Positions 1 to 64,000 of a DNA stretch of 64,000 bases are shown here, piece by piece (the stretch's first letter is position 1; every line of letters begins with the position of its first letter). The stretch comes from a virus. The position numbers and the translations under genes are program-made. The stretch covers positions 1-64,000 of IMG/VR virus record IMGVR_UViG_3300047445_000457; one strand, written 5' to 3'. The notes under the pieces are model-generated. The model did not search any database, was not told the DNA's origin, and saw nothing but the letters and a program-made list of their open reading frames with translations.

Positions 1-3000
1 CAGGATCAGGGGACGGCCCGCTTCATCCGTTGCCTGGCTGTCACCGAACCAACGCCAGAACGCGCGGATCGCCTCATCCGTCGCCGCGATGGGGTTTCCC
101 TGGCTGTTCGTGATGTGCCGCTGCACGCCGTCGACGTCGATCATGCCAGGCTCAGAGGTCCGCGAGTGGTGCGCCTTAGCCTGGTAGTTGCTGATCGCCT
201 TCATGCGCGCGAAGTCGGCGCGGTCGCCGCCCATCGCGTCAATGACCTCGCCGGACGCCAGCAGCGCCGCATCCAGCCAGGACGGCGCGGTGCCCGATTC
301 CGGCCCCATGCCGAACAGCGAGCGCTTGACCCAATCCTTGAAGCGCTCCCACAGGGTTTGCCCCTCGTAGCGCTTGCCGGCCATGTAGTTTTGCAGCAGC
401 GGATCGGACAGCGTGCGGACGAAGAACTCGTCGGGGTTCCCGCGCGCCTCCTCTACAGCCAAGGCGAGATCGCGGTTTGCGAACTTTTCGCCCGCCGTCA
501 TCGAACGGAACTCTTCCCACACCGACGAGAACTGTTCCAGTGCTTTCGCTGCGGCCGGTGCCGACAGGCCCAGCATCTTGTCGTTGCCGCGCACCACGCC
601 CACCGAGAGCGAGCGGTAACGCGCAGCCACCACGACGTGCATCGTTTCGTGGAGCACGACTTCGTAGGTCAGGCCGCCGCGTCCCTCGGCCGTGAACAAT
701 TGCATGTGCAGCACCGGGGCCAGGCTCACCACGCCATGCACGTTCATGCGGCGGGTGTCGTCCACGGTCAGCATCAGCGAGCCGGTGGTCGGCAGCAGCT
801 TTTCCACCTGCGCGGCCAGTGCGCGCACCTCCTTCGGGCCGGTCAGGGCGATCAGCTTCATCGCCTGGCGCAGCGCCTTGATACCGTTCAGGCTGGTGGT
901 GCCGCTCTCCTGGCCATCGCGCAGCACCTTTTCGATACCTGGCGCGACGCGCTGCGACAGTACGTTCTGGTCGATCGGGCGGGCCTTGCCGATGGCGACC
1001 TCCCCGGCCTTCGCATTCGACGCGAGCGCGGCGGCAGCGGCGGCAGCAAGGAACTGGCGGCGGCTGACGTTGCGCTGTGCAGCGGAATCGCTCTCCAGCA
1101 TCGAAACCGCCGGCGCGTCGTCCAGGACCTGCGTGCCGTGGAAGGCGCGTTGCGCCATGACGTCCGGGCCTGACACTCCATCATTGTCATTCGCAGCCGG
1201 TGGCGGCGCCACAGCCGGCTGCGCCCCCGCCGGCGCCTGCACCTGCGGCGGCTCGAAATCCTTTTCCTCGTACACCGGGATGCCCTGCGAATCCTCGGCC
1301 TGCATGTACGGGATCACCACCTCACCGCGCTCGTCGGTGCCGAGCACGAACCACCCATCGTTGCTCCAGCGGTGGCCGGTCACGACGAACTCCTTGCCCT
1401 GCCAGTACACAGTGGTGTCGATCGGCGCGCCGGTGCGCAGCCAGTACGGCGGCGCCACCGGGTTCATGGTGATGTCGCGCTCCAGGTCGTCCAGTTGCTT
1501 CTGCGCGGCGGCCAGCTTGTCGCCCAGGTGGAAAGGCTCGCGCATCACGGTTTCGTTGTGGCCGAGGGCGCGCTCGTCGTCCTCGACTTCCTGTTCCCTG
1601 CGGCGCACCTGCTCGTCGCGCACCCAGCGCAGTTGCGCTTCCAGGCTCGGCAGGCTTGGGCCGTTGCTTTCCACCGTTTCGTTGCCGATGACCACGTACA
1701 GGTCCGGCTTGTCGGACCAGTTGCCCCAGCGAGCGTGCAGCGGCAGCCCGCCATACTGGCCGATCTCGACGTCCTGACCCTTGCGCAGCGTCGCCGCCAG
1801 CTTTTGCGCGATATGGTCGGAGGCCTCGCTGCGCTTGTCGAAGTGCTGGCCCTGCACCGTCATGCGGAAGGTGTCGCCGCGTTGGAGGTCGAGCACGGCC
1901 GCCGCCTGCTTTGCCGTCTCCCGCAGGTCCGGCAGCTCCCGGCGGTCACGCTCGATCTTCTGGCGCAGGCGCCTGGCCATGCTGGTGGCATCGGCCTGCG
2001 CCTGGGTGTGCAGGCGTTCGCGACTCTGCAACTGCTCCAGTTTCTTTTTCAGCTTCTCGCGCACCAGCACGCGCGGGTCGCCTGCGGCGTCGGCAAACGT
2101 CGATACCAGGTCGCTTTGCTCGTCGGAGGCGGCATCGCCCTCGATCACGCGCACCTCGCCCTTCGATTTCATGAACTCGGTAATGAAACGCTGCTTGATC
2201 GACAGCACCTGCCAGCGGCGGCCGTCCAGGCGGTCGGTCAGGTAGCGGTATTCCAGCACCGTGTTCCACTGGTTGCCCTGGCGGTGGCCGCGCCCGTTGC
2301 GCTGTTCCAGTTCGCCCGGCATCCACGGCGCGTCCATGTGGTGCATGGCGCGCAGGTTGCGCTGCATGTTCACGCCCACGCCCAGCGAGTCGGTCGAGCC
2401 GAACACGATGCGGATCTTCCCGCTGTTCATCGCGTCCGCGATTTCCTTGCGCTTGTCCTTGCTGGTCGAGCCGGTCACGGTGGCGATCTGCTCGCGCGGG
2501 ATCCCGGCCTGCACCAGACGCTCCACCATGTCCAGCATGGTCGAGAAAGCCGGATAGCTGACGGGCCGCTTCATGCCCTTGGGTCCCTCGGAGCGCGTCA
2601 CGGTCTTGGACATACCCTGTTCCATGAACACGACCTGATTGGCGTTGGGCGACCCGCGGTAGATGTCGATCAGGTTCTTCACCACGCGCGCCGGCTTGGA
2701 TGCCGGGTGCGGCTCCATTTCCGGCGTGCCTTCCAAGCCGGCATTGTTGATGGCGTCGACCAGGCGCACATCGAACGACGCTTTCTCGGCAATCGCGTCG
2801 TGGATGATCGGCACTTCCGGCGCACCGTCGCTCATCGCCTCCTTGCGCGCCTTCTTCGTCATCGCGCGCCAGGATCGTGCCAGCGCCTGCACTTGCTGGA
2901 ACACCCGCACCTGCTCGGGCGACATATCGGACGAGGTGTTCACCACCTTTTTATAGGGGCGGTCCTGCGCGTTCTCGGTGCGGCCGTCCAGCAGCTCGGC

Positions 3001-6000
3001 GCGCTCGGCGTCGGTCAGCGTCTTGTCGGCCATGGTCTTGCCATTTACGGCGCGCGGGCGCATTTCCGGCATGTCGTCGGCAAACACCACGTCCATGTAC
3101 TGGCCGATCATGCGGCGCAGTTCCGGTACATTGATGAAGGCCTGCAGGCGCGTCACGGCCTCGTATTCGCCGGTCGAGGACAGTTCGACGTCGTTCACCT
3201 CGCGGGCGAAGGAGCCGAACCAGCCGTCCCAATCCGCCAGCGCGGCGTCCGCCATTTCCTCCTGCATCATGTAGCGCATCATGTGGAACACCTCGGTCAT
3301 GGTGTTCGTGATGGGCGTACCCGTGAACAGGTGGACGTTGCCGCCGCTGTTCATGCCGCGCACATACTTGGTGAGGAAGGACATGGCGATGGATCGGTTC
3401 GAGGTCTGCGTCTGCAGCCCCTTCATCTTCATCTTGGTGGCGATCGGAGGCTTCTTGAATTCGTGCGCCTCGTCAACAAGAACCATGTCCACGCCCATGT
3501 CCTCAAAGGCCACGGAATCCTCGCGGCTGGCCTGCTGCGACAGCTTGCGGATCGTCTCCAGGATGCGCATGCGCTGCTTGACCAGTTCCTTGGCCGTGGG
3601 CGAGCGCAGTTTCTTCAGCGCGTCCTCGTCGTCCCACATATCCTCATTGATCGTGACGCCATCCTCGGCCGCCGCTTCCTTCGCAACGGTTTCCAGGTCG
3701 TTGATGTCGTCCTGGGCCATCGCCAGCAAGGTTTCTTCCTTGAAGCCGATGCGGTCGATCAGCGAGTGCGGGATCACGATCAGGTCCCAATCGTCATTGG
3801 CGATTTGCGCCATGCGGACCTTGATGTTGTCCTTCGACAGGTTATCGACGTACAGGATTTTCGCGGCTGGGTACATCATCTGGATTTCGCTGGCCACCGA
3901 CTTGCTGTTGGCGTTGTGCGCGAACATCAGCGGCTTCTTGGCGATGCCGTAGCGGCGCGACTCCACCGCGATCCCGCCCATGGTGAAGGTCTTGCCGGTG
4001 CCGACTTCGTGCGCGTTCAGGCTTTTTCTCGTCACCAGCGCGCGCCAGATCGCGTTGACCTGGTGCTCGCGCAGGTTGAACGGGCCGCGCCCGAGCGACA
4101 GGGCCATGCCCTGGAAGCCGAGGAAGGAGCCATCGAAATGCGGCGTAGCGAAGGAATTGCGCACCTCGTTGTATTCGCGCTCCAGCTCGACGCGGCGCAC
4201 CGGGTCGGCCCACAGCCATTCCCCGAATTTCAGGCGCATGTCCGCGATCTTGGCGTTGGTTTCCTTGGTCGCCGTGTCATCGACGTATGTGCCGCCAGTG
4301 ATCGGGTCCTCTTTCTTGATGGTGATGTTCTGGTTGGCGATCGCCGCGCGCACCAGGCGCTTGAACGTGACATGGCCGATGCCGAAGCCGCTGGAGGCCT
4401 CGGCGCGGTGGTTGAACGAGGCCGGGAAGCTGACCCTCCAGCGGCCAGCCTGGAAGTTCACGTCGATCTCGTCCGTGTTCTCCAGGCCCAGCATGTGCGC
4501 CACGTAGTCGGCATACACCGGCGCCGGCACCCAGGTGGCGCCCATCTGCGTCTCGATCTTGTAGTACGGAATATCGACGGGCAGCACCTTCTGCAGGGCG
4601 TCGATGTTGCGCTGCATTGCGGCGTTACCCTCTTCCAGCCCGGCCTTCGCCTGGCGCAGCTTTTCGCGCACGTTGCCCGACAAATACATATCGGAGGGGA
4701 TGAAGTCGCCCGCCGGCGTCTCGAAAGCGGCGCCGGCCTCGATCAGCTCGCGCCGCACGGTGGCCTCGTCCACCCCGGCCAGTTCCGCGATCTGCGCCGG
4801 CGACGGGTTCACCGAATCGTTACGGGCGAGCACGAAGGCATCTGCGACGCTCGGATTGGCCATCTTCCGGCTGCCGCGGATCGTGCTCTCGCTCAGGATC
4901 GCGGCCGGGCGGTAGGTGCGGGTGCCATCGCCGTTATCGACGTTCATTTCCAGCGCCGCCAGCGCCGGATAGAACGGGTCATCGATCTTGCGCAGGTAAT
5001 CCAGGCCGAACGATTCCGAGAAATGCCCGAAGTTCAGCTTGAACGCCTCGAACACATCGCGCAGGGCGGTGCGCTCGGCGCGGGCGTCGCCCTTGCGCTC
5101 GGCGTCGATCAGCGTGCCGTACAGGCGGCGCATGTCGATCAGGGCACCCAGCTGTGCCTCGCGGCGCGCGGTCGTCTTCGGGTCCTTCACGGCGTACTTG
5201 ACGACCTCGCCCGCCGGGGCCAGGTACTCACCCTGCACGATGAACAGGCCATCGTCGGTTTTCGTCAGCGCGCCGGTGCGGTCGCCCGTGTGGTTGGCCA
5301 CGTAGCTGATCTGCTTGCCGCGCGTGTCGGCCTCGTAGGCGTTCTCGGGCACCAGGTCCACGATGCGGCGCAGGTGCTCCAGCATGTTGTCGGGCCGGTT
5401 CACGACCATCGCACCGCTGGCGTACAACGAGCGGCCCTTGCCGAAGTCGATGGTGCCGATCACATGGTCCGGGTTGTTGTGGAAATACTCGTTGACGTTG
5501 ACTTCGGTGCCCTCTGGCGTGGCGTGCGGCTTGGACGTGATCCAGCCCTTGTCGGCCACGATGCCGGCCGGCTCCGCGCGCTTGCGCAGGATGATGATGT
5601 CGGTCACGACTTCCGTGCCGGCATATTCCTTGAACGCGCCGGACGGCAGGCGGAATGCGGCCAGCAGCTCGCCCTTGCGTGCCATTTCGGCGCGGATGGC
5701 GAGGTCTTTCTTGTCCATCGTGAACGCAGTGGTAATGCCCACCACCAAGCCACCGGGGCGGGTCTGATCCAGCGCCTTCAGGAAGAAATAGTCGTGCAGG
5801 GACGGCGACAGGCGGTTGTAGCGGCGGTCGGCCGGCGACACGTTCGCAAACGGCCAGTTGCCAATCACCAGGTCATAGAAGTTGTCGGGCGTCTTGGAGT
5901 GCTCGAAGCCCTTGATCTGGATGTTCGCCTGTGGATACAGCAACTGCGCCATGCTGCCCGTCACCTGGTCGAGCTCGATGCCGGCGCGCTGGCTGCGGCT

Positions 6001-9000
6001 GGCCAGGTCCGGCGGCATCATGCCGTAGAAGTTGCCGATGCCGATGGACGGCTCCAGCACGCGCCCGCCCGTGAAGCCCATGCGCTTGACCATATCCCAC
6101 ATGGCCAGCACGGTCGGCGGGTCGGTGTAGTGGGCGTTGATGATGGAGCGCTGCATGCCCTCCCACTCGGCCTGGCCGAGGTTGTTGCGCAGCCAGGCGT
6201 CGCGGTCCTCCCAGCCCTCCTTCGGCGCCGGACGCTGCCACGACCCCTGGAACAGGTCTTGGCCGAACGAACCCCAGCCGGTATAGCCGGCCAGCACTTC
6301 CTGTTCCTCGCGGGTCGGCGCGCGGCCGGCGTCGAGCAACTGGTTGCGCATCTCGAGCGCGGCGCGGTTCTTGTCGAAGCGGACCTTCTGGCCGCCGCCG
6401 ACGATTTTCAAGGGGTCGGCAATATGGAAGTCACCCGGCCCGGTGTCCGCCGGGCTGACGCTCGCCGGGTTCTTTACGACAGGGGCGGCAGCGCGCGATC
6501 CTCCACGTCCTGCTCCGGTTCCAGCATCAGGATTTCGCGCTCCGCCATTTCGCGGGCGTCCGTCACCGGCATCCCCGCTTGCAGCAGTTCCTTCTGACGG
6601 GTCCACATGCGCTGCTGGAGCACGTACGCCAGTTGCTTCGTTATTTGCAGGCGTTGCAGGTCCGCCCACAGCTTCGGGCTGTCGCGCTCCCAGGTCGCCA
6701 GGATGTGCCGGTCCAGTTCCCGGTTGTGCAGCGTCTCGTCGTTGTGGCGCAGCCGCAGGTACTCCTGCAGGATCTCCTTGCGCCATTCCTTGCTGGCTGT
6801 GTTCATCGGTCGTGGTTCCCTTGGGTTTCTGTGCGTTATCGGGCGATGCTGCACTATTTTGAGCGTTCACGCCAGCGGCCTGCGCAACGGCAGCCCGTGC
6901 GCGGTCGGCCAGCTCGGATGCCGGCAGGTTCACCGGCATCCAGCGGTTCTCGCCGCCGCTGAAACGCTGGCCCTCTTTCGTCACGCGCATCACGACACTG
7001 ACGCCGGATTTGGTGGACTTGAGGAAGCCCAGCGATTCGCCGCCAACAGTAATATAGATGCCGTGCTTCATGCCTGGGTGGAACATGGTCAGCATGGCAT
7101 CGCCGGAACCGGCTGGGCCGCCTTCGTTGACGCTGACGATCTTCGTCGGCTTGCCGTTGTGGTCCGTGTGCGGCACGAAGCCCTCGACGTCCAGCGCCTT
7201 GCCCACTGCTTTCAGGTAGGTGCTGGCGTCCTTGAGGAAAGCGTCCTTCATGCCCCCGCGCAGGCCGAAATCGGTCTGTTCGTTCTTGCCGCCGGGGATA
7301 GGCGTGTAGCCGTCGATGTACTCGACGCCCCAATCGTCGCGCAGGACCGGATCGGTGCCGGACTTTGCTGGGCGCGGTGCGGTCGGCTGCGTCGGCTTTT
7401 CGTCCTTCGCGGCCGCCACTTGCGCAGTCTTCGCGGCAGCATCCTCGGTCGCCATCGCGGTCATCTTGTCCTTGGCCCAGGCGATCGCATCTTCCAGCGG
7501 CATCAGGCCGGTTTGCCCGAGTCCGCGCCCTTCGGCGCGCCACTGGTCGCCTTCGCGGGTCAGGATGACATTGGCATACTCGTAGTCGGGCAGCCTTACC
7601 TTGATGCTGCCGTCCTTCTCGTACATCACCGCCAGGCCGGCGTCCTCGGCCAGCAGCCGTTGCCTGGACAGCGAGTTGACAATCACCTTCATGCCGGAAG
7701 GTGCGATATGCACGCTGGTTTCGCTGGCATCGCTTGCGGCTTTCGGCTCTGCCGCCTCTACCGCCGGCATTTTCATCCCGCGCCGCTGCATTTCCTTGGC
7801 GATCGGATCCGCGCGCTTCGGCAGTTCCTTATGCGCACGCAGCAGTTGCCCGTCCGTCATGGCCTTGACGGACAGATTGTTGAGTTCCTGGGTAGTCAGC
7901 TCGGCGCCGGTTTCCGCCGCCTTGACGACCCCTTGCCCCAGCGTGATCTGGCGGCTGGCGTCAATACCGGGATAGTCGCGGGTGTCGATCCCGAGTGCCT
8001 GGCTGGCGCGGTCTTCCGATGCTTCGCGCTTTTTCGGGTCGGCGTTCTTGTGCTCACGCGCCTGCTGGTAGCGGCGTGCGGCGAGCGAATCGAGCACCTG
8101 GGCGATCTCGACCAGTGCGCGCTTCGCTTCCTGAACCGCTTTCGGGTAGCGTGAGTCGATCTGGTCCTCGTACCTGAACCCGAGTTGCGCCAGCGTCGGG
8201 GCCAGTTCGTTCCAGCGCTGCACCGCCGCGTCAATGATCGGCTGCGGCAGCACAGGGGCCACGTTGGTGATCCGCGGCATGTCGGCAGCCGTGATCGGCA
8301 CAAAATCGACCGGCACGGCCGGCTTGCCCTCGCTCGCTCGCATGGCGATCGCCTGGCGCGCTTTGTCCTCGCGGAACGCCACGCCGGCCTCGTTCAGCCG
8401 GCCCTGGCCGGCGTCCATGTGTACGCCGGCCTCGATCACCCTGGCCATGTCGTCGTCGCCCGCGTCGCGCAGGTCACGCAGCATCTTCTCGATGCGTGGC
8501 GCGAACGGCGTCGACTGCCAGGCGCGCGCCGACGCTGCGGGTGCGGCCTCCGGCTCGTCTGCCGTCTCGCCCTTCTCTGCGGCCACCAGCTCGCGCAGCG
8601 CGTCATTCGCTGCGTCATCGTCCATATCACCGTAGTAAGAATCCTCCACGGCGCTGTTGATGTCGCCTTCGGTCACGCCGGCCGCCACCGCCTGTTCGAT
8701 CAGCTTGCGGTCGAGGCGGTCGTACTTGTTGGCGATCGCCATGGCCGGGTGATCGGCGGCGTTGTTGGCCATGAAGAAACCATAGCTGAAGCCTTCCGGC
8801 GTGACGGAACGGGCGTTCTTCGTCGCCTGGCTCTTGCCGCCGTACAGGCGGTGCATCTTGCTGCCCTCGGTCGGCTCGACCGGCGCCACCGGCAGGTCGC
8901 CGTTGAAGCGGCCCCAGATCAGGGTTTTCTTGGTGTACGGGTCGCCCAGGTGGTTCGGGTCGAACGACAGGCGCCACGGCGGCAGGCCACCCAGCTTCTC

Positions 9001-12000
9001 GATGCGGCCTACAGGGTTTTCCAGCGCCCAGACGGACGGCTTGAAGTATTCGATGGTGCGCAGGGTCTGGTGAACCAGGTTCACGCTGGCCACCGTGCGG
9101 CCGTCCGCGTCCTTGGCGGCGAAGTGGCGCGCGCCGGATACGGCGAAGTCAGTGCAGGGGCAGGCGGCCAGGATCGCGTACACGTCCATGCCGTCAAAGG
9201 AGCCGAACCAGTCGTTGAAGAACTCGGTCGAGAAGTTGTTGACGTCGCCCATTTCCGGGTCGTCCTGGATGTCGAAGCGGAATACCTGGTAGCCCGCTTC
9301 CTCCCACGGCTTCGACCACTCGCCCGACAGGTCGAACAGCGACAGCACGACCTTCTGGCTGTTGGCGCGGCGCGTGGCGTCATCTTCATACTGAGCCAGC
9401 GCGTGTTCTTTCCACTGCTCGATTTTTGCCTTGGCCTCGGCCGGGGTCATCCAGCCATGCCCGGCATGGTAGACCTTTGCCTTGTCGGCCAGGCGGACGA
9501 TCTCGCCATTCTTTGGCGGCTGGAAGATGTTGGTAACGACGTGCTCGCCGTCCATCATTTCCGCTTGGGCGGCGTTGAACTCGTCCACGATCTCGCCCAG
9601 CTCGCGGTCATCCACCCCTTGCAGGTGTTCCGGCGCAGTCGCGTTCGGGTGTGCTTCCGGCTTCTCGGACGGCTCGGCCAGTGGCTTCCATTCGGTAAAA
9701 CGATAGGTCGCCAGGCGCTCGGCGTTCTTGAGCGCTTCCAGCTTGTCCCAGCCGCCGGACGGCCCGGCACCGCCCTTGGTGTGGATGGTCTTGTCGCCGT
9801 CCTCCATCGACTTGACGACCCAGCCCTTGTCCGTCTTTTCGATCCACACCGTGCTGCCCGGTGCCCCGGCGTAGTCGAAGTGGGCGCGGTAGCCGGCATC
9901 GACGTCGCCAATGAATTCGTCCAGCGTGGTTGGCTCGCGCACTTCCAGCGGCTCGACCGTCTCCGCGGCGCGCGCACGCTTCTCCAGCGGACTCAGCGGC
10001 TCCACCGGATCCCGGCGCTGGTCGTCGCGCACCACGCGCGGCTGTGGCGAACCGTCTGCCATGTCCGACTGGATGATGTGCTTCATCGCCTGCGGGCGCG
10101 GGCGATCAGGCGTGATCAGCGCGCGCAGGCGGTTGGCGTCCGCCGATACGTTGCCGTCATAGTCGGCCGCCATCAAGGCGTCCAGGCGCGGCTGCAGGCG
10201 GGAGTCCGACACCGCGCCCAGGATATGCACGGCATGGATGTTGTCGCCGTACTTCCGCATCAGGTCCGTGAGCTCGTCATTCGACACCGCCTCGGCCTGC
10301 GACGGGATGCCGATGATCGGAGAAATGTCGCGCGCCGGGTCCATGCCCAGGTTGTGCATCATCTGCTCGTAAGCCTCGGTCAGCGACAGCTCACCACCTT
10401 GCAGCGGGATGATCGCCTGCAGGCCGTAGCCATTGATCGTCTCCGCATAGCGGGCGACCAGATCCAGCGAACCAGCCTGATCCCCCACGATGTCCGGCAT
10501 GACGAAGAAGGCGCGACCGTTCGCCATCCCGCCGCTGGCCTTGCTGATCGCGTGCGACAGGTCCTCGTAGCGCTGCATCAGTGCGTCGTGGTCCAGCTTT
10601 GCCGCCTCGGCCATTTCGCGCTGCTCGCGCTCCGCCACGCCCTGCTCCCGCACGTTGCGCATGAAGATCGAGAACGCGCCCGAATCAACGAACAGGTAGG
10701 CACCCGGCGCCGCTGCCAGCTGCTCGGCAATGCGCGGAACGGACACCTTCGACAGTTCCAGCATGGAAATGCCGACGTTCTTGCCGTTGCCGAACAGCTT
10801 GCTGTAGTCGCCCGGCGCACTCATGCCAGAGACGAACTTCAACGGTTGCTCCGGGGTGCCGTACACGCCCGGTTTGAACTGGCCGTTGGTGTCGACCGGG
10901 TTGCCGGCGTTGGCGTAGGTCTCCGCCAGCACACGGGCGCGCTCGCGCTCGTCCACGGCGGGCGGTTCCGGCGTCACCAGTTCGGAGGCCACCATGTCCG
11001 GCCCGCGCACGCGCGCATCTTCCTCAACCAGCCGGTTGTAGCGGTCCTGATCCATCAGCACGACCTGCTCGGACAACATATCGGGGTTCCGAGTCATGCG
11101 GATCTTGTTCTTCCCGATGTCGATGCCATTGAGGCGGTAGAGCGTGCCATCTTCCGCGTGCAGGACGTCGCCAGTCGCGGCGGATTTCAGGCTGACTTTT
11201 GCAGGCGCATGCTTCGCCTTCGCCTCGCGGTACTGTTGCAAGGTGCGCTCGGCATCCGCAATCTTGTCGTCGTACACCCATGCGTTGGCGGTCGCCTTGG
11301 CCTGCTCTTGCAGCCGCTTCAATTCCGCGACCTTCGCCTCGCCTGCGGCGATGAGTTCGTCCAGTTTAGCGAGCGCGTCGGCGCTCGGTGCCGCCGGCGC
11401 GGCCACCAGGCGCAGCACCTGGTCGTCCGGCATCGCCGCCACCACTTCCTCGCTGTCGGTGCCTTCGTGGTCCTCGGCAATCGCGTTGTAGGCCGCTTTC
11501 CAGCGGCGCGCGCTGATCTGGTCCACATGCGGGGCCACAGCCGGGTTGCCGCGCATCGCCTTGGCCGAAGCGCCGACCGCGGCGGCGAACGTGCGGAATC
11601 CCTTGCGGACCAGCAGCTCGATCACCTTCGACAGCGCCGGCAGCAAATCGCCTGTGCCGTGCTGCTTGCCGGTCATGTTCAGCTTGGAACCGAACACGTC
11701 GCCCAGCACATCGCCCAAGTGCCCCAGCGCAGCCTGCAGCTCGGCGTCCAGCAGGTCGATGGCGGGTTCGTCCGGCTTATCCGGCGCCTGCTCGGCCGCT
11801 ACTTCTGCCACGGTCGGCGGCGTCTCGCGCTTGCCGTCGATGAAGTCGTTGACCGCCTCGCTTTCCGAGCGCGGAATCGACGGATTGGGGGCGGGCTTCG
11901 TCCCGTCCTTGGTCGGGTTCAGCGCATGGCGGATTTTCGCCAGCGCTCCCTTCTTGATGTCGAAGCGGTCGAGGGCGGCGAGCAAGGACTGGCGCAGCAG

Positions 12001-15000
12001 GTCCGCCGGCACGCGGGCGTTCTCGGCCCACTGCGCGACCGCCTGCGGCAGTTCCTTTGCGTCGAAGTCGGGCTCTCTCGTCTCTTCGGCCACCTGTCCG
12101 GCCATTTCGAGGCCGAGCGCCTCGGCCCGGTCTTCGATCAACTGCTCGGGAGTCTTGCCCTCGTTGCGCCAGGCTTCCGAGTTGCGCGAGGGTCGCGCCG
12201 GTTGCGCTTCGGCCGGCGACTCGGTTTTCGCCGTTGCCCCCTCCGCCGCCTCGGCGCTCGGGAACTCCGGCACCACCTTCAGCAGCTCGCGGATCGGCGC
12301 ATCGAAGCGGATCACGCGCACCGGCTCGTCCTGCTCGTACTTGGCCAGCCACTGGTGATGGCCGTCGAGCACGTAGTCGTCGCTCGATACCAGGATCGCG
12401 CGGTCGCCGCCCTGGAAGTCCTTGGCCCGCTCGACCTTGGCGATGGAAAACTCGCGCTGGGTCGGCTTGAGCGTGTCCGGCTCCACGATGTCCTGTTCGT
12501 GCGCGATCCCGCGCCCCAGCAGGAATTGCGTCAGTGCGCCGCGGTGCTCCGCCTTGATCTGCGGCATGTCGGCGCGTGGGATGCCCAGCGTGCCGGTCTC
12601 AGGCGCGAATGCGGTCCATTCCTTGTCGATCCGGTGGCCGGCGAGGTCGTTCACCGGCTCGGCCGCCTGGCGGCGCTTTGACGGCCCGGTGTAGTCGCGC
12701 ACCTGGGCCGGCACGGTGGTATCGCCCAACTGGTTGAGCAGGAACGCGCGGTGGTGGCCGTCCTGCAAGTGCAGCGAGCCGTCCGGCAGTTCCTGGGCCT
12801 GGATCGGATGGGCGGCGGTGAAGGCGCGCAGGCGTGCTTGTGCCGCCGGGTCCGCCTTGATGGCGTCGACCAGTTCGCGCATCCCGGTGCCGGCCGGCAG
12901 ATTCAGGCCCGCCGCGTGTTCGAGCACGTCGCGGACCTGGCTTTCAGTCACGCCCTGCGTGCCGATCGCGCCGTTCGGGCGGCGGATCTCGGACAAAGCC
13001 AGGTCGATGGTGTCGGCCGGGTGCGGTGCGGTTTCGTGCGCCGCGTTCAGTGCAGCCTGTCCGGCCTCGGCATCCACTGCAGCCACAGCGCCCGCAGTAC
13101 CGGGTTCGCCAGCGGCGACAGCGGCGCCGGGTTGCGCATCCTGCGCTCCAGCGGCGTGTCCGTGCCCACCTTCATCAGTTGCCGATACTGCATGATCTGC
13201 CCCCTCGGTAGCGCCGGGAACAGGCGCGACGGCTTTCCGCCCACCTTTTACGAATGCCTTGAACGCCTCCATCAGCGGCTTGCGCTGCCCGACCGGCACA
13301 CCAGCCTTGTTCAGCGCCTTCCAGAACTCGGTGCCGTCCTTCGCCTGCTGCGCCAGCGGCAGCAGTTCCGGCGGCAGCGCCGGCGCGGCGGCGGGCTGGC
13401 CCTTGGCCACGGGCGCGGCGGCGGGCTTGCGCTCGGGCACGGCGTCCACCAGCTCGTTCGGGGCGGCGTATTCAGCCTCGGGCACGGCAAAGGCGTGGGC
13501 CAGCGCGCTGTGCCGCTCGATGTGCCCGATTTCCTCCGGGGTCGGCGCCAGGTTCCGATACCCCTCGCGGCGCAGGCGGGCCGTGAACGCCGCCAGCTTC
13601 CTTTGCGGCGGGGCTTCGCCCAGCTCGTTCAGCACATGGTCGAGCAGGTCCATGCGCGCGTTGCGCGACTGCATCGCCTGGTGCGCCTCGACGCGGCCGT
13701 GGATGGCGTCGAGCTCAGCCTGGCGTTTCAGGTGTTGCATGCGCAGGTAGGCCTGCTGTTCGGCAGCGGCGGCTTGCTCCCGCTCGGCGGCGATGCGGGC
13801 GTCGTCCTCATGGATGCGGCGTTCCTCGGACGCCTCGATGGCAGGCTCCAGCAGGCGCAGCGCATCCTGTGGCGCGGCCTTGCGCGGCGCGAGCGCGGCT
13901 TTTTCCCTCTGCAACTGCTTGTATTCCGCTTCCTCGTCGGCGGTGTAGCGGCGCGCCGGGGCGTCCGGCCCGCCGCGCCCGATCGCGCGCAACTGCTCAA
14001 GGCGGGCGTCGATCTGGGCGATGCGTCCCTCCGCGGTCGGCGTTTCCGGCGGCGGGTCCTGCGCGGTCGCAGCGGCGTCAGTGGCCGCACCGGCAGGCGC
14101 AGCGCCGGCATCCGGCGCTGCCTGGTCGCCCGGCAGCGGCGTCGGCGGGGTCTTGTCGAAGCCGTTTGTGGCATCCACCTGGCGGCGCACCTCGGCTTGC
14201 TTTGCCGCACGCACGGCGGACGGGTCTTCGCTGCCGAATGCCGCCTCGGCATCGTCGCGGCGCTGCAGGCGCGCGGCGTCGGCCACGTTCGGGTCGAGTC
14301 CCGGCGACAGCGGCGGGGCAGCAGTCGCCGCCTGGCTGGTGGCGGCTGCGTGGTGCGCGCGTTCGAGCGGCCCGGCATCCGGCGACAGCGGCGGCGGCGC
14401 GGCAGGAGCGGCCGGCGCCGTAGCGGCGGGCTGGGTCGCCGGCTGATGCGTCGCCGCCGGCTGGTGATTACCATGGAACCCAGCCATGACCCCGCCCTGC
14501 ACGCCGCCCACCACCATCCCGCTGCCGGCGGCGTTGCCGACCCCCTTCATGCGGTCCGGCTCGCCCTCGGCCACGTTGGTGAAATACTGTTCCTGGGCCG
14601 ACTGCGGCGCTTCCTCCGCCACGCCTTCGCTGAAGGCTTCCTTGCCGATCTTGGCCAGCCGGCTGCCCTTCAAGGTATGCGCGCCGGTCGCCAGGTCGGT
14701 AGCGGCATCACCGAACACGCGGCCCGCTCCCAGCCCGATCCCGGCCGTGAGTGCGCCGGCGGTGAGCGCCGGCAGCGCGTAATCCGTGTAATCGCGCCCT
14801 TTACCTTGCGCCTGGTCCGCGATCTGGCCGGCGCTCTGCGCGCCCTCCATGCCCGAGCCGGTGGCCAGCAGGCGCGTCGAATTGGCCTCGACCGCGGCGT
14901 CAGCGGCGGCCTTGCCCGCCTTGGTCTTGAGCGCCGCCGCCGCCGCCTCGGCGCTGGACTTGCCGGCGTCGGTTGCGAGCTGCGCCGCCAGCTTGCCCTC

Positions 15001-15495
15001 GGTGGTGGCCAGCGCCGCCCTGACGCCGATGCGGGCGGCGAGCGCGTTGGTCACGCCCATGCCGGCCAACATCCCCGGCGCCGATTCGGCAATCCCGCCC
15101 AGGATCGCGCGCGGGTTCTCCAGCGAGGCAATGGTGCTGTCAACGAAGCCATCGGCCTGCTGGACTTTCGCATCCGCCGCCTTCTGGCTGTCGCTCAGGT
15201 ACTCGCCCAGCGTTGCATTGGTGGCCTCGGGGTCGTAGCCGATCGCGCGCATACCCTTCCCCACCAGCCCGCCAGTCGCCAGGCTACCGAGGCCGACCAC
15301 GGATTGCCCGAGGTCGACCGCGCCCTGCGCCAGCTTGATGCCGACGTCGCCCGCCGTCCGCAGGAAGCCCGCCTGTTCCGGCTCCTTGGCTTGCGCCTCC
15401 CCCATCTGGGAGTCGAGCCATGCCTGGCCGGCATCGAAATCGAGCGTGCTGCGGTTATCGGTCAGGTAGGGGGCTTGCGGTTTCTTGGTGGCCAT
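1..15495 (-). CDS. Giant polyvalent protein, 3' end beyond the window
   Basis: Uninterrupted frame of 5165 codons from an ATG preceded by AAGGACCAAC; no stop before the edge. Visible parts: Ala/Gly-rich hydrophobic N-terminus (about 100-330) typical of phage internal virion proteins; Pro/Ala linker; two ParB-like modules (DGHHR near 911, LDGHHQ near 1043); a TGT/DpdA-like domain (DSGAF at 1604, IPLQGG near 1700, HILG near 1755); a C5-methylase-like domain (CPC 2112-2114, ENP 2159-2161); a low-complexity linker (about 2900-3005); an adenine methylase (LEPSIGIGNF from 3147, NWPF 3213-3216); an SNF2-type helicase (GTGK 3832-3835, DEAH 4008-4011, QRNGRGHR 4398); a Tat-like motif (SRRQFLA 4811); a zincin HETMH (4949-4953); and FWRWFGDS (5146), the usual opening of PolyVal ADP-ribosyltransferases. 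Known: such proteins are thought to be injected with phage DNA and counter host defence. It follows the ejection genes, which fits a virion role (inference). Confidence 0.9.
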   Translation of the reverse strand, partial: MATKKPQAPYLTDNRSTLDFDAGQAWLDSQMGEAQAKEPEQAGFLRTAGDVGIKLAQGAVDLGQSVVGLGSLATGGLVGKGMRAIGYDPEATNATLGEYLSDSQKAADAKVQQADGFVDSTIASLENPRAILGGIAESAPGMLAGMGVTNALAARIGVRAALATTEGKLAAQLATDAGKSSAEAAAAALKTKAGKAAADAAVEANSTRLLATGSGMEGAQSAGQIADQAQGKGRDYTDYALPALTAGALTAGIGLGAGRVFGDAATDLATGAHTLKGSRLAKIGKEAFSEGVAEEAPQSAQEQYFTNVAEGEPDRMKGVGNAAGSGMVVGGVQGGVMAGFHGNHQPAATHQPATQPAATAPAAPAAPPPLSPDAGPLERAHHAAATSQAATAAPPLSPGLDPNVADAARLQRRDDAEAAFGSEDPSAVRAAKQAEVRRQVDATNGFDKTPPTPLPGDQAAPDAGAAPAGAATDAAATAQDPPPETPTAEGRIAQIDARLEQLRAIGRGGPDAPARRYTADEEAEYKQLQREKAALAPRKAAPQDALRLLEPAIEASEERRIHEDDARIAAEREQAAAAEQQAYLRMQHLKRQAELDAIHGRVEAHQAMQSRNARMDLLDHVLNELGEAPPQRKLAAFTARLRREGYRNLAPTPEEIGHIERHSALAHAFAVPEAEYAAPNELVDAVPERKPAAAPVAKGQPAAAPALPPELLPLAQQAKDGTEFWKALNKAGVPVGQRKPLMEAFKAFVKGGRKAVAPVPGATEGADHAVSATDEGGHGHAAGAQDAQPGAAVAAGEPGTAGAVAAVDAEAGQAALNAAHETAPHPADTIDLALSEIRRPNGAIGTQGVTESQVRDVLEHAAGLNLPAGTGMRELVDAIKADPAAQARLRAFTAAHPIQAQELPDGSLHLQDGHHRAFLLNQLGDTTVPAQVRDYTGPSKRRQAAEPVNDLAGHRIDKEWTAFAPETGTLGIPRADMPQIKAEHRGALTQFLLGRGIAHEQDIVEPDTLKPTQREFSIAKVERAKDFQGGDRAILVSSDDYVLDGHHQWLAKYEQDEPVRVIRFDAPIRELLKVVPEFPSAEAAEGATAKTESPAEAQPARPSRNSEAWRNEGKTPEQLIEDRAEALGLEMAGQVAEETREPDFDAKELPQAVAQWAENARVPADLLRQSLLAALDRFDIKKGALAKIRHALNPTKDGTKPAPNPSIPRSESEAVNDFIDGKRETPPTVAEVAAEQAPDKPDEPAIDLLDAELQAALGHLGDVLGDVFGSKLNMTGKQHGTGDLLPALSKVIELLVRKGFRTFAAAVGASAKAMRGNPAVAPHVDQISARRWKAAYNAIAEDHEGTDSEEVVAAMPDDQVLRLVAAPAAPSADALAKLDELIAAGEAKVAELKRLQEQAKATANAWVYDDKIADAERTLQQYREAKAKHAPAKVSLKSAATGDVLHAEDGTLYRLNGIDIGKNKIRMTRNPDMLSEQVVLMDQDRYNRLVEEDARVRGPDMVASELVTPEPPAVDERERARVLAETYANAGNPVDTNGQFKPGVYGTPEQPLKFVSGMSAPGDYSKLFGNGKNVGISMLELSKVSVPRIAEQLAAAPGAYLFVDSGAFSIFMRNVREQGVAEREQREMAEAAKLDHDALMQRYEDLSHAISKASGGMANGRAFFVMPDIVGDQAGSLDLVARYAETINGYGLQAIIPLQGGELSLTEAYEQMMHNLGMDPARDISPIIGIPSQAEAVSNDELTDLMRKYGDNIHAVHILGAVSDSRLQPRLDALMAADYDGNVSADANRLRALITPDRPRPQAMKHIIQSDMADGSPQPRVVRDDQRRDPVEPLSPLEKRARAAETVEPLEVREPTTLDEFIGDVDAGYRAHFDYAGAPGSTVWIEKTDKGWVVKSMEDGDKTIHTKGGAGPSGGWDKLEALKNAERLATYRFTEWKPLAEPSEKPEAHPNATAPEHLQGVDDRELGEIVDEFNAAQAEMMDGEHVVTNIFQPPKNGEIVRLADKAKVYHAGHGWMTPAEAKAKIEQWKEHALAQYEDDATRRANSQKVVLSLFDLSGEWSKPWEEAGYQVFRFDIQDDPEMGDVNNFSTEFFNDWFGSFDGMDVYAILAACPCTDFAVSGARHFAAKDADGRTVASVNLVHQTLRTIEYFKPSVWALENPVGRIEKLGGLPPWRLSFDPNHLGDPYTKKTLIWGRFNGDLPVAPVEPTEGSKMHRLYGGKSQATKNARSVTPEGFSYGFFMANNAADHPAMAIANKYDRLDRKLIEQAVAAGVTEGDINSAVEDSYYGDMDDDAANDALRELVAAEKGETADEPEAAPAASARAWQSTPFAPRIEKMLRDLRDAGDDDMARVIEAGVHMDAGQGRLNEAGVAFREDKARQAIAMRASEGKPAVPVDFVPITAADMPRITNVAPVLPQPIIDAAVQRWNELAPTLAQLGFRYEDQIDSRYPKAVQEAKRALVEIAQVLDSLAARRYQQAREHKNADPKKREASEDRASQALGIDTRDYPGIDASRQITLGQGVVKAAETGAELTTQELNNLSVKAMTDGQLLRAHKELPKRADPIAKEMQRRGMKMPAVEAAEPKAASDASETSVHIAPSGMKVIVNSLSRQRLLAEDAGLAVMYEKDGSIKVRLPDYEYANVILTREGDQWRAEGRGLGQTGLMPLEDAIAWAKDKMTAMATEDAAAKTAQVAAAKDEKPTQPTAPRPAKSGTDPVLRDDWGVEYIDGYTPIPGGKNEQTDFGLRGGMKDAFLKDASTYLKAVGKALDVEGFVPHTDHNGKPTKIVSVNEGGPAGSGDAMLTMFHPGMKHGIYITVGGESLGFLKSTKSGVSVVMRVTKEGQRFSGGENRWMPVNLPASELADRARAAVAQAAGVNAQNSAASPDNAQKPKGTTTDEHSQQGMAQGDPAGVPAAAPQRRDAAQPGTGPAHPGDLGARQPEAVGGPATPANNEATGVRAPAAHVDPSEGTAASGDAGDGRPRNGGARNPDAGTGAGRGGSRAAAPVVKNPASVSPADTGPGDFHIADPLKIVGGGQKVRFDKNRAALEMRNQLLDAGRAPTREEQEVLAGYTGWGSFGQDLFQGSWQRPAPKEGWEDRDAWLRNNLGQAEWEGMQRSIINAHYTDPPTVLAMWDMVKRMGFTGGRVLEPSIGIGNFYGMMPPDLASRSQRAGIELDQVTGSMAQLLYPQANIQIKGFEHSKTPDNFYDLVIGNWPFANVSPADRRYNRLSPSLHDYFFLKALDQTRPGGLVVGITTAFTMDKKDLAIRAEMARKGELLAAFRLPSGAFKEYAGTEVVTDIIILRKRAEPAGIVADKGWITSKPHATPEGTEVNVNEYFHNNPDHVIGTIDFGKGRSLYASGAMVVNRPDNMLEHLRRIVDLVPENAYEADTRGKQISYVANHTGDRTGALTKTDDGLFIVQGEYLAPAGEVVKYAVKDPKTTARREAQLGALIDMRRLYGTLIDAERKGDARAERTALRDVFEAFKLNFGHFSESFGLDYLRKIDDPFYPALAALEMNVDNGDGTRTYRPAAILSESTIRGSRKMANPSVADAFVLARNDSVNPSPAQIAELAGVDEATVRRELIEAGAAFETPAGDFIPSDMYLSGNVREKLRQAKAGLEEGNAAMQRNIDALQKVLPVDIPYYKIETQMGATWVPAPVYADYVAHMLGLENTDEIDVNFQAGRWRVSFPASFNHRAEASSGFGIGHVTFKRLVRAAIANQNITIKKEDPITGGTYVDDTATKETNAKIADMRLKFGEWLWADPVRRVELEREYNEVRNSFATPHFDGSFLGFQGMALSLGRGPFNLREHQVNAIWRALVTRKSLNAHEVGTGKTFTMGGIAVESRRYGIAKKPLMFAHNANSKSVASEIQMMYPAAKILYVDNLSKDNIKVRMAQIANDDWDLIVIPHSLIDRIGFKEETLLAMAQDDINDLETVAKEAAAEDGVTINEDMWDDEDALKKLRSPTAKELVKQRMRILETIRKLSQQASREDSVAFEDMGVDMVLVDEAHEFKKPPIATKMKMKGLQTQTSNRSIAMSFLTKYVRGMNSGGNVHLFTGTPITNTMTEVFHMMRYMMQEEMADAALADWDGWFGSFAREVNDVELSSTGEYEAVTRLQAFINVPELRRMIGQYMDVVFADDMPEMRPRAVNGKTMADKTLTDAERAELLDGRTENAQDRPYKKVVNTSSDMSPEQVRVFQQVQALARSWRAMTKKARKEAMSDGAPEVPIIHDAIAEKASFDVRLVDAINNAGLEGTPEMEPHPASKPARVVKNLIDIYRGSPNANQVVFMEQGMSKTVTRSEGPKGMKRPVSYPAFSTMLDMVERLVQAGIPREQIATVTGSTSKDKRKEIADAMNSGKIRIVFGSTDSLGVGVNMQRNLRAMHHMDAPWMPGELEQRNGRGHRQGNQWNTVLEYRYLTDRLDGRRWQVLSIKQRFITEFMKSKGEVRVIEGDAASDEQSDLVSTFADAAGDPRVLVREKLKKKLEQLQSRERLHTQAQADATSMARRLRQKIERDRRELPDLRETAKQAAAVLDLQRGDTFRMTVQGQHFDKRSEASDHIAQKLAATLRKGQDVEIGQYGGLPLHARWGNWSDKPDLYVVIGNETVESNGPSLPSLEAQLRWVRDEQVRRREQEVEDDERALGHNETVMREPFHLGDKLAAAQKQLDDLERDITMNPVAPPYWLRTGAPIDTTVYWQGKEFVVTGHRWSNDGWFVLGTDERGEVVIPYMQAEDSQGIPVYEEKDFEPPQVQAPAGAQPAVAPPPAANDNDGVSGPDVMAQRAFHGTQVLDDAPAVSMLESDSAAQRNVSRRQFLAAAAAAALASNAKAGEVAIGKARPIDQNVLSQRVAPGIEKVLRDGQESGTTSLNGIKALRQAMKLIALTGPKEVRALAAQVEKLLPTTGSLMLTVDDTRRMNVHGVVSLAPVLHMQLFTAEGRGGLTYEVVLHETMHVVVAARYRSLSVGVVRGNDKMLGLSAPAAAKALEQFSSVWEEFRSMTAGEKFANRDLALAVEEARGNPDEFFVRTLSDPLLQNYMAGKRYEGQTLWERFKDWVKRSLFGMGPESGTAPSWLDAALLASGEVIDAMGGDRADFARMKAISNYQAKAHHSRTSEPGMIDVDGVQRHITNSQGNPIAATDEAIRAFWRWFGDSQATDEAGRPLIL
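6474..6806 (-). CDS. Nested gene in an alternate frame of the giant ORF; helical 110-aa protein
   Basis: Lies wholly inside the giant ORF in a different minus frame. ATG has AAGGGA 10 nt upstream; TAA stop. In this frame almost every third base is G or C, like real genes here, while in the giant frame the same stretch has A/T-rich third positions and encodes a low-complexity G/A/P/R linker. The protein has normal composition and looks all-helical (EWRKEILQEYLRLRH, then LWADLQRLQITKQLAYVLQQ), rich in W, L, R, E and Q. It loosely recalls small TnpV-type proteins of mobile elements, which I would not rely on. An upstream in-frame ATG at 6854 would add 16 residues but lacks a good ribosome site. 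Function unknown. Confidence 0.75.
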   Translation of the reverse strand: MNTASKEWRKEILQEYLRLRHNDETLHNRELDRHILATWERDSPKLWADLQRLQITKQLAYVLQQRMWTRQKELLQAGMPVTDAREMAEREILMLEPEQDVEDRALPPLS

Positions 15496-15513
15496 GTTGG
15501 TCCTTGTCGTGGG

Positions 15514-17754
15514 TCAGAGCGGCATGCTGGCGGACTCGCCAGCGTTGGCGGCTTGCTCTTTCGCCTTGGCGTACAGTCGTGCGGCGGCCTTGCGGATGGC
15601 CGGGTTCGGGTTGGTCTTGGCGATTTCCTGGTACTTGGCCGGACCGTCCAGCGGGCCGATCAGCTTTTCCTGTACCCAGGTTTCCAGGGCGGCGTCCGTC
15701 ATGCCGGTTGCGGCCGGCGCTGCAGCGCGCGGGGGCGTCTGTGCCGCATTCTTTTGCGGCGCAGGACCCGTGCCGCCTTTCCCCTGGTGCGGGGTGGATC
15801 TGGCCGCCACCGTCTTGTACGCCGCCTGCACCTTGGCGGCGTAGTCCGGGTCCTCGGCGTAGCCGCCCGTCTTCAACGCTGCGCCGAACCTGGCTGCGTC
15901 CGCACCTGCGCCGACTGCGCCGGGGTACTTGCGGCGGATCAGGTCAACATACTGGTCCGCGAACTCATCGGGGCTGGCGAAGGCGCGGTACTTGTCCACG
16001 CTGCCGGTCTGGTTGTCGGTCGCCTCGACGCCCTCGCCGGAGAAGTCCTTGATGTTGCCGAGGTTATTCGTGCCGGGGACGATGGATTGGCCCCAGCCGG
16101 TTTCCAGACCCCAATGCCCCAGCACTACGCTCGGGTCGACCCCGAGCGCTTCGCCAGCGCGCTTGGCGGCGGCACCGTAGCTGTTGGCATAGTCCGCTTG
16201 CTGCGCGTTCGGCTGGGCATCGCCCTGCTGCGGCGTGGCGCGGATCGCATGTTTCAGGTACTCGGCGCGCAGGCGGCGCAGCTCGGCCACCGGGTCCAGC
16301 ATCTTCGGGTCGTTGGCCGCTTTCGGGTCCTTGGCGGCTTTGGCGACGTTAGCGGTGGCCAGCGCCTTGAGCTGGTTGTTCACGCCCACCGCCACCCCGG
16401 CGCCGCTCATGGCGTCGCCGCCGTGCTGGCGGGCGTAGTCGATGCCGACCGTCTTGGCGAAGGTGAAGCCGTCGCCGTCGTAGACTTCGTTGCCGTCCTG
16501 GTCCTTGGCCTTGGTCGTGGCCACCAGGTAGGCGTCGGCCTCCTTGGTCCAGTTCGCGGCCTGCTCGGCGCTCTGGGCCTGCTTTACCTTGAGCGCCTCT
16601 TCCTGCAGGCGGCGCTGCTCGCGCATGTTCTTGGCCTGGTCCTCGCGGTAGCCGGCATTCGTGTCGGCGTTCTTCCTCGCCGCTTCCACCATGCCGGTCT
16701 TGTAGTCCGTTTCGCTCTTGCGCTGGGCCGCCTTATCCATCACCTCGAGGCGATCTTTCAGTGCCATCGTCTGGAACTGGTTGAGCGAGGTGTCGATGTC
16801 GGTGCGGCTGCCGTCATTGTTGGCAATTTGCAGCTTCCAGGTCGGCACTTCCATACCGTTCGGCAGCGTGGTCGTGGCCTGCTGGGGCGTGCCGACGATG
16901 CGCCCGCGATTCTCTCCGAGGCCGTTGTACAGGGCCATGCCGCCCGCGAAATCGCCATGCGCAAACGCCTCCATGGCCTGCGTCACGCCCTCGGTGCGCA
17001 TCTTGTTCAGCAGCTCGCGGGTCTGCACGTAGGCCTGCGGATTGACGTCGCCGCGCTTGGCAGCGGAGTTCAGCATGGTCTCGTACATGCCCAGCATGCT
17101 GCGCATGTCGCGCGGCTTGGGGATGCCGGCCGGCTGCTGCACCAGTGGGGCGACGTCGCCGGATGCGGGTGCGGTTGGTGCCACCTGTGCGATTGGTGCC
17201 GCCTGCGCAATCGGTGCTGCCGGTGCCGCCTGTGCAATCGGTGCTGCCGGTGCGGCTGGCGCAGCCGTCATGTCCGGTGCGATCGCGCGCTGCGGCGGCG
17301 GGCCTTCCAGTCCATCGACCAGCGGCGTCGCCAGCTTGCTTGCGGTTGCCATCGGGGCCGGGGTAATGTCCGCTGCCGGATCGGCCACCGGCAAGGTCTG
17401 CGGACCGCCATCATCCGGCGCAGTGCCGCCTGCCGCCGGGGCGGAGGGCATTGCCGGGGCGGGCGCCGCTGCGGCACTCGGCGCAGCCGGCGTGCCGGCG
17501 GTCGGTGCGGTGGCGCCGCTTGCGGGCGGATCCTGCCAGTAGTCGGCGGCGGTCTTCTTATTAGCGTCGCGCACGCGGTCGGCCTCGCTCCACTCGTAGC
17601 GCTGGCGCGAACGCAGTTCGTCCTGGTAGGCGCGGTCGGCCTTCTTCGCCTCATCCTCCACGCGGCGGCGCTCGGTGTCTTCCTGGCGGCGCTGCTCGTC
17701 GCGGTAAGCGTTGTAGCCGGCGGCGGCGCCGGTCAAGTTGATTCCAAAACCCAT
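15514..17754 (-). CDS. Internal virion protein with FlgJ-like peptidoglycan hydrolase domain
   Basis: 746 aa. Charged coiled-coil start (about 15-75), then a long Pro/Ala linker with repeated AAPIAQ units (about 150-200), a second helical charged region (330-400), and near the C-terminus (about 535-660) a glucosaminidase/lysozyme-like domain with GHWGLETGWGQS, a likely catalytic Glu in LETGWG, and the TNNLGNIK motif known from FlgJ and GH73 enzymes. Probably an ejected protein that opens the cell wall locally during DNA entry. It sits between two small virion-type genes and the giant gene, 18 bases upstream of the latter, so one late transcript is expected. The domain call is strong; the virion location is inferred from position and size. 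Confidence 0.8.
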   Translation of the reverse strand: MGFGINLTGAAAGYNAYRDEQRRQEDTERRRVEDEAKKADRAYQDELRSRQRYEWSEADRVRDANKKTAADYWQDPPASGATAPTAGTPAAPSAAAAPAPAMPSAPAAGGTAPDDGGPQTLPVADPAADITPAPMATASKLATPLVDGLEGPPPQRAIAPDMTAAPAAPAAPIAQAAPAAPIAQAAPIAQVAPTAPASGDVAPLVQQPAGIPKPRDMRSMLGMYETMLNSAAKRGDVNPQAYVQTRELLNKMRTEGVTQAMEAFAHGDFAGGMALYNGLGENRGRIVGTPQQATTTLPNGMEVPTWKLQIANNDGSRTDIDTSLNQFQTMALKDRLEVMDKAAQRKSETDYKTGMVEAARKNADTNAGYREDQAKNMREQRRLQEEALKVKQAQSAEQAANWTKEADAYLVATTKAKDQDGNEVYDGDGFTFAKTVGIDYARQHGGDAMSGAGVAVGVNNQLKALATANVAKAAKDPKAANDPKMLDPVAELRRLRAEYLKHAIRATPQQGDAQPNAQQADYANSYGAAAKRAGEALGVDPSVVLGHWGLETGWGQSIVPGTNNLGNIKDFSGEGVEATDNQTGSVDKYRAFASPDEFADQYVDLIRRKYPGAVGAGADAARFGAALKTGGYAEDPDYAAKVQAAYKTVAARSTPHQGKGGTGPAPQKNAAQTPPRAAAPAATGMTDAALETWVQEKLIGPLDGPAKYQEIAKTNPNPAIRKAAARLYAKAKEQAANAGESASMPL

Positions 17755-17763
17755 GTTGCGCTC

Positions 17764-18021
17764 CTACTCCCCGGCTGGGGTGGTTGGGACTTCGAGGCGG
17801 GGCGACACCATGAACCTCACGGACTCGATGCGGCCGATCTCCATGGTCAACAGGCGCGCGCCCCGGTAGGCATCGGCGCGGCGCTCAAAGCGCTCGCGGC
17901 TGCGGTCAAGCAGGTGTTGCCCCTGCGCCGACAGGCGATCCAGCGTGCCGCCCTTCAAGGCACGATTCGGCATGCACCACAGGCGCATGAAACCTGCGCT
18001 TCCCGGCATGGCGGGGTCCAT
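17764..18021 (-). CDS. Small hypothetical virion-region protein
   Basis: 85 aa, starts by a TGATG overlap with the preceding gene's stop, so translation is probably coupled. Arg-rich (LLDRSRERFERRADAYRGAR) without membrane segment or signal. Not recognised. Its place between two ejection-type proteins suggests a structural or chaperone role, which is inference only. Confidence 0.65.
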   Translation of the reverse strand: MDPAMPGSAGFMRLWCMPNRALKGGTLDRLSAQGQHLLDRSRERFERRADAYRGARLLTMEIGRIESVRFMVSPRLEVPTTPAGE

Positions 18022-18734
18022 CAGGTGCCGATGCTCTCGCCGCTCGGCAGCGTATAACCGTCATTGCCACCGCTATACATATTCGCGTCGGTCATGCCGT
18101 TGCCGGACGAGGACGTGAACTTGCTCCAGTCGACCTTCGACAGTCCGCCGATCGCCGCGCCGGCGAGCTGGCCGGCCGCCGCGCCCTGCGCATTGGCCTG
18201 CTGCTGCTGGCTGTTCGCCACCGCATTCGCGGTGCTGGCCGCGTTGGCGAAGCCGGTCGAGGCGTTGGCCACCAGCCCCTTGCCCATGCCGAGCATGTCG
18301 AGCTGGTGGGCGTAGGCGCTGTCCTTGACCTGTTTTCTCGCCGTGTTCTGCGCGGTCGCGCCCATCGCGGCGCCGGACAGGGCCAGGTTCGTTTGCGCCG
18401 CCTGCGCGGCAGCCGACGACGGATCGAAACCGACCTGGCGCGACAGACGATCCTGCGCCTTGCCGATCTCGCTCGAGACGTTGGCCTGCGCCTCCGCGGC
18501 GGCGGCATTGCGCGCCTCGGGGGTGTCGTAGTTCTTGGCGTCCATCACCATCTGCGTTTCGAGCGGCTGGTAGTTGGCCTTGTAGCTGTCCCACTGGTCC
18601 TGCGCGATCCGGCCCTGGTAGGCGTTGGCTTCAAGCGCCGCCTTCTGGGACTCGGCGGCGTTTTTCGACGCCTTGTTCGACGCGACCCCACCGACCACCG
18701 CCGAAGTAACTGCTGCTGCTGCTGCCCATGGCAT
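18021..18734 (-). CDS. Ala-rich internal virion (ejection) protein, T7 gp14-like in character
   Basis: 237 aa. The N-terminus (MPWAAAAAVTSAVVGGVASN) is a short hydrophobic Ala/Gly segment followed by a long Ala/Gln-rich helical region with MGATAQNTARKQV and a Gly/Ser tail. Small internal virion proteins of T7-like and Bcep22-like podoviruses have this layout: one membrane-seeking helix then coiled coil. No direct family motif can be named. It heads the ejection-protein run (this gene, an 85-aa protein, the hydrolase, the giant protein) just downstream of the cupin gene, 1 base apart. Confidence 0.6.
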   Translation of the reverse strand: MPWAAAAAVTSAVVGGVASNKASKNAAESQKAALEANAYQGRIAQDQWDSYKANYQPLETQMVMDAKNYDTPEARNAAAAEAQANVSSEIGKAQDRLSRQVGFDPSSAAAQAAQTNLALSGAAMGATAQNTARKQVKDSAYAHQLDMLGMGKGLVANASTGFANAASTANAVANSQQQQANAQGAAAGQLAGAAIGGLSKVDWSKFTSSSGNGMTDANMYSGGNDGYTLPSGESIGT

Positions 18735-18735
18735 A

Positions 18736-19044
18736 TCAGCTCTCCTTAATGAGTTCGTGGTCGATCTTGTCCGGGTCCGTCTCGCCGGTTGCGTGTATGC
18801 AGAACCAGACGATGCCGGTGACGGCCTCGATGTGGTGGACGGCGCCGGCGCGGATCGCCAGGCATTCCGGGCCGATGTGCTGCGTGGTTTCGCCGTCGAC
18901 GGTGACGCGGGCGATGCCGCTGGCCAGGATGCTCAGGTGATCGAAGTTGTGGCGGTGCGTGTCGGCCTGGTGCCCGGCGGGCAAGACCATCTTGCGGGCA
19001 TACTCGCGCCCGGAAAAATAGTGTTCAATCTGCAGGTCAAGCAT
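18736..19044 (-). CDS. Small cupin-domain protein
   Basis: 102 aa, one cupin barrel: first motif THRHNFDHLSIL (metal-binding His pattern), second motif GAVHHIEA. The start at 19044 overlaps the end of the hydroxylase gene by a few bases, so the pair is likely translated together. Cupins bind metals and do many jobs; the substrate cannot be read from sequence. The pairing with an iron/2-oxoglutarate hydroxylase suggests a shared modification step on a phage or host molecule (inference). Confidence 0.75.
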   Translation of the reverse strand: MLDLQIEHYFSGREYARKMVLPAGHQADTHRHNFDHLSILASGIARVTVDGETTQHIGPECLAIRAGAVHHIEAVTGIVWFCIHATGETDPDKIDHELIKES

Positions 19045-19615
19045 GTCGGAGCCCCTTGAAGCGGTCGGTCTTGATGCACACGATGAGCGCGAGCCGGTCG
19101 ACGCCTGACCCGTTGGTGACGCCATGCGGCACGCCGTTGTCGAACCAGAACAGATCCCCCGGCTGCGCCACCAGGTCGCCGTTCGGGAAGTGGAACAGCG
19201 CGCCCGGTTCGTTCTGGACGGCGACATAGAATTTCTCGTAGTAGCCGGCATGCCAGCCGCGGTCGACGTGCAGGGCGATTTCGCCGCCTGGCGGGAGCCT
19301 GGTAATCAGCACGCCGCCCAGGCGCTCGCCTTCCACGAAGGCCATCAGCGGGAACAGGATCGGCTTCAGTTCCGGCAACGCGGCGTAGGCCGGATACCAC
19401 ACTGCGTCGTGCTCGTCGTTGAAGTGCGGGCCGAGCCTGTCGATGTGGTTGTAGCGCACCCAGATGTCCGTCATGCCGGCGTGCGGCGACTGGTAGCTGT
19501 CGGCGCGCGCCCGGTGCTGCCCGAACAGGTGCGGCCTGGCCATGAGCGCGGCGCGCAGCGGCTCGACGTCGATGCCGGTGGCGATGTGCAGGAAGTGCGT
19601 CGAACCAGGATCCAT
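19037..19615 (-). CDS. Aspartyl/asparaginyl beta-hydroxylase-like 2OG-Fe(II) dioxygenase
   Basis: 192 aa. The facial triad is visible: HVD in IALHVDRGWH, the distal His in NGVPHGVTN, and a following Arg (VDRLALIVCIK) expected to bind 2-oxoglutarate. Length and the E-x-F-Y-V core fit the Asp/Asn beta-hydroxylase family. Known family members hydroxylate Asp/Asn side chains of proteins or free amino acids; the target here is unknown. It begins a minus-strand unit with the cupin gene, facing a plus-strand cassette across a 145-base gap. An enzyme like this among ejection genes is unusual. Confidence 0.8.
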   Translation of the reverse strand: MDPGSTHFLHIATGIDVEPLRAALMARPHLFGQHRARADSYQSPHAGMTDIWVRYNHIDRLGPHFNDEHDAVWYPAYAALPELKPILFPLMAFVEGERLGGVLITRLPPGGEIALHVDRGWHAGYYEKFYVAVQNEPGALFHFPNGDLVAQPGDLFWFDNGVPHGVTNGSGVDRLALIVCIKTDRFKGLRHA

Positions 19616-19691
19616 GTTTTCGGCCGGCGCCGTCTCGCTATAGTTGACGTCCTGAAATTCTAGGGCGCGCTACCATATCCAGAAATCATTT

Positions 19692-19721
19692 TTGAAATTT
19701 CCTGGCAGCCGGGTGTATCCT
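19692..19721 (+). promoter_or_regulatory. Candidate sigma70 promoter for the 19.76-21.2 kb cassette
   Basis: TTGAAA, an 18-base spacer and TATCCT lie in a short AT-rich gap between divergent genes, about 40 bases before the GTG at 19760. Both boxes deviate from consensus. Confidence 0.4.
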
Positions 19722-19759
19722 TTCGGTCCCTTGCCAATATTTACTAGGAGCAGCATCGC

Positions 19760-20434
19760 GTGAGTGAGCGAAACGGTCCCGAAAAGATGGACCCGGCGAC
19801 GCAGGCCATGGCCGACTGCATGGCCATGGTCCGGGGCGAGCATGCGGTGCCGCCGCTGACGTCGCAGGACGTGGCCCGGATCGAGAGCGAGTGGGTGGCG
19901 TCGCTGCCGGGTCCGGGCTACCTGGTGCTGTCGTCGCTGCATGTCGTGCGACGCCTGATCGACGCCGGCGCGACCGGCAGGGCCATCGAACACTTGGGTA
20001 ACGCGCTGCGCCTGATCGAGCACTACCGGCTCGGCATGACCGAGTGGCCGGATGAGGGGGGAGTCCCCGCCGCACCTAATCCCCCCGAATTCGAGGGAAT
20101 TAGGGCGCAGCCGGTGGCGGAACTGGTCGCCGCAGCCAATGCGGTGGTCGAGCGATGGCACTCGAAGGACTGGAAGCAGCCGCATACTGCGGAATTCATC
20201 GGCAGGCTGGCGGCGGCGGTCGGTGCCGTGAAGTTCCCCCGGCCCGAGCTGTACACCTGCATCGGCAAGGACGGGACCTACGCGCTGGTCGGCGGGGCCA
20301 AACCGGCCGGCGAGCTGCGCGATCTCGTGCAGGGCAAGGGCTTGACCGTCTACCGCGACGTGCTCAGCCAGGCCGTGTACGTGCGCATCGACAGCGACTT
20401 CGACCAGCGCATGGCGCGCATCGGAAATGACTGA
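19760..20434 (+). CDS. Hypothetical protein, first gene of a plus-strand moron-like cassette
   Basis: 224 aa from GTG, with AGGAG 9 bases upstream. Mixed helical composition; no membrane segment, signal or recognised motif. The C-terminal part (about 150-224: YTCIGKDGTYALVGGAKPAG) looks like a small beta domain. It opposes the surrounding late genes and has its own candidate promoter, so it may be expressed in the prophage. Function unknown. Confidence 0.65.
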   Translation: MSERNGPEKMDPATQAMADCMAMVRGEHAVPPLTSQDVARIESEWVASLPGPGYLVLSSLHVVRRLIDAGATGRAIEHLGNALRLIEHYRLGMTEWPDEGGVPAAPNPPEFEGIRAQPVAELVAAANAVVERWHSKDWKQPHTAEFIGRLAAAVGAVKFPRPELYTCIGKDGTYALVGGAKPAGELRDLVQGKGLTVYRDVLSQAVYVRIDSDFDQRMARIGND

Positions 20435-20570
20435 CCCGACCGCCCGCGCCGTCGCCTCGGTTGCCGCCTCTGCCGCCTGTGCCGCGATAGGCTGGGCACA
20501 GTCCATGATCAGTTTCATGGCCCTTGTCGGCGTCGTCCTGTCGGCCTATTTCATCTGGAAAGACGCATGA
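20427..20570 (+). CDS. Small membrane protein (47 aa)
   Basis: ATG overlaps the end of the upstream gene by 8 bases. The protein has two short hydrophobic stretches (ASVAASAACAAIGWA and MISFMALVGVVLSAYFIW) and a short charged end KDA, so it is probably an inner-membrane peptide. Its place in a separately transcribed cassette away from the lysis genes argues against a main holin role. Confidence 0.55.
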   Translation: MTDPTARAVASVAASAACAAIGWAQSMISFMALVGVVLSAYFIWKDA

Positions 20571-20703
20571 GCTTCCACGTCCCCGAACAATTCCGCGTTC
20601 GCAGCACCCAAGGATAGCCAGGCGTAGGCAACGGCCTTTTTCGTTGTTGATCGGCGGCACGCGGCAGGCTATGCTGTCCGTTTATCAATCCCGCGACCCC
20701 ACC

Positions 20704-21198
20704 ATGATGAGTCAGGCCCGTTTCCAGGCAATGTACAGCGGCATGTCCACGATCGCCAGGAAAGTGTACGACGCGGTGCCGATCGCGGCCCACTGGAACC
20801 CCGGCCAGGTCGTCGGCGAACTGTCGCGCACCGGCAGCAACATCGAATACCGCACCGTGGCCGGCTGCCTGAGCAGCCTGATCGACGCCGGCCTGGTGCA
20901 GGAGCCGGTCAAAGGCTATTTCTGCCGCGAGCCGGTGCGCGAAAAACTCCCCCCGCCGAAAAAGGACCCCATGAAACCGACCGCACCCGCGCCCGCCGTC
21001 ACCCCGGCGGCGCCCACCTCCCCGCTCGACCGCCTGGGCGCGCTGTCGGTGCGGGTCGCCGGCATGGCGCAAAGCCTGAAGGAACTGGCGTCTGACATCG
21101 GCGACGCCGCGATCGACATCGAAGCCCAGATCGAAACCAGCCAGGCCGACATGCACAAGCTCAAGCAGCTGCAGGCCATCCTCAAGAGCCTGAACTGA
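20704..21198 (+). CDS. Winged-helix-like protein with C-terminal coiled coil
   Basis: 164 aa from the ATG at 20704; an in-frame ATG at 20671 would add 11 residues and neither has a strong ribosome site. Residues 1-75 resemble a winged helix (WNPGQVVGELSRTGSNIEYR then LSSLIDAGLVQEPVKGYFCR). A Pro/Ala linker follows, then a helix with heptad-like spacing (IEAQIETSQADMHKLKQLQ). Possibly a DNA-binding regulator. It is the last gene before a strong terminator. Confidence 0.6.
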   Translation: MMSQARFQAMYSGMSTIARKVYDAVPIAAHWNPGQVVGELSRTGSNIEYRTVAGCLSSLIDAGLVQEPVKGYFCREPVREKLPPPKKDPMKPTAPAPAVTPAAPTSPLDRLGALSVRVAGMAQSLKELASDIGDAAIDIEAQIETSQADMHKLKQLQAILKSLN

Positions 21199-21289
21199 GC
21201 GCGGCCGGCGCATTCCCGTCGTTGACAATCCGGCATGCTTGCCGGACACTGGACCCGTCTCTTTCAGACATCCCTAGTTTTGGACTTCG

Positions 21290-21320
21290 GCCCGGCGCTT
21301 CATCGCGCCGGGCTTTTTTT
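21290..21320 (+). terminator. Rho-independent terminator
   Basis: Perfect 9-bp stem GCCCGGCGC/GCGCCGGGC, 6-base loop, then seven T. It closes the plus-strand cassette ending at 21198 and abuts the end of the minus-strand gene at 21319. Confidence 0.9.
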
Positions 21321-21903
21321 ATCCTGCCACCGGCACCACCAGCATCCCCCACAGCCCCAGCGCATAGCTGCCGCCCATGTCGTTACCCATGTGCAGCGTC
21401 AGCGCATAGGTCCCGGCCTCGAGGCGGAAGCCGTTTGAGGCCACATGCGTGCGGGTGTAGCCGCCGCGCGTGGTGTCACTCTGGGACAGCAGCACGACCC
21501 CGCTGCCGTTGTGGATCTCGGCACGGGTGCCGCCCGTCCTGATGCCGCTGGAGGTCCAGTTCACCGTCGCCTGAAAGCTGGTCGCGCGGTCGAGCACCAG
21601 GTTGATGGTGGCGAGCGGGCCGGACAGCGTGCCAAGCCCGAACGTGCCGCCGCCGGACCCTTTCACGTAGCGGGCGAGCATCCGCGGCGCGGCGCCCTGC
21701 TCGCCCACCGCACCCAGGCGCACGACTTCGAGCGCCTGGCGCGTGGTGATGAAGGCGTCGTCGCCGCTGCCCGCCAGGTTGTTGCGGACGTTGTGGGTAT
21801 CCACCAGCGCGCGCAGCACGTCGCGCACCTTGCCGTCCCCGATCGCGGCGAGTGACGCGAGCGGGATACCCGGAATGACTTTGCCGGCCTGGTCGGTCAT
21901 CAC
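21319..21903 (-). CDS. Hypothetical tail-associated protein
   Basis: 194 aa; ATGA overlap with the large tail gene upstream. The N-terminus is helical (VRDVLRALVDTHNVRNN) and the rest is Gly/Thr-rich beta (FQATVNWTSSGIRTGGT, YALTLHMGNDMGGSYAL). The C-terminal half resembles the beta-sandwich segment of its upstream neighbour (FQLSFGNDWTQGWWYLGQW there, YALTLHMGNDMGG here), so the two may share a fold. Likely a tail tip or fibre component (inference). Confidence 0.65.
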   Translation of the reverse strand: MMTDQAGKVIPGIPLASLAAIGDGKVRDVLRALVDTHNVRNNLAGSGDDAFITTRQALEVVRLGAVGEQGAAPRMLARYVKGSGGGTFGLGTLSGPLATINLVLDRATSFQATVNWTSSGIRTGGTRAEIHNGSGVVLLSQSDTTRGGYTRTHVASNGFRLEAGTYALTLHMGNDMGGSYALGLWGMLVVPVAG

Positions 21904-23975
21904 ATCGCCTTCAGGTCAGTCGTGGTTTCGGCCACGCGCAGCTCGCGGAACACGCCGGTGCCGTGGATCGCCACCTGCCAGCGGTCGGACAGGAAGCCGG
22001 ACGGCAGGCGGAAAGTCACGTTCCCATCCAGCCCGGCCTGCGTGTGGCGCAGCACGCCATCGGCGTAGAAATCCACGGTCCAGCTACCGCTGCACACGGC
22101 CTGCGCCACGCTGAAATTGCAGGGGCGTAGCATGATGAAGGTGCGGCTGATCCAGTTGGCCGTCAGCAGCGGCCCGCCCGCCACGCGCACCAGGCTCGAC
22201 CCGTTAACAACGAAACACTGGTCGGCCACCGGCGACACGAACGAGCATTGCGCGCGCAGGTTCGGCAACTCCGTCATCGCGCCGCGCGCTTCGTCCAGCC
22301 CGAGCATGAAGGGCGTAAAGGCGTCCTCCGCCGAATACACGATCAGGCGCCCGTCCCAGACCGCGAAGCGCATGCTGGCCAGCCCTGCCCCGTACTTGGC
22401 GCGCCACACGTCGCGCGTAAAATAAATCTCGGACATGGCCATGGACGGCAGGCCACCGTCGAAGGCCACGATCCCGTCATGCGAGGCGTACACGATCTGC
22501 CCGCCCAGGTCCGCCAGCGCCCACTTCGACGCGCCGGCCTGCTGCGTATTCAGTACGCTGTAGGTCATCGAGTCGGGCGACACGCCGGCCACCACGTAGG
22601 GTTTTCCGGTCGTCGTCACCAGCGCGGAGGCGCCGACCGCGATGGCGCCGACCACGTTGTAGTCGCCAAAGGTCAGCCGGTACTGCGGTGGCCACGACCA
22701 CGGCTTGTAGGCGTCCGAAAAGTGCATTTCATTGCCCTTCCAGGCCATCAAAATACCGTTCGGGAGCTGTAGCAGGCCGACCAGGGCCGGATCCGGCGGG
22801 TAGTAGTTCATCGACGCCAGCGCCTCGTTCAACTCCGCCGCCTGCACGTCGTCGTGGAAGGTCACGGTCCCGGCCCCGACACCCAACACGTCGATCTTGC
22901 CGACATAAAAATACTCGGCAATGCTCGAACTGTCCGGCGTGCGGTAAATCCGCACTTCCTTGAGCGGCGCGTAGTCGTCCGCCGGCGGCGCGTAGGGCAC
23001 GCTGACGTCGACCGCGCCGAGCGGAAAGGTGAACATGGCGGGCGGCGACGGCGGGCCTTCCTCGCCGTAGGTATTCACCTGGGTCCAGACATAGGCGCGC
23101 GTCACGTCCGGCGGCGGATCCGCTGCCGGCAGGGTTTCGCCCTCGACCTGGACCGGGATCAGGGTGATCGACCACTGCCCCAGATACCACCAGCCCTGGG
23201 TCCAGTCGTTGCCGAAGCTGAGCTGAAAGACATGCTCGCCGGCGTCCAGCGTCACGGCGCCGGTGGCGGCGCGCGACTCGTTGTACCCGGCCAGGCCGGA
23301 CGCCGACTGCGCGAGCATCACGGCGCCGTCCGCCGTCACCTCGACGCGCACATTGAAATTGTCGCCCGGATTGAACGACAGCGATTCCCAGGCCACCAGC
23401 ACGGCCACGCTGCCGGCTACGGGCAGGGTGATGTGCGCCGCAGCGACCATCGGCCCCATGCCGGCGCCGGCGTGGTATTCAAAGCCGCTGCTGTTTGTGC
23501 TCTGGGTGCCGTGCATGTAGACCGGCAGCACGCCGGCGTTGGTCGCCGCGCTCGCCGTGCCCGCGGTGCCGCCCGAGCTGGAAAGCGCGATCGACGGCGC
23601 GGCGGCGGGGCGCGGCACGCCCACGCGGTAGCTGCTTGGCGGCGGGCCACCTGCAGCGCTCATGCTATTGCGTGACGCGACACGGAAATCCGTGGTCGTG
23701 GTGTAGTACAGCCGGTTGAACAGGTCGTTCGCCATGGGCGAGCGCACCGCATTGACGTCGGTTGGCCAGGAATAGAACAGGGTGCCGTCGTCGGTGTAGA
23801 TGCTGGCCGCGCTCGCGCCCAAGGCATGTTCCGGCACGTCGGCCGCCGCGCTGCGCAGCTCGCCATAGGCGAAATCGCAGTTGTTCGCGGTCGTCGCGTT
23901 GACCGGCGGCAGCAGCGTGTCCGGCACGCGCGGCAACAGGCCGGCGAAGCGGGCGAGTTTAATACCATTTGGCAT
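21900..23975 (-). CDS. Large tail protein, beta-propeller-like
   Basis: 691 aa. Beta-rich throughout, with an inserted jelly-roll-like region (about 130-290, SGFEYHAGAGMGPMV to WWYLGQWSITLIP) and blade-like repeats (LPNGILMAWKGNEMHFSD, GGQIVYASHDGIVAFDGG, WDGRLIVYSAEDAF) as in podovirus tail-stabilising or hub proteins of the P22 gp10 / T7 gp12 type. No enzymatic motif is seen. It is separated from the other tail genes by the lysis block and a plus-strand cassette. The exact tail role is uncertain. Confidence 0.7.
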   Translation of the reverse strand: MPNGIKLARFAGLLPRVPDTLLPPVNATTANNCDFAYGELRSAAADVPEHALGASAASIYTDDGTLFYSWPTDVNAVRSPMANDLFNRLYYTTTTDFRVASRNSMSAAGGPPPSSYRVGVPRPAAAPSIALSSSGGTAGTASAATNAGVLPVYMHGTQSTNSSGFEYHAGAGMGPMVAAAHITLPVAGSVAVLVAWESLSFNPGDNFNVRVEVTADGAVMLAQSASGLAGYNESRAATGAVTLDAGEHVFQLSFGNDWTQGWWYLGQWSITLIPVQVEGETLPAADPPPDVTRAYVWTQVNTYGEEGPPSPPAMFTFPLGAVDVSVPYAPPADDYAPLKEVRIYRTPDSSSIAEYFYVGKIDVLGVGAGTVTFHDDVQAAELNEALASMNYYPPDPALVGLLQLPNGILMAWKGNEMHFSDAYKPWSWPPQYRLTFGDYNVVGAIAVGASALVTTTGKPYVVAGVSPDSMTYSVLNTQQAGASKWALADLGGQIVYASHDGIVAFDGGLPSMAMSEIYFTRDVWRAKYGAGLASMRFAVWDGRLIVYSAEDAFTPFMLGLDEARGAMTELPNLRAQCSFVSPVADQCFVVNGSSLVRVAGGPLLTANWISRTFIMLRPCNFSVAQAVCSGSWTVDFYADGVLRHTQAGLDGNVTFRLPSGFLSDRWQVAIHGTGVFRELRVAETTTDLKAM

Positions 23976-24024
23976 GGCTGAGATCCAATGCTAGGATTCC
24001 GGTTCAGTGAAATCGGGTGTTGGC

Positions 24025-24327
24025 ATGACGGAATTGGCTATAGATGAGGTGCGCGGCTGGGTGGATCAGCCAGGCGTTACGGATGTGCAGCAGAAGGGTG
24101 ATGCCGGGTTTGTCTGCATCAACCGCTTGATGTACACCCACGCCATCCTGGCGGACCTGACCCACTTGGGGTACGGGGATCGCTGGTGTTACAAGGACTA
24201 CGACGCGGCCAGGGCGGCGCTGGATGCCTGGGACGGCCAGGACGGCACCGAACCGAGCGGCTGGCACCGCCACCCCAACAGCGGAAGGCGCCGCGACGAG
24301 AACGGCCACGAAACCGTGGCGTTTTGA
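24025..24327 (+). CDS. Small hypothetical protein, paralogue of its downstream neighbour
   Basis: 100 aa from the ATG at 24025 (an in-frame GTG at 24007 would add 6). Shares DVQxKGxAG, INRLMY and AAxxALxAWDG with the next gene, so the two are a diverged tandem duplication. Transcribed against the late operon. No known domain recognised; it may be a prophage-expressed moron. Confidence 0.65.
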   Translation: MTELAIDEVRGWVDQPGVTDVQQKGDAGFVCINRLMYTHAILADLTHLGYGDRWCYKDYDAARAALDAWDGQDGTEPSGWHRHPNSGRRRDENGHETVAF

Positions 24328-24345
24328 TAACTACTGATAAGACAC

Positions 24346-24594
24346 ATGACGACGACGAATGAAGACGATTTGCACGCCAAGCTGACCCGCCAGGGCTATC
24401 TCGACGTACAGAACAAAGGTGAGGCTGGCGTGGCCGGGATCACCCGGCTTATGTATGGGTGCGCAGTGGTTGGCGGCCTGGACTCGCGCGGCGCCTATCT
24501 GGTCCGCAGGAATTACCCGAACTACGATATAGCGAAGGCCGCGCTGGAGGCCTGGGACGGCACTGGCCAACCGCGTCCAGCGATCGCGGCCTAG
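24346..24594 (+). CDS. Small hypothetical protein, paralogue of its upstream neighbour
   Basis: 82 aa. GYLDVQNKGEAGVAGITRL and AKAALEAWDG match the preceding gene's core at conserved spacing. It ends head-on against the 61-aa minus-strand gene with a 4-base overlap. Function unknown. Confidence 0.65.
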   Translation: MTTTNEDDLHAKLTRQGYLDVQNKGEAGVAGITRLMYGCAVVGGLDSRGAYLVRRNYPNYDIAKAALEAWDGTGQPRPAIAA

Positions 24595-24776
24595 TAATCC
24601 TCCAGAAACTCCCCCGGCGGGGTCTGCCATCCGTTGCGCCAGGCCCGCCACTCTCCCGCCTCTTCCTCCTTGTCATACGGGTTTCCGCCCGTATGAGCCG
24701 GGTCCGTGCGCGCGTCGCGGCCCTCATTCCACACGCGCAAATAGGTCTCGGCGTCGATCAGGCGCGGTACAGGCAT
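24591..24776 (-). CDS. Small Rmf/CrpP-like protein
   Basis: 61 aa; AGGGATATTCC precedes the ATG. The pattern NEGRDA...GGNPYDKEE...WRAWRNGW resembles the compact family of ribosome modulation factor and its phage/plasmid relatives (CrpP), which share EGxxA, NPY and W-xxGW signatures. If so, it may bind ribosomes or nucleic acid; this is similarity by eye. Placed just downstream of the spanins. Confidence 0.55.
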   Translation of the reverse strand: MPVPRLIDAETYLRVWNEGRDARTDPAHTGGNPYDKEEEAGEWRAWRNGWQTPPGEFLEDY

Positions 24777-24851
24777 GGAATATCCCTAATTGAGTACATT
24801 CAACGAAATGAGGCAACAGTCAACGTAGCACCGAGGTGCAGCACACGCACG

Positions 24852-25409
24852 CTAGGGATTGACCGCCTTCGCCGCGGCGTCATACGCCACGATGCAGGCA
24901 TTCAGCCGCACTATGGCGTTGTCGCCGGTTCCAGTGAGTTCGACAAGGCGGCCGGCAGCCTGCGGGTCAAGTTCGGCTGCAGCGGCGGGTTGCGGATCCA
25001 GTCCGGCAGCGGCGCCACCTTCACCCTGGACGGCTGGATGACTTCCGGGGCAGATGGCGGCGACTGGCAGCCGCACACGGCGGGCAGCAAGATCAGACTG
25101 CAAAGCAGCGTTGTGGCGTTGTTGCTCATGTAAATCCCTTTCACGGTCCGCAAGGGTGGCCAGCGCCGCATCGAGCGCGGTCTGTCGTTCCGCCACCTGG
25201 CTGTTGGCGAGTGTCACCGCCTTGTAGGCGGCGCGTTCGCGGGCGGCATCGGCCAGCGCATGCTTGGCGTCGGCCTGCGCCCTGCCCTGTTCAACCAGGT
25301 GATGCTGGTACGCGAGCAGCCCGCCAATGACCGCGGCAGCGGCGGCGGCGGCGGCGATCCACCTGGCCTCGGGCGGGATCAGGCCCGCCAGCAGCTCACT
25401 CGCGTTCAT
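24852..25409 (-). CDS. Rz-like i-spanin
   Basis: 185 aa. One N-terminal membrane helix (about 17-33, WIAAAAAAAAVIGGLLAY) anchors it in the inner membrane, followed by a long periplasmic coiled coil (about 40-105, ERQTALDAALATLADRERD) and an Ala/Pro-rich end. The o-spanin gene is nested in another frame within it, as in lambda Rz/Rz1. It follows endolysin, holin and a 34-aa membrane peptide. Known role: fuses inner and outer membranes in the last lysis step. Confidence 0.85.
   Translation of the reverse strand: MNASELLAGLIPPEARWIAAAAAAAAVIGGLLAYQHHLVEQGRAQADAKHALADAARERAAYKAVTLANSQVAERQTALDAALATLADRERDLHEQQRHNAALQSDLAARRVRLPVAAICPGSHPAVQGEGGAAAGLDPQPAAAAELDPQAAGRLVELTGTGDNAIVRLNACIVAYDAAAKAVNP
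24911..25129 (-). CDS. Rz1-like o-spanin lipoprotein, nested in the i-spanin gene
   Basis: 72 aa, entirely inside the i-spanin gene in another frame; AAGGGATTTAC precedes the ATG. Signal peptide LLCSLILLPAV then lipobox VCGC, with Cys 21 as the likely lipidated residue. The mature part is short and Pro-rich (SPPSAPEVIQPS, NPPLQP), typical of Rz1. It would sit in the outer membrane and pair with the i-spanin. Confidence 0.85.
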   Translation of the reverse strand: MSNNATTLLCSLILLPAVCGCQSPPSAPEVIQPSRVKVAPLPDWIRNPPLQPNLTRRLPAALSNSLEPATTP

Positions 25410-25500
25410 CGGGATGCCCCAGCGGCGAGTAGGCGAGATCCCAGGCCGCCCACGCCACGACGATGAAGGACAGGACGGCAAAACCCAGCAGGTAGATCAT
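25396..25500 (-). CDS. 34-aa single-pass membrane peptide of the lysis block
   Basis: GGAGG stands 6 bases before the ATG. The protein has one membrane helix (YLLGFAVLSFIVVAWAAW) and a short charged tail ending DERE. It lies between holin and i-spanin and overlaps the i-spanin start by 14 bases. It could be an accessory holin, an antiholin or a lysis regulator; sequence alone does not decide. Confidence 0.6.
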   Translation of the reverse strand: MIYLLGFAVLSFIVVAWAAWDLAYSPLGHPDERE

Positions 25501-25527
25501 GATTACCTCCGTGCGGTCGAAAGCGGT

Positions 25528-25749
25528 TTATTTGTCGGCCAGGCTGGTCGAGGTGCGGAAGCGGAGCACGATGTTGACCACCACCACTGCCAAACCGATG
25601 GTTCTGTAGGTGGATGGCGATAAATAGTCGGTTAGTTGCGGAAGGCTGTCGCGTGCGTACTCGGCCAGCGGCAGCGCGGCCAGCATCAGGCCGTTGAACC
25701 AGATCACGGCGGACTTGCGCATGCCGCGCAATTTCTGTTGCAGCTTCAT
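25528..25749 (-). CDS. Holin-like protein
   Basis: 73 aa from an ATG that overlaps the endolysin stop (ATGA). Basic N-terminus (KLQQKLRGMRK), two hydrophobic segments (SAVIWFNGLMLAALPLAEY and TIGLAVVVVNIVLRF) and a short polar tail: a small two-helix holin layout. Holins form inner-membrane lesions that release the endolysin. Assigned from topology plus position. Confidence 0.7.
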   Translation of the reverse strand: MKLQQKLRGMRKSAVIWFNGLMLAALPLAEYARDSLPQLTDYLSPSTYRTIGLAVVVVNIVLRFRTSTSLADK

Positions 25750-26210
25750 GCCACGGTTCCCCCTGCACGCTGGTAGGCGGCCACCAGGTCCGCCATCTTG
25801 TTTTCGCGCTGCCTGTAGCCCGCGCCAGGCAGCGAGGCCCAGCGGCTGCGGCATTTCGTGATCGCGTCCTGGATCCGGCCGGCGCCCACGTCGTCATAGG
25901 CATGGCATTCGCGGATCAGCTGGATCGCCCACTGGTCCTGGGCATCCTTGCCGAAGTCGGGCAAGTGGAGCTGGTCGCGGTAGTGCTCCCAATAGCGGCC
26001 CATGAACTGGTAGCGGCCGGCAGCGTCCGAGTCGAGCGCGTCGCAGCGGCGGCGCGGGTGTTCGGCGTAGCCGTCGAACAGGATCGGCCTGGCGGGGGTC
26101 GAGCCAACGCACACGTCGTAGCCGTTGTCGCTGGCGTTCAGGAGCCGCGGGCCGAGCTCGGACCACGCGAGCATGTCGAGGAAGGCTTTGATGTTGGACA
26201 GGCGATTCAT
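25746..26210 (-). CDS. Lambda R-type endolysin (GH104 lytic transglycosylase)
   Basis: 154 aa, near the length of lambda R. Matching signatures: FLDMLAWSELG, where the Glu aligns with the catalytic Glu of lambda R (DMIAWSEG); GYDVCVGST; the YAEHPRRR segment; and AAGRYQFMGRYWEHYRDQL. No signal peptide, so export needs the adjacent holin. The enzyme cleaves peptidoglycan between MurNAc and GlcNAc with anhydro-sugar formation. The start lies 1 base after the stop of the upstream membrane protein. Confidence 0.88.
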   Translation of the reverse strand: MNRLSNIKAFLDMLAWSELGPRLLNASDNGYDVCVGSTPARPILFDGYAEHPRRRCDALDSDAAGRYQFMGRYWEHYRDQLHLPDFGKDAQDQWAIQLIRECHAYDDVGAGRIQDAITKCRSRWASLPGAGYRQRENKMADLVAAYQRAGGTVA

Positions 26211-26211
26211 G

Positions 26212-26649
26212 TCAGTCCGCCTTCAAGCCACGCGCGGTTGCCCACAGCCCGAGCACGGCGCTGATGAAGCCGATGATCCAGGTCAGCGGTTTCAGGACCT
26301 TGCCGGTCGCTTCAATCGTCTTCATCGCGCCGCCCCAACTCGTCATCAACTCCACGATGCCGGCGGTGGATTCCTCCAGGCGCTTGGTCGCCGCCGCCTG
26401 CAGGTCGATCTTCGCCTCGATGTTGTCCATGCGGGAGGCCTGCGCGGCGAAGCGTTCGCCGGCGTACTCCCGCAAGACGCCGGCAATCTTGAGTTCAATC
26501 GCGGCGCTCAACCTGTTGTCGCCGTTGATCAGCTCGGCAACCTGGGCCACGGTCGGCGCACAGCGCTTGGTGCAGTCGATGTCGGCGCACAGCATCGCAC
26601 CGTCCGGGTCCGGCTTCGGCTGCAACTTGATGGGTTGGGAATTCGGCAT
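26212..26649 (-). CDS. Coiled-coil protein with C-terminal membrane helix, possible holin or antiholin
   Basis: 145 aa; AGGAGCCACG before the ATG. Short Cys-containing N-terminus (CADIDCTKRC), a helical middle with heptad-like pattern (MDNIEAKIDLQAAATKRLEE), and one hydrophobic segment at the end (LTWIIGFISAVLGLWATA). First gene of the lysis block, immediately before the endolysin. One terminal helix does not decide between holin, antiholin and a structural anchor. Confidence 0.55.
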   Translation of the reverse strand: MPNSQPIKLQPKPDPDGAMLCADIDCTKRCAPTVAQVAELINGDNRLSAAIELKIAGVLREYAGERFAAQASRMDNIEAKIDLQAAATKRLEESTAGIVELMTSWGGAMKTIEATGKVLKPLTWIIGFISAVLGLWATARGLKAD

Positions 26650-26674
26650 CGTGGCTCCTGTAGGGATGGCGCGG

Positions 26675-27232
26675 TTACTTGAATCGGCCCGGTCGGCGCA
26701 TCAGGTACTTGGGCGGCCGGGGTTGCGGGGTGATGACGCACTCGCAGGCACCGCCCGGCCCATCTACGCCGCCGGCGCCCTGGCCCGGCTGGGAGGATCC
26801 GGCGCTGACCACCTCGAGGATGTAGCCCTGAAGGACCACCGGATTGTTCAGCAGGGGATCGCGCCCGAGGCCGCTGCGGCTGATGACTTCGGCAGTGACT
26901 GCGCTGGTCTGCGCCGCCGGGGAAGCTGTGCTCAACACCTCGGCGGCGAAGGTCTGCACGACCGCCGCGGTGCCGTCCGGCAGCGGGGTCACGCCGAGGC
27001 CGCTGCGGCTGATCACCTCGGCCACGACCTGCGCCGACTTTGCGCGCGGCGCGACTGGCGTGCTGACCGTTTCTGCAATGAAGGTCTGGAGCACCACCGG
27101 GTTGCCGACCAATGGCGGCGCACTGGCGCCGGTAACGCTGACGACCTCGACAATGCATTGGGCGGTGCGCGCCGTGGGGCTGCGCGGTGCGACTACCTCT
27201 AGCGCGACCTGGTAGCTGCGGGCAGTGGTCAC
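26675..27232 (-). CDS. Repeat-containing structural protein
   Basis: 185 aa from GTG. About four imperfect repeats of a VxExxSxxG..PL.G.PVVLQ type, including two near-identical AEVISRSGLG segments; Pro/Gly-rich end with two Cys (CEC). Likely a small virion or tail protein built from tandem beta units. Not recognised. It overlaps nothing and precedes the lysis block. Confidence 0.6.
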   Translation of the reverse strand: MTTARSYQVALEVVAPRSPTARTAQCIVEVVSVTGASAPPLVGNPVVLQTFIAETVSTPVAPRAKSAQVVAEVISRSGLGVTPLPDGTAAVVQTFAAEVLSTASPAAQTSAVTAEVISRSGLGRDPLLNNPVVLQGYILEVVSAGSSQPGQGAGGVDGPGGACECVITPQPRPPKYLMRRPGRFK

Positions 27233-27235
27233 GGC

Positions 27236-28285
27236 TTAGGCGGCGACGACGATGCCGAATTCCGCCGCGTTGATGCCTGCCTGGGTCCAGTTCGTGCCGG
27301 TGGCCGGGTCGTGTTCGTGGATGGTGGTGTAGAACTTGCGGTCGGTCGACAGCGGGATCGCTGCCGAATACTCTTCGCTGACGCCGGACTTGACCAGGTG
27401 GCCGATGGAACGCACGCCGGCGTCGTCCTTGGTCGAGACATCCACGATCTGCACGCCGCGCACGACGCCGACGATCGACGTCAAATCCTCGAACTGGTAC
27501 GAATCCTTGGCCCCGACAGTGCTGGAGGCAACGTACGACAATTGATCGGCAACCTGCTCGTTGACCCGGCTGTAGTGGTTGACGCCGCTGTCCGGCGTAA
27601 AATTCCCGTATGTACCATCGGCGTTCGGCTTCACCGCGTCTACCCTGACATCCCCGAAGAAATCGTTGTTCGACAGGCCGCTGGTGTCACACATATACAG
27701 GTCATCGACCGATGTGGTTCCGCCATTCGCCGGGCTTATCACGCTCACGCGGGTGATCGTCTCGGTGGCAGAGAGGTAGCTGATCGTGGCGACATTCACC
27801 AGGTTCAGGACGTTGGCACCATTGACCAGAACCTTGACCGTACCGGTGCCGGTTGCGCTGATGCTGGCCTTGACCTCGAGGTAGGCGTAGACATTGGGAT
27901 CGACCACGGCACCCGTCGTCTTGCCCAGCTGCTGCCAATCAGTGCTTGCGCTGCCGTTGCGGCGGTAGACAGAGATCGAGCCATCCAGTGCAATCGCAAA
28001 ATACAAATGCACCCCGTCGCCGTTACCCAAGGTCAGACACCATGGCGAGGCGTTTGGGTCCGTGATGGTCGTGAAGGTGGAAACCTTGATGGCAAAGCCA
28101 ACGATCAGGGTCTTTGTTCCAGCGAGGTCCTTGCGCGCCGAGGTTGCGAGGGGAAGCGACATCCCGCCACCACCGCGGCGCCCGCCAGTGGCATTGATCG
28201 TAACGGCACCAGTGACAGCGCTCCACTTGAGCGGCAAGTCGCTCGTGCCGTAATGGTCGAACGAATCGAGGAAAAGCATGGTCAT
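27236..28285 (-). CDS. Tail protein with concanavalin/LamG-like fold
   Basis: 349 aa; AAGGACTACTGAC precedes the start. Beta-rich N-terminal two thirds (FLDSFDHYGTSDLPLKW, VYAYLEVKASISATGTGTV, VDDLYMCDTSG) reads like a lectin-type jelly roll found in phage tail and adhesin proteins. The C-terminal part (SEEYSAAIPLSTDRKFYTT) resembles a second small domain seen in phage receptor-recognition proteins. Probably carbohydrate or surface binding (inference). Confidence 0.6.
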   Translation of the reverse strand: MTMLFLDSFDHYGTSDLPLKWSAVTGAVTINATGGRRGGGGMSLPLATSARKDLAGTKTLIVGFAIKVSTFTTITDPNASPWCLTLGNGDGVHLYFAIALDGSISVYRRNGSASTDWQQLGKTTGAVVDPNVYAYLEVKASISATGTGTVKVLVNGANVLNLVNVATISYLSATETITRVSVISPANGGTTSVDDLYMCDTSGLSNNDFFGDVRVDAVKPNADGTYGNFTPDSGVNHYSRVNEQVADQLSYVASSTVGAKDSYQFEDLTSIVGVVRGVQIVDVSTKDDAGVRSIGHLVKSGVSEEYSAAIPLSTDRKFYTTIHEHDPATGTNWTQAGINAAEFGIVVAA

Positions 28286-28286
28286 G

Positions 28287-28589
28287 TCAGTAGTCCTTGA
28301 TTTTCAGGATGAATTCGTCCTGCAGGATGCGGCCCGAGGCCGTGGTGGCGGTCACAGTCACCTTGTAGGTCTGCCGCACCGTGCCGCCGCCGATCCACAG
28401 GCTCACGCGGGTAGTGCCGACGTCGGCCGCGTACAGCACTGGCGGGCTGGTGTCGTCCATGGAACCCTGTGCGGCGATCTGGACGTCCGGCGCCGGGGCG
28501 ATGGTGTCGCCGGCTGCCAGATCGTCCTCGTACTCGATCGCGTAGACTTCGCGCTCGGCCGGTTGCTTCGTAAATTTCCCCAAGAGCAT
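28287..28589 (-). CDS. Small structural protein
   Basis: 100 aa, AAGGACACCGC before ATG. One beta-sandwich-like domain (TRVSLWIGGGTVRQTYKVTV, ILQDEFILKI). Many phages carry such a single-domain protein among tail genes. Product name cannot be given. Its stop directly precedes the lectin-like gene. Confidence 0.6.
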   Translation of the reverse strand: MLLGKFTKQPAEREVYAIEYEDDLAAGDTIAPAPDVQIAAQGSMDDTSPPVLYAADVGTTRVSLWIGGGTVRQTYKVTVTATTASGRILQDEFILKIKDY

Positions 28590-28608
28590 TGCGGTGTCCT
28601 TCGCTCGC

Positions 28609-29091
28609 TTATTTGTGCATCACACGGTTGACGGACGGCCGCCATAGCACTTGCGTGGCGGCGATCGAGGCGGGATTGAGGCTGGTGGCAGTGCGGAGCG
28701 CGCCGAGGCGCAGGAGCAGGACCGCCGCGAGCGGGCTGGTGGCGGTCGCGTCGGACGACAGTGGTGCCAGGCCAGCGTCGACCCGCCCGGCGAGGCCGAA
28801 CGTGCCGCCGGCGTCGTCCAATAGCAGCGCCGCCAGCATGCCCAGCACCCCGGCGCCCACCGTGCGCTCGGCGCCGGCCACAACGACAGCCGGCGCGAGC
28901 GTCGCGCCCAGCTCGGCAGTGCGCCAGGCGGAACCGTCCGCATCGAGCAGCAGCGCGCCCAGCGTCACGTCCAGGTGCGCGCCGGTGCGGCCCTCCGCCT
29001 GAACCAGCAGAGGGCCGAGCAGGACCGCCAGCTCCGTGCCGGCAGAGTCGAACGCCGTACGGTCGAATGCGGCCCAGTAGAACGCGACCAT
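28609..29091 (-). CDS. Ala/Leu-rich hypothetical virion protein
   Basis: 160 aa; starts by TAATG overlap with the preceding stop. Strongly biased to A, L, G and V with repeated LLL-type stretches (LGALLLDADGSAWRTAELGA, MLAALLLDDAGG). It shows 20-30 residue repeats of the form L-L-x-D-A-x-G, suggesting a repeated beta unit. No enzymatic motif. Location implies a tail-associated role. Confidence 0.5.
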   Translation of the reverse strand: MVAFYWAAFDRTAFDSAGTELAVLLGPLLVQAEGRTGAHLDVTLGALLLDADGSAWRTAELGATLAPAVVVAGAERTVGAGVLGMLAALLLDDAGGTFGLAGRVDAGLAPLSSDATATSPLAAVLLLRLGALRTATSLNPASIAATQVLWRPSVNRVMHK

Positions 29092-29351
29092 TACAGGGTC
29101 ACGGCCAGCGGGAATACGCTGTTATTCATTTGGTTGTGGTCGACCGCGGAAACGCCGAGCTGCTGCATCGCGGCTGCGATCTGCTCCACGGTGGCAGTCG
29201 GTTCCGGTTCTGGCGGATCGGGAAGCAGGTCGGGGCCGTTGCCCGCCTGGAGCCAGAGCACGTAGGCGTCGTAGGGCGGATTGCCGTCCACCTGATCAAT
29301 CAGAACCCCATCCTCGAACAGACGGCCACTCGGATAGTAGACTGTGTACAT
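29091..29351 (-). CDS. Small hypothetical protein (86 aa)
   Basis: Start MYTVYYPSG at 29351, preceded by GGGGAA. Contains a Pro-rich middle (LPDPPEPEPTATV) and a helical end (VEQIAAAMQQLG). Similar short proteins occur beside tail fibre genes, sometimes as fibre-assembly factors. Not recognised further. Confidence 0.55.
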   Translation of the reverse strand: MYTVYYPSGRLFEDGVLIDQVDGNPPYDAYVLWLQAGNGPDLLPDPPEPEPTATVEQIAAAMQQLGVSAVDHNQMNNSVFPLAVTL

Positions 29352-29352
29352 A

Positions 29353-30279
29353 TCAATTCCCCGTTTCAAGGTAAAAGCTAAAAAAGTCGAACCGGACTTC
29401 GAGGGTGGCCGTTCCATTACATCGCAGGAAGTAGGCTGATGTGCCCGAAGTGGTGCTCGGCAGGTCGGTGGTCAGGCGCGTGCGGAACACGTCGCCAGTA
29501 TTCAGCCGCGTAACCTCGACATCCATGTAGGCGCCACTGGCGGGGCAGGCCATCGCCAGCTCGTACACGTCGACGCTGAGCGTGTGGTCGGGGAAGTTCG
29601 CCCCGAGTGAAACCTTGGTGGCGGCGCCGGTGGCGTCGTTGTAGAACAGGCTGAGCGTCGTGTCACCGCTATCGGTGCCGACCCCGACCAGGTTTAGCAT
29701 GGTCGACGGGTTAGCAGTGCCGAGGGTTTGCGCCAGGCCGACGAAGCTGCGGGCCGCACTGGCGACGGTGGCTGGATCGCTACAACCCCATCGCGCCACC
29801 ATCCGCATCGCGGTAGTGCCGCGTGCCCACGACGCGACGGTATAGATGCGTGCGTAACTGCCGGCAGCGGTCGGGGAACCATAGCCAAGACGTGGCATCA
29901 TGAGGAAGCGGCTTGTCGTGCCGGCGGTGATCGTGCGGATGTAGGTTGTGCCGCTGGAATTGACCTGCTGGCCGAGGACAGTCAGGCTGCTGCTGGCCCA
30001 GCCTGGGATCCACGCAATGACATTCCCTCGCCCCAGGAATGGCTGCAAGACGTTGGTGCTGCCGTTTGACGTGATGTAGGCGGGTAGCGGATCGCTGGCG
30101 ATGTTCTGTGCGTACAAGGCCAGGGTGCCATCGGGCGGCGCCACGGGTGCGGCGGTGCTCGCGGGCAGGTTGATTCCGCCGGCGTCAACCTGGTGATCGT
30201 CGTTCCAATCGTCACCGCCTACCTTCGCCGGATCAGTGCTCGCCCCAGCGGTCGATGCCTTCCTGTGCTTGATCGTCAT
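29353..30279 (-). CDS. Tail fibre-like protein
   Basis: 308 aa from the ATG at 30279 (AAGGATTCC upstream). The N-terminus (TIKHRKASTAGA...DWNDDHQ) matches a start motif common in phage fibre/spike proteins; the rest is Ser/Thr/Gly-rich beta with a possible jelly-roll end (SAYFLRCNGTATLEVRFDFF). Likely receptor-binding or fibre subunit. Confidence 0.6.
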   Translation of the reverse strand: MTIKHRKASTAGASTDPAKVGGDDWNDDHQVDAGGINLPASTAAPVAPPDGTLALYAQNIASDPLPAYITSNGSTNVLQPFLGRGNVIAWIPGWASSSLTVLGQQVNSSGTTYIRTITAGTTSRFLMMPRLGYGSPTAAGSYARIYTVASWARGTTAMRMVARWGCSDPATVASAARSFVGLAQTLGTANPSTMLNLVGVGTDSGDTTLSLFYNDATGAATKVSLGANFPDHTLSVDVYELAMACPASGAYMDVEVTRLNTGDVFRTRLTTDLPSTTSGTSAYFLRCNGTATLEVRFDFFSFYLETGN

Positions 30280-30302
30280 GGAATCCTTGTCTTGTCGGTG
30301 CG

Positions 30303-31718
30303 CTAGATCGGGCGCGGGTTGCGGCGCATGGTGCGGGGCTCGGACGGACGGCGCATGAGGCATTGCAGGGCGGCGGTCCGCAGCAGGGGCGGCGCCACGA
30401 ACTGGAGCGAAATCCCGCTGGCGGCGCGCACCAGGTCCAACTGGCCGGGAAAGTCGAGGCCGACGAGCGATGCGCCGGCGCCGGTCACATTGGCCGTGCC
30501 CAGCGCACCGGCCAGCACTGCCGACGCCGGGGTGCCTGCTCTCGCCGCAAGGCCTGCCGGTGCGAGCGCGCGGTTGAAAGTGGCGATGATGTTGCTCGAC
30601 ACGACGCTCGCCGTCCAGGCCGGTCCCAGCGTTGCGGCCACCTGCGCGGTAGTCAGTAGCGCCGCCGTCGTGAGCCCTTGCAACGGATCGAGGGGTGCCG
30701 CCAGCGCGCCGGCTACCTGCACGGATCCGCTGGCCGAGGTGCCGGTCGAGGCGAGCGGCGCGAGGGTGGCGGTGCTCGATCCTTCAAGCGGGACCACGCC
30801 CGCTGCCAGCAGCCCGGCGACGGCGAGCGTCGCCGTGAAGGATGCCGCAGCCAGTTCGGTGGCAGTCGTTACCAGCGGCCCATAGGTAATGATGATCGCG
30901 CCGCTGCCGCCCGCCGCCGGCACGCCCAGCCTGTTGGTGTTCGGATCGTAGCCGGGACCGCCAGCGCCGCCGCCGGGGAAGCCGCCCTTGGTGCCGGTGC
31001 CGCCCCAGCCAGCGCCGCCGCCACCGCCGCCGCCCTTGCCGGAAGCTGCGCCGGGCGATCCGGTGGCCTTGACCCCGCCGCTGCCGCCAGTGCCGCCCAG
31101 CCCGTTGTCGCCGGTGCCGCCGTCGCCGCCCGGCGCCACGAAGTTATTGCCGTTCAGGCCGCTGCCGTCCGCGCCGTTCAGGCCGTTGCCGTCCGCCCCG
31201 CCGGCACCGCCGCCGCCGCCACCCGCATTCCACGGTACGGCACCGCCACTGCCACCCGAGGACTTGAGCGTGCCGATCGAGGCCGAGGCCTGGCCACCGG
31301 GCGAGGTAAGGCCCGTCGTGACCAGGGTGCCACCCTTGGCCGCCACCAGCGCCGCCGCGAAAGTGGCGGCGCCGAACCAGGTGTCGCCGCCCGATGCGTT
31401 GCCGATGCTCTGGCCGACCGAGATCGGGATGGCGCCGCTACCGTTCCAGTTGAAGATGGCCGCATACGCACCGCCGCCACCGCCGCCGCCGCTGACTTGC
31501 GAGCCCGCGCCGGCACCCCAGCACTCGACGCTGTTGTTCGCCGGGTTGAAGTCCGCCGGCACGGTCCATGTCGTCCCGGCGGTGAGAACGATGGTCTTGG
31601 TGCCGCTGCTCGTAAAGAGCGCGCCGAGGGTTGCCGTCAGCGTGCTGACCGCCGGAAGCTGGGCGGCAGCGGCGACGGTTCCGGCGCCGAGTGTCTTGGC
31701 GAGATCGGCGGTCGTCAT
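30303..31718 (-). CDS. Glycine-rich tail/adhesin protein
   Basis: 471 aa. Middle portion (about 75-275) is dominated by Gly-rich runs (SGGGGGGGAYA, GGGGGGAGGADGNG) as in polyglycine-II adhesin tips such as those of T-even gp38. A conserved lead-in (WTVPADFNPANNSVECWGAG) marks the glycine-rich phage tail family. The C-terminal 200 residues are Ala/Leu repeats resembling the 160-aa protein downstream. Likely host-range determinant (inference). Confidence 0.65.
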   Translation of the reverse strand: MTTADLAKTLGAGTVAAAAQLPAVSTLTATLGALFTSSGTKTIVLTAGTTWTVPADFNPANNSVECWGAGAGSQVSGGGGGGGAYAAIFNWNGSGAIPISVGQSIGNASGGDTWFGAATFAAALVAAKGGTLVTTGLTSPGGQASASIGTLKSSGGSGGAVPWNAGGGGGGAGGADGNGLNGADGSGLNGNNFVAPGGDGGTGDNGLGGTGGSGGVKATGSPGAASGKGGGGGGGAGWGGTGTKGGFPGGGAGGPGYDPNTNRLGVPAAGGSGAIIITYGPLVTTATELAAASFTATLAVAGLLAAGVVPLEGSSTATLAPLASTGTSASGSVQVAGALAAPLDPLQGLTTAALLTTAQVAATLGPAWTASVVSSNIIATFNRALAPAGLAARAGTPASAVLAGALGTANVTGAGASLVGLDFPGQLDLVRAASGISLQFVAPPLLRTAALQCLMRRPSEPRTMRRNPRPI

Positions 31719-31730
31719 GGTGACTCGCGG

Positions 31731-32135
31731 TTAAGCGTTGGCGTCGGTCAGGCTGAAGGTGTTGACCGTCACTGCCTGGGTAGCAGCGATCACGGTATTG
31801 TCGAGCGTCATGTCGCCGCCGCTGCCGGTGGCCGTGACGGTGCCCTGCAGGTGGCAGGTGGTGCCGGCCGCGTCGACCACGCGGAAATAGCCGACCGTGC
31901 CGCCAGCCGCACCGGTGCCGCTCCAGGTGCCGCTCTTGATCTTGCTGCCGGCCGAAGCGTTGGCCAGCCAGTCGGCCGGCAAGGCGATCTCGCACAGCAG
32001 GGTGCCGGATTGGGCGGTCGCGCAGTCGGCCGGCGCCGCGCCGGACAGCAGGCGCAGCTTGGCGGACGCGCCCGCGGTGGTTTCGATAGCGTCGAGCCGC
32101 GCGTTACGCACGGCAACAGAGAGTTGCAGGGCCAT
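31731..32135 (-). CDS. Small virion protein
   Basis: 134 aa; AAGGATCCCC before ATG. A helical start (MALQLSVAVRNARLDAIE) followed by beta-rich Gly/Thr sequence. The opening pattern is common to uncharacterised phage structural proteins that precede Gly-rich tail genes. No specific role can be read. Confidence 0.6.
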   Translation of the reverse strand: MALQLSVAVRNARLDAIETTAGASAKLRLLSGAAPADCATAQSGTLLCEIALPADWLANASAGSKIKSGTWSGTGAAGGTVGYFRVVDAAGTTCHLQGTVTATGSGGDMTLDNTVIAATQAVTVNTFSLTDANA

Positions 32136-32167
32136 GGGGATCCTTCAGTAGTGGGTCGTTCGGGGAA

Positions 32168-32824
32168 TCAGGCGCGGGTACGGGCCGGGGATTCGGCGCG
32201 TTCGTGCGTGGTCTTGCCGTCCAGCGAAGCGGCAAACGCGGCGTAGCGGCTGGCGGCGCGCGCCGGATCGGCGGCGTACTCCGCATCCTTGGAAAACGCC
32301 CGGTACAGGACGTAATCGAGCAGCGCGTCCTGGTAGATGTCGTCCAGCGTGATGACGGCCGCTTCGCTGGACACGGGCGGCGGGTTCGCGCTGTACACCA
32401 GGTCGAGGCATCCGGTGCCGTCGTTCGGCGGGTACACCATGAAGCGGACCGGATCGAGCGGGTTGACCATGTAGTGCTGCACGGTCGTGTTCTGCGGCGC
32501 GTTGTGCCACTCTGGGTTGAACTGGTCCATCAGGTCGCGCTCGATCAGGCGCACGGCGCGCCCGGTGGCGTTGCGCAGCACCTCGATCAGCTCGATCGGA
32601 TCGACCGGCCCGGTATCGTCCGCGCTCGGCAGGGACTGCACCGTGCCCACCGCGAGCGTCATGCTGCTGCGCAGCACGTAGGCGCTTGGCTTCCTGATGA
32701 CGGTTTCGCGCTGGCCGGCGTTCAGGTAGTCCAGCAGCTCGGCGCGGGTCCAGCGCACGTTGCTGGTGTCCTGCAGGGCGGTTGCGGCCCGGTTGATGAT
32801 GGTGGCGGCGGTCACTATGGGCAT
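32168..32824 (-). CDS. Head-tail adaptor-like protein
   Basis: 218 aa from the ATG at 32824, preceded by GAGG. N-terminal helical bundle (IINRAATALQDTSNVRWTRA, LLDYLNAGQRETV) and a C-terminal helical part (LDDIYQDALLDYVLYRAFS) with a beta core between. This layout is typical of phage adaptor proteins that bridge portal and tail. It directly follows another connector-like gene. Family name uncertain (possibly DUF6682). Confidence 0.6.
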   Translation of the reverse strand: MPIVTAATIINRAATALQDTSNVRWTRAELLDYLNAGQRETVIRKPSAYVLRSSMTLAVGTVQSLPSADDTGPVDPIELIEVLRNATGRAVRLIERDLMDQFNPEWHNAPQNTTVQHYMVNPLDPVRFMVYPPNDGTGCLDLVYSANPPPVSSEAAVITLDDIYQDALLDYVLYRAFSKDAEYAADPARAASRYAAFAASLDGKTTHERAESPARTRA

Positions 32825-32831
32825 GGCCGCC

Positions 32832-33449
32832 TCACATGAAGGAACGCGGGCGGACCCGGTTGCCACTCATCCCGAATCCAGCCTCGGCGCGGATCCGCGC
32901 GTTGGTCCGTCCGACGACATAGATCGTCTGGTAGGTCGGCGCCAGTTGCGGGTTGCTGAATAGCTGGTTTGGCATCAGCATCAGGCGTGCGACCGCACCG
33001 CTGCCGATCTCGTAGGCGTAATCGGCCAGCAGCACGTCGTCCAGCGTCGCCGCCAGCATGGTCGGGCGGGTCGCCACGCGCAGGACGATCACGCCATCCT
33101 GGTCGACGGTCGGGGTCGGGTAGAGCGTAAAAGTGTTGTCGGCGGCCTGGCGCAGCGCAAACGGGGCGGTGCCGCCCTCGCGCACGTCGTCGTCCTGGCG
33201 GATCACTTGCATGCGCTGGCCGTCGTAGTAGGCCTCGAGGATCAGCGTGACATTGGCGCCGTACGGCACGTCGATGTCGTACTGTGCCTGGCCGGCGTAC
33301 ACGTCAACCGGGTCCAGCACCTGCTGCGCCACCGGGGCGTAGGTGCAGAAGTCGATCGCCACGCCGCGCAGGGTCATTTCCGCCAGCGGCGCCGGGCAGC
33401 CCGGCACCAGTGGCAGGATGTACGGCATGAAATCCGCCAGGTGCGCCAT
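32832..33449 (-). CDS. Connector/tail-tube-type structural protein
   Basis: 205 aa. Short N-terminal helix, beta-rich middle (AQYDIDVPYGANVTLILEAY) and C-terminal helical half (LADYAYEIGSGAVARLMLMP). Part of the run capsid - small proteins - connector - adaptor, where podoviruses keep tail-tube or neck genes. Only two bases separate it from the upstream stop, so translation is probably coupled. Confidence 0.6.
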   Translation of the reverse strand: MAHLADFMPYILPLVPGCPAPLAEMTLRGVAIDFCTYAPVAQQVLDPVDVYAGQAQYDIDVPYGANVTLILEAYYDGQRMQVIRQDDDVREGGTAPFALRQAADNTFTLYPTPTVDQDGVIVLRVATRPTMLAATLDDVLLADYAYEIGSGAVARLMLMPNQLFSNPQLAPTYQTIYVVGRTNARIRAEAGFGMSGNRVRPRSFM

Positions 33450-33451
33450 GT

Positions 33452-33808
33452 TTAGGCGGCCTTCGCTGCCGGACGCGCGTTGTACGAGAAGCGCTTCACC
33501 TGGCGCGCGCGCGAGGTATTGCCGTTCGCCTCGTACACGATCTGCACCGCGTTCTCAAGGATCTGCAGCAGTTCCACCGGCACCTCGACCGGGGTATCGC
33601 GCGGGACCTGGTAGCCGGTGCCGTTCAGGCCGATGAACACCGGATCGCGGCCCGAGTCGCCTTCGCCCTGGTGGATGGTCAGTTCGACGCGCTCGCCGGA
33701 CAGCACATCGCCGTCGTTGTTGACCTGCAGTTGGGCGACGGCGACCGGCTCGATGGTCTTCGGTGCGTCGTCAATGGTGGTGATGCTGGTGTCTTGTGCC
33801 TTGGCCAT
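33452..33808 (-). CDS. Small head-region structural protein
   Basis: 118 aa. Central beta segment (SGERVELTIHQGEGDSGRDP, PVFIGLNGTGYQVPRD) and a basic C-terminal tail (NTSRARQVKRFSYNARP). Proteins like this lie downstream of N4-gp56-type capsid genes; the role (cement or neck) is not established. A terminator lies just upstream. Confidence 0.6.
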   Translation of the reverse strand: MAKAQDTSITTIDDAPKTIEPVAVAQLQVNNDGDVLSGERVELTIHQGEGDSGRDPVFIGLNGTGYQVPRDTPVEVPVELLQILENAVQIVYEANGNTSRARQVKRFSYNARPAAKAA

Positions 33809-33832
33809 GATGTGCCTCGCTTGGTAGGGTCG

Positions 33833-33858
33833 AAAAAAAACCCGCCGAAGCGGGTTTT
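33833..33858 (-). terminator. Rho-independent terminator between head genes
   Basis: Stem CCCGC/GCGGG, extended by A-T pairs, around a TTCG tetraloop (minus strand), then eight T. The flanking A/T runs make it usable from both strands. It may reduce expression downstream of the capsid genes. Confidence 0.85.
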
Positions 33859-33877
33859 AGGGGGGATCGCCGGGCGC

Positions 33878-34375
33878 TTACGGGGCGACCGAGGGCAGCA
33901 CGGCCACGTCGAAGAACGTGAACGCGATGCCGGCCGCATCCAGCGCCGTGGTGCCGGGGGTGAAGGCGGCCGAGGTGGTCGTCACCTTGATCAGGCCGAT
34001 CGGGGTGACGCCGTTCGGCACGTCCGGCACCGAGCCGACCACCGAGGTGGCGGGCTGGTTGTTGGCCAGTGCCGCGGCGATCGCGTTGTTGGAGGCCGGC
34101 GCGCCCTGGTAGGTGCTGACGGTGCCGGCAGCATCCAGGCCGACCGCGTAATACATGGTCTGGCCAACCGCCTGCACGGCATGGCCGGCGGAGAAAGCCT
34201 GGGCCGCCAGCGCAACCTTCGACTTGAACACGCCGTCGCAGGTGTAGGTATAGGCGTTGGTCGACTTGAAGGTGACTGCGCCGGCGATGTTGATGGCCAG
34301 GATGCCGGCGGTGTGATTGCGGTAGCCGGTGATTTCGCGGCCGGTTTCGTCGTTGACGTCGCGGAGAGTTGCCAT
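33878..34375 (-). CDS. Head decoration-like protein
   Basis: 165 aa, AGGACAACACC before ATG. Beta-rich (ILAINIAGAVTFKSTNAYTY, QTMYYAVGLDAAGTV), ending with FFDVAVLPS. Position straight after the major capsid gene and its own terminator suggest high expression, as for a decoration or cement protein. Assigned by context only. Confidence 0.6.
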   Translation of the reverse strand: MATLRDVNDETGREITGYRNHTAGILAINIAGAVTFKSTNAYTYTCDGVFKSKVALAAQAFSAGHAVQAVGQTMYYAVGLDAAGTVSTYQGAPASNNAIAAALANNQPATSVVGSVPDVPNGVTPIGLIKVTTTSAAFTPGTTALDAAGIAFTFFDVAVLPSVAP

Positions 34376-34431
34376 GGTGTTGTCCTTGTGGGTTCGTCAG
34401 CAGGCCCGCCGAAGCAGGCCCGCCGGGGTGA

Positions 34432-35436
34432 TTAGGCGGTGACGGCGCTTTCGAGGCGGCACATCCAGGCGTCATTCAGGATGACGGCGGATTGCATGGT
34501 CTTGAAGCCGATGAAACCGCGCTGGGCCAGCGGATCGGCCGAGCTCGGCTTAGGATTGACCACCATCGGGGTCAGCGCGAACATGCCTTTCAGGGCCACG
34601 ATGCCGTAGGCGTTCTGGGCGATGTACAGGGTGCTGTACACGTCCGCGTTGGCGCCGCCGGTGGCCGAGGTCATCGCGCCCTTGGCACCGCCCGCGTTCA
34701 GGAACGGCTCGAAGATCGTGGACGACAGGTAGCGCACGTCCTCCACCTTGCCGATCTCGTTCTCGTACGGGGTCAGCGAGCCGTATTTCTCGACCGGCAC
34801 GAACACCGATTTGCCATCCGCGCCCAGCATGTTGCGGATGTCCGATTCCTGGTCCGGGTGGATCAGGCCGATGAACGATTTCGCCACCGCCTCGGTGCCG
34901 TAGGCCGGGGTCGAGCGCAGCACCTTGGTGATCTGCTCGGCGTTCTGGCGTTTCAGCGCCTTCGTCACCTTGCGCTGGGCGGTCAGCGAGATCGCCGTGT
35001 TCACCGCGTTGCGGCTGGCGCCGTTCGCGTAAATCACGTTGGTGCCGGCGCGCAGGATGCCGTTGCGCATGCGCTCGACCATCTGCGCGGCCTGCTCGCC
35101 CAGCAGCTCGACGGCCTCGTTGAGGACGTTATCCTCGTGGGTGTCCAGAACGATGTCCGAAATCTGGATCAGGCCGCCGTACTGCGTCAGCAGGCAGGGC
35201 ACGTCCGTCGCGGTCATCTGCTGGGCGCCTGGGGTCACGCCTTCCGCCAGCGCGGTCGGGGTGGTGTCCAATGCGTTGTAGCGGCGGAACACGATGGTCT
35301 TGCTGTTGTTGGCCGGCAGTGCCTTCGACTGGCCGAATTTTTCGAGAACCATGAAGGGAATGGCCCTCTTCAAGAGTTCCTTTTCTGCATACGCGGCAGT
35401 GCGCGGGCTGATATCGCCGTAGTTGGTAGCGCTCAT
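34432..35436 (-). CDS. Major capsid protein (N4-gp56 family)
   Basis: 334 aa; AAGGATACCCA before ATG. Hallmarks of the N4 gp56-type HK97-fold capsid: a start of the form AYAEKELLKRAIPFMVLEKF, the loop region with TALAEGVTPGAQQMT, YGGLIQISDIVLDTHED, and C-terminal ALTPMVVNPKPSS...GFIGFKTMQSAVILND. Assembles the icosahedral head with the scaffold encoded just upstream. Length normal for the family. Confidence 0.88.
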   Translation of the reverse strand: MSATNYGDISPRTAAYAEKELLKRAIPFMVLEKFGQSKALPANNSKTIVFRRYNALDTTPTALAEGVTPGAQQMTATDVPCLLTQYGGLIQISDIVLDTHEDNVLNEAVELLGEQAAQMVERMRNGILRAGTNVIYANGASRNAVNTAISLTAQRKVTKALKRQNAEQITKVLRSTPAYGTEAVAKSFIGLIHPDQESDIRNMLGADGKSVFVPVEKYGSLTPYENEIGKVEDVRYLSSTIFEPFLNAGGAKGAMTSATGGANADVYSTLYIAQNAYGIVALKGMFALTPMVVNPKPSSADPLAQRGFIGFKTMQSAVILNDAWMCRLESAVTA

Positions 35437-35661
35437 TGGGTATCCTTGAGTGAACGGTAAATCGGTGGGTGTGGTGGGTCAGCGATTCAGCGAACGCTCG
35501 CAAGGGGGCGGAGCCTGTCCTTCGATGCGTGCTTTCGATGCCCGCAAAGCGTTCCCGGCGCGGGTTGGCGGCGCCCGAGGGCGTGTCGCTCCCGGCCGGG
35601 GGTGGCAGTGGGGGTTGATCGGCTTGAGGTCTGTTCAGGCGCGAACAGCAGCGGCAAAATT

Positions 35662-35705
35662 CGGCGAGTAGTCGACGAGTGCTCGGCGAGTGGTCGGCGA
35701 GGCCT
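35662..35705. repeat. Four tandem 11-bp repeats (CGGCGAGTRGT)
   Basis: Four units: CGGCGAGTAGT, CGACGAGTGCT, CGGCGAGTGGT and CGGCGAGGCCT. The 11-base period puts each unit on the same DNA face. GTAGTCGA at the left and TCGACTAC at the right also form an inverted repeat around them. Confidence 0.85.
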
Positions 35706-35712
35706 CGACTAC

Positions 35713-35740
35713 GGAATGGAATGGAATGGAATGGAATGGA
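35713..35740. repeat. GGAAT pentanucleotide microsatellite
   Basis: Five perfect GGAAT copies and a partial sixth, immediately next to the 11-bp repeats, upstream of the capsid gene. Copy number could vary by slippage. Confidence 0.9.
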
Positions 35741-35786
35741 GTTAACTACAATGTCCGGTTGCCCGGACGGTTAGCAGCTGGATGGC

Positions 35787-36704
35787 TTAGGCCTCGTTCC
35801 ACGCCTTGGCAAAATCGTCGCTGGCGGCGGGCTCCTTCGGCAGCGTCAGGCCCGACGAGCGCACGCCCTCGGCGGCATCCAGCGCGTCTTCGTGGTAGTC
35901 CTGGCTGTCCGTCTTCTTGGTCGCGTTCTTGAATGCGGTCAGCATGTCGATGATCTGGCGCGCGCTGCCGCTGTCGATCACCTGCTGCAGTCGGTCCTGA
36001 TCCGGCTGCTCGCCCTTCCAGGCGGCGAATTCCGGCGACTCGACTACATCCATGAAATCGGCGTGGGTCTGCGCGATGGTGTTGAAGTGGTTGTTCAGGC
36101 GCTCGTTTTGCAGCGCCTCGATCACCTGGTCGACGCGCGGATCCATGCCGCCGCCGCACTCCTGGGCTACCTTCTTGATGAGGCGAGTGATCTGCTCCAC
36201 GAAATCCTGCCCGAAGTCGTCGGCCAGCACCGCGGCCGGGTCGTCCCCGCCGCCGCCCTCGCCTTCGCCTTCGCCGGCTTGATCGCCGCCGCCTGCACCT
36301 TCCTCGCCCATCGGCTCGCTGCCCTGCTCGCTGTTGGCGTCCGAGATGCCCATCGCTGCTTCGCGCGCATCGAGTTCGGCCTGGCGCGCCTTGAGGCGGC
36401 CTTCCCACGACTTCAGGCGCTGTTCCTGGTCGGCAGCGGAAGGCGGCGCTTCACCTTCGCCGCTCGCTTCGGCTGGAGCGGCTTCGGCAGCTTCGCCAGC
36501 CGGTCCCTCTGCGGCTTCCTCGGCGGGCGACTCTGCCGCTTCCTCGGCGGCGCTGCCTTCCGGCGCTGCGCCTTCTGCGGCGGCGGGTTCGGACAGGCCG
36601 AAAGCCTCGTCGTCGCTCATCTGGCGCGGCTGTTTGTCTGGTTGGTCGAACTCGTCCGCATAGTCAGCGGCGCGAGCATCCATTTCGTCCTTCGTTGCCT
36701 TCAT
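35787..36704 (-). CDS. Scaffold-like protein
   Basis: 305 aa, AGGAGTCACCCA before ATG. Very acidic and Ala/Glu/Gly-rich N-terminal half (repeated EEAAE, GEGEGEGGGG), then a helical C-terminal half (QDFVEQITRLIKKVAQE, RLQQVIDSGSARQIIDMLTA). Composition, size and position directly before the capsid gene fit a head scaffold. No protease motif visible. Confidence 0.75.
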   Translation of the reverse strand: MKATKDEMDARAADYADEFDQPDKQPRQMSDDEAFGLSEPAAAEGAAPEGSAAEEAAESPAEEAAEGPAGEAAEAAPAEASGEGEAPPSAADQEQRLKSWEGRLKARQAELDAREAAMGISDANSEQGSEPMGEEGAGGGDQAGEGEGEGGGGDDPAAVLADDFGQDFVEQITRLIKKVAQECGGGMDPRVDQVIEALQNERLNNHFNTIAQTHADFMDVVESPEFAAWKGEQPDQDRLQQVIDSGSARQIIDMLTAFKNATKKTDSQDYHEDALDAAEGVRSSGLTLPKEPAASDDFAKAWNEA

Positions 36705-36737
36705 TGGGTGACTCCTGTTGTGTTGAAACGCGGGAAG

Positions 36738-36760
36738 TAAAAAAACCCGCGTTCAGCGGG
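36738..36760 (-). terminator. Rho-independent terminator after the modification block
   Basis: CCCGC/GCGGG stem with a 5-base loop, then seven T on the minus strand. The stop codon of the small helix-turn-helix gene lies in the hairpin itself. Confidence 0.85.
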
Positions 36761-37076
36761 CCGGGTGCTCTTGGTTTGTGATCGGTTCCCCGAACAGGTC
36801 GGCTTGCCGGGTCGCCTCTGCGGCGTCCTGCTCTAGCTGGTAAAGCGACTTGGAGCGGTCGATGACGGTGTAGCGCACGACGCCCTTCTGGCGCAGGTCG
36901 CGCAGCACGCGGTCCGCAGACGCCGGCGCACAGCCTCCCTCCACCATGCCGTCGACATGGCGGCGCAGGTCGTCGGCGTGGAACGTGCGGCCTGCACGCT
37001 GGCGGCAATAGAGCAGGATCGCATCGGCAATCCGCGCCGACGTCGCTACCAGGTGGGCGGTATTCGGGTGGGTCAT
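36753..37076 (-). CDS. Small winged-helix DNA-binding protein
   Basis: 107 aa; ATGA overlap with the methyltransferase upstream. Pattern of a winged helix: ARIADAILLYCRQRAGRTF, then DLRRHVDGMVEGGCAPASAD and VLRDLRQKGVVRYTVID. Probably a regulator tied to the two methyltransferase genes; the operon ends right after it at a terminator. Target unknown. Confidence 0.65.
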   Translation of the reverse strand: MTHPNTAHLVATSARIADAILLYCRQRAGRTFHADDLRRHVDGMVEGGCAPASADRVLRDLRQKGVVRYTVIDRSKSLYQLEQDAAEATRQADLFGEPITNQEHPAR

Positions 37077-38389
37077 GCCTGCGCCTCCTTGAACAGGTCC
37101 AGTTGCGGCACCTCGGGCGGCGCCTGCCGGGCCACTTCGAGCACGCGCGCATGTTCGTGGGCGATGCGGCGCTGCGCGATCCCGATGTACTCGGGCGACA
37201 GTTCCGAGCCGATGAAGGCAAAGCCCTCGCGCATGCAGGCCTTGCCGGTGCTGCCCGATCCCGTGAACGGGTCGTAGACGGTGCCGCCGGGCGGCGTCAC
37301 CAGGCGCACCAGGTAGGCCATCAGGTCGGTGGGCTTGACGGTCGGGTGGAAATTCTGGCTGCTCTTGTCCGTGCCCTCGGCCTGGAACGAGCCGGGGTTC
37401 TGGGTGCCGCTCGACCATAACAGGGGCTTCTTGTCCAGATCCTCGCAGCCTTCGTTGCGGTCGGTGCGGGTCGCCTTCGGGCAGTAGAAGAACCGGGCCG
37501 CGCTGCCGCTGTCGCCCTGAAACGTGCTGCCTGCTTCGTCAACGTTGCCGGCGAAGGCGCCGTAGCTGTTGCGGAACTTGTCGGCCTTGCGTGTATGAAC
37601 CGGCGCCGCCGCCCCGGCATTGGCCGGGAACAGGGCGATCACTTCGGCGCTGCCGTCGTGGATCAGGTTGGCGGGCCAGCGTCCTTGCGCCGCACTGCCG
37701 CCTGGGCGCATGCTGGTCGCGCCAGTGTCGTCGGCTGAGCGCGTGCCGGCGTGGCCACGGTCGCCGGAACAGTTGCGCGCATAATCGTGATCCGTCACGC
37801 CAATTCGGCAAGCGTCGATGTTGAGTGCCCCGGTTCCGTAGGCGAGCAGGTTCGCAGAGACGGTGCCGACGAGCGCCTTGCGGGCCATCACCACCGGCTC
37901 ATGGGAAGGTTTCAGGGCGGTGCCCCAGCCCTCCCAGCGTGCCGCGTCATCACCCTGCAGGTCGTACTTGGCCACGTTGCGCGACTTGGGCATGCCTGAT
38001 CCGTAAACCCACATGAGCTGGTCGCGGATTTCAAAGCCCGCGTCCTCGATCGCGCAGGCCATGCGGTGGTAGGTGCGGCTCCCCGAGAACGCCAGCAGGT
38101 GCCCGCCCGGCTTCAGGATGCGCAGCGCTTCGGCCCACAGCTCGACGCTGAAGGCAATCTCGCCGCCATCCCATTTCATGCCCATGAAGCCGGTGCCGAT
38201 CCTCGCGCGCCCGTACGGGGTATCGAGGTTGACGGAGGCTTCCCCGCTGCCTCCCTTCTTCCCGGTCGTCAGGTGGTAGGGCGGATCGGTCACGATGGCA
38301 TCCACCGAGGCGTCCGGCATCGCGCGCATCACCTCGATGCAGTCGCCCAGGTGCAGCGTGTACGGCAGGTCGGTCTGCGGGTCGCTCAT
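37073..38389 (-). CDS. DNA N4/N6 methyltransferase (DPPY type)
   Basis: 438 aa. Catalytic motif IV is DPPYHLTT near residue 35, and the SAM-binding FxGxG appears late (DPFTGSGSTGKA), so the order is that of beta-class enzymes. HPTVKP before it is the usual beta-class helper motif. Modifies A-N6 or C-N4 in a specific sequence; which one cannot be read. No restriction endonuclease is adjacent, so the likely job is protection of phage DNA from host restriction. Overlaps the C5 methyltransferase by 4 bases. Confidence 0.88.
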   Translation of the reverse strand: MSDPQTDLPYTLHLGDCIEVMRAMPDASVDAIVTDPPYHLTTGKKGGSGEASVNLDTPYGRARIGTGFMGMKWDGGEIAFSVELWAEALRILKPGGHLLAFSGSRTYHRMACAIEDAGFEIRDQLMWVYGSGMPKSRNVAKYDLQGDDAARWEGWGTALKPSHEPVVMARKALVGTVSANLLAYGTGALNIDACRIGVTDHDYARNCSGDRGHAGTRSADDTGATSMRPGGSAAQGRWPANLIHDGSAEVIALFPANAGAAAPVHTRKADKFRNSYGAFAGNVDEAGSTFQGDSGSAARFFYCPKATRTDRNEGCEDLDKKPLLWSSGTQNPGSFQAEGTDKSSQNFHPTVKPTDLMAYLVRLVTPPGGTVYDPFTGSGSTGKACMREGFAFIGSELSPEYIGIAQRRIAHEHARVLEVARQAPPEVPQLDLFKEAQA

Positions 38390-40407
38390 GCCACCGCCAG
38401 GTCTTCACAAAGAACAAGACCGGCGCGTGGCCGGTCTTGGGTGTCTGCTGCGGGTGCCGGCATCGCCAGCACCGCCTCTATCCGCTCCCCTATCCAGCGC
38501 ATGTTGTTCACGCACATGGAATTGCCGAGCGCCTTGTAGCGCGGCCCGTCCGCCGCCGGCTTGCCCCGGTAGGTAATCAGGGTGTAGTCGTCGGGAAAGG
38601 CCTGCAGGCGTTCGCACTCGCGCGGGGTCAGGCGGCGCACCGCCATGCCGACCTGCGCGAATTGCTTCGGGTTCGTGCTTTCAAGTGTCGGGTGCAGGTC
38701 CCCGTGCCCAAATCCGCCGTGCGGCCCGTTGAACCGGCGCGGATCGTCAAAGCAGGCCGCTGCAACCACCTGGCTGCGCGTGACGTTGCCCGTGACGCAT
38801 ACGGCAGGAACCGCCGTCGACCCGTTGTTCTGCGCCTGTAGGGTCGGGGTGAAGTCGTCGGTGACGAAGATTCCGCCGGCCGCTTCGGATTGCCCCGGCT
38901 TGAACGCGAGGACGCCGTGAGCAATCGCGGGTATGCCCTGCCCCGGCTTGCCGCCACCAGTGGACAGCGCGCCCGTGCGGCTGCCGTCGCCGCCTTCCAG
39001 CCGCAACTCGCCGCGGCTGTTTTCCGCGAACGATACGGCGAACGGCTCGCCAATGCAGTTGTGCAGCCGGAACGTGGTGCCCTCATGGGTATAGGTCTTG
39101 GCCTCGTTCGCACTGATCGGGTCGGCCACCACGCCGTCCCCGGTGAAGATGGTCGGCGCGAGGATCAGCGTGTCCTGGTCGCCCTTGTCGGCATCTGCGG
39201 ACAGCGGCGGAGCCAGCTCGGACGGCGCGCCATCCTTGCCGCGGGTGTAGTGCGAGGCCTTGAAGCTGACCGCGATCTGCCCGCCGCCATTCGCATGACT
39301 GCCGCTGTAGCCCATGGCGCGCAGGGTCGGCGCGATCTCCACGCTGGCGTCAGCGCCGTGGTCCTTGCATGAGAAGGCCACCGCCTGCACCTCCGCGCGC
39401 GCCTCCAGCGTGTAGGCGATGGCTTCCTGCACGCCCACGCCGTCCGGGCCGCTGGTCGGGTTCTCGCGCAGCGCCCCGGCCTGGATCGCGTAGCTGATCG
39501 GTGCCAGCACATGCGGCCTGTCGCCGCCTGTCGCCGCGCGCAGGGCAACGGACAGGACATGCGGCGTGTTGTTCGGGCTGACTCCGTGCCCGCCCGACTG
39601 CAAGGCGTGTACCAGGTCGCCCGTGGACACCATGTTGCGGAAGTCAGCAGCTACAGGCTGGAGGTGCCCAGCTTGGGCATGGTCGACGTCGCAACCGCCG
39701 TCAGTGCTGCGTAGAGTGCCGGTGGCAGGATCTTGCCCCGCTTGTCGGCTCGGCGGAGTATGCCGCTGCACGCCTTCGAGCTCAAAAAGTACCTGGATGG
39801 GATCGAACCCCTCTCTAGAACTTGCGACAACGAAACAACGGCGGCGACGTTGGGCCACTCCGAAATATTGGGCGTCCGTGATCCGCCATGCGACCGCCCT
39901 TTCGGGTCCAAGCACACAACCAGCGTTTGCCCATTTGCCCCCTGGCGGGACGAGCGCATCATCTTCGCCGGCAAGTGCTCCCAAAAAGCACCCGAAGGCG
40001 TTGTCTTTAGTGCTGGTGACGCCGGGGACGTTTTCCCAGACGACGATGGCAGCGGGTTCTCCGCGAACAGCCCGAGTTGCATCAATTGCATTGGCAAGAT
40101 CCACAAAAGAGAGGGACAACTGCCCGCGCGCGTCATCCAGCGACTTGCGCAGGCCCGCGACCGAGAATGCCTGGCACGGCGTGCCGCCGACCAGCACATC
40201 CGGCGCAGCAACCTGGCCCGCGCGCACCATGGAGGCAATCTTCGTCATGTCGCCCAGGTTGGGCACGCCGGGGTAGTGGTGGGCGAGGACCGCCGCCGGG
40301 AAGGCCTCGATCTCCGCCAGCCACGCGGCGCGCCACCCGAGCGGATGCCATGCCACGCTGGCGGCCTCGATGCCGCTGCACACGCTGCCGAAGGTAAGAT
40401 CGCTCAT
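38386..40407 (-). CDS. DNA cytosine-5 methyltransferase with long target-recognition region
   Basis: 673 aa. All main C5 motifs present: I (FGSVCSGIEA, about 6), IV (GGTPCQAFS with catalytic Cys near 78), VI (WENVPGV), VIII (QRRRR, about 210), IX (RRLTPRECERLQAFPDDY, about 610) and X (YKALGNSMCVNNM). Between VIII and IX is an unusually long region of about 390 residues built of loose repeats of the form TL-x-x-x-x-G...V (TGTLRSTDGG, APTLRAMGYSG, TPTLQAQNNGS). ATGA overlap with the upstream regulator. Orphan methyltransferase, likely anti-restriction. Confidence 0.9.
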   Translation of the reverse strand: MSDLTFGSVCSGIEAASVAWHPLGWRAAWLAEIEAFPAAVLAHHYPGVPNLGDMTKIASMVRAGQVAAPDVLVGGTPCQAFSVAGLRKSLDDARGQLSLSFVDLANAIDATRAVRGEPAAIVVWENVPGVTSTKDNAFGCFLGALAGEDDALVPPGGKWANAGCVLGPERAVAWRITDAQYFGVAQRRRRCFVVASSREGFDPIQVLFELEGVQRHTPPSRQAGQDPATGTLRSTDGGCDVDHAQAGHLQPVAADFRNMVSTGDLVHALQSGGHGVSPNNTPHVLSVALRAATGGDRPHVLAPISYAIQAGALRENPTSGPDGVGVQEAIAYTLEARAEVQAVAFSCKDHGADASVEIAPTLRAMGYSGSHANGGGQIAVSFKASHYTRGKDGAPSELAPPLSADADKGDQDTLILAPTIFTGDGVVADPISANEAKTYTHEGTTFRLHNCIGEPFAVSFAENSRGELRLEGGDGSRTGALSTGGGKPGQGIPAIAHGVLAFKPGQSEAAGGIFVTDDFTPTLQAQNNGSTAVPAVCVTGNVTRSQVVAAACFDDPRRFNGPHGGFGHGDLHPTLESTNPKQFAQVGMAVRRLTPRECERLQAFPDDYTLITYRGKPAADGPRYKALGNSMCVNNMRWIGERIEAVLAMPAPAADTQDRPRAGLVLCEDLAVA

Positions 40408-40859
40408 GCGCTTGCCGGCGGCTGGGTCAGACCGAAGAAATGGGCCAGTACAGGGTCGGGGGCCGGAATGCACATGGACAGCGCGCCGGGATGGAATGAG
40501 CCGGTATCCAGGCGGTGGATCCTGTTCGGCTGCTTCGGCTTTTCCCGTAGTGCGGAGCCTGCCGCCACCGCGCGCAGATAGTCGTCCACGCGCTCCGTGT
40601 CGCGCACAAGGCGGAACATTGGATGGCCTGGCGAGCTGCGGGTGGCGTTCACGAAGCGATCGACCTCGATCACGCCATCCGCACGCAACATGAGGATGTA
40701 CTTGTTGACGCCGGACTCGCTCATGTCGATGACATTGCGGAGGTCCGCGCGCAGCATCGGGCCGTTGCGAAGTGCGCCGATGATGGCCGTCACGTTCTGG
40801 TCGCGGCGCCTGGTGTTGGCATTCGACCGGACGCGGCTGTTGGAAGGAACGAAGGACAT
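40404..40859 (-). CDS. Helix-turn-helix protein upstream of the methyltransferases
   Basis: 151 aa. Winged helix in residues 20-70 (VTAIIGALRNGPMLRADLRN, MSESGVNKYILMLRADGVI) with basic start. The C-terminus includes VDDYLRAVAAG. First gene of the modification block, overlapping the C5 enzyme gene; probably regulates it or sets DNA access. Partner to the helix-turn-helix gene at the other end of the block. Confidence 0.65.
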   Translation of the reverse strand: MSFVPSNSRVRSNANTRRRDQNVTAIIGALRNGPMLRADLRNVIDMSESGVNKYILMLRADGVIEVDRFVNATRSSPGHPMFRLVRDTERVDDYLRAVAAGSALREKPKQPNRIHRLDTGSFHPGALSMCIPAPDPVLAHFFGLTQPPASA

Positions 40860-40861
40860 GC

Positions 40862-41107
40862 TCAGGCTTTCGGGGTCTGGTGGGGGTTGTCGTCCAGCAG
40901 GGTGATGCGCAGGCACTGGAGCTGCCGGATTGCGCCTTGCTTGAATTCCAGGCGCTCGGGCAGCACCGTGATCAGGTCGGACAGGTGCGACTCGATCAGG
41001 GCGTCGATCAGGGCGATCAACTGCCGCATCGGCAGCGTGGCGCGCAGGAGCTGGAGTTCGCGCACTTCGGTGGCGACCGCAGCGCGGAGTTGGTCACTAT
41101 TGCGCAT
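40862..41107 (-). CDS. Small helical hypothetical protein
   Basis: 81 aa; GGAGGGGCG before ATG, 11-base overlap with the gene upstream. Almost wholly helical, amphipathic (QLRAAVATEVRELQLLRATL, LIALIDALIESHLSDL). Could be a dimerising regulator or a virion helper. Not recognised. Confidence 0.6.
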   Translation of the reverse strand: MRNSDQLRAAVATEVRELQLLRATLPMRQLIALIDALIESHLSDLITVLPERLEFKQGAIRQLQCLRITLLDDNPHQTPKA

Positions 41108-41663
41108 CGCCCCTCCATGCGCGGGCGTAGTCGGCCAGGTCGGAGCCGGTGCTTGCCGCCTCGGCGACGCCGCCGGTGACGACTTTCGCGGCGCCGCTAT
41201 TCTTGAGCGCCTGACCGGCCTTTTTTGACGCCGAATAGACCTCGGCGCCAGTCAGCGTGTTGCGGGCGACGTGCTGAATGTCTTCGCCAGTGCGGATTGC
41301 CTTGATGCCCTTCTTGACCAGCGCACCGCCGGGGATCAACCCCGTTGCCGCCAGTGCCATACCTGACTTGTCGCCGTGGTTGTGGGCGTCGTTGAGTTCA
41401 ATCGCGCTGGTGAGATTTCCCGTAACCGGCAGCAGGCTGGCGACCAGTGCGACGACCGGGTGCTCCTTCTTGAAATCGTTCCAGTTGCGGCTGGCGTTGT
41501 CCAGGCTGGGGCCATCGTCCAAGGGTGAGTGACGGTTCCAGGCTGCGGCGTAGTCGCTTGGCTGTGCCGTGGCGGTGTCGCTCGCCGGGGTGGCTGGCGT
41601 TGCCGGGGCGTGGGTGCCTTCGCGCCAGGCCTGGGCCATTGCTTCTTCGGGGGTACTGTCCAT
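41097..41663 (-). CDS. Hypothetical protein with pre-toxin-like hydrophobic segment
   Basis: 188 aa from the ATG at 41663 (AAGGAG upstream). Pro/Ala/Thr-rich start, then from about 65 a hydrophobic stretch (HPVVALVASLLPVTGNLTSA), an LNDAHNHGDKSGMALAATG loop and LIPGGALVKKGIKAI. This resembles the pre-toxin (TG-type) region found before C-terminal toxin domains, though no toxin domain follows. A virion-associated or injected role beside the portal is possible; low certainty. Confidence 0.5.
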   Translation of the reverse strand: MDSTPEEAMAQAWREGTHAPATPATPASDTATAQPSDYAAAWNRHSPLDDGPSLDNASRNWNDFKKEHPVVALVASLLPVTGNLTSAIELNDAHNHGDKSGMALAATGLIPGGALVKKGIKAIRTGEDIQHVARNTLTGAEVYSASKKAGQALKNSGAAKVVTGGVAEAASTGSDLADYARAWRGDAQ

Positions 41664-41682
41664 GCAGCTCCTTCCGGCCCGG

Positions 41683-41880
41683 TCAGGCCAATACCGTCTG
41701 GCTCGCAGCGGCCAGGCAGGCACGCGCACGGCGCACCTTCCACGCCACATATCCGCGTTCAACCATTTCCGCGTCGGAGATCACCACGTTGATCGCGTGG
41801 ACCTCGCCGCGTACGAGGCGGCGCATGTAATACCAGGTGCAGCCGCTGCGGTGCTCCTTGGTGTTCAGTACGCACTTCAT
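41683..41880 (-). CDS. Small basic hypothetical protein (65 aa)
   Basis: ATGA overlap with the portal stop. Contains Cys near the start (KCVLNTKEHRSGCTWYYMR) and a basic helix (VAWKVRRARACLAAA). Not recognised; coupled translation suggests it is made with portal. Confidence 0.55.
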   Translation of the reverse strand: MKCVLNTKEHRSGCTWYYMRRLVRGEVHAINVVISDAEMVERGYVAWKVRRARACLAAASQTVLA

Positions 41881-44213
41881 GCTTGCGGGTCCCCATCCAT
41901 ACGCGCCGTCTCGATGCCATGCTCCTGTCCGACGCCAGCCCCGACGACACCACCCTGCGGATCGCGGCCGGCGGTCGGCGGCTCGGGAGGCTGCACGGAT
42001 TGTTCGGGCGCGATACCGCTACCTGGTGCGGCTGGTGCGGCTGGTGCGGCTGGTGCGGCTGGTGCGATCGGCACGCCGGTTGGTTCGGGTCCGCCCGCCG
42101 GGGCATCCTTCGGCGTGCGGTCGATGTAGCCAGCCGACAGCAGCACCGCATCACCTGCCGCCGCCACTGCGCCGCTCGATGCCGCCACGCCACCCGCTTG
42201 CATGCCCGCGTAGGCAGCGTCCACGTTGGTCTTGGTGGCGATGGCCTGCAGGCGCTCGACGTCGGCAGCCAGGCGCGAAACCTCGGCCTCGGTCTTCTTG
42301 ACCGCCAGTTGCGCGTTCTCCATCTGGAGCTGCTGCATTTGCTGGGCCATTGCGGCGGCCTGCTTCGCCTGGTCGGTGTTCTGTTCGGCCTGGACTTCCT
42401 CCTCCGTCTTGATGATCGAGGACAGGTCGTGCGCTTCCGCGCGCTGGCGTAGCAATTCCTCGCGCTTGATGTAGGGCGCGTCCTCGGGTGCGAGGGTGGT
42501 GGCGAACTGGTCGAGTTGCTGGGCGCGCAGTTCCTTCGCCATCAGCGATGCCGCCCCGCGCGCCTTGATGTTGAAGTCGCCCTTGATGCTGTTGTTCGGG
42601 TTGAACTGCATGTTCCACTTGTACAAAGACTCCACGAACGTCCTCGTCACCGCGTCGTAGGCCGTCAGCAGGTCCTTCATCACGATGGAAGCGCTGGCCA
42701 GCAGCATGGACATGCCGGACGCCGTGCCGGCCGCGCCCGTGGTCGCGTTTTCGCCCTGCATGTACCTGGGGATCGCGGTCACGTCGTCGGCGTTCTTCTT
42801 GAACATTTCGACCACCGGCATCAGGTATTCGAGGCCGTTCGGGATGTTCAGGACGCGCACCGCAGGCGCCCCCGGATCCTGCCCGTTGCGCGCCCAGATT
42901 TTGAAGGGGTGCATGTCATCCGCCCTCTCGTTCGGGCCGAGCAAAGCCATGTTGACCTCGAACTGCGGTCCCGCAGTGAGCGCGCCGTTATCGAGGACCA
43001 TGCGGGTCGCCGCGTTGATCATGATCTGGTCGTCGCGCATGACCGAGGGGAAGCCATCCGCGAAGATGCTGGTCTCGTCCTTGTCCACGTAGTACAGGTG
43101 ATAGGGCCAGGTCACGCCGTTGATCGGCTGGAGTGCGACCTTGATGACGTCACCCGATGGCAGGAGCCACACGTTGCCGAAAAAGGTTTCGTGCATCCGG
43201 GCTGGCGGGACCTGGACGCCGGCGGCGGCCAACAGTTCGCCGTCCAGCCATCCCCAGCGCTCCAAGACCTCGTAGGAGCCGTCGTCCTTCTGCTGCGCGC
43301 CGGCACGCTCGCCAATGCTGCGGATTTCGTTGTCGAAGTAGCGGGACGTCTGCGCTCCCTTCGGATTGGCCAGGATGTGGTCGCGGATCAGCTGACCCTT
43401 GAAAGACTTCTTCTTGGCCAGGCTCGACAGCTTGGCGCGGGTCATCAGGTGCCGCTCGTAGACATAGCGGCATTCGTCCAGCGAGGTGGCCGACATATCG
43501 GGATACCACCGCCACACGGGCACCTGATCCACGAAGGGCACCACGTAGGTCTCCGTCTTCATGACCCATTGGCCCTGCTCGATCACGAACTTGGACCGGC
43601 TCTTGCGCTCCACCAGCGGCGCTTTCAAGATCCCGGTGCCGTACAGGTGGCCCGAGTGCAGCACGCGGCGCGCGACGCCAGCGTAGTCCGCCTCCGCGAG
43701 CTGGTCGTCAATCACCTGCACCATGCCCTTCGCGGCCTGCGCTACCAGCTTCTTGACCGCCGCATCCACTTCCTGCGGGTTGGGCTGGCGTGCGAGGGCT
43801 TGCTGCAGGGCTTGCACGATCTGGGCCTTGGTCGCGCGGTCGACGCTCGGCACCGGGGTCGGGTCCGCCGTCCAGGTGCGCTCGGTGCCGTTCGGGAAAA
43901 GCAGATCGGCCACGCGCGCATCGACCGTTTTCACTTTCACACGGGTAGCGCGGACGAATGCCTTGGACCTGTTCTTGCCGATCAGGGCCAGGACCTCGGG
44001 ATCGTAGATGCCACGGTACTGGCGCAGATCGCGCAGCCAGCGCTGCTCGGTGTCCTGCCTCGCGTTTTCCGCCTGGGCGAACTCCGCCAGCAGCACGGCC
44101 CCAAGGGAGTCGAGCTGGGTGTAAGCGGCGCTGTCGTCGCGCTCCATCCCCTCGGCGGCTGCCCGCACGTATTCCTGCTCCGCCTGTTGCGGTGCCTGGT
44201 CGTTTTGCGTCAT
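41877..44213 (-). CDS. Portal (head-to-tail connecting) protein
   Basis: 778 aa from the ATG at 44213, chosen because AATTACGTC directly precedes it and the longer reading upstream overlaps the terminase stop. Large podovirus portal pattern: acidic N-terminal helix, LLFPNGTERTWTADPTPV, FGNVWLLPSGDVIKVALQ, ADGFPSVMRDDQIMINAATR, and a long Gln/Ala-rich coiled coil at about 640-700 followed by a PAAPAAP tail encoded by five 9-bp repeats. Forms the dodecameric vertex for DNA passage. Immediately follows the large terminase. Confidence 0.85.
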   Translation of the reverse strand: MTQNDQAPQQAEQEYVRAAAEGMERDDSAAYTQLDSLGAVLLAEFAQAENARQDTEQRWLRDLRQYRGIYDPEVLALIGKNRSKAFVRATRVKVKTVDARVADLLFPNGTERTWTADPTPVPSVDRATKAQIVQALQQALARQPNPQEVDAAVKKLVAQAAKGMVQVIDDQLAEADYAGVARRVLHSGHLYGTGILKAPLVERKSRSKFVIEQGQWVMKTETYVVPFVDQVPVWRWYPDMSATSLDECRYVYERHLMTRAKLSSLAKKKSFKGQLIRDHILANPKGAQTSRYFDNEIRSIGERAGAQQKDDGSYEVLERWGWLDGELLAAAGVQVPPARMHETFFGNVWLLPSGDVIKVALQPINGVTWPYHLYYVDKDETSIFADGFPSVMRDDQIMINAATRMVLDNGALTAGPQFEVNMALLGPNERADDMHPFKIWARNGQDPGAPAVRVLNIPNGLEYLMPVVEMFKKNADDVTAIPRYMQGENATTGAAGTASGMSMLLASASIVMKDLLTAYDAVTRTFVESLYKWNMQFNPNNSIKGDFNIKARGAASLMAKELRAQQLDQFATTLAPEDAPYIKREELLRQRAEAHDLSSIIKTEEEVQAEQNTDQAKQAAAMAQQMQQLQMENAQLAVKKTEAEVSRLAADVERLQAIATKTNVDAAYAGMQAGGVAASSGAVAAAGDAVLLSAGYIDRTPKDAPAGGPEPTGVPIAPAAPAAPAAPAAPGSGIAPEQSVQPPEPPTAGRDPQGGVVGAGVGQEHGIETARMDGDPQA
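42023..42066. repeat. 9-bp tandem repeats in the portal gene tail
   Basis: About five CTGGTGCGG units in frame, giving repeated Pro-Ala-Ala in the portal C-terminal tail; length is probably variable between relatives. Confidence 0.8.
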
Positions 44214-44232
44214 GACGTAATTTGGGAGAGGG

Positions 44233-45783
44233 TCAGTAGCCGGCGCTGCTCGGGGCGACGCGGGAGGATGCCGGGCCGCGTTCGTCGCGCAGGGCACGCG
44301 GGACGACTGGCTCAGCGAAGGTCATGGCCAGCGCGTCGGCGCCGTCAGGGCTGCGCACCTGGCGTTTCTTCATGTCGTCCTTCGACTCGATCAGCCTGGA
44401 GCCGTTGGAGCTGTACTTGTAGCTGGGTGCGGACAGGTCCGCGATCAGGGCCGGATCGTTCGGCAAGCGGTTCGGCGCGTCCTCGATCCACTCCTTCATC
44501 CTGAACCAGCACTCCGCGCGCTTGTTGTAATAGCGTTCCGGGTCGGCGGCGCGCACGGCGCTGTTGACGCCAATGACCGGAATATTCAGTTCCTTCAAGC
44601 GGTCCACGATGCCCGAGCCGATGCCGATCTTGTCCACGAACAGCGCGTCCGGCTGGTACTCGCGCCAGTATTCGGCCAGCAGCCCGGCGACCTGCATCGG
44701 TCCCTTTTTGTTGTGGTACTCGATGCGGTAGGCCGTGCGGCCGTGCCGGAACACGACGGCGGTGCGGTCGTCCCCGTATTCCGCAGGGTCGCAGCCGATG
44801 ACGAAGGCGCCGCTACGCTCGCGGTAGTCGGCATTGACCGCCGCCATGACAGAGGTTGGCGAAATCAGCGGGTCCGTGGTCGCACTGCGGAATGCCAGGC
44901 TCGGTGTAGCCGGATATTCCTGGTCGAACAGCCATTCAAAGCCCTGCCCGTAGGTTTGCACCTTGTTGGCCCGCCACGCCATCTGCGCGAGGTCGAGCTG
45001 GTAGGTGTCCATGTAAAGCTGGTCGTCAGCCGACAGGATGAAACCCGGCTTGGCTACCGACCTGTATTCGTCCTGCCAGAACCAGGGCACAAAAATGGCG
45101 ATGTACTCGCCAATGCCCGCCTCCGCGTCCTGCCACATCGTGTGGAACTTGTTGCCCAAGCCGTTCGCGGTGGACTCGATCACGATCTCGGTGCCTGGAT
45201 TGTCCGAGATCGTATTGCCGAGGCCCGCCAGGTGAAACTCGGCGTTGTCCCAGAAACCGAATTCCGATGCGTGCAGCAATTGGGCCGTGTTCGAGCGTCC
45301 CACGTCCTTGCTGCCGGCGGTGGCCAGCTTGTAGCCACCATCCAGGCGGCCGAAAATCAGTTCCTTGGCGTTGGTCGCGCTGGTCGAAGGCGCGAAAGGA
45401 TTGTGTTCGTGGTAGCGCTTGACCATGCGGAACAGGTTGTCCGTGGCCTTCTGTTCGTGGGCGACGATAAAAGCGCTGCGGCCCGGCGTGGTCGATGCCT
45501 TGCAATAGAAGCGCGCACCTATATAGGTCGACGCGCCTTGCTGCCGTCCCTTGAGGATGAGCACGCGGACCTTGCCGGTGCGCTGTAGCTGGTCCTCGAT
45601 TTGGGCGTGTATGTGACGCTGTGCGCGGTTGAAGCGCAGCGGAACGAGCCGGCCGTTCTTGTCCAACACATACATGCAGGTTTCGCAGTGAAGCGCGACG
45701 TCGGCCATCAACGCGGCCAGCGTGCGGTCGATGTCTACCTGGTCAGCCAATTCGATCCCGCACGCGCCTGATGACGTCATCAA
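44233..45783 (-). CDS. Terminase large subunit
   Basis: 516 aa. ATPase: Walker A-like KGRQQGAST (about 78-86), Walker B region LLHASEFGFW, coupling VIESTANGLGNKFHTMW. Nuclease: VIGCDPAEYGDDRTAVVF with first Asp, VDKIGIGSGIVDRL, and GADALAM near the C-terminus. Pumps DNA into the prohead and cuts concatemers. Start at ATGATGACG overlaps the small subunit by 41 bases. Confidence 0.92.
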   Translation of the reverse strand: MMTSSGACGIELADQVDIDRTLAALMADVALHCETCMYVLDKNGRLVPLRFNRAQRHIHAQIEDQLQRTGKVRVLILKGRQQGASTYIGARFYCKASTTPGRSAFIVAHEQKATDNLFRMVKRYHEHNPFAPSTSATNAKELIFGRLDGGYKLATAGSKDVGRSNTAQLLHASEFGFWDNAEFHLAGLGNTISDNPGTEIVIESTANGLGNKFHTMWQDAEAGIGEYIAIFVPWFWQDEYRSVAKPGFILSADDQLYMDTYQLDLAQMAWRANKVQTYGQGFEWLFDQEYPATPSLAFRSATTDPLISPTSVMAAVNADYRERSGAFVIGCDPAEYGDDRTAVVFRHGRTAYRIEYHNKKGPMQVAGLLAEYWREYQPDALFVDKIGIGSGIVDRLKELNIPVIGVNSAVRAADPERYYNKRAECWFRMKEWIEDAPNRLPNDPALIADLSAPSYKYSSNGSRLIESKDDMKKRQVRSPDGADALAMTFAEPVVPRALRDERGPASSRVAPSSAGY

Positions 45784-46360
45784 TGCCGGCGTTGCCTTCT
45801 TCCTGGCGTGCGTCGATGCCGAATGCTTCGCGCTCCAGCGCGACCAGGACCTTGAGCGAGTCGGCCAGTTGTTTCATGGTCGTCGTGCGCGACGGCAGGC
45901 TCATCGCCTTCATGAACAGGTCGAGTCGCTTGTCTTGCCCTTTCTCGTCCGGTGCCGCCAGCAGTTCGCCCAGCTCGCGGTACAGGTCGATGTGCTCGGT
46001 CTGGTGCTCCAGCTCGTCCAGCAGCGACATGGTGAGCCTGCGCGAGCGTGAAATGTCCTTGCGCTGCGCCTGGATGATGTTGGCCTGCAGGGCTGCATTG
46101 CCCTCGATGATCTCCTGCTCGGTTACAGTCGTTTGGGCTGTAACCGGGCGTGTAACCACCGACTGTGTAACCAGCGCGTCGGCCTTGGCGCGGATTTTCT
46201 CGCCCAGGTCGCGGAGGATGCCGAGCTTGCCGAAATGCTTGTCCATGGCAGCACGCGAGACGCCGTATTCCTGCGATAGCTGCTGCTTCGATTTGATGTT
46301 CGCCCGCCAATCCGGCTCGATCAGGTCCCAATCGACCGTCCTACGCTTCGCTTCTGCCAT
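45743..46360 (-). CDS. Terminase small subunit
   Basis: 205 aa; AGAGGCAGCAC before ATG. N-terminal helix-turn-helix (WRANIKSKQQLSQEYGVSRA AMDKHFGKLG in two parts) and a helical rest with RTTTMKQLADSLKVLVALER, a pattern shared by phage small terminases. Binds the packaging site and positions the large subunit. First gene of the late operon. Confidence 0.85.
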   Translation of the reverse strand: MAEAKRRTVDWDLIEPDWRANIKSKQQLSQEYGVSRAAMDKHFGKLGILRDLGEKIRAKADALVTQSVVTRPVTAQTTVTEQEIIEGNAALQANIIQAQRKDISRSRRLTMSLLDELEHQTEHIDLYRELGELLAAPDEKGQDKRLDLFMKAMSLPSRTTTMKQLADSLKVLVALEREAFGIDARQEEGNAGIDDVIRRVRDRIG

Positions 46361-46505
46361 GTGCTGCCTCTTGTGATGCCGTCACTCGCGTCCTGACTGA
46401 GGATCATCAAGTGTCTTTAGATAGGTGTGTATATATTTGAAGTCATGGGATGCAGCAGCAACCCACCGGGCTGGCGGGACCAGCGACCACTTCACGGGTG
46501 ATGCG
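46361..46505. promoter_or_regulatory. Divergent promoter region between terminase and RadC-like gene
   Basis: AT-rich core TAGATAGGTGTGTATATATT lies between the two divergent starts. TATATA-type -10 candidates occur on both strands but no strong -35 can be fixed. The late operon and the plus-strand cassette probably both start here. Confidence 0.45.
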
Positions 46506-47003
46506 ATGAGAAACGGGGTATTTCATGCGCGGGTTGAGGATCGGCGGTCCGAATACGGTCTGGTTGACGACGATGCACTGGTGCGGCATGCCATCGCCAT
46601 CCTCGAGAAGCGCTTGAGGAAACCGGGCGCGGCCATGAATTCCCCGACTGTCGTGAAGGACTTTCTTCGTATGTCGCTCGCCGGACAGGAACACGAAAGT
46701 TTCGTCGTGCTGTTCCTCGACGTGAAGAACCGCGTATTGGCCACGAAAGAGGTGTTCCGTGGCACGCTGACGCAGACCAGCGTGCATCCGCGTGAAGTGA
46801 TGAGGGAGGCGCTGGGCCACAACGCCGCCAGCGTCCTCCTCGCCCACAATCATCCGTCCGGCTGTACGACCCCGAGTGACGCGGATTTCCTCTTGACGAA
46901 CACGCTGGTCAAGGCGCTTGCACTGGTCGATGTTCGGGTTCTTGACCACTTCATCGTCGCAGGCGTCGATGTGCATTCGTTTGCGGAGCACGGGCAGATG
47001 TAA
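46506..47003 (+). CDS. RadC-like JAB-domain protein
   Basis: 165 aa from the ATG at 46506. C-terminal two thirds carry the MPN+/JAB metalloprotease-like motif: Glu in FLRMSLAGQEHESF, then LLAHNHPSGCTTPSDADFLLT with the HxHPSG...SxxD pattern, and VLDHFIVAG. Lacks the N-terminal helix-hairpin-helix of chromosomal RadC. Such short forms are common on plasmids and phages, often in anti-restriction clusters; biochemical role unknown. Heads a five-gene plus-strand cassette. Confidence 0.85.
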   Translation: MRNGVFHARVEDRRSEYGLVDDDALVRHAIAILEKRLRKPGAAMNSPTVVKDFLRMSLAGQEHESFVVLFLDVKNRVLATKEVFRGTLTQTSVHPREVMREALGHNAASVLLAHNHPSGCTTPSDADFLLTNTLVKALALVDVRVLDHFIVAGVDVHSFAEHGQM

Positions 47004-47052
47004 TCCATGCGCGCCCACCCGCTACGGTGGGCCTTCTACTGGAGGAGATACT

Positions 47053-47556
47053 ATGATTGGCAAGAACATCTACAGGAACAACGACGACCATGGCTATCTG
47101 GTCGACGTCAAGACGGACAATGGCCACGAGGTCGAGTTTTTCCGTCAGGGTGGCGGTTTTCTCTGCAAGATGCCGAGCAAGGAATTCCATGAGTTGTTCA
47201 CCCTCGCGCCTGAGCCGACCATGCGCCGGGGCACTGTGACCGCCGACTTTCTCTCCGATCCCCTGCCCTGCTGGTCCGATGGAGGTGCGTGGAACGGCTG
47301 GGGCATGCCCTACTTCGCCCGCGCCGAGGTCGACAAGTTGATCGAAGTGTCCATGCGCGAGCAGAGCGACCCGATGCGCTGGAATGGCGACAAGGTGATC
47401 GGTTCGTCGGACGACTACAACGGGGAAGATCGTGATGAGTACGAGGCGGTGACGATGCCGGACGGCTCGCTCGCGTGGGGCATCGGCGCGGGTAGCTGGT
47501 GCTGGGACAGCGTTACATTCGATTCGGAGGCTGGCAATGAACAAGTCACTGTTTGA
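47053..47556 (+). CDS. Hypothetical acidic cassette protein
   Basis: 167 aa, GGAGGA 6-7 bases before ATG. Beta-rich start (GYLVDVKTDNGHEVEFFRQG) and an aromatic acidic end (SWCWDSVTFDSEAG). Not recognised. A hairpin GCCCACC/GGTGGGC (47014-47033) just upstream may protect or attenuate its message. Confidence 0.6.
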   Translation: MIGKNIYRNNDDHGYLVDVKTDNGHEVEFFRQGGGFLCKMPSKEFHELFTLAPEPTMRRGTVTADFLSDPLPCWSDGGAWNGWGMPYFARAEVDKLIEVSMREQSDPMRWNGDKVIGSSDDYNGEDRDEYEAVTMPDGSLAWGIGAGSWCWDSVTFDSEAGNEQVTV

Positions 47557-47806
47557 ACAGAGGGAGACACCTATGGCTCAATTCACGATTCAGGTCAGCG
47601 ACCGGCGCGGGAAGTATCCCAGCAAAACGTACACGGTCGAAGCCGAGCAGGAGTTTCTTGCCTATGGTCCGGCGACCGAGCAGTTCATCAAGGACAACGG
47701 CCATCGTGCGCGCGGCCCGAGTGAACGAATGTCGTCGTACTACTCGCGGTTCTGGAACCAGCGCGTGCCGGATACCCCGGCGGCGATCCCTTCCCTACAT
47801 GAATGA
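47537..47806 (+). CDS. Small hypothetical cassette protein
   Basis: 89 aa if it starts at 47537 (GGAGG 6 bases upstream, overlapping the previous gene by 20); an in-frame ATG at 47573 with GGGAG upstream gives 77 aa, MAQFTIQVSDRRGKYPSKTY. One small beta domain. Function unknown. Confidence 0.6.
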   Translation: MNKSLFEQRETPMAQFTIQVSDRRGKYPSKTYTVEAEQEFLAYGPATEQFIKDNGHRARGPSERMSSYYSRFWNQRVPDTPAAIPSLHE

Positions 47807-47901
47807 CACGCAGAACGCCGCCGATGCGTGGATCAAGGCGGGTGGCCACAGGACTGCCGCCTGATCGGCGCGCGGATACCAGAACCTATCAGGAGCAGAT
47901 C

Positions 47902-48369
47902 ATGGCAAACAGGACCCAGCAGATTCTCAAGCGCCTCGCCGCCTTGGGGGTGGCAGGCACATTCGTAAGCGACATTGACGAAGAAGCGGACGGCGAGATC
48001 AGGATCACGCCCACCGTCTCGGTGCAGGTAGGGTGGGAGTACCTGATCGTGAACGTGTCCGATTCCGCGACCGCGCCGACCGTCTTTCGGCACTACCCGG
48101 CGCGCAAGCTGCGGGAACTGGAGCATCTGGTTGAGGATATCAAGATGGCCGGGATTTTCGACTTCAAGGCAGAACCCGTGTTCAAGCGCGAGGACGATAC
48201 GTGGTATGTGGTGATCTACCACGGTCCCAACGGCGGCAGCATCATCGAGCGCTGGCGTGGTCCGAAAAGGACCAAGCCAGCCATGTGGCTGAACGAGCAT
48301 CCCCCCGAGCTGTGGGTGGGCATGCAGCGCGACGCGGCCAGCTACATCAAGCAAGAGGTGCCAGCGTGA
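47902..48369 (+). CDS. Hypothetical cassette protein (155 aa)
   Basis: AGGAG before ATG. Helical start (RTQQILKRLAALGVAG) and a mixed region (FKREDDTWYVVIYHGPNGGS, IIERWRGPKRTKPAMW). No membrane segment or motif known to me. It overlaps the ribbon-helix-helix gene by 4 bases (GTGA), so the two are probably made together, as in operator-partner pairs. Confidence 0.6.
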   Translation: MANRTQQILKRLAALGVAGTFVSDIDEEADGEIRITPTVSVQVGWEYLIVNVSDSATAPTVFRHYPARKLRELEHLVEDIKMAGIFDFKAEPVFKREDDTWYVVIYHGPNGGSIIERWRGPKRTKPAMWLNEHPPELWVGMQRDAASYIKQEVPA

Positions 48370-48578
48370 AAACGGATCGGAAGCCCGCGAAGGGCAACAA
48401 CCCCGATGGGCGACCGCGCGTGCTTGTTGGCGGCATTCGCAAGAACGTCTATCTGGACGCCGACACCATCAAGTACGCGACCGCCTTGGGCGGTGGCGAA
48501 TTGAGCGCGGGTCTGCGTGAAGCGGTGCGGCGGGTGCGCTGCGCGGTTTCGCAGGGCGAGCAGGGGCCGAACGAATGA
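48366..48578 (+). CDS. Ribbon-helix-helix regulator-like protein
   Basis: 70 aa, GTG start overlapping the previous stop. NVYLDADTIKYATALGGGEL followed by SAGLREAVRRV is the strand-helix-helix pattern of small RHH DNA-binding proteins of plasmids and phages. Basic, Gly/Asn/Pro-rich N-terminal arm. Likely autoregulates the cassette. Confidence 0.7.
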   Translation: MKTDRKPAKGNNPDGRPRVLVGGIRKNVYLDADTIKYATALGGGELSAGLREAVRRVRCAVSQGEQGPNE

Positions 48579-48778
48579 GGGCAATTAAGAGAGCGACTGT
48601 TCCCCTGATCGGACCCACCTCAAGGGCAGGAAGTACGCTGGGGAAGACTGTAGAGCGCCGGTTCAACCTGGCACCCGTCCCGCTGGCTGGCGGCTGGACT
48701 GTCCTATCGTGAGTTTGTCGTGATAATACGCAACAGTGTTGCCCGTGGCAATTTATGCCTGGATGTGATGCGAGGCGG

Positions 48779-49330
48779 TCACGCCGGCGGGCGGCGCATG
48801 ATGCCGGCGGCGCGCGCGTCGTGGGCCTGCACCATCCCCTCCAGGTCGCTCACCATATCGGCGATGAGCTGCTGTTCAAGCCTGGTAGCACCTGGGGCGA
48901 ACTCGGCGCGGCCGCTACCCTTGCACGCCGGGCATAGGCGGCGGTTTGGCGTCTGCCCGGCGCCGCTGCACTCGCTGCAGCGCCCGTCGATCCAGTGCGC
49001 CAGGGAGCCCATGGCCACGCGACGATACAGTGTTTCGTGTGCCTGGATGGTCCACTCGCTGCCCGCTGTCGGCACCCAATTACGCCGCCCCGACTTGATT
49101 CGGATGCAGTCCTGCCAGATCGCCAACAGGCGCACCAGGTTATTCGACCCAGGCTGGAAGTCCTTGCTGAGCGTACCGTCCGAATACTTGACGCGCGAGA
49201 GCAGCGCACCCAGCCCGGCGCCCGTCTTGCTGGCGATCGCGGCCGCAAAAAGCGCCTCGGTGGATACATGGTGCGGATCGTCGCGCAAGTCGGACGATTG
49301 CAGGGCACTGACATAGCGTTCAGAAAACAT
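48779..49330 (-). CDS. Zinc-finger protein, antiterminator Q-like by position
   Basis: 183 aa. A DnaJ-type zinc module CSECSGAG (about 118) and CPACKGSG (about 133) sits C-terminally; the rest is helical. Lambda-type Q and related late regulators also carry small zinc clusters and lie downstream of the replication genes, as here, ahead of the late operon. Two repressor-type operator copies lie 33-67 bases upstream, hinting at phage-repressor control. Q assignment is inference. Confidence 0.55.
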   Translation of the reverse strand: MFSERYVSALQSSDLRDDPHHVSTEALFAAAIASKTGAGLGALLSRVKYSDGTLSKDFQPGSNNLVRLLAIWQDCIRIKSGRRNWVPTAGSEWTIQAHETLYRRVAMGSLAHWIDGRCSECSGAGQTPNRRLCPACKGSGRAEFAPGATRLEQQLIADMVSDLEGMVQAHDARAAGIMRRPPA

Positions 49331-49362
49331 GGTAATGGTTCCTCCGAGCAGGAAACCGCAGT

Positions 49363-49397
49363 ATCCCGTAAGTGAGCCTGATACTCACATACGGGAG
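49363..49397 (-). promoter_or_regulatory. Two putative repressor operators upstream of the Q-like gene
   Basis: CTCACTTACGGGAT (minus strand, 49376-49363) and CTCACATACGGGAG (plus strand, 49384-49397) resemble the CTCACATAYGTGAG sites at 55.51, 56.44 and 61.07 kb. They lie just before the gene start at 49330. Confidence 0.55.
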
Positions 49398-49786
49398 TGC
49401 CCTGATCTATGGCAATCCACCCGCGCCGGCGGCCGTTTCGTCTCCAGTATGGTGATCCCGTACAGGTGCATCATCAGGTGCCGCTTGATCTTGTACACCG
49501 CCGTCAGCGGCGCACCCTTCACATCCTCGATGATCCTGTCCCCGGTCGCGGTATCCAGGTAGCTGAAATCGGCCCGGTAGATCAGCGCCCGCTTGGTCTT
49601 GCCGTTGATCCTCACCTTGGGCGCGAGCACGAACGAGGCCTGGCGCGTCAGCTCGCGGATTGCGCCGTCCCTTTCCATCTGCAGCAGGACCAGGTAGCGC
49701 TCGTACTCCGCGATCGAGTCGTACGTCTGCCCCTGATGCGTGACCCTGACGTTGCCATACTTGCGGCGCACAGGCCGGAAGATCAC
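49385..49786 (-). CDS. DUF1064-like nuclease-fold protein
   Basis: 133 aa, GTG start overlapping the previous stop. Shows the DUF1064 pattern: KYGNVRVTHQGQTYDSIAEY with a conserved Glu, RADFSYLDTATGDRIIEDVKG (D...ExVKG, as in PD-(D/E)XK enzymes), and VYKIKRHLMMHLYGI. Such proteins in phage nin-like regions are thought to act in DNA recombination or resolution. Confidence 0.8.
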   Translation of the reverse strand: MIFRPVRRKYGNVRVTHQGQTYDSIAEYERYLVLLQMERDGAIRELTRQASFVLAPKVRINGKTKRALIYRADFSYLDTATGDRIIEDVKGAPLTAVYKIKRHLMMHLYGITILETKRPPARVDCHRSGHSRM

Positions 49787-49962
49787 GCTTGGCCGCCCTG
49801 TACGCCGGCCTGGCCAGCCTTGGCGGCATTGATGCGCGCGACCCTCTCGCGGGCGATCGCGCGGCGCTGCTCGAGCTGCTGCGCGATTTCGGCCTGGCGC
49901 GCGGCTACCGCGGCGTCGCGTTCCCGGCGCCGCGTCCACGGCATTTTGAATAGTCCCAGCAT
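49783..49962 (-). CDS. Small helical basic protein (59 aa)
   Basis: AGGAG 7 bases before ATG. Rich in R, A and Q (RRERDAAVAARQAEIAQQLE, QRRAIARERVARINAAKAG), a single amphipathic helix. Its TGA overlaps the GTG of the DUF1064 gene. Role unknown; may bind nucleic acid. Confidence 0.6.
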   Translation of the reverse strand: MLGLFKMPWTRRRERDAAVAARQAEIAQQLEQRRAIARERVARINAAKAGQAGVQGGQA

Positions 49963-50002
49963 GCTGTTCTCCTATCCGTCATGAAAGTGCCCATCGAACC
50001 AC

Positions 50003-50749
50003 TTACACCTGGGGCGGATCCACCTCATTGCCCGCATCGGCGGCGAGCTGGCGGGCGTAGCGCAGCGACACCGCAGGCAGCAAGGCGTCACCGGCAGCAG
50101 CCCGTTCCAGCACCTTGGCGACCCATGCGCGCTGGTCGCCTGGCTGGTCGCCGCTGCGCAGGATGCCCGAAGCGCCCAGCTCCTTCAGCATCCTGGCGGC
50201 GGCCTCACGCGAGGTGAACGCCTCGCCAGGTGCCGGCAGTGCGATATGCGCCTCGGGAATCGGCTCCCACGCGCCGCGCGCCATCTGCCGCTTGAGCGCC
50301 GCCAGCCAGCGCTCGCGCACCGACCCGTAAGCCTCCTGCATCAATTCCCGCCGCAACCCCGACGCCGCCCAATACACGGCCGGATGCGTCCACTCCCCCA
50401 TTTCGCCCTTGCCGCGTGCCTCGAGGCCCGCCACCGCTTCCTGATACGCGGCGATCGGGTCGACCTCGGGCTGGCACAGCGCGAGGAATTCCCCCCAGGT
50501 GGGCGGGAATTTCAGCCGCTCGCACGCAGCCAGGCCTCGCCGCAACTGCCCGCGCGTGATCCCGTTCGCCCTGATCCGTTCCAACCAGGTGCGCTTCATG
50601 TTCTCGATACCGGTGTCGACCCCGTTCTCGACATGCCCGCTGCGGTAGGCGTCAAGGAACTTGTTGCCGAACATGCCGTGCAACTCCCCGAACAGCGAGT
50701 CGATCCCGGCGTCAGTTGAGGTCGATGATGGTGGGGTCGTCACGCGCAT
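50003..50749 (-). CDS. Lambda P-like replication protein
   Basis: 248 aa; GGAGG 6 bases before ATG, overlapping the O-like gene by 38 bases. Signature segments of the P family: SLFGELHGMFGNKFLDAYRS, RTWLERIRANGITRGQLRRG, FPPTWGEFLALCQPEVDPIA and EWTHPAVYWAA. P proteins bring the host replicative helicase to the phage origin. Presence with an O-like partner indicates theta-type lytic replication. Confidence 0.85.
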   Translation of the reverse strand: MRVTTPPSSTSTDAGIDSLFGELHGMFGNKFLDAYRSGHVENGVDTGIENMKRTWLERIRANGITRGQLRRGLAACERLKFPPTWGEFLALCQPEVDPIAAYQEAVAGLEARGKGEMGEWTHPAVYWAASGLRRELMQEAYGSVRERWLAALKRQMARGAWEPIPEAHIALPAPGEAFTSREAAARMLKELGASGILRSGDQPGDQRAWVAKVLERAAAGDALLPAVSLRYARQLAADAGNEVDPPQV

Positions 50750-51737
50750 GATTGCCTCCGAGTCCGATGGATGCCGCCGCCGCTTTCCGCGAAGCGTCGC
50801 GCACGGCTGCCGCATTGGGTGAAGCGCGCAGCGGTGGCCGCACGGCGCCGCTGACCGCGATCGCCTGGCTCTCCGCCGCCCAGCGCTTGAGGACGCCAAT
50901 CACGTAGCCCACGCTGACCGCCTCGCCTGGCTTGCTGCGCTTGGCCTCTTCGCACGCGGCCCTGACAGTCTCCGGCGTGATGCCCTGCTCTGCCAGCACG
51001 ATCAGGTGGGGCTGGCTCGGGTTCGCGTTGATGCCGTACGGACGCATTGCGGCTGACAACTGCGCGGCGCTCACGCTCCCCCCCACCCCGTCTGGCGATT
51101 GCGTTGCTGGCGGCGGTGGTGGGTCTCCTGCTGCTGCTGTTGCTATTGCTGTTCCTGTTGCTGTTCCTGATTCGAGCAAGTCTTTCGGCAAGCCTTTTCC
51201 CGAAGCGTTCGGGGAAGGCTTAGGGGAAGGCTTACGGGGAGTCGCCGCGGAAGGGTCCGGGGTAGGCTCTGGCGGGGGCTTCGGCATCAGCTTCCCTCCC
51301 GTCACCTCGTCAAAGGCGTCCACGAAGGCTGGGCCGATCTCGGCCAGCGCGGCGCGGATTTCCACCAGCGCACTGCGTTTCAGCTCGCACTCGGGCAGCA
51401 GGTCGATCTCGACGCGCCAGTGCTTGACCACGTTGGGCGACTCGGGCTTGTTGTGCTTGATCGCATTCGGCAGCCAGATCAGCCTCGCGCGGAAATCGGC
51501 CTTCGCCATGCCGAGGGTTTCCAGTTCATGGAAGGCGCCCGTGAAAGCGTCCATCTCCCAATTCAGTTCCTCGGCCATCGCGGCGCGGCCGGCGCGGTAC
51601 AGGCCTGGGATCGGTCCCGTGTGCGGCCCGGTCAAGAGGAAGAACCACAGTGCCTGCCCGGATGGCATGAGCGGGGTCAGCGCGCGGAAAGCGTCATCGG
51701 ACCAGGTGCGTACTTCGATTTTTCGGTAGCGTGTCAT
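50712..51737 (-). CDS. O-like replication initiator
   Basis: 341 aa from MTRYRKIEV at 51737. N-terminal winged-helix region like phage replication proteins (TWSDDAFRALTPLMPSGQAL, FFLLTGPHTGPIPGLYRAGR), a long low-complexity Pro/Ser/Lys linker (about 155-240), and a C-terminal helical part (PETVRAACEEAKRSKPGEAV). Lambda O has the same order, with origin repeats often in the linker-coding DNA; a short GCTGTTGCTATTG-type repeat tract is visible at about 51130-51170. Confidence 0.75.
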   Translation of the reverse strand: MTRYRKIEVRTWSDDAFRALTPLMPSGQALWFFLLTGPHTGPIPGLYRAGRAAMAEELNWEMDAFTGAFHELETLGMAKADFRARLIWLPNAIKHNKPESPNVVKHWRVEIDLLPECELKRSALVEIRAALAEIGPAFVDAFDEVTGGKLMPKPPPEPTPDPSAATPRKPSPKPSPNASGKGLPKDLLESGTATGTAIATAAAGDPPPPPATQSPDGVGGSVSAAQLSAAMRPYGINANPSQPHLIVLAEQGITPETVRAACEEAKRSKPGEAVSVGYVIGVLKRWAAESQAIAVSGAVRPPLRASPNAAAVRDASRKAAAASIGLGGNHARDDPTIIDLN

Positions 51738-51803
51738 TTCGGGCTCAGCGTCGATAGTCTCTCGGTGTGCGGGCAGATCCATGGCAGGTCCGCGCCGCTC
51801 TTG

Positions 51804-52250
51804 TTATATGGGCTTTCCGGTCTGGGTCGCCTTCTGGAACGCCTCGGCCAGCCGGCGCGCATCGTCCAGCACGCCCAGCTCGAGGTCCGGCAGCAGCGCG
51901 AAATAGCCGCGCAGCGCCGGAAGGAGTGACTTGTATTCTCCGGTCGTCAGGTCCAGCAGGCGGGTATGGCGCAGGCCGGCGCGGTTCAGGGCGAGGCCCG
52001 CTTTCATGACGTCGCATTCCAGCTGGGCCAGCCCGTAGCGCCGACCGACATAGGCCGCCATGGTGATGACCGTGGCGAGGTAGTGATAGCCCTCGCTCGG
52101 GCAACGCGAGCGCTTGGCCGCGTCAAGGCACAGGTAGGCGCGCAGCTCCAGGTCGTCGGCGTCTTCCCGCCCGACTTTTTCGCGCCTGATGGCCGCGAGG
52201 TTGGGGGCGCCGCGTTCCGGCTTGCGGAGCAGGTGCAGCGTTCGGCTCAT
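51804..52250 (-). CDS. Hypothetical early protein (148 aa)
   Basis: Mostly helical; ELRAYLCLDAAKRSRCPSEG and LATVITMAAYVGRRYGLAQL stand out. Short gaps to both neighbours indicate the same early transcript. Not recognised. Confidence 0.6.
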   Translation of the reverse strand: MSRTLHLLRKPERGAPNLAAIRREKVGREDADDLELRAYLCLDAAKRSRCPSEGYHYLATVITMAAYVGRRYGLAQLECDVMKAGLALNRAGLRHTRLLDLTTGEYKSLLPALRGYFALLPDLELGVLDDARRLAEAFQKATQTGKPI

Positions 52251-52253
52251 GGC

Positions 52254-52724
52254 CTACTCCATTTCAGCGGGCAGCACGCCCTTGGCGCGCAGCACCGCAC
52301 GGCTGAGTGCCTCGGCCAGGTCGAACCGGGCCTCGACCGCGGCGCGGGACCAGCCGGCGTTGGCATAGCCACCGTCATAAAAGGCATGGCAGGCGCTGCA
52401 CCCGATGCACCCGTGTTCGTCCTGCGCCTTCAAGCCCATCCCTTTTCCATGCTCGTAGCGGTTGGAATGGCACCAGACCGAGGTGGCCGGGTCCCGGTTG
52501 CACACACCTTGGAAGCGCAGCGTGCATTCCTCGCCGCGCGCCGCGCGCCGGATCGGCGTCATTTGCGGGCCGCGCTGCTTGAGCGGCAGCTTGCGCAAAG
52601 GGGTCTCTCGGTTCCTGGCGCGCAGGGTCGCGGTGCCGGCGCGGTTGAGCGGTGCCGTGCTTGCCCGCATCGGGGTGCGGCGCTGCAGCGGTTTGGTACC
52701 AGGCTTGAGAGGCGTGCGTTTCAT
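52254..52724 (-). CDS. DUF1364 (Nin-type) nuclease-like protein
   Basis: 156 aa. Basic N-terminal arm of repeated R-T-P-L/M units, then the DUF1364 core: GEECTLRFQGVCNRDPATSV, WCHSN, and CIGCSACHAFYDG with paired Cys and His suggesting a zinc-bound HNH-like nuclease. Common in lambdoid nin regions; proposed to act in recombination. Confidence 0.8.
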   Translation of the reverse strand: MKRTPLKPGTKPLQRRTPMRASTAPLNRAGTATLRARNRETPLRKLPLKQRGPQMTPIRRAARGEECTLRFQGVCNRDPATSVWCHSNRYEHGKGMGLKAQDEHGCIGCSACHAFYDGGYANAGWSRAAVEARFDLAEALSRAVLRAKGVLPAEME

Positions 52725-52726
52725 GG

Positions 52727-52837
52727 TCAGTTCCCACAGAAGCAGTCGGTGCCGCCCGCGTAGCCGTGCATCTGCTGGTACGGGGCGCGGTCGTTGCGGA
52801 ACAGCTTGAAATCTGTCTGGATAGGGGTGTCAGTCAT
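52727..52837 (-). CDS. 36-aa Cys-containing peptide
   Basis: ATGA overlap with the DUF1367 stop. Sequence ends GGTDCFCGN; no membrane segment. Its stop lies 2 bases before the DUF1364 start. Coupled position supports translation; function unknown. Confidence 0.5.
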   Translation of the reverse strand: MTDTPIQTDFKLFRNDRAPYQQMHGYAGGTDCFCGN

Positions 52838-53298
52838 CGAGTAAATGCCAGTGTCTGCGCGAGCACGTTATCCAGGTCGGTGCGCGTGTAGTTGGTCAGG
52901 ATGCGGGTGAGCACAACGTCCACCAGCGCGCTGAACAACGCTTCGCGTTCCGTCTGGTTCATGCGGCCGAAGTCCAGGCTGCGCGCGATCGGGCGCAGCC
53001 GCCCCTCGAGGTCCACGTAGACGTCGCCAAAACCCGCCATGATCGTCACGTCGCGGCGGAAAGCCTCAAAATTCTTGCGTACCGGCTCACCCCGGTAACG
53101 CACGTCGCGCGGCTCCCACACGTCATAAGCGTGCTGGAGCAACGCGAACAGCTTGCGGTGAAAGCCTGGATGGTTGTACTGCTTGACGGTCGCCTGAAAC
53201 CCCGCCCCCTCCGGGCAACGGTCGATGTAGTCGGCCGTCGGCTGGTCCAGCGGTTCCAGCGCGTAGGCGGTCGACCTGACCAGGTAGAGGGCGGGCAT
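52834..53298 (-). CDS. DUF1367 family protein
   Basis: 154 aa. Family pattern: LYLVRSTAYALEPLDQPTAD, NHPGFHRKLFALLQHAYDVW and a later IMAGFGDVYVD followed by RSLDFGRMNQTEREALFSAL. Widespread in phage early operons near nin genes; suggested to interact with DNA recombination. Start fits directly after the preceding gene's stop. Confidence 0.75.
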   Translation of the reverse strand: MPALYLVRSTAYALEPLDQPTADYIDRCPEGAGFQATVKQYNHPGFHRKLFALLQHAYDVWEPRDVRYRGEPVRKNFEAFRRDVTIMAGFGDVYVDLEGRLRPIARSLDFGRMNQTEREALFSALVDVVLTRILTNYTRTDLDNVLAQTLAFTR

Positions 53299-53304
53299 GG
53301 GCTG

Positions 53305-53712
53305 TCAGCCGCCCATGCTGTGACGGGTCACGCCGACGATTCCCTTGGGCAGGGTCGTGTCTTCGGGCGTGAGGCGCTGCACGTTCCCCGCGAACCCGGC
53401 GTGCCCCTGCTGCTGCGCCGGCTTCGTTTCCCGGTCCGGTTCGGCCTGGGTCGCATCCACCAGTTGCGCGGGCGCGGCGGGCCGCGCAGGCACCGGCAGC
53501 GCTTCGATCCTGCGCGGGATGAAGTCGGTGCCGACGTCGGTTTTGGTCGCCTTCGCGTAGTCGATCTCCACCTTGGCGGTGTTGATGATGGTCTGGCCGA
53601 TGTCGGACACGGCTTTTGCCGTGGCAACGTCGATCTTCCCATCCTTCAGCTTGGCCAGTGCCTCGAACAGGTGTTCGCGCAGTCCTTCGATATTGTTGGT
53701 TCCGGTGCTCAT
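53305..53712 (-). CDS. Hypothetical early protein (135 aa)
   Basis: GAGGAG 6 bases before the ATG at 53712, with ATGA overlap to the HNH gene upstream. N-terminal helix (LREHLFEALAKLKDGKIDVA), then VSDIGQTIINTAKVEIDYAK and a Pro/Ala-rich tail. The N-terminal pattern occurs in many phage early proteins of unknown role. Confidence 0.65.
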   Translation of the reverse strand: MSTGTNNIEGLREHLFEALAKLKDGKIDVATAKAVSDIGQTIINTAKVEIDYAKATKTDVGTDFIPRRIEALPVPARPAAPAQLVDATQAEPDRETKPAQQQGHAGFAGNVQRLTPEDTTLPKGIVGVTRHSMGG

Positions 53713-54374
53713 CCGGTGCTCCTCTTGTTGATTTGACGAACCAGCGCACCACGCAATTGCGTCACTTGCACGATCTCTGGCGGGTAGTTGTGGATCGTAT
53801 TGCGCTGCATGTTTTCGACCAGGCTGATGCACTCAACCCGGTCGATCACGATGTCCTGCAGCTCGGTGGTCCTCATGCCGGGCTTGAAAACGACGATGTG
53901 TTTGTCCGGCACCGGGCCGTTAAGCTCGATCCAGACCAGTTCGTGTACGCTGCGCCAGCGCTTGTCGTTGCTGCCCCTGGCGTTGCTGATCTTGCGCTGC
54001 AGATAGCCATCGGGGGACAGACGGTAGCTGCCGATCGGCATGGTGTTGTGCGCGGCCTGGCCAGGCTTGAACCGTGTCGATGCACCCGCCTTGGCGAGCG
54101 CCTTCCCCATCGCGCTGGAACCTGGTCGGCCTTTCTGGAAGCGCGTGGCGGCGCCGCGCACGCCGTCCAGCCGGCCGGATGCGCTGCTTGCCATGAACTC
54201 GGCGGTTTTCTTCAGGTCCAGGCTGTGCGCCTTGGCGTACACCTTCTTCTTCGAGTGGCCAACAATAACCGCCACGTCCTCTGTTTTATAGCGCGGGTAA
54301 AGATCCCGCAGAATGCCGATCTGTTCATCGGTCCAGACCGCACGCGGCCCCCGAATGCCTCTTGATTTTGTCAT
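53709..54374 (-). CDS. HNH endonuclease (paralogue 1)
   Basis: 221 aa. N-terminal helix-turn-helix (WTDEQIGILRDLYPRYKTED), a Gly/Lys linker (FKPGQAAHNTMPIG), then the HNH core: VHELVWIELNGPVPDKHIVV with the first His, FKPGMRTTELQDIVID, and NMQRNTIHNYP. Resembles free-standing phage HNH homing enzymes. Shares architecture, the IHNYP(P/L)E(I/L)V end and the 5' flank ATTACGTCATGAC with the gene upstream. Confidence 0.85.
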   Translation of the reverse strand: MTKSRGIRGPRAVWTDEQIGILRDLYPRYKTEDVAVIVGHSKKKVYAKAHSLDLKKTAEFMASSASGRLDGVRGAATRFQKGRPGSSAMGKALAKAGASTRFKPGQAAHNTMPIGSYRLSPDGYLQRKISNARGSNDKRWRSVHELVWIELNGPVPDKHIVVFKPGMRTTELQDIVIDRVECISLVENMQRNTIHNYPPEIVQVTQLRGALVRQINKRSTG

Positions 54375-54382
54375 GACGTAAT

Positions 54383-55042
54383 TCAGCCGTTCGGGCCATG
54401 CTTGGCCTTCCTGTTGATCGCCCTGGTCAACAGCCCGCGCATTTGCATGACCCGCACCAGTTCCAAAGGGTAATTATGCAGCGTGATGCGGCTCAGCCAC
54501 TCCTGGCGGCTGAGCAGTTCCAGATTTTCGGGGACGAGATTGAAACGGTCCTTGTCGCGGAAGCACAGCACATGCCCGAACGGGACCGGGCCGTTGGCGC
54601 GCTCCCATACGACGTGGTGTTCCGGCTTCCAGGCATCGGGCCAGGATCCTTCCCGTACCTTGACCCAACGATAACCGGCCTGCATCCTGATGCTGCCGAC
54701 CGGCTTGTAATTAGCTGGACGCTGGCCTGGGCGGAACCACCCGGCGCTACTGTAGCGCAGCCCCTTGCGACCTTTGGACCATGGCGTACAACCCGGCAAG
54801 AACCGGGTGGCGGTGCCGCGCTGCCCGTCCAGGCGACCGGATGCCGGGCTGTCGAGATAGGCCTGTGTCTTTTGCACGCCGAGGCGTCGCGCTCGGGTGT
54901 ACAGCGCTTCCACCGTGACGCCGAGGCTCGCCGCCAGCGTGGCGGTCAGTTCATGCGGATAGCGATCGCGGACCACCTGCTCCCGCTCGGAAGTCCAATC
55001 CTGGCGCGGCGTGGCCAGCTTGCGGGTTTCGTTTTTTGTCAT
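54383..55042 (-). CDS. HNH endonuclease (paralogue 2)
   Basis: 219 aa. Same plan as its neighbour: N-terminal DNA-binding helices (WTSEREQVVRDRYPHELTAT), a SGRLDGQRGTATRF hinge also found in the paralogue, and the HNH core HHVVWERANGPVPFGHVLCF, FRDKDRFNLVPENLELLS and ITLHNYPLELV. Start overlaps the stop of the 122-aa gene. Likely homing-type or packaging-related nuclease; the tandem copy suggests duplication. Confidence 0.85.
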   Translation of the reverse strand: MTKNETRKLATPRQDWTSEREQVVRDRYPHELTATLAASLGVTVEALYTRARRLGVQKTQAYLDSPASGRLDGQRGTATRFLPGCTPWSKGRKGLRYSSAGWFRPGQRPANYKPVGSIRMQAGYRWVKVREGSWPDAWKPEHHVVWERANGPVPFGHVLCFRDKDRFNLVPENLELLSRQEWLSRITLHNYPLELVRVMQMRGLLTRAINRKAKHGPNG

Positions 55043-55407
55043 GACGTAATCTTGCGGGACTGTCCGAAGAGGGCAGCTACCAGGTCCATGCGTTTCACCG
55101 GGTCTGGGCGCAGGGCACTGGACGCCCTCCGCGGCAGAATGACCGGGCGGTGGGACGGCAGAGGCTCAAGGCCGGGTGCCACCTGGTAGGTATTCGGCAG
55201 CGAGCCGTGAACGCCGATTTGGCTGGGCACGGTCCTGATGATGCGTTTCATCCTGCGCAAGTCCAGCGTGTAGCCGTTCAGGGTGGTGTGCTTGATGCAT
55301 AGGGCGACTCCGATCTGGCGTGCAGTGCAGTGCGGGTGGTCAGCGATGTATTGCTCGACACGCTGAAGCGCAACGATCCGGCCCACCGTAATGACATTCT
55401 TGCGCAT
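55039..55407 (-). CDS. Winged-helix-like leftward early protein
   Basis: 122 aa. Helix-turn-helix-like segment VEQYIADHPHCTARQIGVAL and KHTTLNGYTLDLRRMKRIIR, basic C-terminus. First gene leftward of the repressor with an operator about 100 bases upstream, so it occupies the place of an early regulator. Identity not known. Confidence 0.65.
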   Translation of the reverse strand: MRKNVITVGRIVALQRVEQYIADHPHCTARQIGVALCIKHTTLNGYTLDLRRMKRIIRTVPSQIGVHGSLPNTYQVAPGLEPLPSHRPVILPRRASSALRPDPVKRMDLVAALFGQSRKITS

Positions 55408-55509
55408 GACAAACTCACCAATCAGTGTGCGTGAAGAAAACGGGATTGCGATAGCCGGGCAACCAGTCGATGTAAAACAAGTCCTCGATGGTCATCCATA
55501 TTCCCAATC

Positions 55510-55523
55510 CTCACATATGTGTA
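55510..55523 (-). promoter_or_regulatory. Putative repressor operator (left)
   Basis: CTCACATATGTGTA, one half perfect for the CTCAC/GTGAG dyad. It lies between the repressor gene and the leftward early operon. Confidence 0.6.
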
Positions 55524-55575
55524 GATACTTTGCAATACTTGCCCACAAATCACAGAAAAATTCTTTTCCGCGGTC

Positions 55576-55581
55576 TATAAT
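55576..55581 (+). promoter_or_regulatory. Consensus -10 (TATAAT) for the repressor gene
   Basis: A perfect TATAAT stands about 38 bases before the repressor ATG. The matching -35 position (CAGAAA) is poor, as for a maintenance promoter that needs help from a bound regulator. Confidence 0.55.
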
Positions 55582-55618
55582 CCAGCGCACGATGCTTGAT
55601 GTTTTTCTGGGAAATCTT

Positions 55619-56047
55619 ATGATGACTAAATCTACTGAACAACGCTTAGCAGCCCGAAAGGCGTTGGCAGAGCGGTGTACATGGGCACGTAAGCGACTAA
55701 GAATTTCACTTATGGAAGTAGCTCGACGTGCCGGCGTAGCGGAGAGCGTCATCGGCAACGCCGAAGGCGGGCGAAACGAGACGATTCGCAGAATTACCGA
55801 GGTCGCACGCGCGCTAGAGGTGAACCCTTACTGGCTGGCGACCGGGGAGGGTGCCTACGATGATCCAGTGGAGCAGGATGCGCTGCCGCTACCTGAACAG
55901 TTCAGGGACCTTCCCAGGAACGAAATCGTCATGGCCATGGAGTGGTTATCACTCTGGCGTGGGGCCGACCCACTGACACGCGGCCTGATTGAGAGCACCT
56001 TTGCCGTGGCCGGCCGAAGGGACCAGCCAGCGCAACGCTACGCATAG
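55619..56047 (+). CDS. XRE-family phage repressor
   Basis: 142 aa from ATGATGACT. Cro/C1-type helix-turn-helix in residues 15-70 (RLRISLMEVARRAGVAESVI then NAEGGRNETIRRITEVARAL, EVNPYWLATGEGA). The C-terminal part is short and has no LexA-type Ser/Lys peptidase, so induction would not follow simple RecA-driven cleavage. Lies between two opposed early operons with similar dyads on both sides. An alternative start at 55591 would be nearly leaderless. Confidence 0.82.
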   Translation: MMTKSTEQRLAARKALAERCTWARKRLRISLMEVARRAGVAESVIGNAEGGRNETIRRITEVARALEVNPYWLATGEGAYDDPVEQDALPLPEQFRDLPRNEIVMAMEWLSLWRGADPLTRGLIESTFAVAGRRDQPAQRYA

Positions 56048-56052
56048 CACGC

Positions 56053-56247
56053 TCAGTTGCACCTTACGAGCCGCAGCCCCCGCTGCGGCTTTTTCATTCC
56101 ATGGTTCGGATATCGCGCGCCCATTTCTTGAGCGAGTGCCAGCAGCAAATGCTTGGCCTCTGGCGCGATCCGCGCCACCGCATCCGCCACCTGCGCATCC
56201 ATGTCATCCGCTTGGGAAATACGATCGGATGTGGTCACGATAATCAT
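56053..56247 (-). CDS. Small protein converging on the repressor gene
   Basis: 64 aa, MIIVTTSDRISQADDMDAQV then PEAKHLLLALAQEMGARYP. Mostly helical; weak ribosome site. It runs against the repressor and covers its terminator. Could be a small regulator or not expressed; third-base G/C bias supports coding. Confidence 0.5.
   Translation of the reverse strand: MIIVTTSDRISQADDMDAQVADAVARIAPEAKHLLLALAQEMGARYPNHGMKKPQRGLRLVRCN
56069..56094 (+). terminator. Rho-independent terminator after the repressor
   Basis: AGCCGCAG/CTGCGGCT stem, 6-base loop, then TTTT, 22 bases past the repressor stop. Confidence 0.8.
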
Positions 56248-56423
56248 AGTCGTCCAGTTATTTCTAAACAATGTTACGTCGGGAATATATAGGATATTGA
56301 CGGTCGGTATCACATCCGTCAATCCTTGTAGGATTCCTCCTACCACACGGTAAGTTTTCCGACTACAAGAGCACGACCCCAGATTGTAACGCTGATCCCT
56401 GCACCGCCGCAGGATGCCCGTTT

Positions 56424-56450
56424 TTGACATGAGTGCCTCACATACGTGAG
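56424..56450 (+). promoter_or_regulatory. Rightward early promoter with repressor operator
   Basis: Perfect -35 TTGACA (56424-56429) followed by the perfect dyad CTCACATACGTGAG (56437-56450) in the spacer/-10 area, 40 bases before the first rightward gene. A bound repressor would block RNA polymerase. The -10 is not clear. Confidence 0.7.
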
Positions 56451-56489
56451 GATCGGACGCATCCGAGGCACTCCCCAAAGGGCGCAGCA

Positions 56490-56666
56490 ATGACCGCAAA
56501 CAAGCCATCCCGGCCCGATCCCGAGCAGGTGATCGACGCGCTGCTCAACGCCGCCATCAAGGCCCGCATGGACCTGCAGGCATGGATGAAAAATTACGGA
56601 TCCGATATCGGGACCGAACTCCTGGTATCGGAGCTCGACGCCGCGATCCGCAAAGCCCGCCTCTAA
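56490..56666 (+). CDS. Small rightward early protein (58 aa)
   Basis: First gene after the operator. Helical (EQVIDALLNAAIKARMDLQA, WMKNYGSDIGTELLVSELDA). Not recognised; first-gene position suits a small regulator or a host-takeover factor. Confidence 0.6.
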   Translation: MTANKPSRPDPEQVIDALLNAAIKARMDLQAWMKNYGSDIGTELLVSELDAAIRKARL

Positions 56667-56702
56667 AGCCGGCCGCCAGGCCACCAACCTGAGAGAGCAT
56701 CT

Positions 56703-57188
56703 ATGCAAACGACCTCCCCTGATGACGGAGCGGCGCCACCGGTGCGCCCCGATCCAGCCGAACTCGCTTACCTGCGCGGCGTTCTCGAGGACGAAACCGA
56801 GCTTGCCCACCTGCTGCGCTGGGGTAACGTCGAGGCGCCAACGGTCCTGACGCCGAATATGTGGCTGTGGGGTACGCGCGCCGGCGAGCGCGGCCTGACG
56901 GCGCTGCTGGCCACCACCCCGCTACCGCGCTGGCGTCGCAAATGGGGCTGCGCCGGCGAGCTGGTGGCCAAGTGCGGCCTCATCATCTTGCAAGGCTCCA
57001 CATCGGTGACTGTGATGGCCCGCAGCGGCGCCGCAATCGTCGCCAACTTCTCCGACTTCCCAAGTGTTGACCAGGCGATTTTCTACGCCATGTGCAAGGC
57101 CTCGATCGCCTACCTGAAAGCGGCGCGCAGCGCGCAGGCGGCGTCCACGGCCTACCTGTCCCAGTACATCCGGGGGGCAGAACTGTGA
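56703..57188 (+). CDS. Hypothetical recombination-operon protein
   Basis: 161 aa; GAGAGAG-type ribosome site. Mixed domain with MWLWGTRAGERGLTALLATT and LIILQGSTSVTVMARSGAAI. Overlaps the next gene by 4 bases. It lies before a putative ssDNA-binding-like protein and the exonuclease. Function unknown. Confidence 0.65.
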   Translation: MQTTSPDDGAAPPVRPDPAELAYLRGVLEDETELAHLLRWGNVEAPTVLTPNMWLWGTRAGERGLTALLATTPLPRWRRKWGCAGELVAKCGLIILQGSTSVTVMARSGAAIVANFSDFPSVDQAIFYAMCKASIAYLKAARSAQAASTAYLSQYIRGAEL

Positions 57189-57682
57189 GCGAGCAAAAAC
57201 GCACCCACTGGAAGGAGCTGGCGGACCCGCGCTACATCGGCGCCTACGCCCTGCCGAACGGCGATGATCTGACGGTGACGATCACGCGCGTGCAGCGCGA
57301 GGAAGTGACGGTCGACGGCGGCCGCAAGGAGGAACACACCGTTGTCTACTTGCAGGATCAGAAGCCGTTAATCTTGAACGCGACCAACGGCAAGACGATC
57401 GCGCGCCTATACGGGCCGTACATCGAGGAGTGGGTTAACAAGCGGATCACGCTGTTCGGCAGCACCGCCAGGCTCGGCAACGACTTGGTGGAATGCCTGC
57501 GGATCCGCCCATCGGTGCCGGCCGCTTCAAAAAAGGGCATCAGCGCGGATCGCCTGGCGCGCGCGATCGAGCAGATCAAGGCCGGCACCTACACCCTGGC
57601 GAAGCTGCGCGCCGGCTTCGCGCTCACCGAGGCGCAGGAGCGCCAGGTGACTGAACTCGAGGGAGTGCCGGCCGATGAATAA
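57185..57682 (+). CDS. Beta-rich nucleic-acid-binding-like protein of the recombination operon
   Basis: 165 aa from GTG. N-terminal half is beta-rich (GDDLTVTITRVQREEVTVDG, HTVVYLQDQKPLILN, RITLFGSTARLGNDLVECLR), a plausible OB-like fold; C-terminal helix. Phages often keep such a protein between annealing/SSB and exonuclease genes. The fold call is visual and uncertain. Its stop overlaps the exonuclease start. Confidence 0.6.
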   Translation: MSEQKRTHWKELADPRYIGAYALPNGDDLTVTITRVQREEVTVDGGRKEEHTVVYLQDQKPLILNATNGKTIARLYGPYIEEWVNKRITLFGSTARLGNDLVECLRIRPSVPAASKKGISADRLARAIEQIKAGTYTLAKLRAGFALTEAQERQVTELEGVPADE

Positions 57683-58415
57683 CTTCCATTTTCGCTGCTC
57701 ATCGCTGGGCCTCATCATGACCGATCCGCTGTCGATCGAAGAACAGCACGTTACCGACGAAATCGCCGCGATCCAACGGAAGAAGACCCGTACCGACGAG
57801 GAAAAGGCACTGCTGCAGGCAGCGAAAGACAAAAGCCTGTCCGCCGGCGCCAAGACGTTCCTGGAAACGCTGGCCAAGGAATACGTGTACGGCTACCACG
57901 AGGTCGTTTCCACGAAATACATGGAAAAAGGGCTGATCGTGGAAGACCAGGCGATCCAGCTCTATAACTCGGTCTATTTCACCGACTACGTGAAAAACAC
58001 GGTCCGGCTGACGGACGAGCACATCACCGGCGAATGCGACATCATCGTGCCAGGCGTGAAGGGTATCGACATCAAATCCTCCTGGTCGAAACCCACGTTC
58101 CCGGCCACTGCCGAAGTCGGGGCAGACAAACTCTATGAGTGGCAGTGCCGCGGCTATATGAAGCTGTGGAACGTCCCCGAGTGGGAGGTGGCCTACTGCC
58201 TGGTCAACACGCCGGACGAGCTGATCCGGTATGAGCAGCCCGATCTGCACTACATGGACGATATTGACGAGGCGCTGCGGGTGACAGTCGTGCGCTACCA
58301 GCGCGACCTGGAACTGGAGGCCAAGATCGCCACCAAGGTGGAAGCGGCCCGCCGCTACCTGGACGAAGCGGTGGCCAGGATCTACCGGCAGCACAACATG
58401 CCAGCAGCGGCGTAG
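57675..58415 (+). CDS. YqaJ/lambda-exonuclease-type nuclease
   Basis: 246 aa. PD-(D/E)XK core: conserved Glu in MEKGLIVEDQAIQLYNS, then GECDIIVPGVKGIDIKSSWS giving D...D-x-K, and the helper helix YEWQCRGYMKLWN with Gln and Tyr typical of YqaJ. 5'-3' resection of double-stranded ends for single-strand annealing is the family role. Its 3' end is duplicated 1.15 kb downstream. Confidence 0.85.
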   Translation: MNNFHFRCSSLGLIMTDPLSIEEQHVTDEIAAIQRKKTRTDEEKALLQAAKDKSLSAGAKTFLETLAKEYVYGYHEVVSTKYMEKGLIVEDQAIQLYNSVYFTDYVKNTVRLTDEHITGECDIIVPGVKGIDIKSSWSKPTFPATAEVGADKLYEWQCRGYMKLWNVPEWEVAYCLVNTPDELIRYEQPDLHYMDDIDEALRVTVVRYQRDLELEAKIATKVEAARRYLDEAVARIYRQHNMPAAA

Positions 58416-58427
58416 GGCGTCGCCCTG

Positions 58428-58531
58428 CGGAAGCGTGGCTTCCGGGGGGGCGGAAATTCATTCCCAAATTTTCGCACTGCTTTTCCAGTTTTCGGAAAAG
58501 CGTTTCCGCAGGGGCGGAAATGGCGCTTCCG
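58428..58531. repeat. CGGAAR...YTTCCG dyad cluster, downstream side of the RepL-like gene
   Basis: Dyads at 58428-58444, 58493-58508 and 58515-58531 (CGGAA...TTCCG) plus an overlapping TTTTCC/GGAAAA dyad at 58481-58499 and a half site at 58451. G-runs follow as in the other cluster at 59265-59353. Probably protein-binding sites; hairpins could also end transcription between convergent genes. Confidence 0.75.
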
Positions 58532-58534
58532 GTG

Positions 58535-59176
58535 TCAGGTCCGCTTGCGCAGGGGTGCCGAGAAGCGTTCGATCTGCTTGACCGCCTCCTCCAGCTCGGA
58601 GTCGGCGGTCTTGGCGGGCAGGTCTGGTTCCATGCCGTCGATATGGGGCTGGCTCGGCGGATCCAGGCCCGGCCCGGTCGGCAACTGGCGTTCGTTGGAA
58701 AAGAGCAGCGGGATCTTGCGCAGGTCCGTGCGCTCGATGGTCATCCTGTCCTGGTCATCCCGGTCCGCGATCACCTGGGCCGAGAAGATCGAGAGGTGCA
58801 TCTTGTCCCGCGATTCGCCCCATGAGACCTGATCGTTGACTACATAGGCCATGACGGTGCCGGGACCATTCAGCTTCACGGTGCTGATCCATCGGTCTGC
58901 CACCAGCACCTGTACTGCCGTGCGGATTGTCCTGTCGGTGACGCCCATCATCTTGGCCAGCATTTTCTGGCCGACGACGACGGCGTTCCGCGGCCCCATG
59001 TGGGCCACCAGTAGGTGCAGCAGTGCGGCGGCGCGCGGTGCCTTCACCGACAGCAGCGCCCATGCTTCGTGCGCCTCGCGCTCAGTCATCACGAAGGTGG
59101 CAAAAGACGTGCCGGCCGGGGTGCCAAGTCTGGCAGGAACCAGCTTGTCGGATGGATTATCGGGAGATGTTTGCAT
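58535..59176 (-). CDS. RepL-like winged-helix replication/regulatory protein
   Basis: 213 aa from MQTSPDN at 59176; a longer reading back to 59449 runs through the repeat cluster and looks non-coding. Core: REAHEAWALLSVKAPRAAAL, LLVAHMGPRNAVVVGQKMLA then MMGVTDRTIRTAVQVLVADR and KLNGPGTVMAYVVNDQVSWG. This is a winged helix of the type seen in RepL-like plasmid initiators. It lies between two clusters of the same dyad, the natural binding sites for an autoregulated Rep protein. Function inferred. Confidence 0.65.
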   Translation of the reverse strand: MQTSPDNPSDKLVPARLGTPAGTSFATFVMTEREAHEAWALLSVKAPRAAALLHLLVAHMGPRNAVVVGQKMLAKMMGVTDRTIRTAVQVLVADRWISTVKLNGPGTVMAYVVNDQVSWGESRDKMHLSIFSAQVIADRDDQDRMTIERTDLRKIPLLFSNERQLPTGPGLDPPSQPHIDGMEPDLPAKTADSELEEAVKQIERFSAPLRKRT

Positions 59177-59264
59177 CTTTTCGGAAAGGGGGCACACAGA
59201 ACTTGCATGAGTATGCCGAGAATTGGCGTTAACTGCAATCAGGGATTGTTGCAATGGCCAGGTG

Positions 59265-59353
59265 CGGAAGCCGGGCTTCCGGGGGTGCGGAAATAGCTTG
59301 TTTCCGAGGGTGAAGAAACAAGCTGTTTCCGGGGGTGCGGAAGCCCTGCTTCC
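59265..59353. repeat. Four evenly spaced CGGAAR...YTTCCG dyads upstream of the RepL-like gene
   Basis: CGGAAGCCGGGCTTCCG (59265-59281), CGGAAA..TTTCCG (59288-59306), GAAACAAGCTGTTTC (59315-59329) and GGAAGCCCTGCTTCC (59339-59353). Centres are 24-25 bases apart, with GGGGGTG or GAGGGTG between. Regular phasing points to cooperative protein binding, either an operator or an origin. Confidence 0.8.
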
Positions 59354-59667
59354 TGGGGGTGGGGTGTAAGTGATTGATTTATCGAAAGTTCTTTTGCGGC
59401 TCTCTTGATCTCGGGCCGCGTGTCGCGCCGACTTCTCGATTCTTTGCAAGCTTTTAACTAACGCGCGCTGCGCGCTTGTTGCCGCACCGGTTTGCGCAGC
59501 AAACCGGCGCGGTGGGTGGAAGCGGTGGCCAGTATCTATCGGCAGAACAACATGATGCGCGTGGCATGACTCGGCGATTGTCCCGGCGGGTAGTTTCCGG
59601 CTATCATCGAATGGTTCACCGCCAAGTTAGCTACAGGATGATAAAGCAATCCACAAAGGAGACGCTT
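59354..59667 (+). other. Gap before the TrfA-like gene
   Basis: About 310 bases without a credible complete gene. Holds inverted repeats GCGCGCTGCGCGC and CCGGTTTGCGCAGCAAACCGG (59463-59508) and the exonuclease fragment. No clear promoter hexamers seen. Confidence 0.55.
59519..59569 (+). pseudogene. Duplicated 3' fragment of the exonuclease gene
   Basis: EAVASIYRQNNM then MRVA and stop; matches the exonuclease end EAVARIYRQHNM. The DNA match covers 59519-59554 versus 58365-58400 with few differences. No start or upstream homologue is present, so it is a remnant from duplication or recombination. Confidence 0.8.
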
Positions 59668-60729
59668 ATGCAGCGCACCGCCGCTGCATCCATGCGCAAG
59701 TACACGCCGGTCCAGTTAGCGTTCTGGCCGGACGAGCGCAGGGCGATCGCCAACGAACTGGCGCGCTGTGCGCTGTTCCGCTGCGGCTCCACGCGCAAGC
59801 CGCGCCAGCAATTCGACAACCATAGCCTGTTTGTGCTCGGCAGCGGCAAAGTCACCTATACCGGCGAGGAACTGCGCAGCCTCGACGAGGATTTGTTCAT
59901 GGCATTGGCCCATGCGGCGCGCCGGATGTCGGTCGACTGCCTGACAGTCAAACTGAGCAACGCCCAAATCTGCAAGCTAACCGGACGGCACCAGTCGCAG
60001 GTTTATTACAACGAGATTTTCAGGTCGATCCAGCGGATGCGGGGCGGGACCATCACCGTGTTTTCCGCGCGCCTGACGAAGGCGCTGGCCTGCGAGAAGG
60101 CACGGGAGGAGGGCGCTGCACCGGAAGTGCTGTACCGCCTGTTCGCGGAACTGGCAGAGTTCGAGCGCCGCGAAGCGCTGAAACTGCTGACGCCGAACGA
60201 CAAGATAACCGGCGTCATGATGTCCCTGATCGAAGGCGACCCGGTGTTCACCAACGTAGGCACGATAGTCGACAATATCCCGCAAGGCAATCTGCAATGG
60301 GAAATCATGCTCAACAAGAAACTGGTCATGCTTTTTGCAGAGGCCTACCTGACGCATATTGATTTTGAAGCGCGCAAGGAGCTGTCTCCGGGTGCGCGCC
60401 GCCTGCAGTCTTATTTTTCCAGCCATCGCAATCCAAACGACGTACTCGTCAGCTCCCTGGCGCAGTACGTCGGCCTTGAACTGAGTTCACGCGAAGAAGT
60501 GCGGACGATACAGCGCTACCTGGATGAGCTGGTGAAGGTCGGGATCCTGGAAACCGGCGTGATCGTGCCGGCGGCCCGGAAGGGCAGCAAGCTGGTACAA
60601 GTAACACGCCCTACTACTAAAAACGACACACAAGAGGGACAAAACGACCCACCAGCAAAGTCGGCGGAACTAAAAACCACACACAACGAGCTAAAATCGA
60701 ACACGCTTTTACTTAAAATGACACCGTGA
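59668..60729 (+). CDS. TrfA-like plasmid replication initiator
   Basis: 353 aa from MQRTAAASM at 59668 with AAGGAG 8 bases upstream. TrfA signatures: LARCALFRCGSTRKPRQQFD, VTYTGEELRSLDEDLFMAL, TGRHQSQVYYNEIFRSIQRM, LVMLFAEAYLTHIDFEARKE and LSPGARRLQSYFSSHRNP. Initiators of this family bind iterons, melt the origin and recruit DnaB. The last 35 codons overlap the iteron array, so the acidic-basic tail (TKNDTQEGQNDPPAKS) is repeat-derived. Suggests maintenance as a plasmid. Confidence 0.85.
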   Translation: MQRTAAASMRKYTPVQLAFWPDERRAIANELARCALFRCGSTRKPRQQFDNHSLFVLGSGKVTYTGEELRSLDEDLFMALAHAARRMSVDCLTVKLSNAQICKLTGRHQSQVYYNEIFRSIQRMRGGTITVFSARLTKALACEKAREEGAAPEVLYRLFAELAEFERREALKLLTPNDKITGVMMSLIEGDPVFTNVGTIVDNIPQGNLQWEIMLNKKLVMLFAEAYLTHIDFEARKELSPGARRLQSYFSSHRNPNDVLVSSLAQYVGLELSSREEVRTIQRYLDELVKVGILETGVIVPAARKGSKLVQVTRPTTKNDTQEGQNDPPAKSAELKTTHNELKSNTLLLKMTP

Positions 60730-60747
60730 TTGCTAAAAACGACACCA
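60617..60747 (+). repeat. Iteron array (CTAAAAACGACACC) over the 3' end of the initiator gene
   Basis: Six imperfect units whose cores begin at about 60621, 60642, 60674, 60694, 60716 and 60737: mostly 21 bases apart (one gap of 32). Examples: CTAAAAACGACACA, CTAAAAACCACACA and CTAAAAACGACACC. A reversed copy (CTAAAAATGACCC) lies at about 61005-61018. Two-turn spacing is typical of plasmid iterons. Confidence 0.8.
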
Positions 60748-61065
60748 GGCACATCTGGAAATAAACTTTACAATCAAAGAGTTACGTAATCCATCCACAG
60801 CGTTAACCGCTTTTAACCACTTTAACCACTTAACGCCAACAAACAATTCTAGGATTTATCACAATTTCCTAACTAACAAGTAAATGGGTGAATTGTTAGA
60901 AAGATGGATGCCACAGCGAAACTAATACGCGAAAAGTTGTCAATAAGACGCTACTAACAACAACTTTCAGTGGCAAATTGCAGGTAACGCAAGCTGTAAA
61001 GCGTGGGTCATTTTTAGCGCCAAAATTCTAGGTTCGCGGTTAAAACAATTCTACAATTCGCAGCC

Positions 61066-61079
61066 CTCACATTCGTGAG
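61066..61079. promoter_or_regulatory. Putative repressor operator in the origin region
   Basis: CTCACATTCGTGAG, a 5+5 dyad with 4-base centre, like the sites at 55.51 and 56.44 kb. Confidence 0.6.
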
Positions 61080-61319
61080 CCATCCAAGCGGCTCTACTGC
61101 CAACGACTGGCAACTTCCTTCCTCCGAGCACGCTATTCCGTAACCGAATTTCTCATCGCCCGTCCACGCTGTTTAAGAGGAGTGCGTTCTAAAAAAAAAG
61201 GGATTTTGTTAAAAAAATTTTGTTCAAACATAACTATTTGACATAATGTAAGTTATGCGCGGTCTCTGAACCTTGCTTTTCGGAAGCATGTTGTACAAAT
61301 GTTTTTTTAACTTGTGCTA

Positions 61320-61349
61320 TTGCTAAATCGCAAAAGTGACTGCTAGAAT
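61320..61349 (+). promoter_or_regulatory. Candidate promoter of the H-NS-like gene
   Basis: TTGCTA, an 18-base spacer and TAGAAT, about 50 bases before the ATG at 61400. Confidence 0.5.
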
Positions 61350-61399
61350 CACATTTGTGGGGATGAAGACCAACCGAATCAATATCACAGGAAACGCAG

Positions 61400-61807
61400 A
61401 TGACTAGCAATGTCGCGCGCCGTGGGGAGATCAACGAGTTGCGCAAGCAGCTTAAGGTCGATCTTTTCAACCTTGAAAAGAAATTTAAGGAAGAGTCCGT
61501 CGCGCTGGAGAAGAAGTGTCAGGCAGACATTTCCGCTCTCGAGCGTGAAATCAAGGAATGCGAAGCTCAGGAAGTGCGGGCGGCGCGAGAACAGATTCAA
61601 CAAATCATCGCGGCTACCGGGCTTGACCCTGCCGCCATCTTTGCAGGCCTGGCCGGGGCACGCGGCACCCAGGAAGCCCGCACCACCCGCAAACCAATGA
61701 GACCATCCACGGTCCAGCATACCGGCCCGAAAGGCCAAATCTGGAACGGGCGTGGTCGCACACCACAGTGGTTCAAGGAACGCCAAGTCGCTTCCAATGG
61801 CCACTAA
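61400..61807 (+). CDS. H-NS-like nucleoid protein
   Basis: 135 aa. N-terminal two thirds is a charged coiled coil (VDLFNLEKKFKEESVALEKK) for oligomerisation; the C-terminus holds the H-NS DNA-binding loop in the form GQIWNGRGRTPQWFKE (family core W-x-GRGR-x-P-x-W). Plasmid and phage H-NS proteins silence AT-rich DNA and lower the cost of carriage. It sits next to the only long AT-rich tract in the window. Confidence 0.88.
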   Translation: MTSNVARRGEINELRKQLKVDLFNLEKKFKEESVALEKKCQADISALEREIKECEAQEVRAAREQIQQIIAATGLDPAAIFAGLAGARGTQEARTTRKPMRPSTVQHTGPKGQIWNGRGRTPQWFKERQVASNGH

Positions 61808-61837
61808 CACCATTACCCAGATCGACCTGGTGCAGGC

Positions 61838-62125
61838 GTGACGAATCCTGTCCATTACATGGATGCGACTCCCTGCCCCGTGTGCAGGGCCGAGCTGTCA
61901 GCGGTATCGAGCGCGAACGTGGCCGAGAACATCGTCGTGCCGCAGCCTGGTGATGTCACGGTCTGCCTGCACTGCGCCGCCGCGCTGCGCTTTAACGCCA
62001 CCATGCTTCCGCAGCGGCTGACCGCCTACGATTTCTCGGACTTCGACCCTGAAACCCTGTGGGACCTTACCCGACTGCTCACGGCGGTGCGGATTGCCAA
62101 GCGCACTGGCCGGAAGCAGGCATGA
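61838..62125 (+). CDS. Small zinc-ribbon-like protein
   Basis: 95 aa from GTG. CPVC near residue 12 and CLHC near 46 form a likely four-Cys zinc site; C-terminal helix (DPETLWDLTRLLTAVRIAKR). Overlaps the next gene by 4 bases. A 14-codon ORF (61797-61841) ends on its GTG and could couple translation to the H-NS-like gene. Role unknown. Confidence 0.65.
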   Translation: MTNPVHYMDATPCPVCRAELSAVSSANVAENIVVPQPGDVTVCLHCAAALRFNATMLPQRLTAYDFSDFDPETLWDLTRLLTAVRIAKRTGRKQA

Positions 62126-62730
62126 GCGATCTCGCCAAAATCCGCCAGCGTGAAACCGACCCGGCCGTGCTTGAGCATGCGCAGCGCGTTTCAGACAAGA
62201 TCGTTGCCCGCGTGGATCAACAGCGCGTCCAGTTGTTCGGGGCAATGGCCAAGCAGATGCCACACCTGGCCGGCAAAGTCGACATGCTGCGCCGAATGTC
62301 GGGCGAGCTCGCAACGGCGGCGCGCGACCTGGTGCCGTGCTCCCGCGGCTGCTCCCACTGCTGCCACATGGCCACCATGCTGAGCCAGGAAGAGGCTGAA
62401 GTCATTGCGGCCGAGACTGGTGCGCCACTCGCCACGCCGTCAGCCTGGTTCACTGGCGCCGACGAGCGGAACCGCTACGATGGCATACCGTGCCCCTTCC
62501 TCAAAGACAGCAAGTGCAGCATCTACGAGCATCGCCCGGTGGCCTGCCGCCTGCATGTCCACCTGGACCGTGACAATACCCTCTGCCAGATCATTCCCGG
62601 TGAACCCATCCAGGTCCCGCGCCTCGACACGCTGCGTTTCGACCTGAATTACGTCAGCGCCTTCGGTGATCCGCTGAACGCAAAACTGGCGGACATCCGC
62701 GAATTCTTCCCGAATGGATTGGCAAAGTGA
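62122..62730 (+). CDS. YkgJ-type cysteine-cluster protein
   Basis: 202 aa from the ATG at 62122. Cys pattern CSRGCSHCCHMATM (about 93-106), then CPFLKDSKCSIYEHRPVACR (about 141-160), the signature of YkgJ/zinc- or iron-chelating cluster proteins. N-terminal helical region. Biochemical function of the family is unsettled. Operonic with its neighbours. Confidence 0.8.
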   Translation: MSDLAKIRQRETDPAVLEHAQRVSDKIVARVDQQRVQLFGAMAKQMPHLAGKVDMLRRMSGELATAARDLVPCSRGCSHCCHMATMLSQEEAEVIAAETGAPLATPSAWFTGADERNRYDGIPCPFLKDSKCSIYEHRPVACRLHVHLDRDNTLCQIIPGEPIQVPRLDTLRFDLNYVSAFGDPLNAKLADIREFFPNGLAK

Positions 62731-62867
62731 GCTATTCGATTCGCCATAACGGCCGAGCGATCAAGTGTGACACCTGCGGTCGCACCTCATGGAACCTGAG
62801 TGATGTGAAATACCTGTTTTGCGGCTTTTGCAACGCATTCCATAAGCCGGTCGAAGAACCGCAATGA
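62727..62867 (+). CDS. 46-aa zinc-ribbon peptide
   Basis: GTG overlaps the previous stop. CDTCGR and CGFC with 17 residues between form a compact four-Cys zinc ribbon. May bind nucleic acid or be a small adaptor; not named. Confidence 0.6.
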   Translation: MSYSIRHNGRAIKCDTCGRTSWNLSDVKYLFCGFCNAFHKPVEEPQ

Positions 62868-63015
62868 GAATTTACTACTGCACTGTGCCGGGCCGCATCG
62901 GCTCACCAGCGTAGAAACCCAGCGCGCATTTTGGCGCGAAAGCGCAGTAAGCCGGAACGAAGGCTGAGCCCCCCTTTATTTCCTTCGCTTTGCCATAATT
63001 TCACGGGAGAGAACT

Positions 63016-64000
63016 ATGGCGCAACACCTTGGATTACAACCTGTTCGCTGGGACGACGAAGAATGGGAAGATTTGGCCACGCTGCTGCATGAAGACAATC
63101 CACACCAGCACTACATGGATTCGTCCGACCTGGGCGGCCTATGCCTGCGACACTTGAACAACGCCGCCGCGCAAATGCGGCGCCCGCGTCATATGGTCGC
63201 CCTGACGGATCCGCGCAAGAACCTGCTGAAGGCATTCGCCCGCCTGCGCGCCAGCCGTCCAGGGGCTGCTTCCGGCACCGAGACGCGCACCCGCCGCGCC
63301 CCGGCGCCCTGCGAGCCAGCCAGCCCCCTCAAGCTCGACGGCAATGGTCGCCCGCTGTCGATCCCGACTGAGCAACGAGCAAAACCAGCTGAATCGACCA
63401 GTCCGTTCGCGGCCGTGGCGTGGGATCGCGGCGAATGGCTGGCGATCGCCACCGAGATCGACCGCATGTATTCGGGGGCAAACTACCCGAACCGCGAGCA
63501 CCTGAGCGGCCTGACTTCGGAAGACGTGGCATTCGCGCAGCGCATCCTGCCGCTCGAGCGCCAGATCCGCCATGTCAAGGTAGCCAGCTTCTCGACCCTG
63601 GCGCCGGCGCTGAAAGAGGCTTTCGAGGACCTGAAACGCCAGCGCCGCAGTGCTGAACTGGAGCAGGGTGTCGTGGCCGAGGCCGAACGCCACGCCAAGA
63701 ACGCGCTGGACAAGGCCGCGGCGGCGCGCCAGGTACGCCCCGCGCCCGCGCCCGCGCCCGCGCCTGCCGTGGCGCCTGAGCCGGCACCCACGCCGATCAC
63801 TGCCGGCCCGCGCGAAGCCGTGCTAACGTCGGCTGTCAGTACCGTGCTGGGGATGTTGGCCGATTACCTGCGCCCGATGATTGCAGAGCTGATCGAGCAG
63901 GCCTTGAATGCGCCCCCGGCAGCGGTGCCGCCTGCGCCCGAGACCGCGCAAGCCGCCATGCCGACGCCGACGCCGGCGACTGTGGCGAAGCCAAGAGGGC
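63016..64000 (+). CDS. Hypothetical protein, 3' end beyond the window
   Basis: At least 328 codons; GGGAGAGA 6 bases before ATG. N-terminal 75 residues contain MDSSDLGGLCLRHLNNAAAQ; a Pro/Ala/Arg linker; a helical middle (SGLTSEDVAFAQRILPLERQ); an APAPAPAPA run; and a C-terminal helix (MLADYLRPMIAELIEQALNA). No known domain recognised. Leads the next transcription unit rightward. Confidence 0.7.
   Translation, partial: MAQHLGLQPVRWDDEEWEDLATLLHEDNPHQHYMDSSDLGGLCLRHLNNAAAQMRRPRHMVALTDPRKNLLKAFARLRASRPGAASGTETRTRRAPAPCEPASPLKLDGNGRPLSIPTEQRAKPAESTSPFAAVAWDRGEWLAIATEIDRMYSGANYPNREHLSGLTSEDVAFAQRILPLERQIRHVKVASFSTLAPALKEAFEDLKRQRRSAELEQGVVAEAERHAKNALDKAAAARQVRPAPAPAPAPAVAPEPAPTPITAGPREAVLTSAVSTVLGMLADYLRPMIAELIEQALNAPPAAVPPAPETAQAAMPTPTPATVAKPRG

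What the first reader, a model, noticed from the sequence alone, without database searches (positions are those of the whole stretch)
59668..61399. TrfA-like initiator with iterons points to a phage-plasmid
A plasmid initiator, six iterons at about 21-base spacing, an AT-rich tract with DnaA-box-like words, an H-NS-like protein and no integrase are all found in a phage genome that also has O/P-like lytic replication proteins.
Basis: partly seen in the sequence, partly recalled or inferred. Interest (0 to 1): 0.7.

Follow-up and report, generated by a model that had tools for sequence, protein, structure and literature searches.

The report
Phage-plasmid with two plasmid replicons
This bacterial virus carries a plasmid replication start (a TrfA initiator beside its repeat-studded origin) and, next to it, a second one resembling that of the small plasmid pBBR1, so it very probably lives in its host as a plasmid rather than inside the chromosome.

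Summary
Window 59668-60729 is a TrfA-family initiator (PF07042, 62.9 bits). Iterons lie at and past its 3' end, followed by a degenerate DnaA box and a GTTAAC/TTTAACC element. The same order occurs in a sister phage (TrfA 85% identical, dN/dS 0.17), an unrelated circular 111-kb phage and two Herbaspirillum replicons. So two adjacent plasmid-type replicons sit in a phage with lambda-like helicase-loader genes. Relatives with the same capsid and terminase module carry ParA-ParB and other initiators in that stretch; one is a named circular Massilia plasmid. No integrase, ParA or ParB was found in the 70,226-bp record, but it is a fragment cut inside a giant gene, so absence is unproven. Best reading: a phage-plasmid of an Oxalobacteraceae-associated lineage whose members carry different plasmid replicons, this one two. 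Replication and plasmid state are inferred, not shown.

The parts
59668..60729 (+). TrfA-family plasmid replication initiator, 353 aa
   Evidence: PF07042 62.9 bits; 85% identical in sister phage L004, dN/dS 0.166 over codons 1-310; nearest plasmid TrfA 46% (Herbaspirillum huttiense NZ_CP103873)
60617..60753 (+). six iterons, core CTAAAAACGACAC, spacing 21/32/21/21/21; the first five begin inside the trfA 3' end
   Evidence: conserved in L004; same place and related motif in G002 and two Herbaspirillum replicons
60791..60827 (+). degenerate DnaA box (CCATCCACA) followed by GTTAAC-TTTTAACC-TTTAACC, likely unwinding element
   Evidence: once in each of 5 TrfA records, 0 in 10 other records, 0 in 20.9 Mb of local shuffles; the pattern was written from these same five origins;
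60830..61399 (.). rest of the AT-rich intergenic tract
   Evidence: GC 0.37-0.44
61400..61807 (+). H-NS-like protein, C-terminal motif IWNGRGRTPQW
   Evidence: PF00816 3.6e-5, below cut-off; NCBIfam NF008193 5.3e-7, below cut-off
58535..59176 (-). second plasmid Rep, pBBR1 type, 213 aa
   Evidence: tblastn 58.4% over 87% to pBBR1 NC_025015; 56% in alignment; of 35 records searched only G000 has it
59263..59367 (.). 25-bp palindromic repeats (17-bp palindrome + GGGGGTGC-type spacer) upstream of the second Rep
   Evidence: TTCCGNGGGTGNNGAA 4 in window against 0.07 expected; same layout upstream of rep in pBBR1 and pMB3176_3
58426..58530 (.). further copies of the palindromic repeat downstream of the second Rep
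58365..58400 (.). left 36-bp direct repeat flanking the second-replicon segment (end of exonuclease gene)
   Evidence: 92% to right copy; segment absent from sister phage
59519..59554 (.). right 36-bp direct repeat
50003..50749 (-). lambda P-like helicase loader
   Evidence: PF06992 3.4e-7, phrog_109 7.8e-23
50712..51782 (-). O-position protein, DnaD-like helicase loader
   Evidence: phrog_1701 1.2e-14
55547..56047 (+). CI-like transcriptional repressor
   Evidence: phrog_8 1.2e-11, phrog_2328 4.7e-10
44233..45783 (-). terminase large subunit
   Evidence: phrog_2 1.2e-37
41877..44213 (-). portal / head-tail adaptor
   Evidence: phrog_332 2.4e-41, phrog_1216 1.1e-10; 67% to Massilia violaceinigra plasmid
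34432..35436 (-). major head protein
   Evidence: phrog_1357 3.5e-56

Best explanation
The record is a temperate phage-plasmid. TrfA binds the iterons that overlap and follow its gene, helps open the adjacent GTTAAC/TTTAACC element with host DnaA, and loads the host replisome, keeping the prophage as a plasmid; the lambda-like helicase-loader genes at 50-52 kb serve lytic growth. A second, pBBR1-type replicon was added beside it (or lost from the sister phage). Shown by sequence: both initiators, both repeat arrays, the conserved origin, phage structural genes, purifying selection on TrfA. Inferred: binding, opening, plasmid state, division of labour between replicons, and that a partition system, if any, lies in the unsequenced end.
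For: PF07042 in 3 of 33 phage records: G000, its sister G001, and the 111,592-bp record G002 (127-bp exact terminal repeat) with terminase, tail J, endolysin, ParA and integrase. Origin layout shared by five TrfA replicons including two of Herbaspirillum. TrfA dN/dS 0.166. Second Rep and palindromic repeats like pBBR1. Relatives sharing the terminase/portal/capsid module have ParA-ParB plus another initiator in the stretch between regulators and the giant gene: G006 and G017 with Replicase PF03090 + PriCT_1, also PF03090 in G009; G013, G014 and Massilia violaceinigra plasmid NZ_CP024609 (87,120 bp, circular) with a different 318-aa-type protein, which also sits beside ParB-ParA on an Undibacterium plasmid. 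G013 has a 95-bp exact terminal repeat, and the 40,000 of 70,830 bases that I compared are identical to contig C27 of a genome in the Oxalobacteraceae set.
Against: No ParA (PF13614) or ParB (PF02195) in G000 or G001. The record is linear and cut inside a giant gene, so circularity is untested. The DnaA box is degenerate. Integrases are present in 18 of 33 records, so integration may occur in the lineage. The relatives examined in detail were chosen partly because they had ParA. The structure model of TrfA was too poor to use (pLDDT 54.4). The second replicon is seen in one metagenome contig only.
Confidence: 0.8

Rival explanations
1. TrfA and its iterons form the lytic origin, not a plasmid-maintenance replicon; lysogeny is by integration with an integrase in the unseen part.
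For: Record is incomplete; tyrosine integrases in 18 of 33 records.
Against: Separate lambda P-like and DnaD-like loader genes are present, and homologues stand in relative G004, where no TrfA was found. The nearest TrfA homologue in named plasmids is on a conjugative plasmid. Relatives have ParA-ParB with other plasmid initiators in that stretch.
Confidence: 0.08
2. The phage can both integrate and replicate as a plasmid (integrase in the missing segment), the replicon serving a circular stage.
For: Massilia violaceinigra plasmid and G006, G013, G017 have both ParA and tyrosine integrases; G002 has TrfA, ParA and an integrase.
Against: No integrase in G000 or G001; integrases on such elements can instead resolve dimers (general knowledge).
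Confidence: 0.1
3. Plasmid sequence was joined to the phage by misassembly or a chance cointegrate with no function.
For: Metagenome contig; the pBBR1-type segment lies between 36-bp direct repeats and is missing from the sister.
Against: TrfA and origin are in the same place in an independent contig at 72-82% DNA identity under purifying selection, so misassembly is excluded for TrfA; the 36-bp repeats differ at 3 positions, unlike an identical-repeat assembly error. It stays possible for the pBBR1-type segment.
Confidence: 0.05

Closest known systems
Herbaspirillum TrfA replicons (NZ_CP103873 of H. huttiense; Herbaspirillum sp. RV1423 contig 45)
   Same: TrfA 46-50% identical; iterons directly downstream, then DnaA box and GTTAAC/TTTAACC element
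   Different: H. huttiense record is a conjugative plasmid with ParA-ParB beside trfA; no phage structural genes among its annotated genes; iteron sequence differs
RK2/IncP-1 TrfA-oriV
   Same: TrfA family; iterons, DnaA boxes and a repeat-bearing AT-rich element (PMC4081077, abstract and passages seen)
   Different: Only one degenerate DnaA box here; the element has TTTAACC repeats, not four 13-mers; no IncP backbone noticed
pBBR1 (NC_025015)
   Same: Rep 56% identical; 25-bp palindromic repeats with GGGGGTGC-type spacer upstream of rep
   Different: Here a 1.15-kb segment inside a phage genome, with extra repeats downstream and no other plasmid gene
Massilia violaceinigra B2 plasmid NZ_CP024609
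   Same: Same portal (67%), terminase, capsid and giant-gene module
   Different: Another initiator with ParA-ParB and integrases; no close TrfA by blastp of called genes and no pBBR1-type Rep
KS14-like phage-plasmids of Burkholderia
   Same: Prophage kept as plasmid (KS14: PMC3091744, abstract and passages seen); FLC5 of that genus has a RepL-type protein 30-35% identical to the second Rep
   Different: P2-like phage; for KS14 the passages seen list RepB and ParA, no TrfA

Membership tests
Phage-plasmid | phage packaging and capsid genes | tested here: met
   terminase, portal, major head protein
Phage-plasmid | plasmid replication initiator with origin | tested here: met
   TrfA + iterons + conserved element; activity not tested
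Phage-plasmid | partition system | tested here: inconclusive
   no PF13614 or PF02195 match in G000; record incomplete
Phage-plasmid | extrachromosomal prophage state | not testable with these tools
   G000 is a linear fragment; relatives circular in isolates
TrfA family (PF07042) | profile score above curated cut-off | tested here: met
   62.9 against 22 bits
TrfA family (PF07042) | two winged-helix domains | tested here: inconclusive
   weak HTH_36 hit; AlphaFold model too poor
RK2-type oriV | iterons next to an AT-rich repeat element | tested here: met
RK2-type oriV | cluster of DnaA boxes | tested here: not met
   one degenerate box only
pBBR1-type replicon | homologous Rep | tested here: met
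   56-58% identity
pBBR1-type replicon | 25-bp palindromic repeats upstream of rep | tested here: met
   17+8 layout shared with pBBR1 and pMB3176_3; the layout was noticed by eye in these sequences

The most novel reading that the evidence does not exclude
One phage lineage of Oxalobacteraceae keeps a fixed slot for plasmid maintenance and exchanges the replicon in it (ColE2-type Replicase, an undescribed winged-helix-type initiator, or TrfA); this member is caught with two broad-host-range-type replicons, RK2-like and pBBR1-like, side by side, perhaps to widen host range or escape incompatibility with resident plasmids.
Probability: 0.45. Interest if true: 0.68.

Novelty: new variant of a known kind. 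Interest (0 to 1): 0.55.

Why it matters
Phage-plasmids are known, but no TrfA of this kind was found by tblastn in the 50,697 phage records searched. Different replicons within one phage lineage, and two broad-host-range-type origins in one phage, give a direct way to ask how phage-plasmids choose hosts, avoid incompatibility and trade parts with conjugative plasmids.

Tried and rejected
Chance iterons: rejected because the array and the element after it recur downstream of trfA in five replicons, though shuffles alone were only moderately convincing. Passing plasmid gene or misassembly: rejected for TrfA. IncP-1 membership: the best listed TrfA match outside Herbaspirillum is about 29%, not pursued. 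AlphaFold model of TrfA: mean pLDDT 54.4, so no fold search was made; the solved-structure search gave nothing useful. Bridging the missing end: two scans found only the query contigs. Lambda-type iterons in the O-position gene: only two-copy repeats. Other viral contigs with the pBBR1-type Rep: none. Papers: 'phage-plasmid'+TrfA gave 3 papers, TrfA+temperate phage+lysogen+extrachromosomal 0, Massilia+phage-plasmid 0, phage-plasmid+IncP 25, 15 listed, phage-plasmid+pBBR1 3, trfA+phage genome+plasmid replication 8; seen as listings only, none by title or abstract start about a TrfA phage-plasmid. The 2021 survey of phage-plasmid groups is not held.

Full report
What the record is. The window is bases 1-64000 of an IMG/VR virus record of 70,226 bases classed linear. 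It has phage terminase, portal and major head protein. Its left end lies inside a giant minus-strand gene (1-15,495, open), which in relative G004 is 6,796 aa long, so the record is a fragment. Gene calls for comparisons are from a simple caller of my own.

The TrfA module. Window 59668-60729 scores 62.9 bits against PF07042 (cut-off 22). tblastn against 72,556 plasmid records found 311 with a match, the best a Herbaspirillum huttiense conjugative plasmid (43.6% by tblastn; 46% in alignment), then about 29% and less among the 30 listed. Against 50,697 phage records nothing matched, with this protein at 1e-5 or with the G002 TrfA at E 10; a small unnamed PHROG family (phrog_26900) does match at 1.2e-12, so distant phage relatives exist. 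Six iterons run from 60617 to 60753 at spacings 21, 32, 21, 21, 21. Beyond them come a degenerate DnaA box and the run GTTAAC-TTTTAACC-TTTAACC (60791-60827), then a tract at 37-44% GC.

Conservation. A second contig (L004/G001) is collinear over about 49.6-69.8 kb at 72-82% DNA identity; its TrfA is 85% identical, dN/dS 0.166, and its iterons and element align. A third phage record, G002, 111,592 bp with a 127-bp exact terminal repeat, shares no structural module with ours but carries a 67% identical TrfA, with its own iterons and the same element, plus ParA, integrase, terminase, tail J and endolysin. A pattern for DnaA box-GTTAAC-TTTAAC-TTTAACC, written from these origins, occurs once in each of the five TrfA records, each time next to trfA, in none of the ten other sequences (one of these repeats part of G013, and G003 is another piece of the sister phage that does not reach trfA), and in none of 20.9 Mb of local shuffles. 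This is the main evidence that it is an origin. RK2 TrfA is known to bind iterons and one strand of such an element (PMC4081077, abstract and passages read).

The second replicon. The gene at 58535-59176 (-) is 58.4% identical over 87% of the query to the Rep of pBBR1 (NC_025015); 192 of 72,556 plasmid records match. Upstream of it lie palindromes of 15-17 bp spaced by 8-base GGGGGTGC-type words, giving a period of about 25 bp (59263-59367); pBBR1 and E. coli plasmid pMB3176_3 have the same layout with other palindrome letters. The segment is flanked by 36-bp direct repeats, 92% alike, and is missing from the sister phage, where the exonuclease gene runs straight to trfA. Of 35 records searched only G000 has it, and no other viral contig was found. 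Whether it is active, and whether it was gained here or lost in the sister, is unknown.

Relatives and the slot. A terminase scan confirmed 367 stretches and kept 80; I searched 33 records (G000, L004, L089 and 30 of the 80, chosen mostly by length). TrfA: 3 of 33. Tyrosine integrase: 18 of 33. ParA: 9 of 33. ParB: 7 of the 17 searched, 6 over the cut-off. Replicase PF03090: 3 of 33. I fetched ten of them in full, partly because they had ParA, so no rate should be drawn from those. In G006 and G017 the order is ParA, ParB, Replicase; in G013, G014 and the Massilia violaceinigra plasmid it is ParA, ParB and an unnamed 318-aa-type protein that also stands beside ParB-ParA on an Undibacterium plasmid. 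These lie between the regulators and the giant gene, the stretch where TrfA lies in G000. G000 and G001 show no ParA or ParB. The Massilia record is circular, and G013 matches (40,000 of 70,830 bases compared, 100%) a 70,830-bp contig of a genome from the family set of Herbaspirillum sp. RV1423. In that set 5 of 392 genomes had the terminase at 1e-60 and 12 of 392 a TrfA match at 1e-10, only one of them close.

Lytic genes and others. A P-like helicase loader and a DnaD-like loader lie at 50.0-51.8 kb; a CI-like repressor at 55.5 kb; an SSB at 68.7 kb of the record. The H-NS-like protein is plausible by motif but below curated cut-offs.

Verdict. It is a new variant of a known kind: a TrfA-type phage-plasmid, with a pBBR1-type replicon beside it, in a lineage whose members carry different plasmid initiators.

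Noticed in passing
window 1-15495 (-), open at the left end: Giant gene of at least 5,165 aa; the homologue in the Massilia plasmid is annotated PLxRFG domain protein and in G004 is 6,796 aa.
   Followed up: partly
L116 555-1511 (-); L124 8235-9197 (-); NZ_CP024609 65348-66289: Unnamed 318-aa-type protein beside ParB-ParA in phages and plasmids of Oxalobacteraceae; no Pfam family over cut-off, possibly a new initiator family.
   Followed up: partly
L089 / record G002 (111,592 bp): Circular phage record with TrfA origin, ParA, ParB-like proteins, integrase and an unrelated structural module.
   Followed up: partly
window 37073-40407 (-): Two genes in a row that look like DNA methyltransferases (my reading of the translation, no family search).
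   Followed up: no
L003 7993-8571 (record 65993-66571, beyond the window): Weak HicB-like antitoxin match without an evident HicA partner (PF15919 0.0083, below cut-off).
   Followed up: no
window 59482-59512: GC-rich hairpin (14-nt arms, 3-nt loop) between the second replicon and trfA, terminator-like.
   Followed up: no
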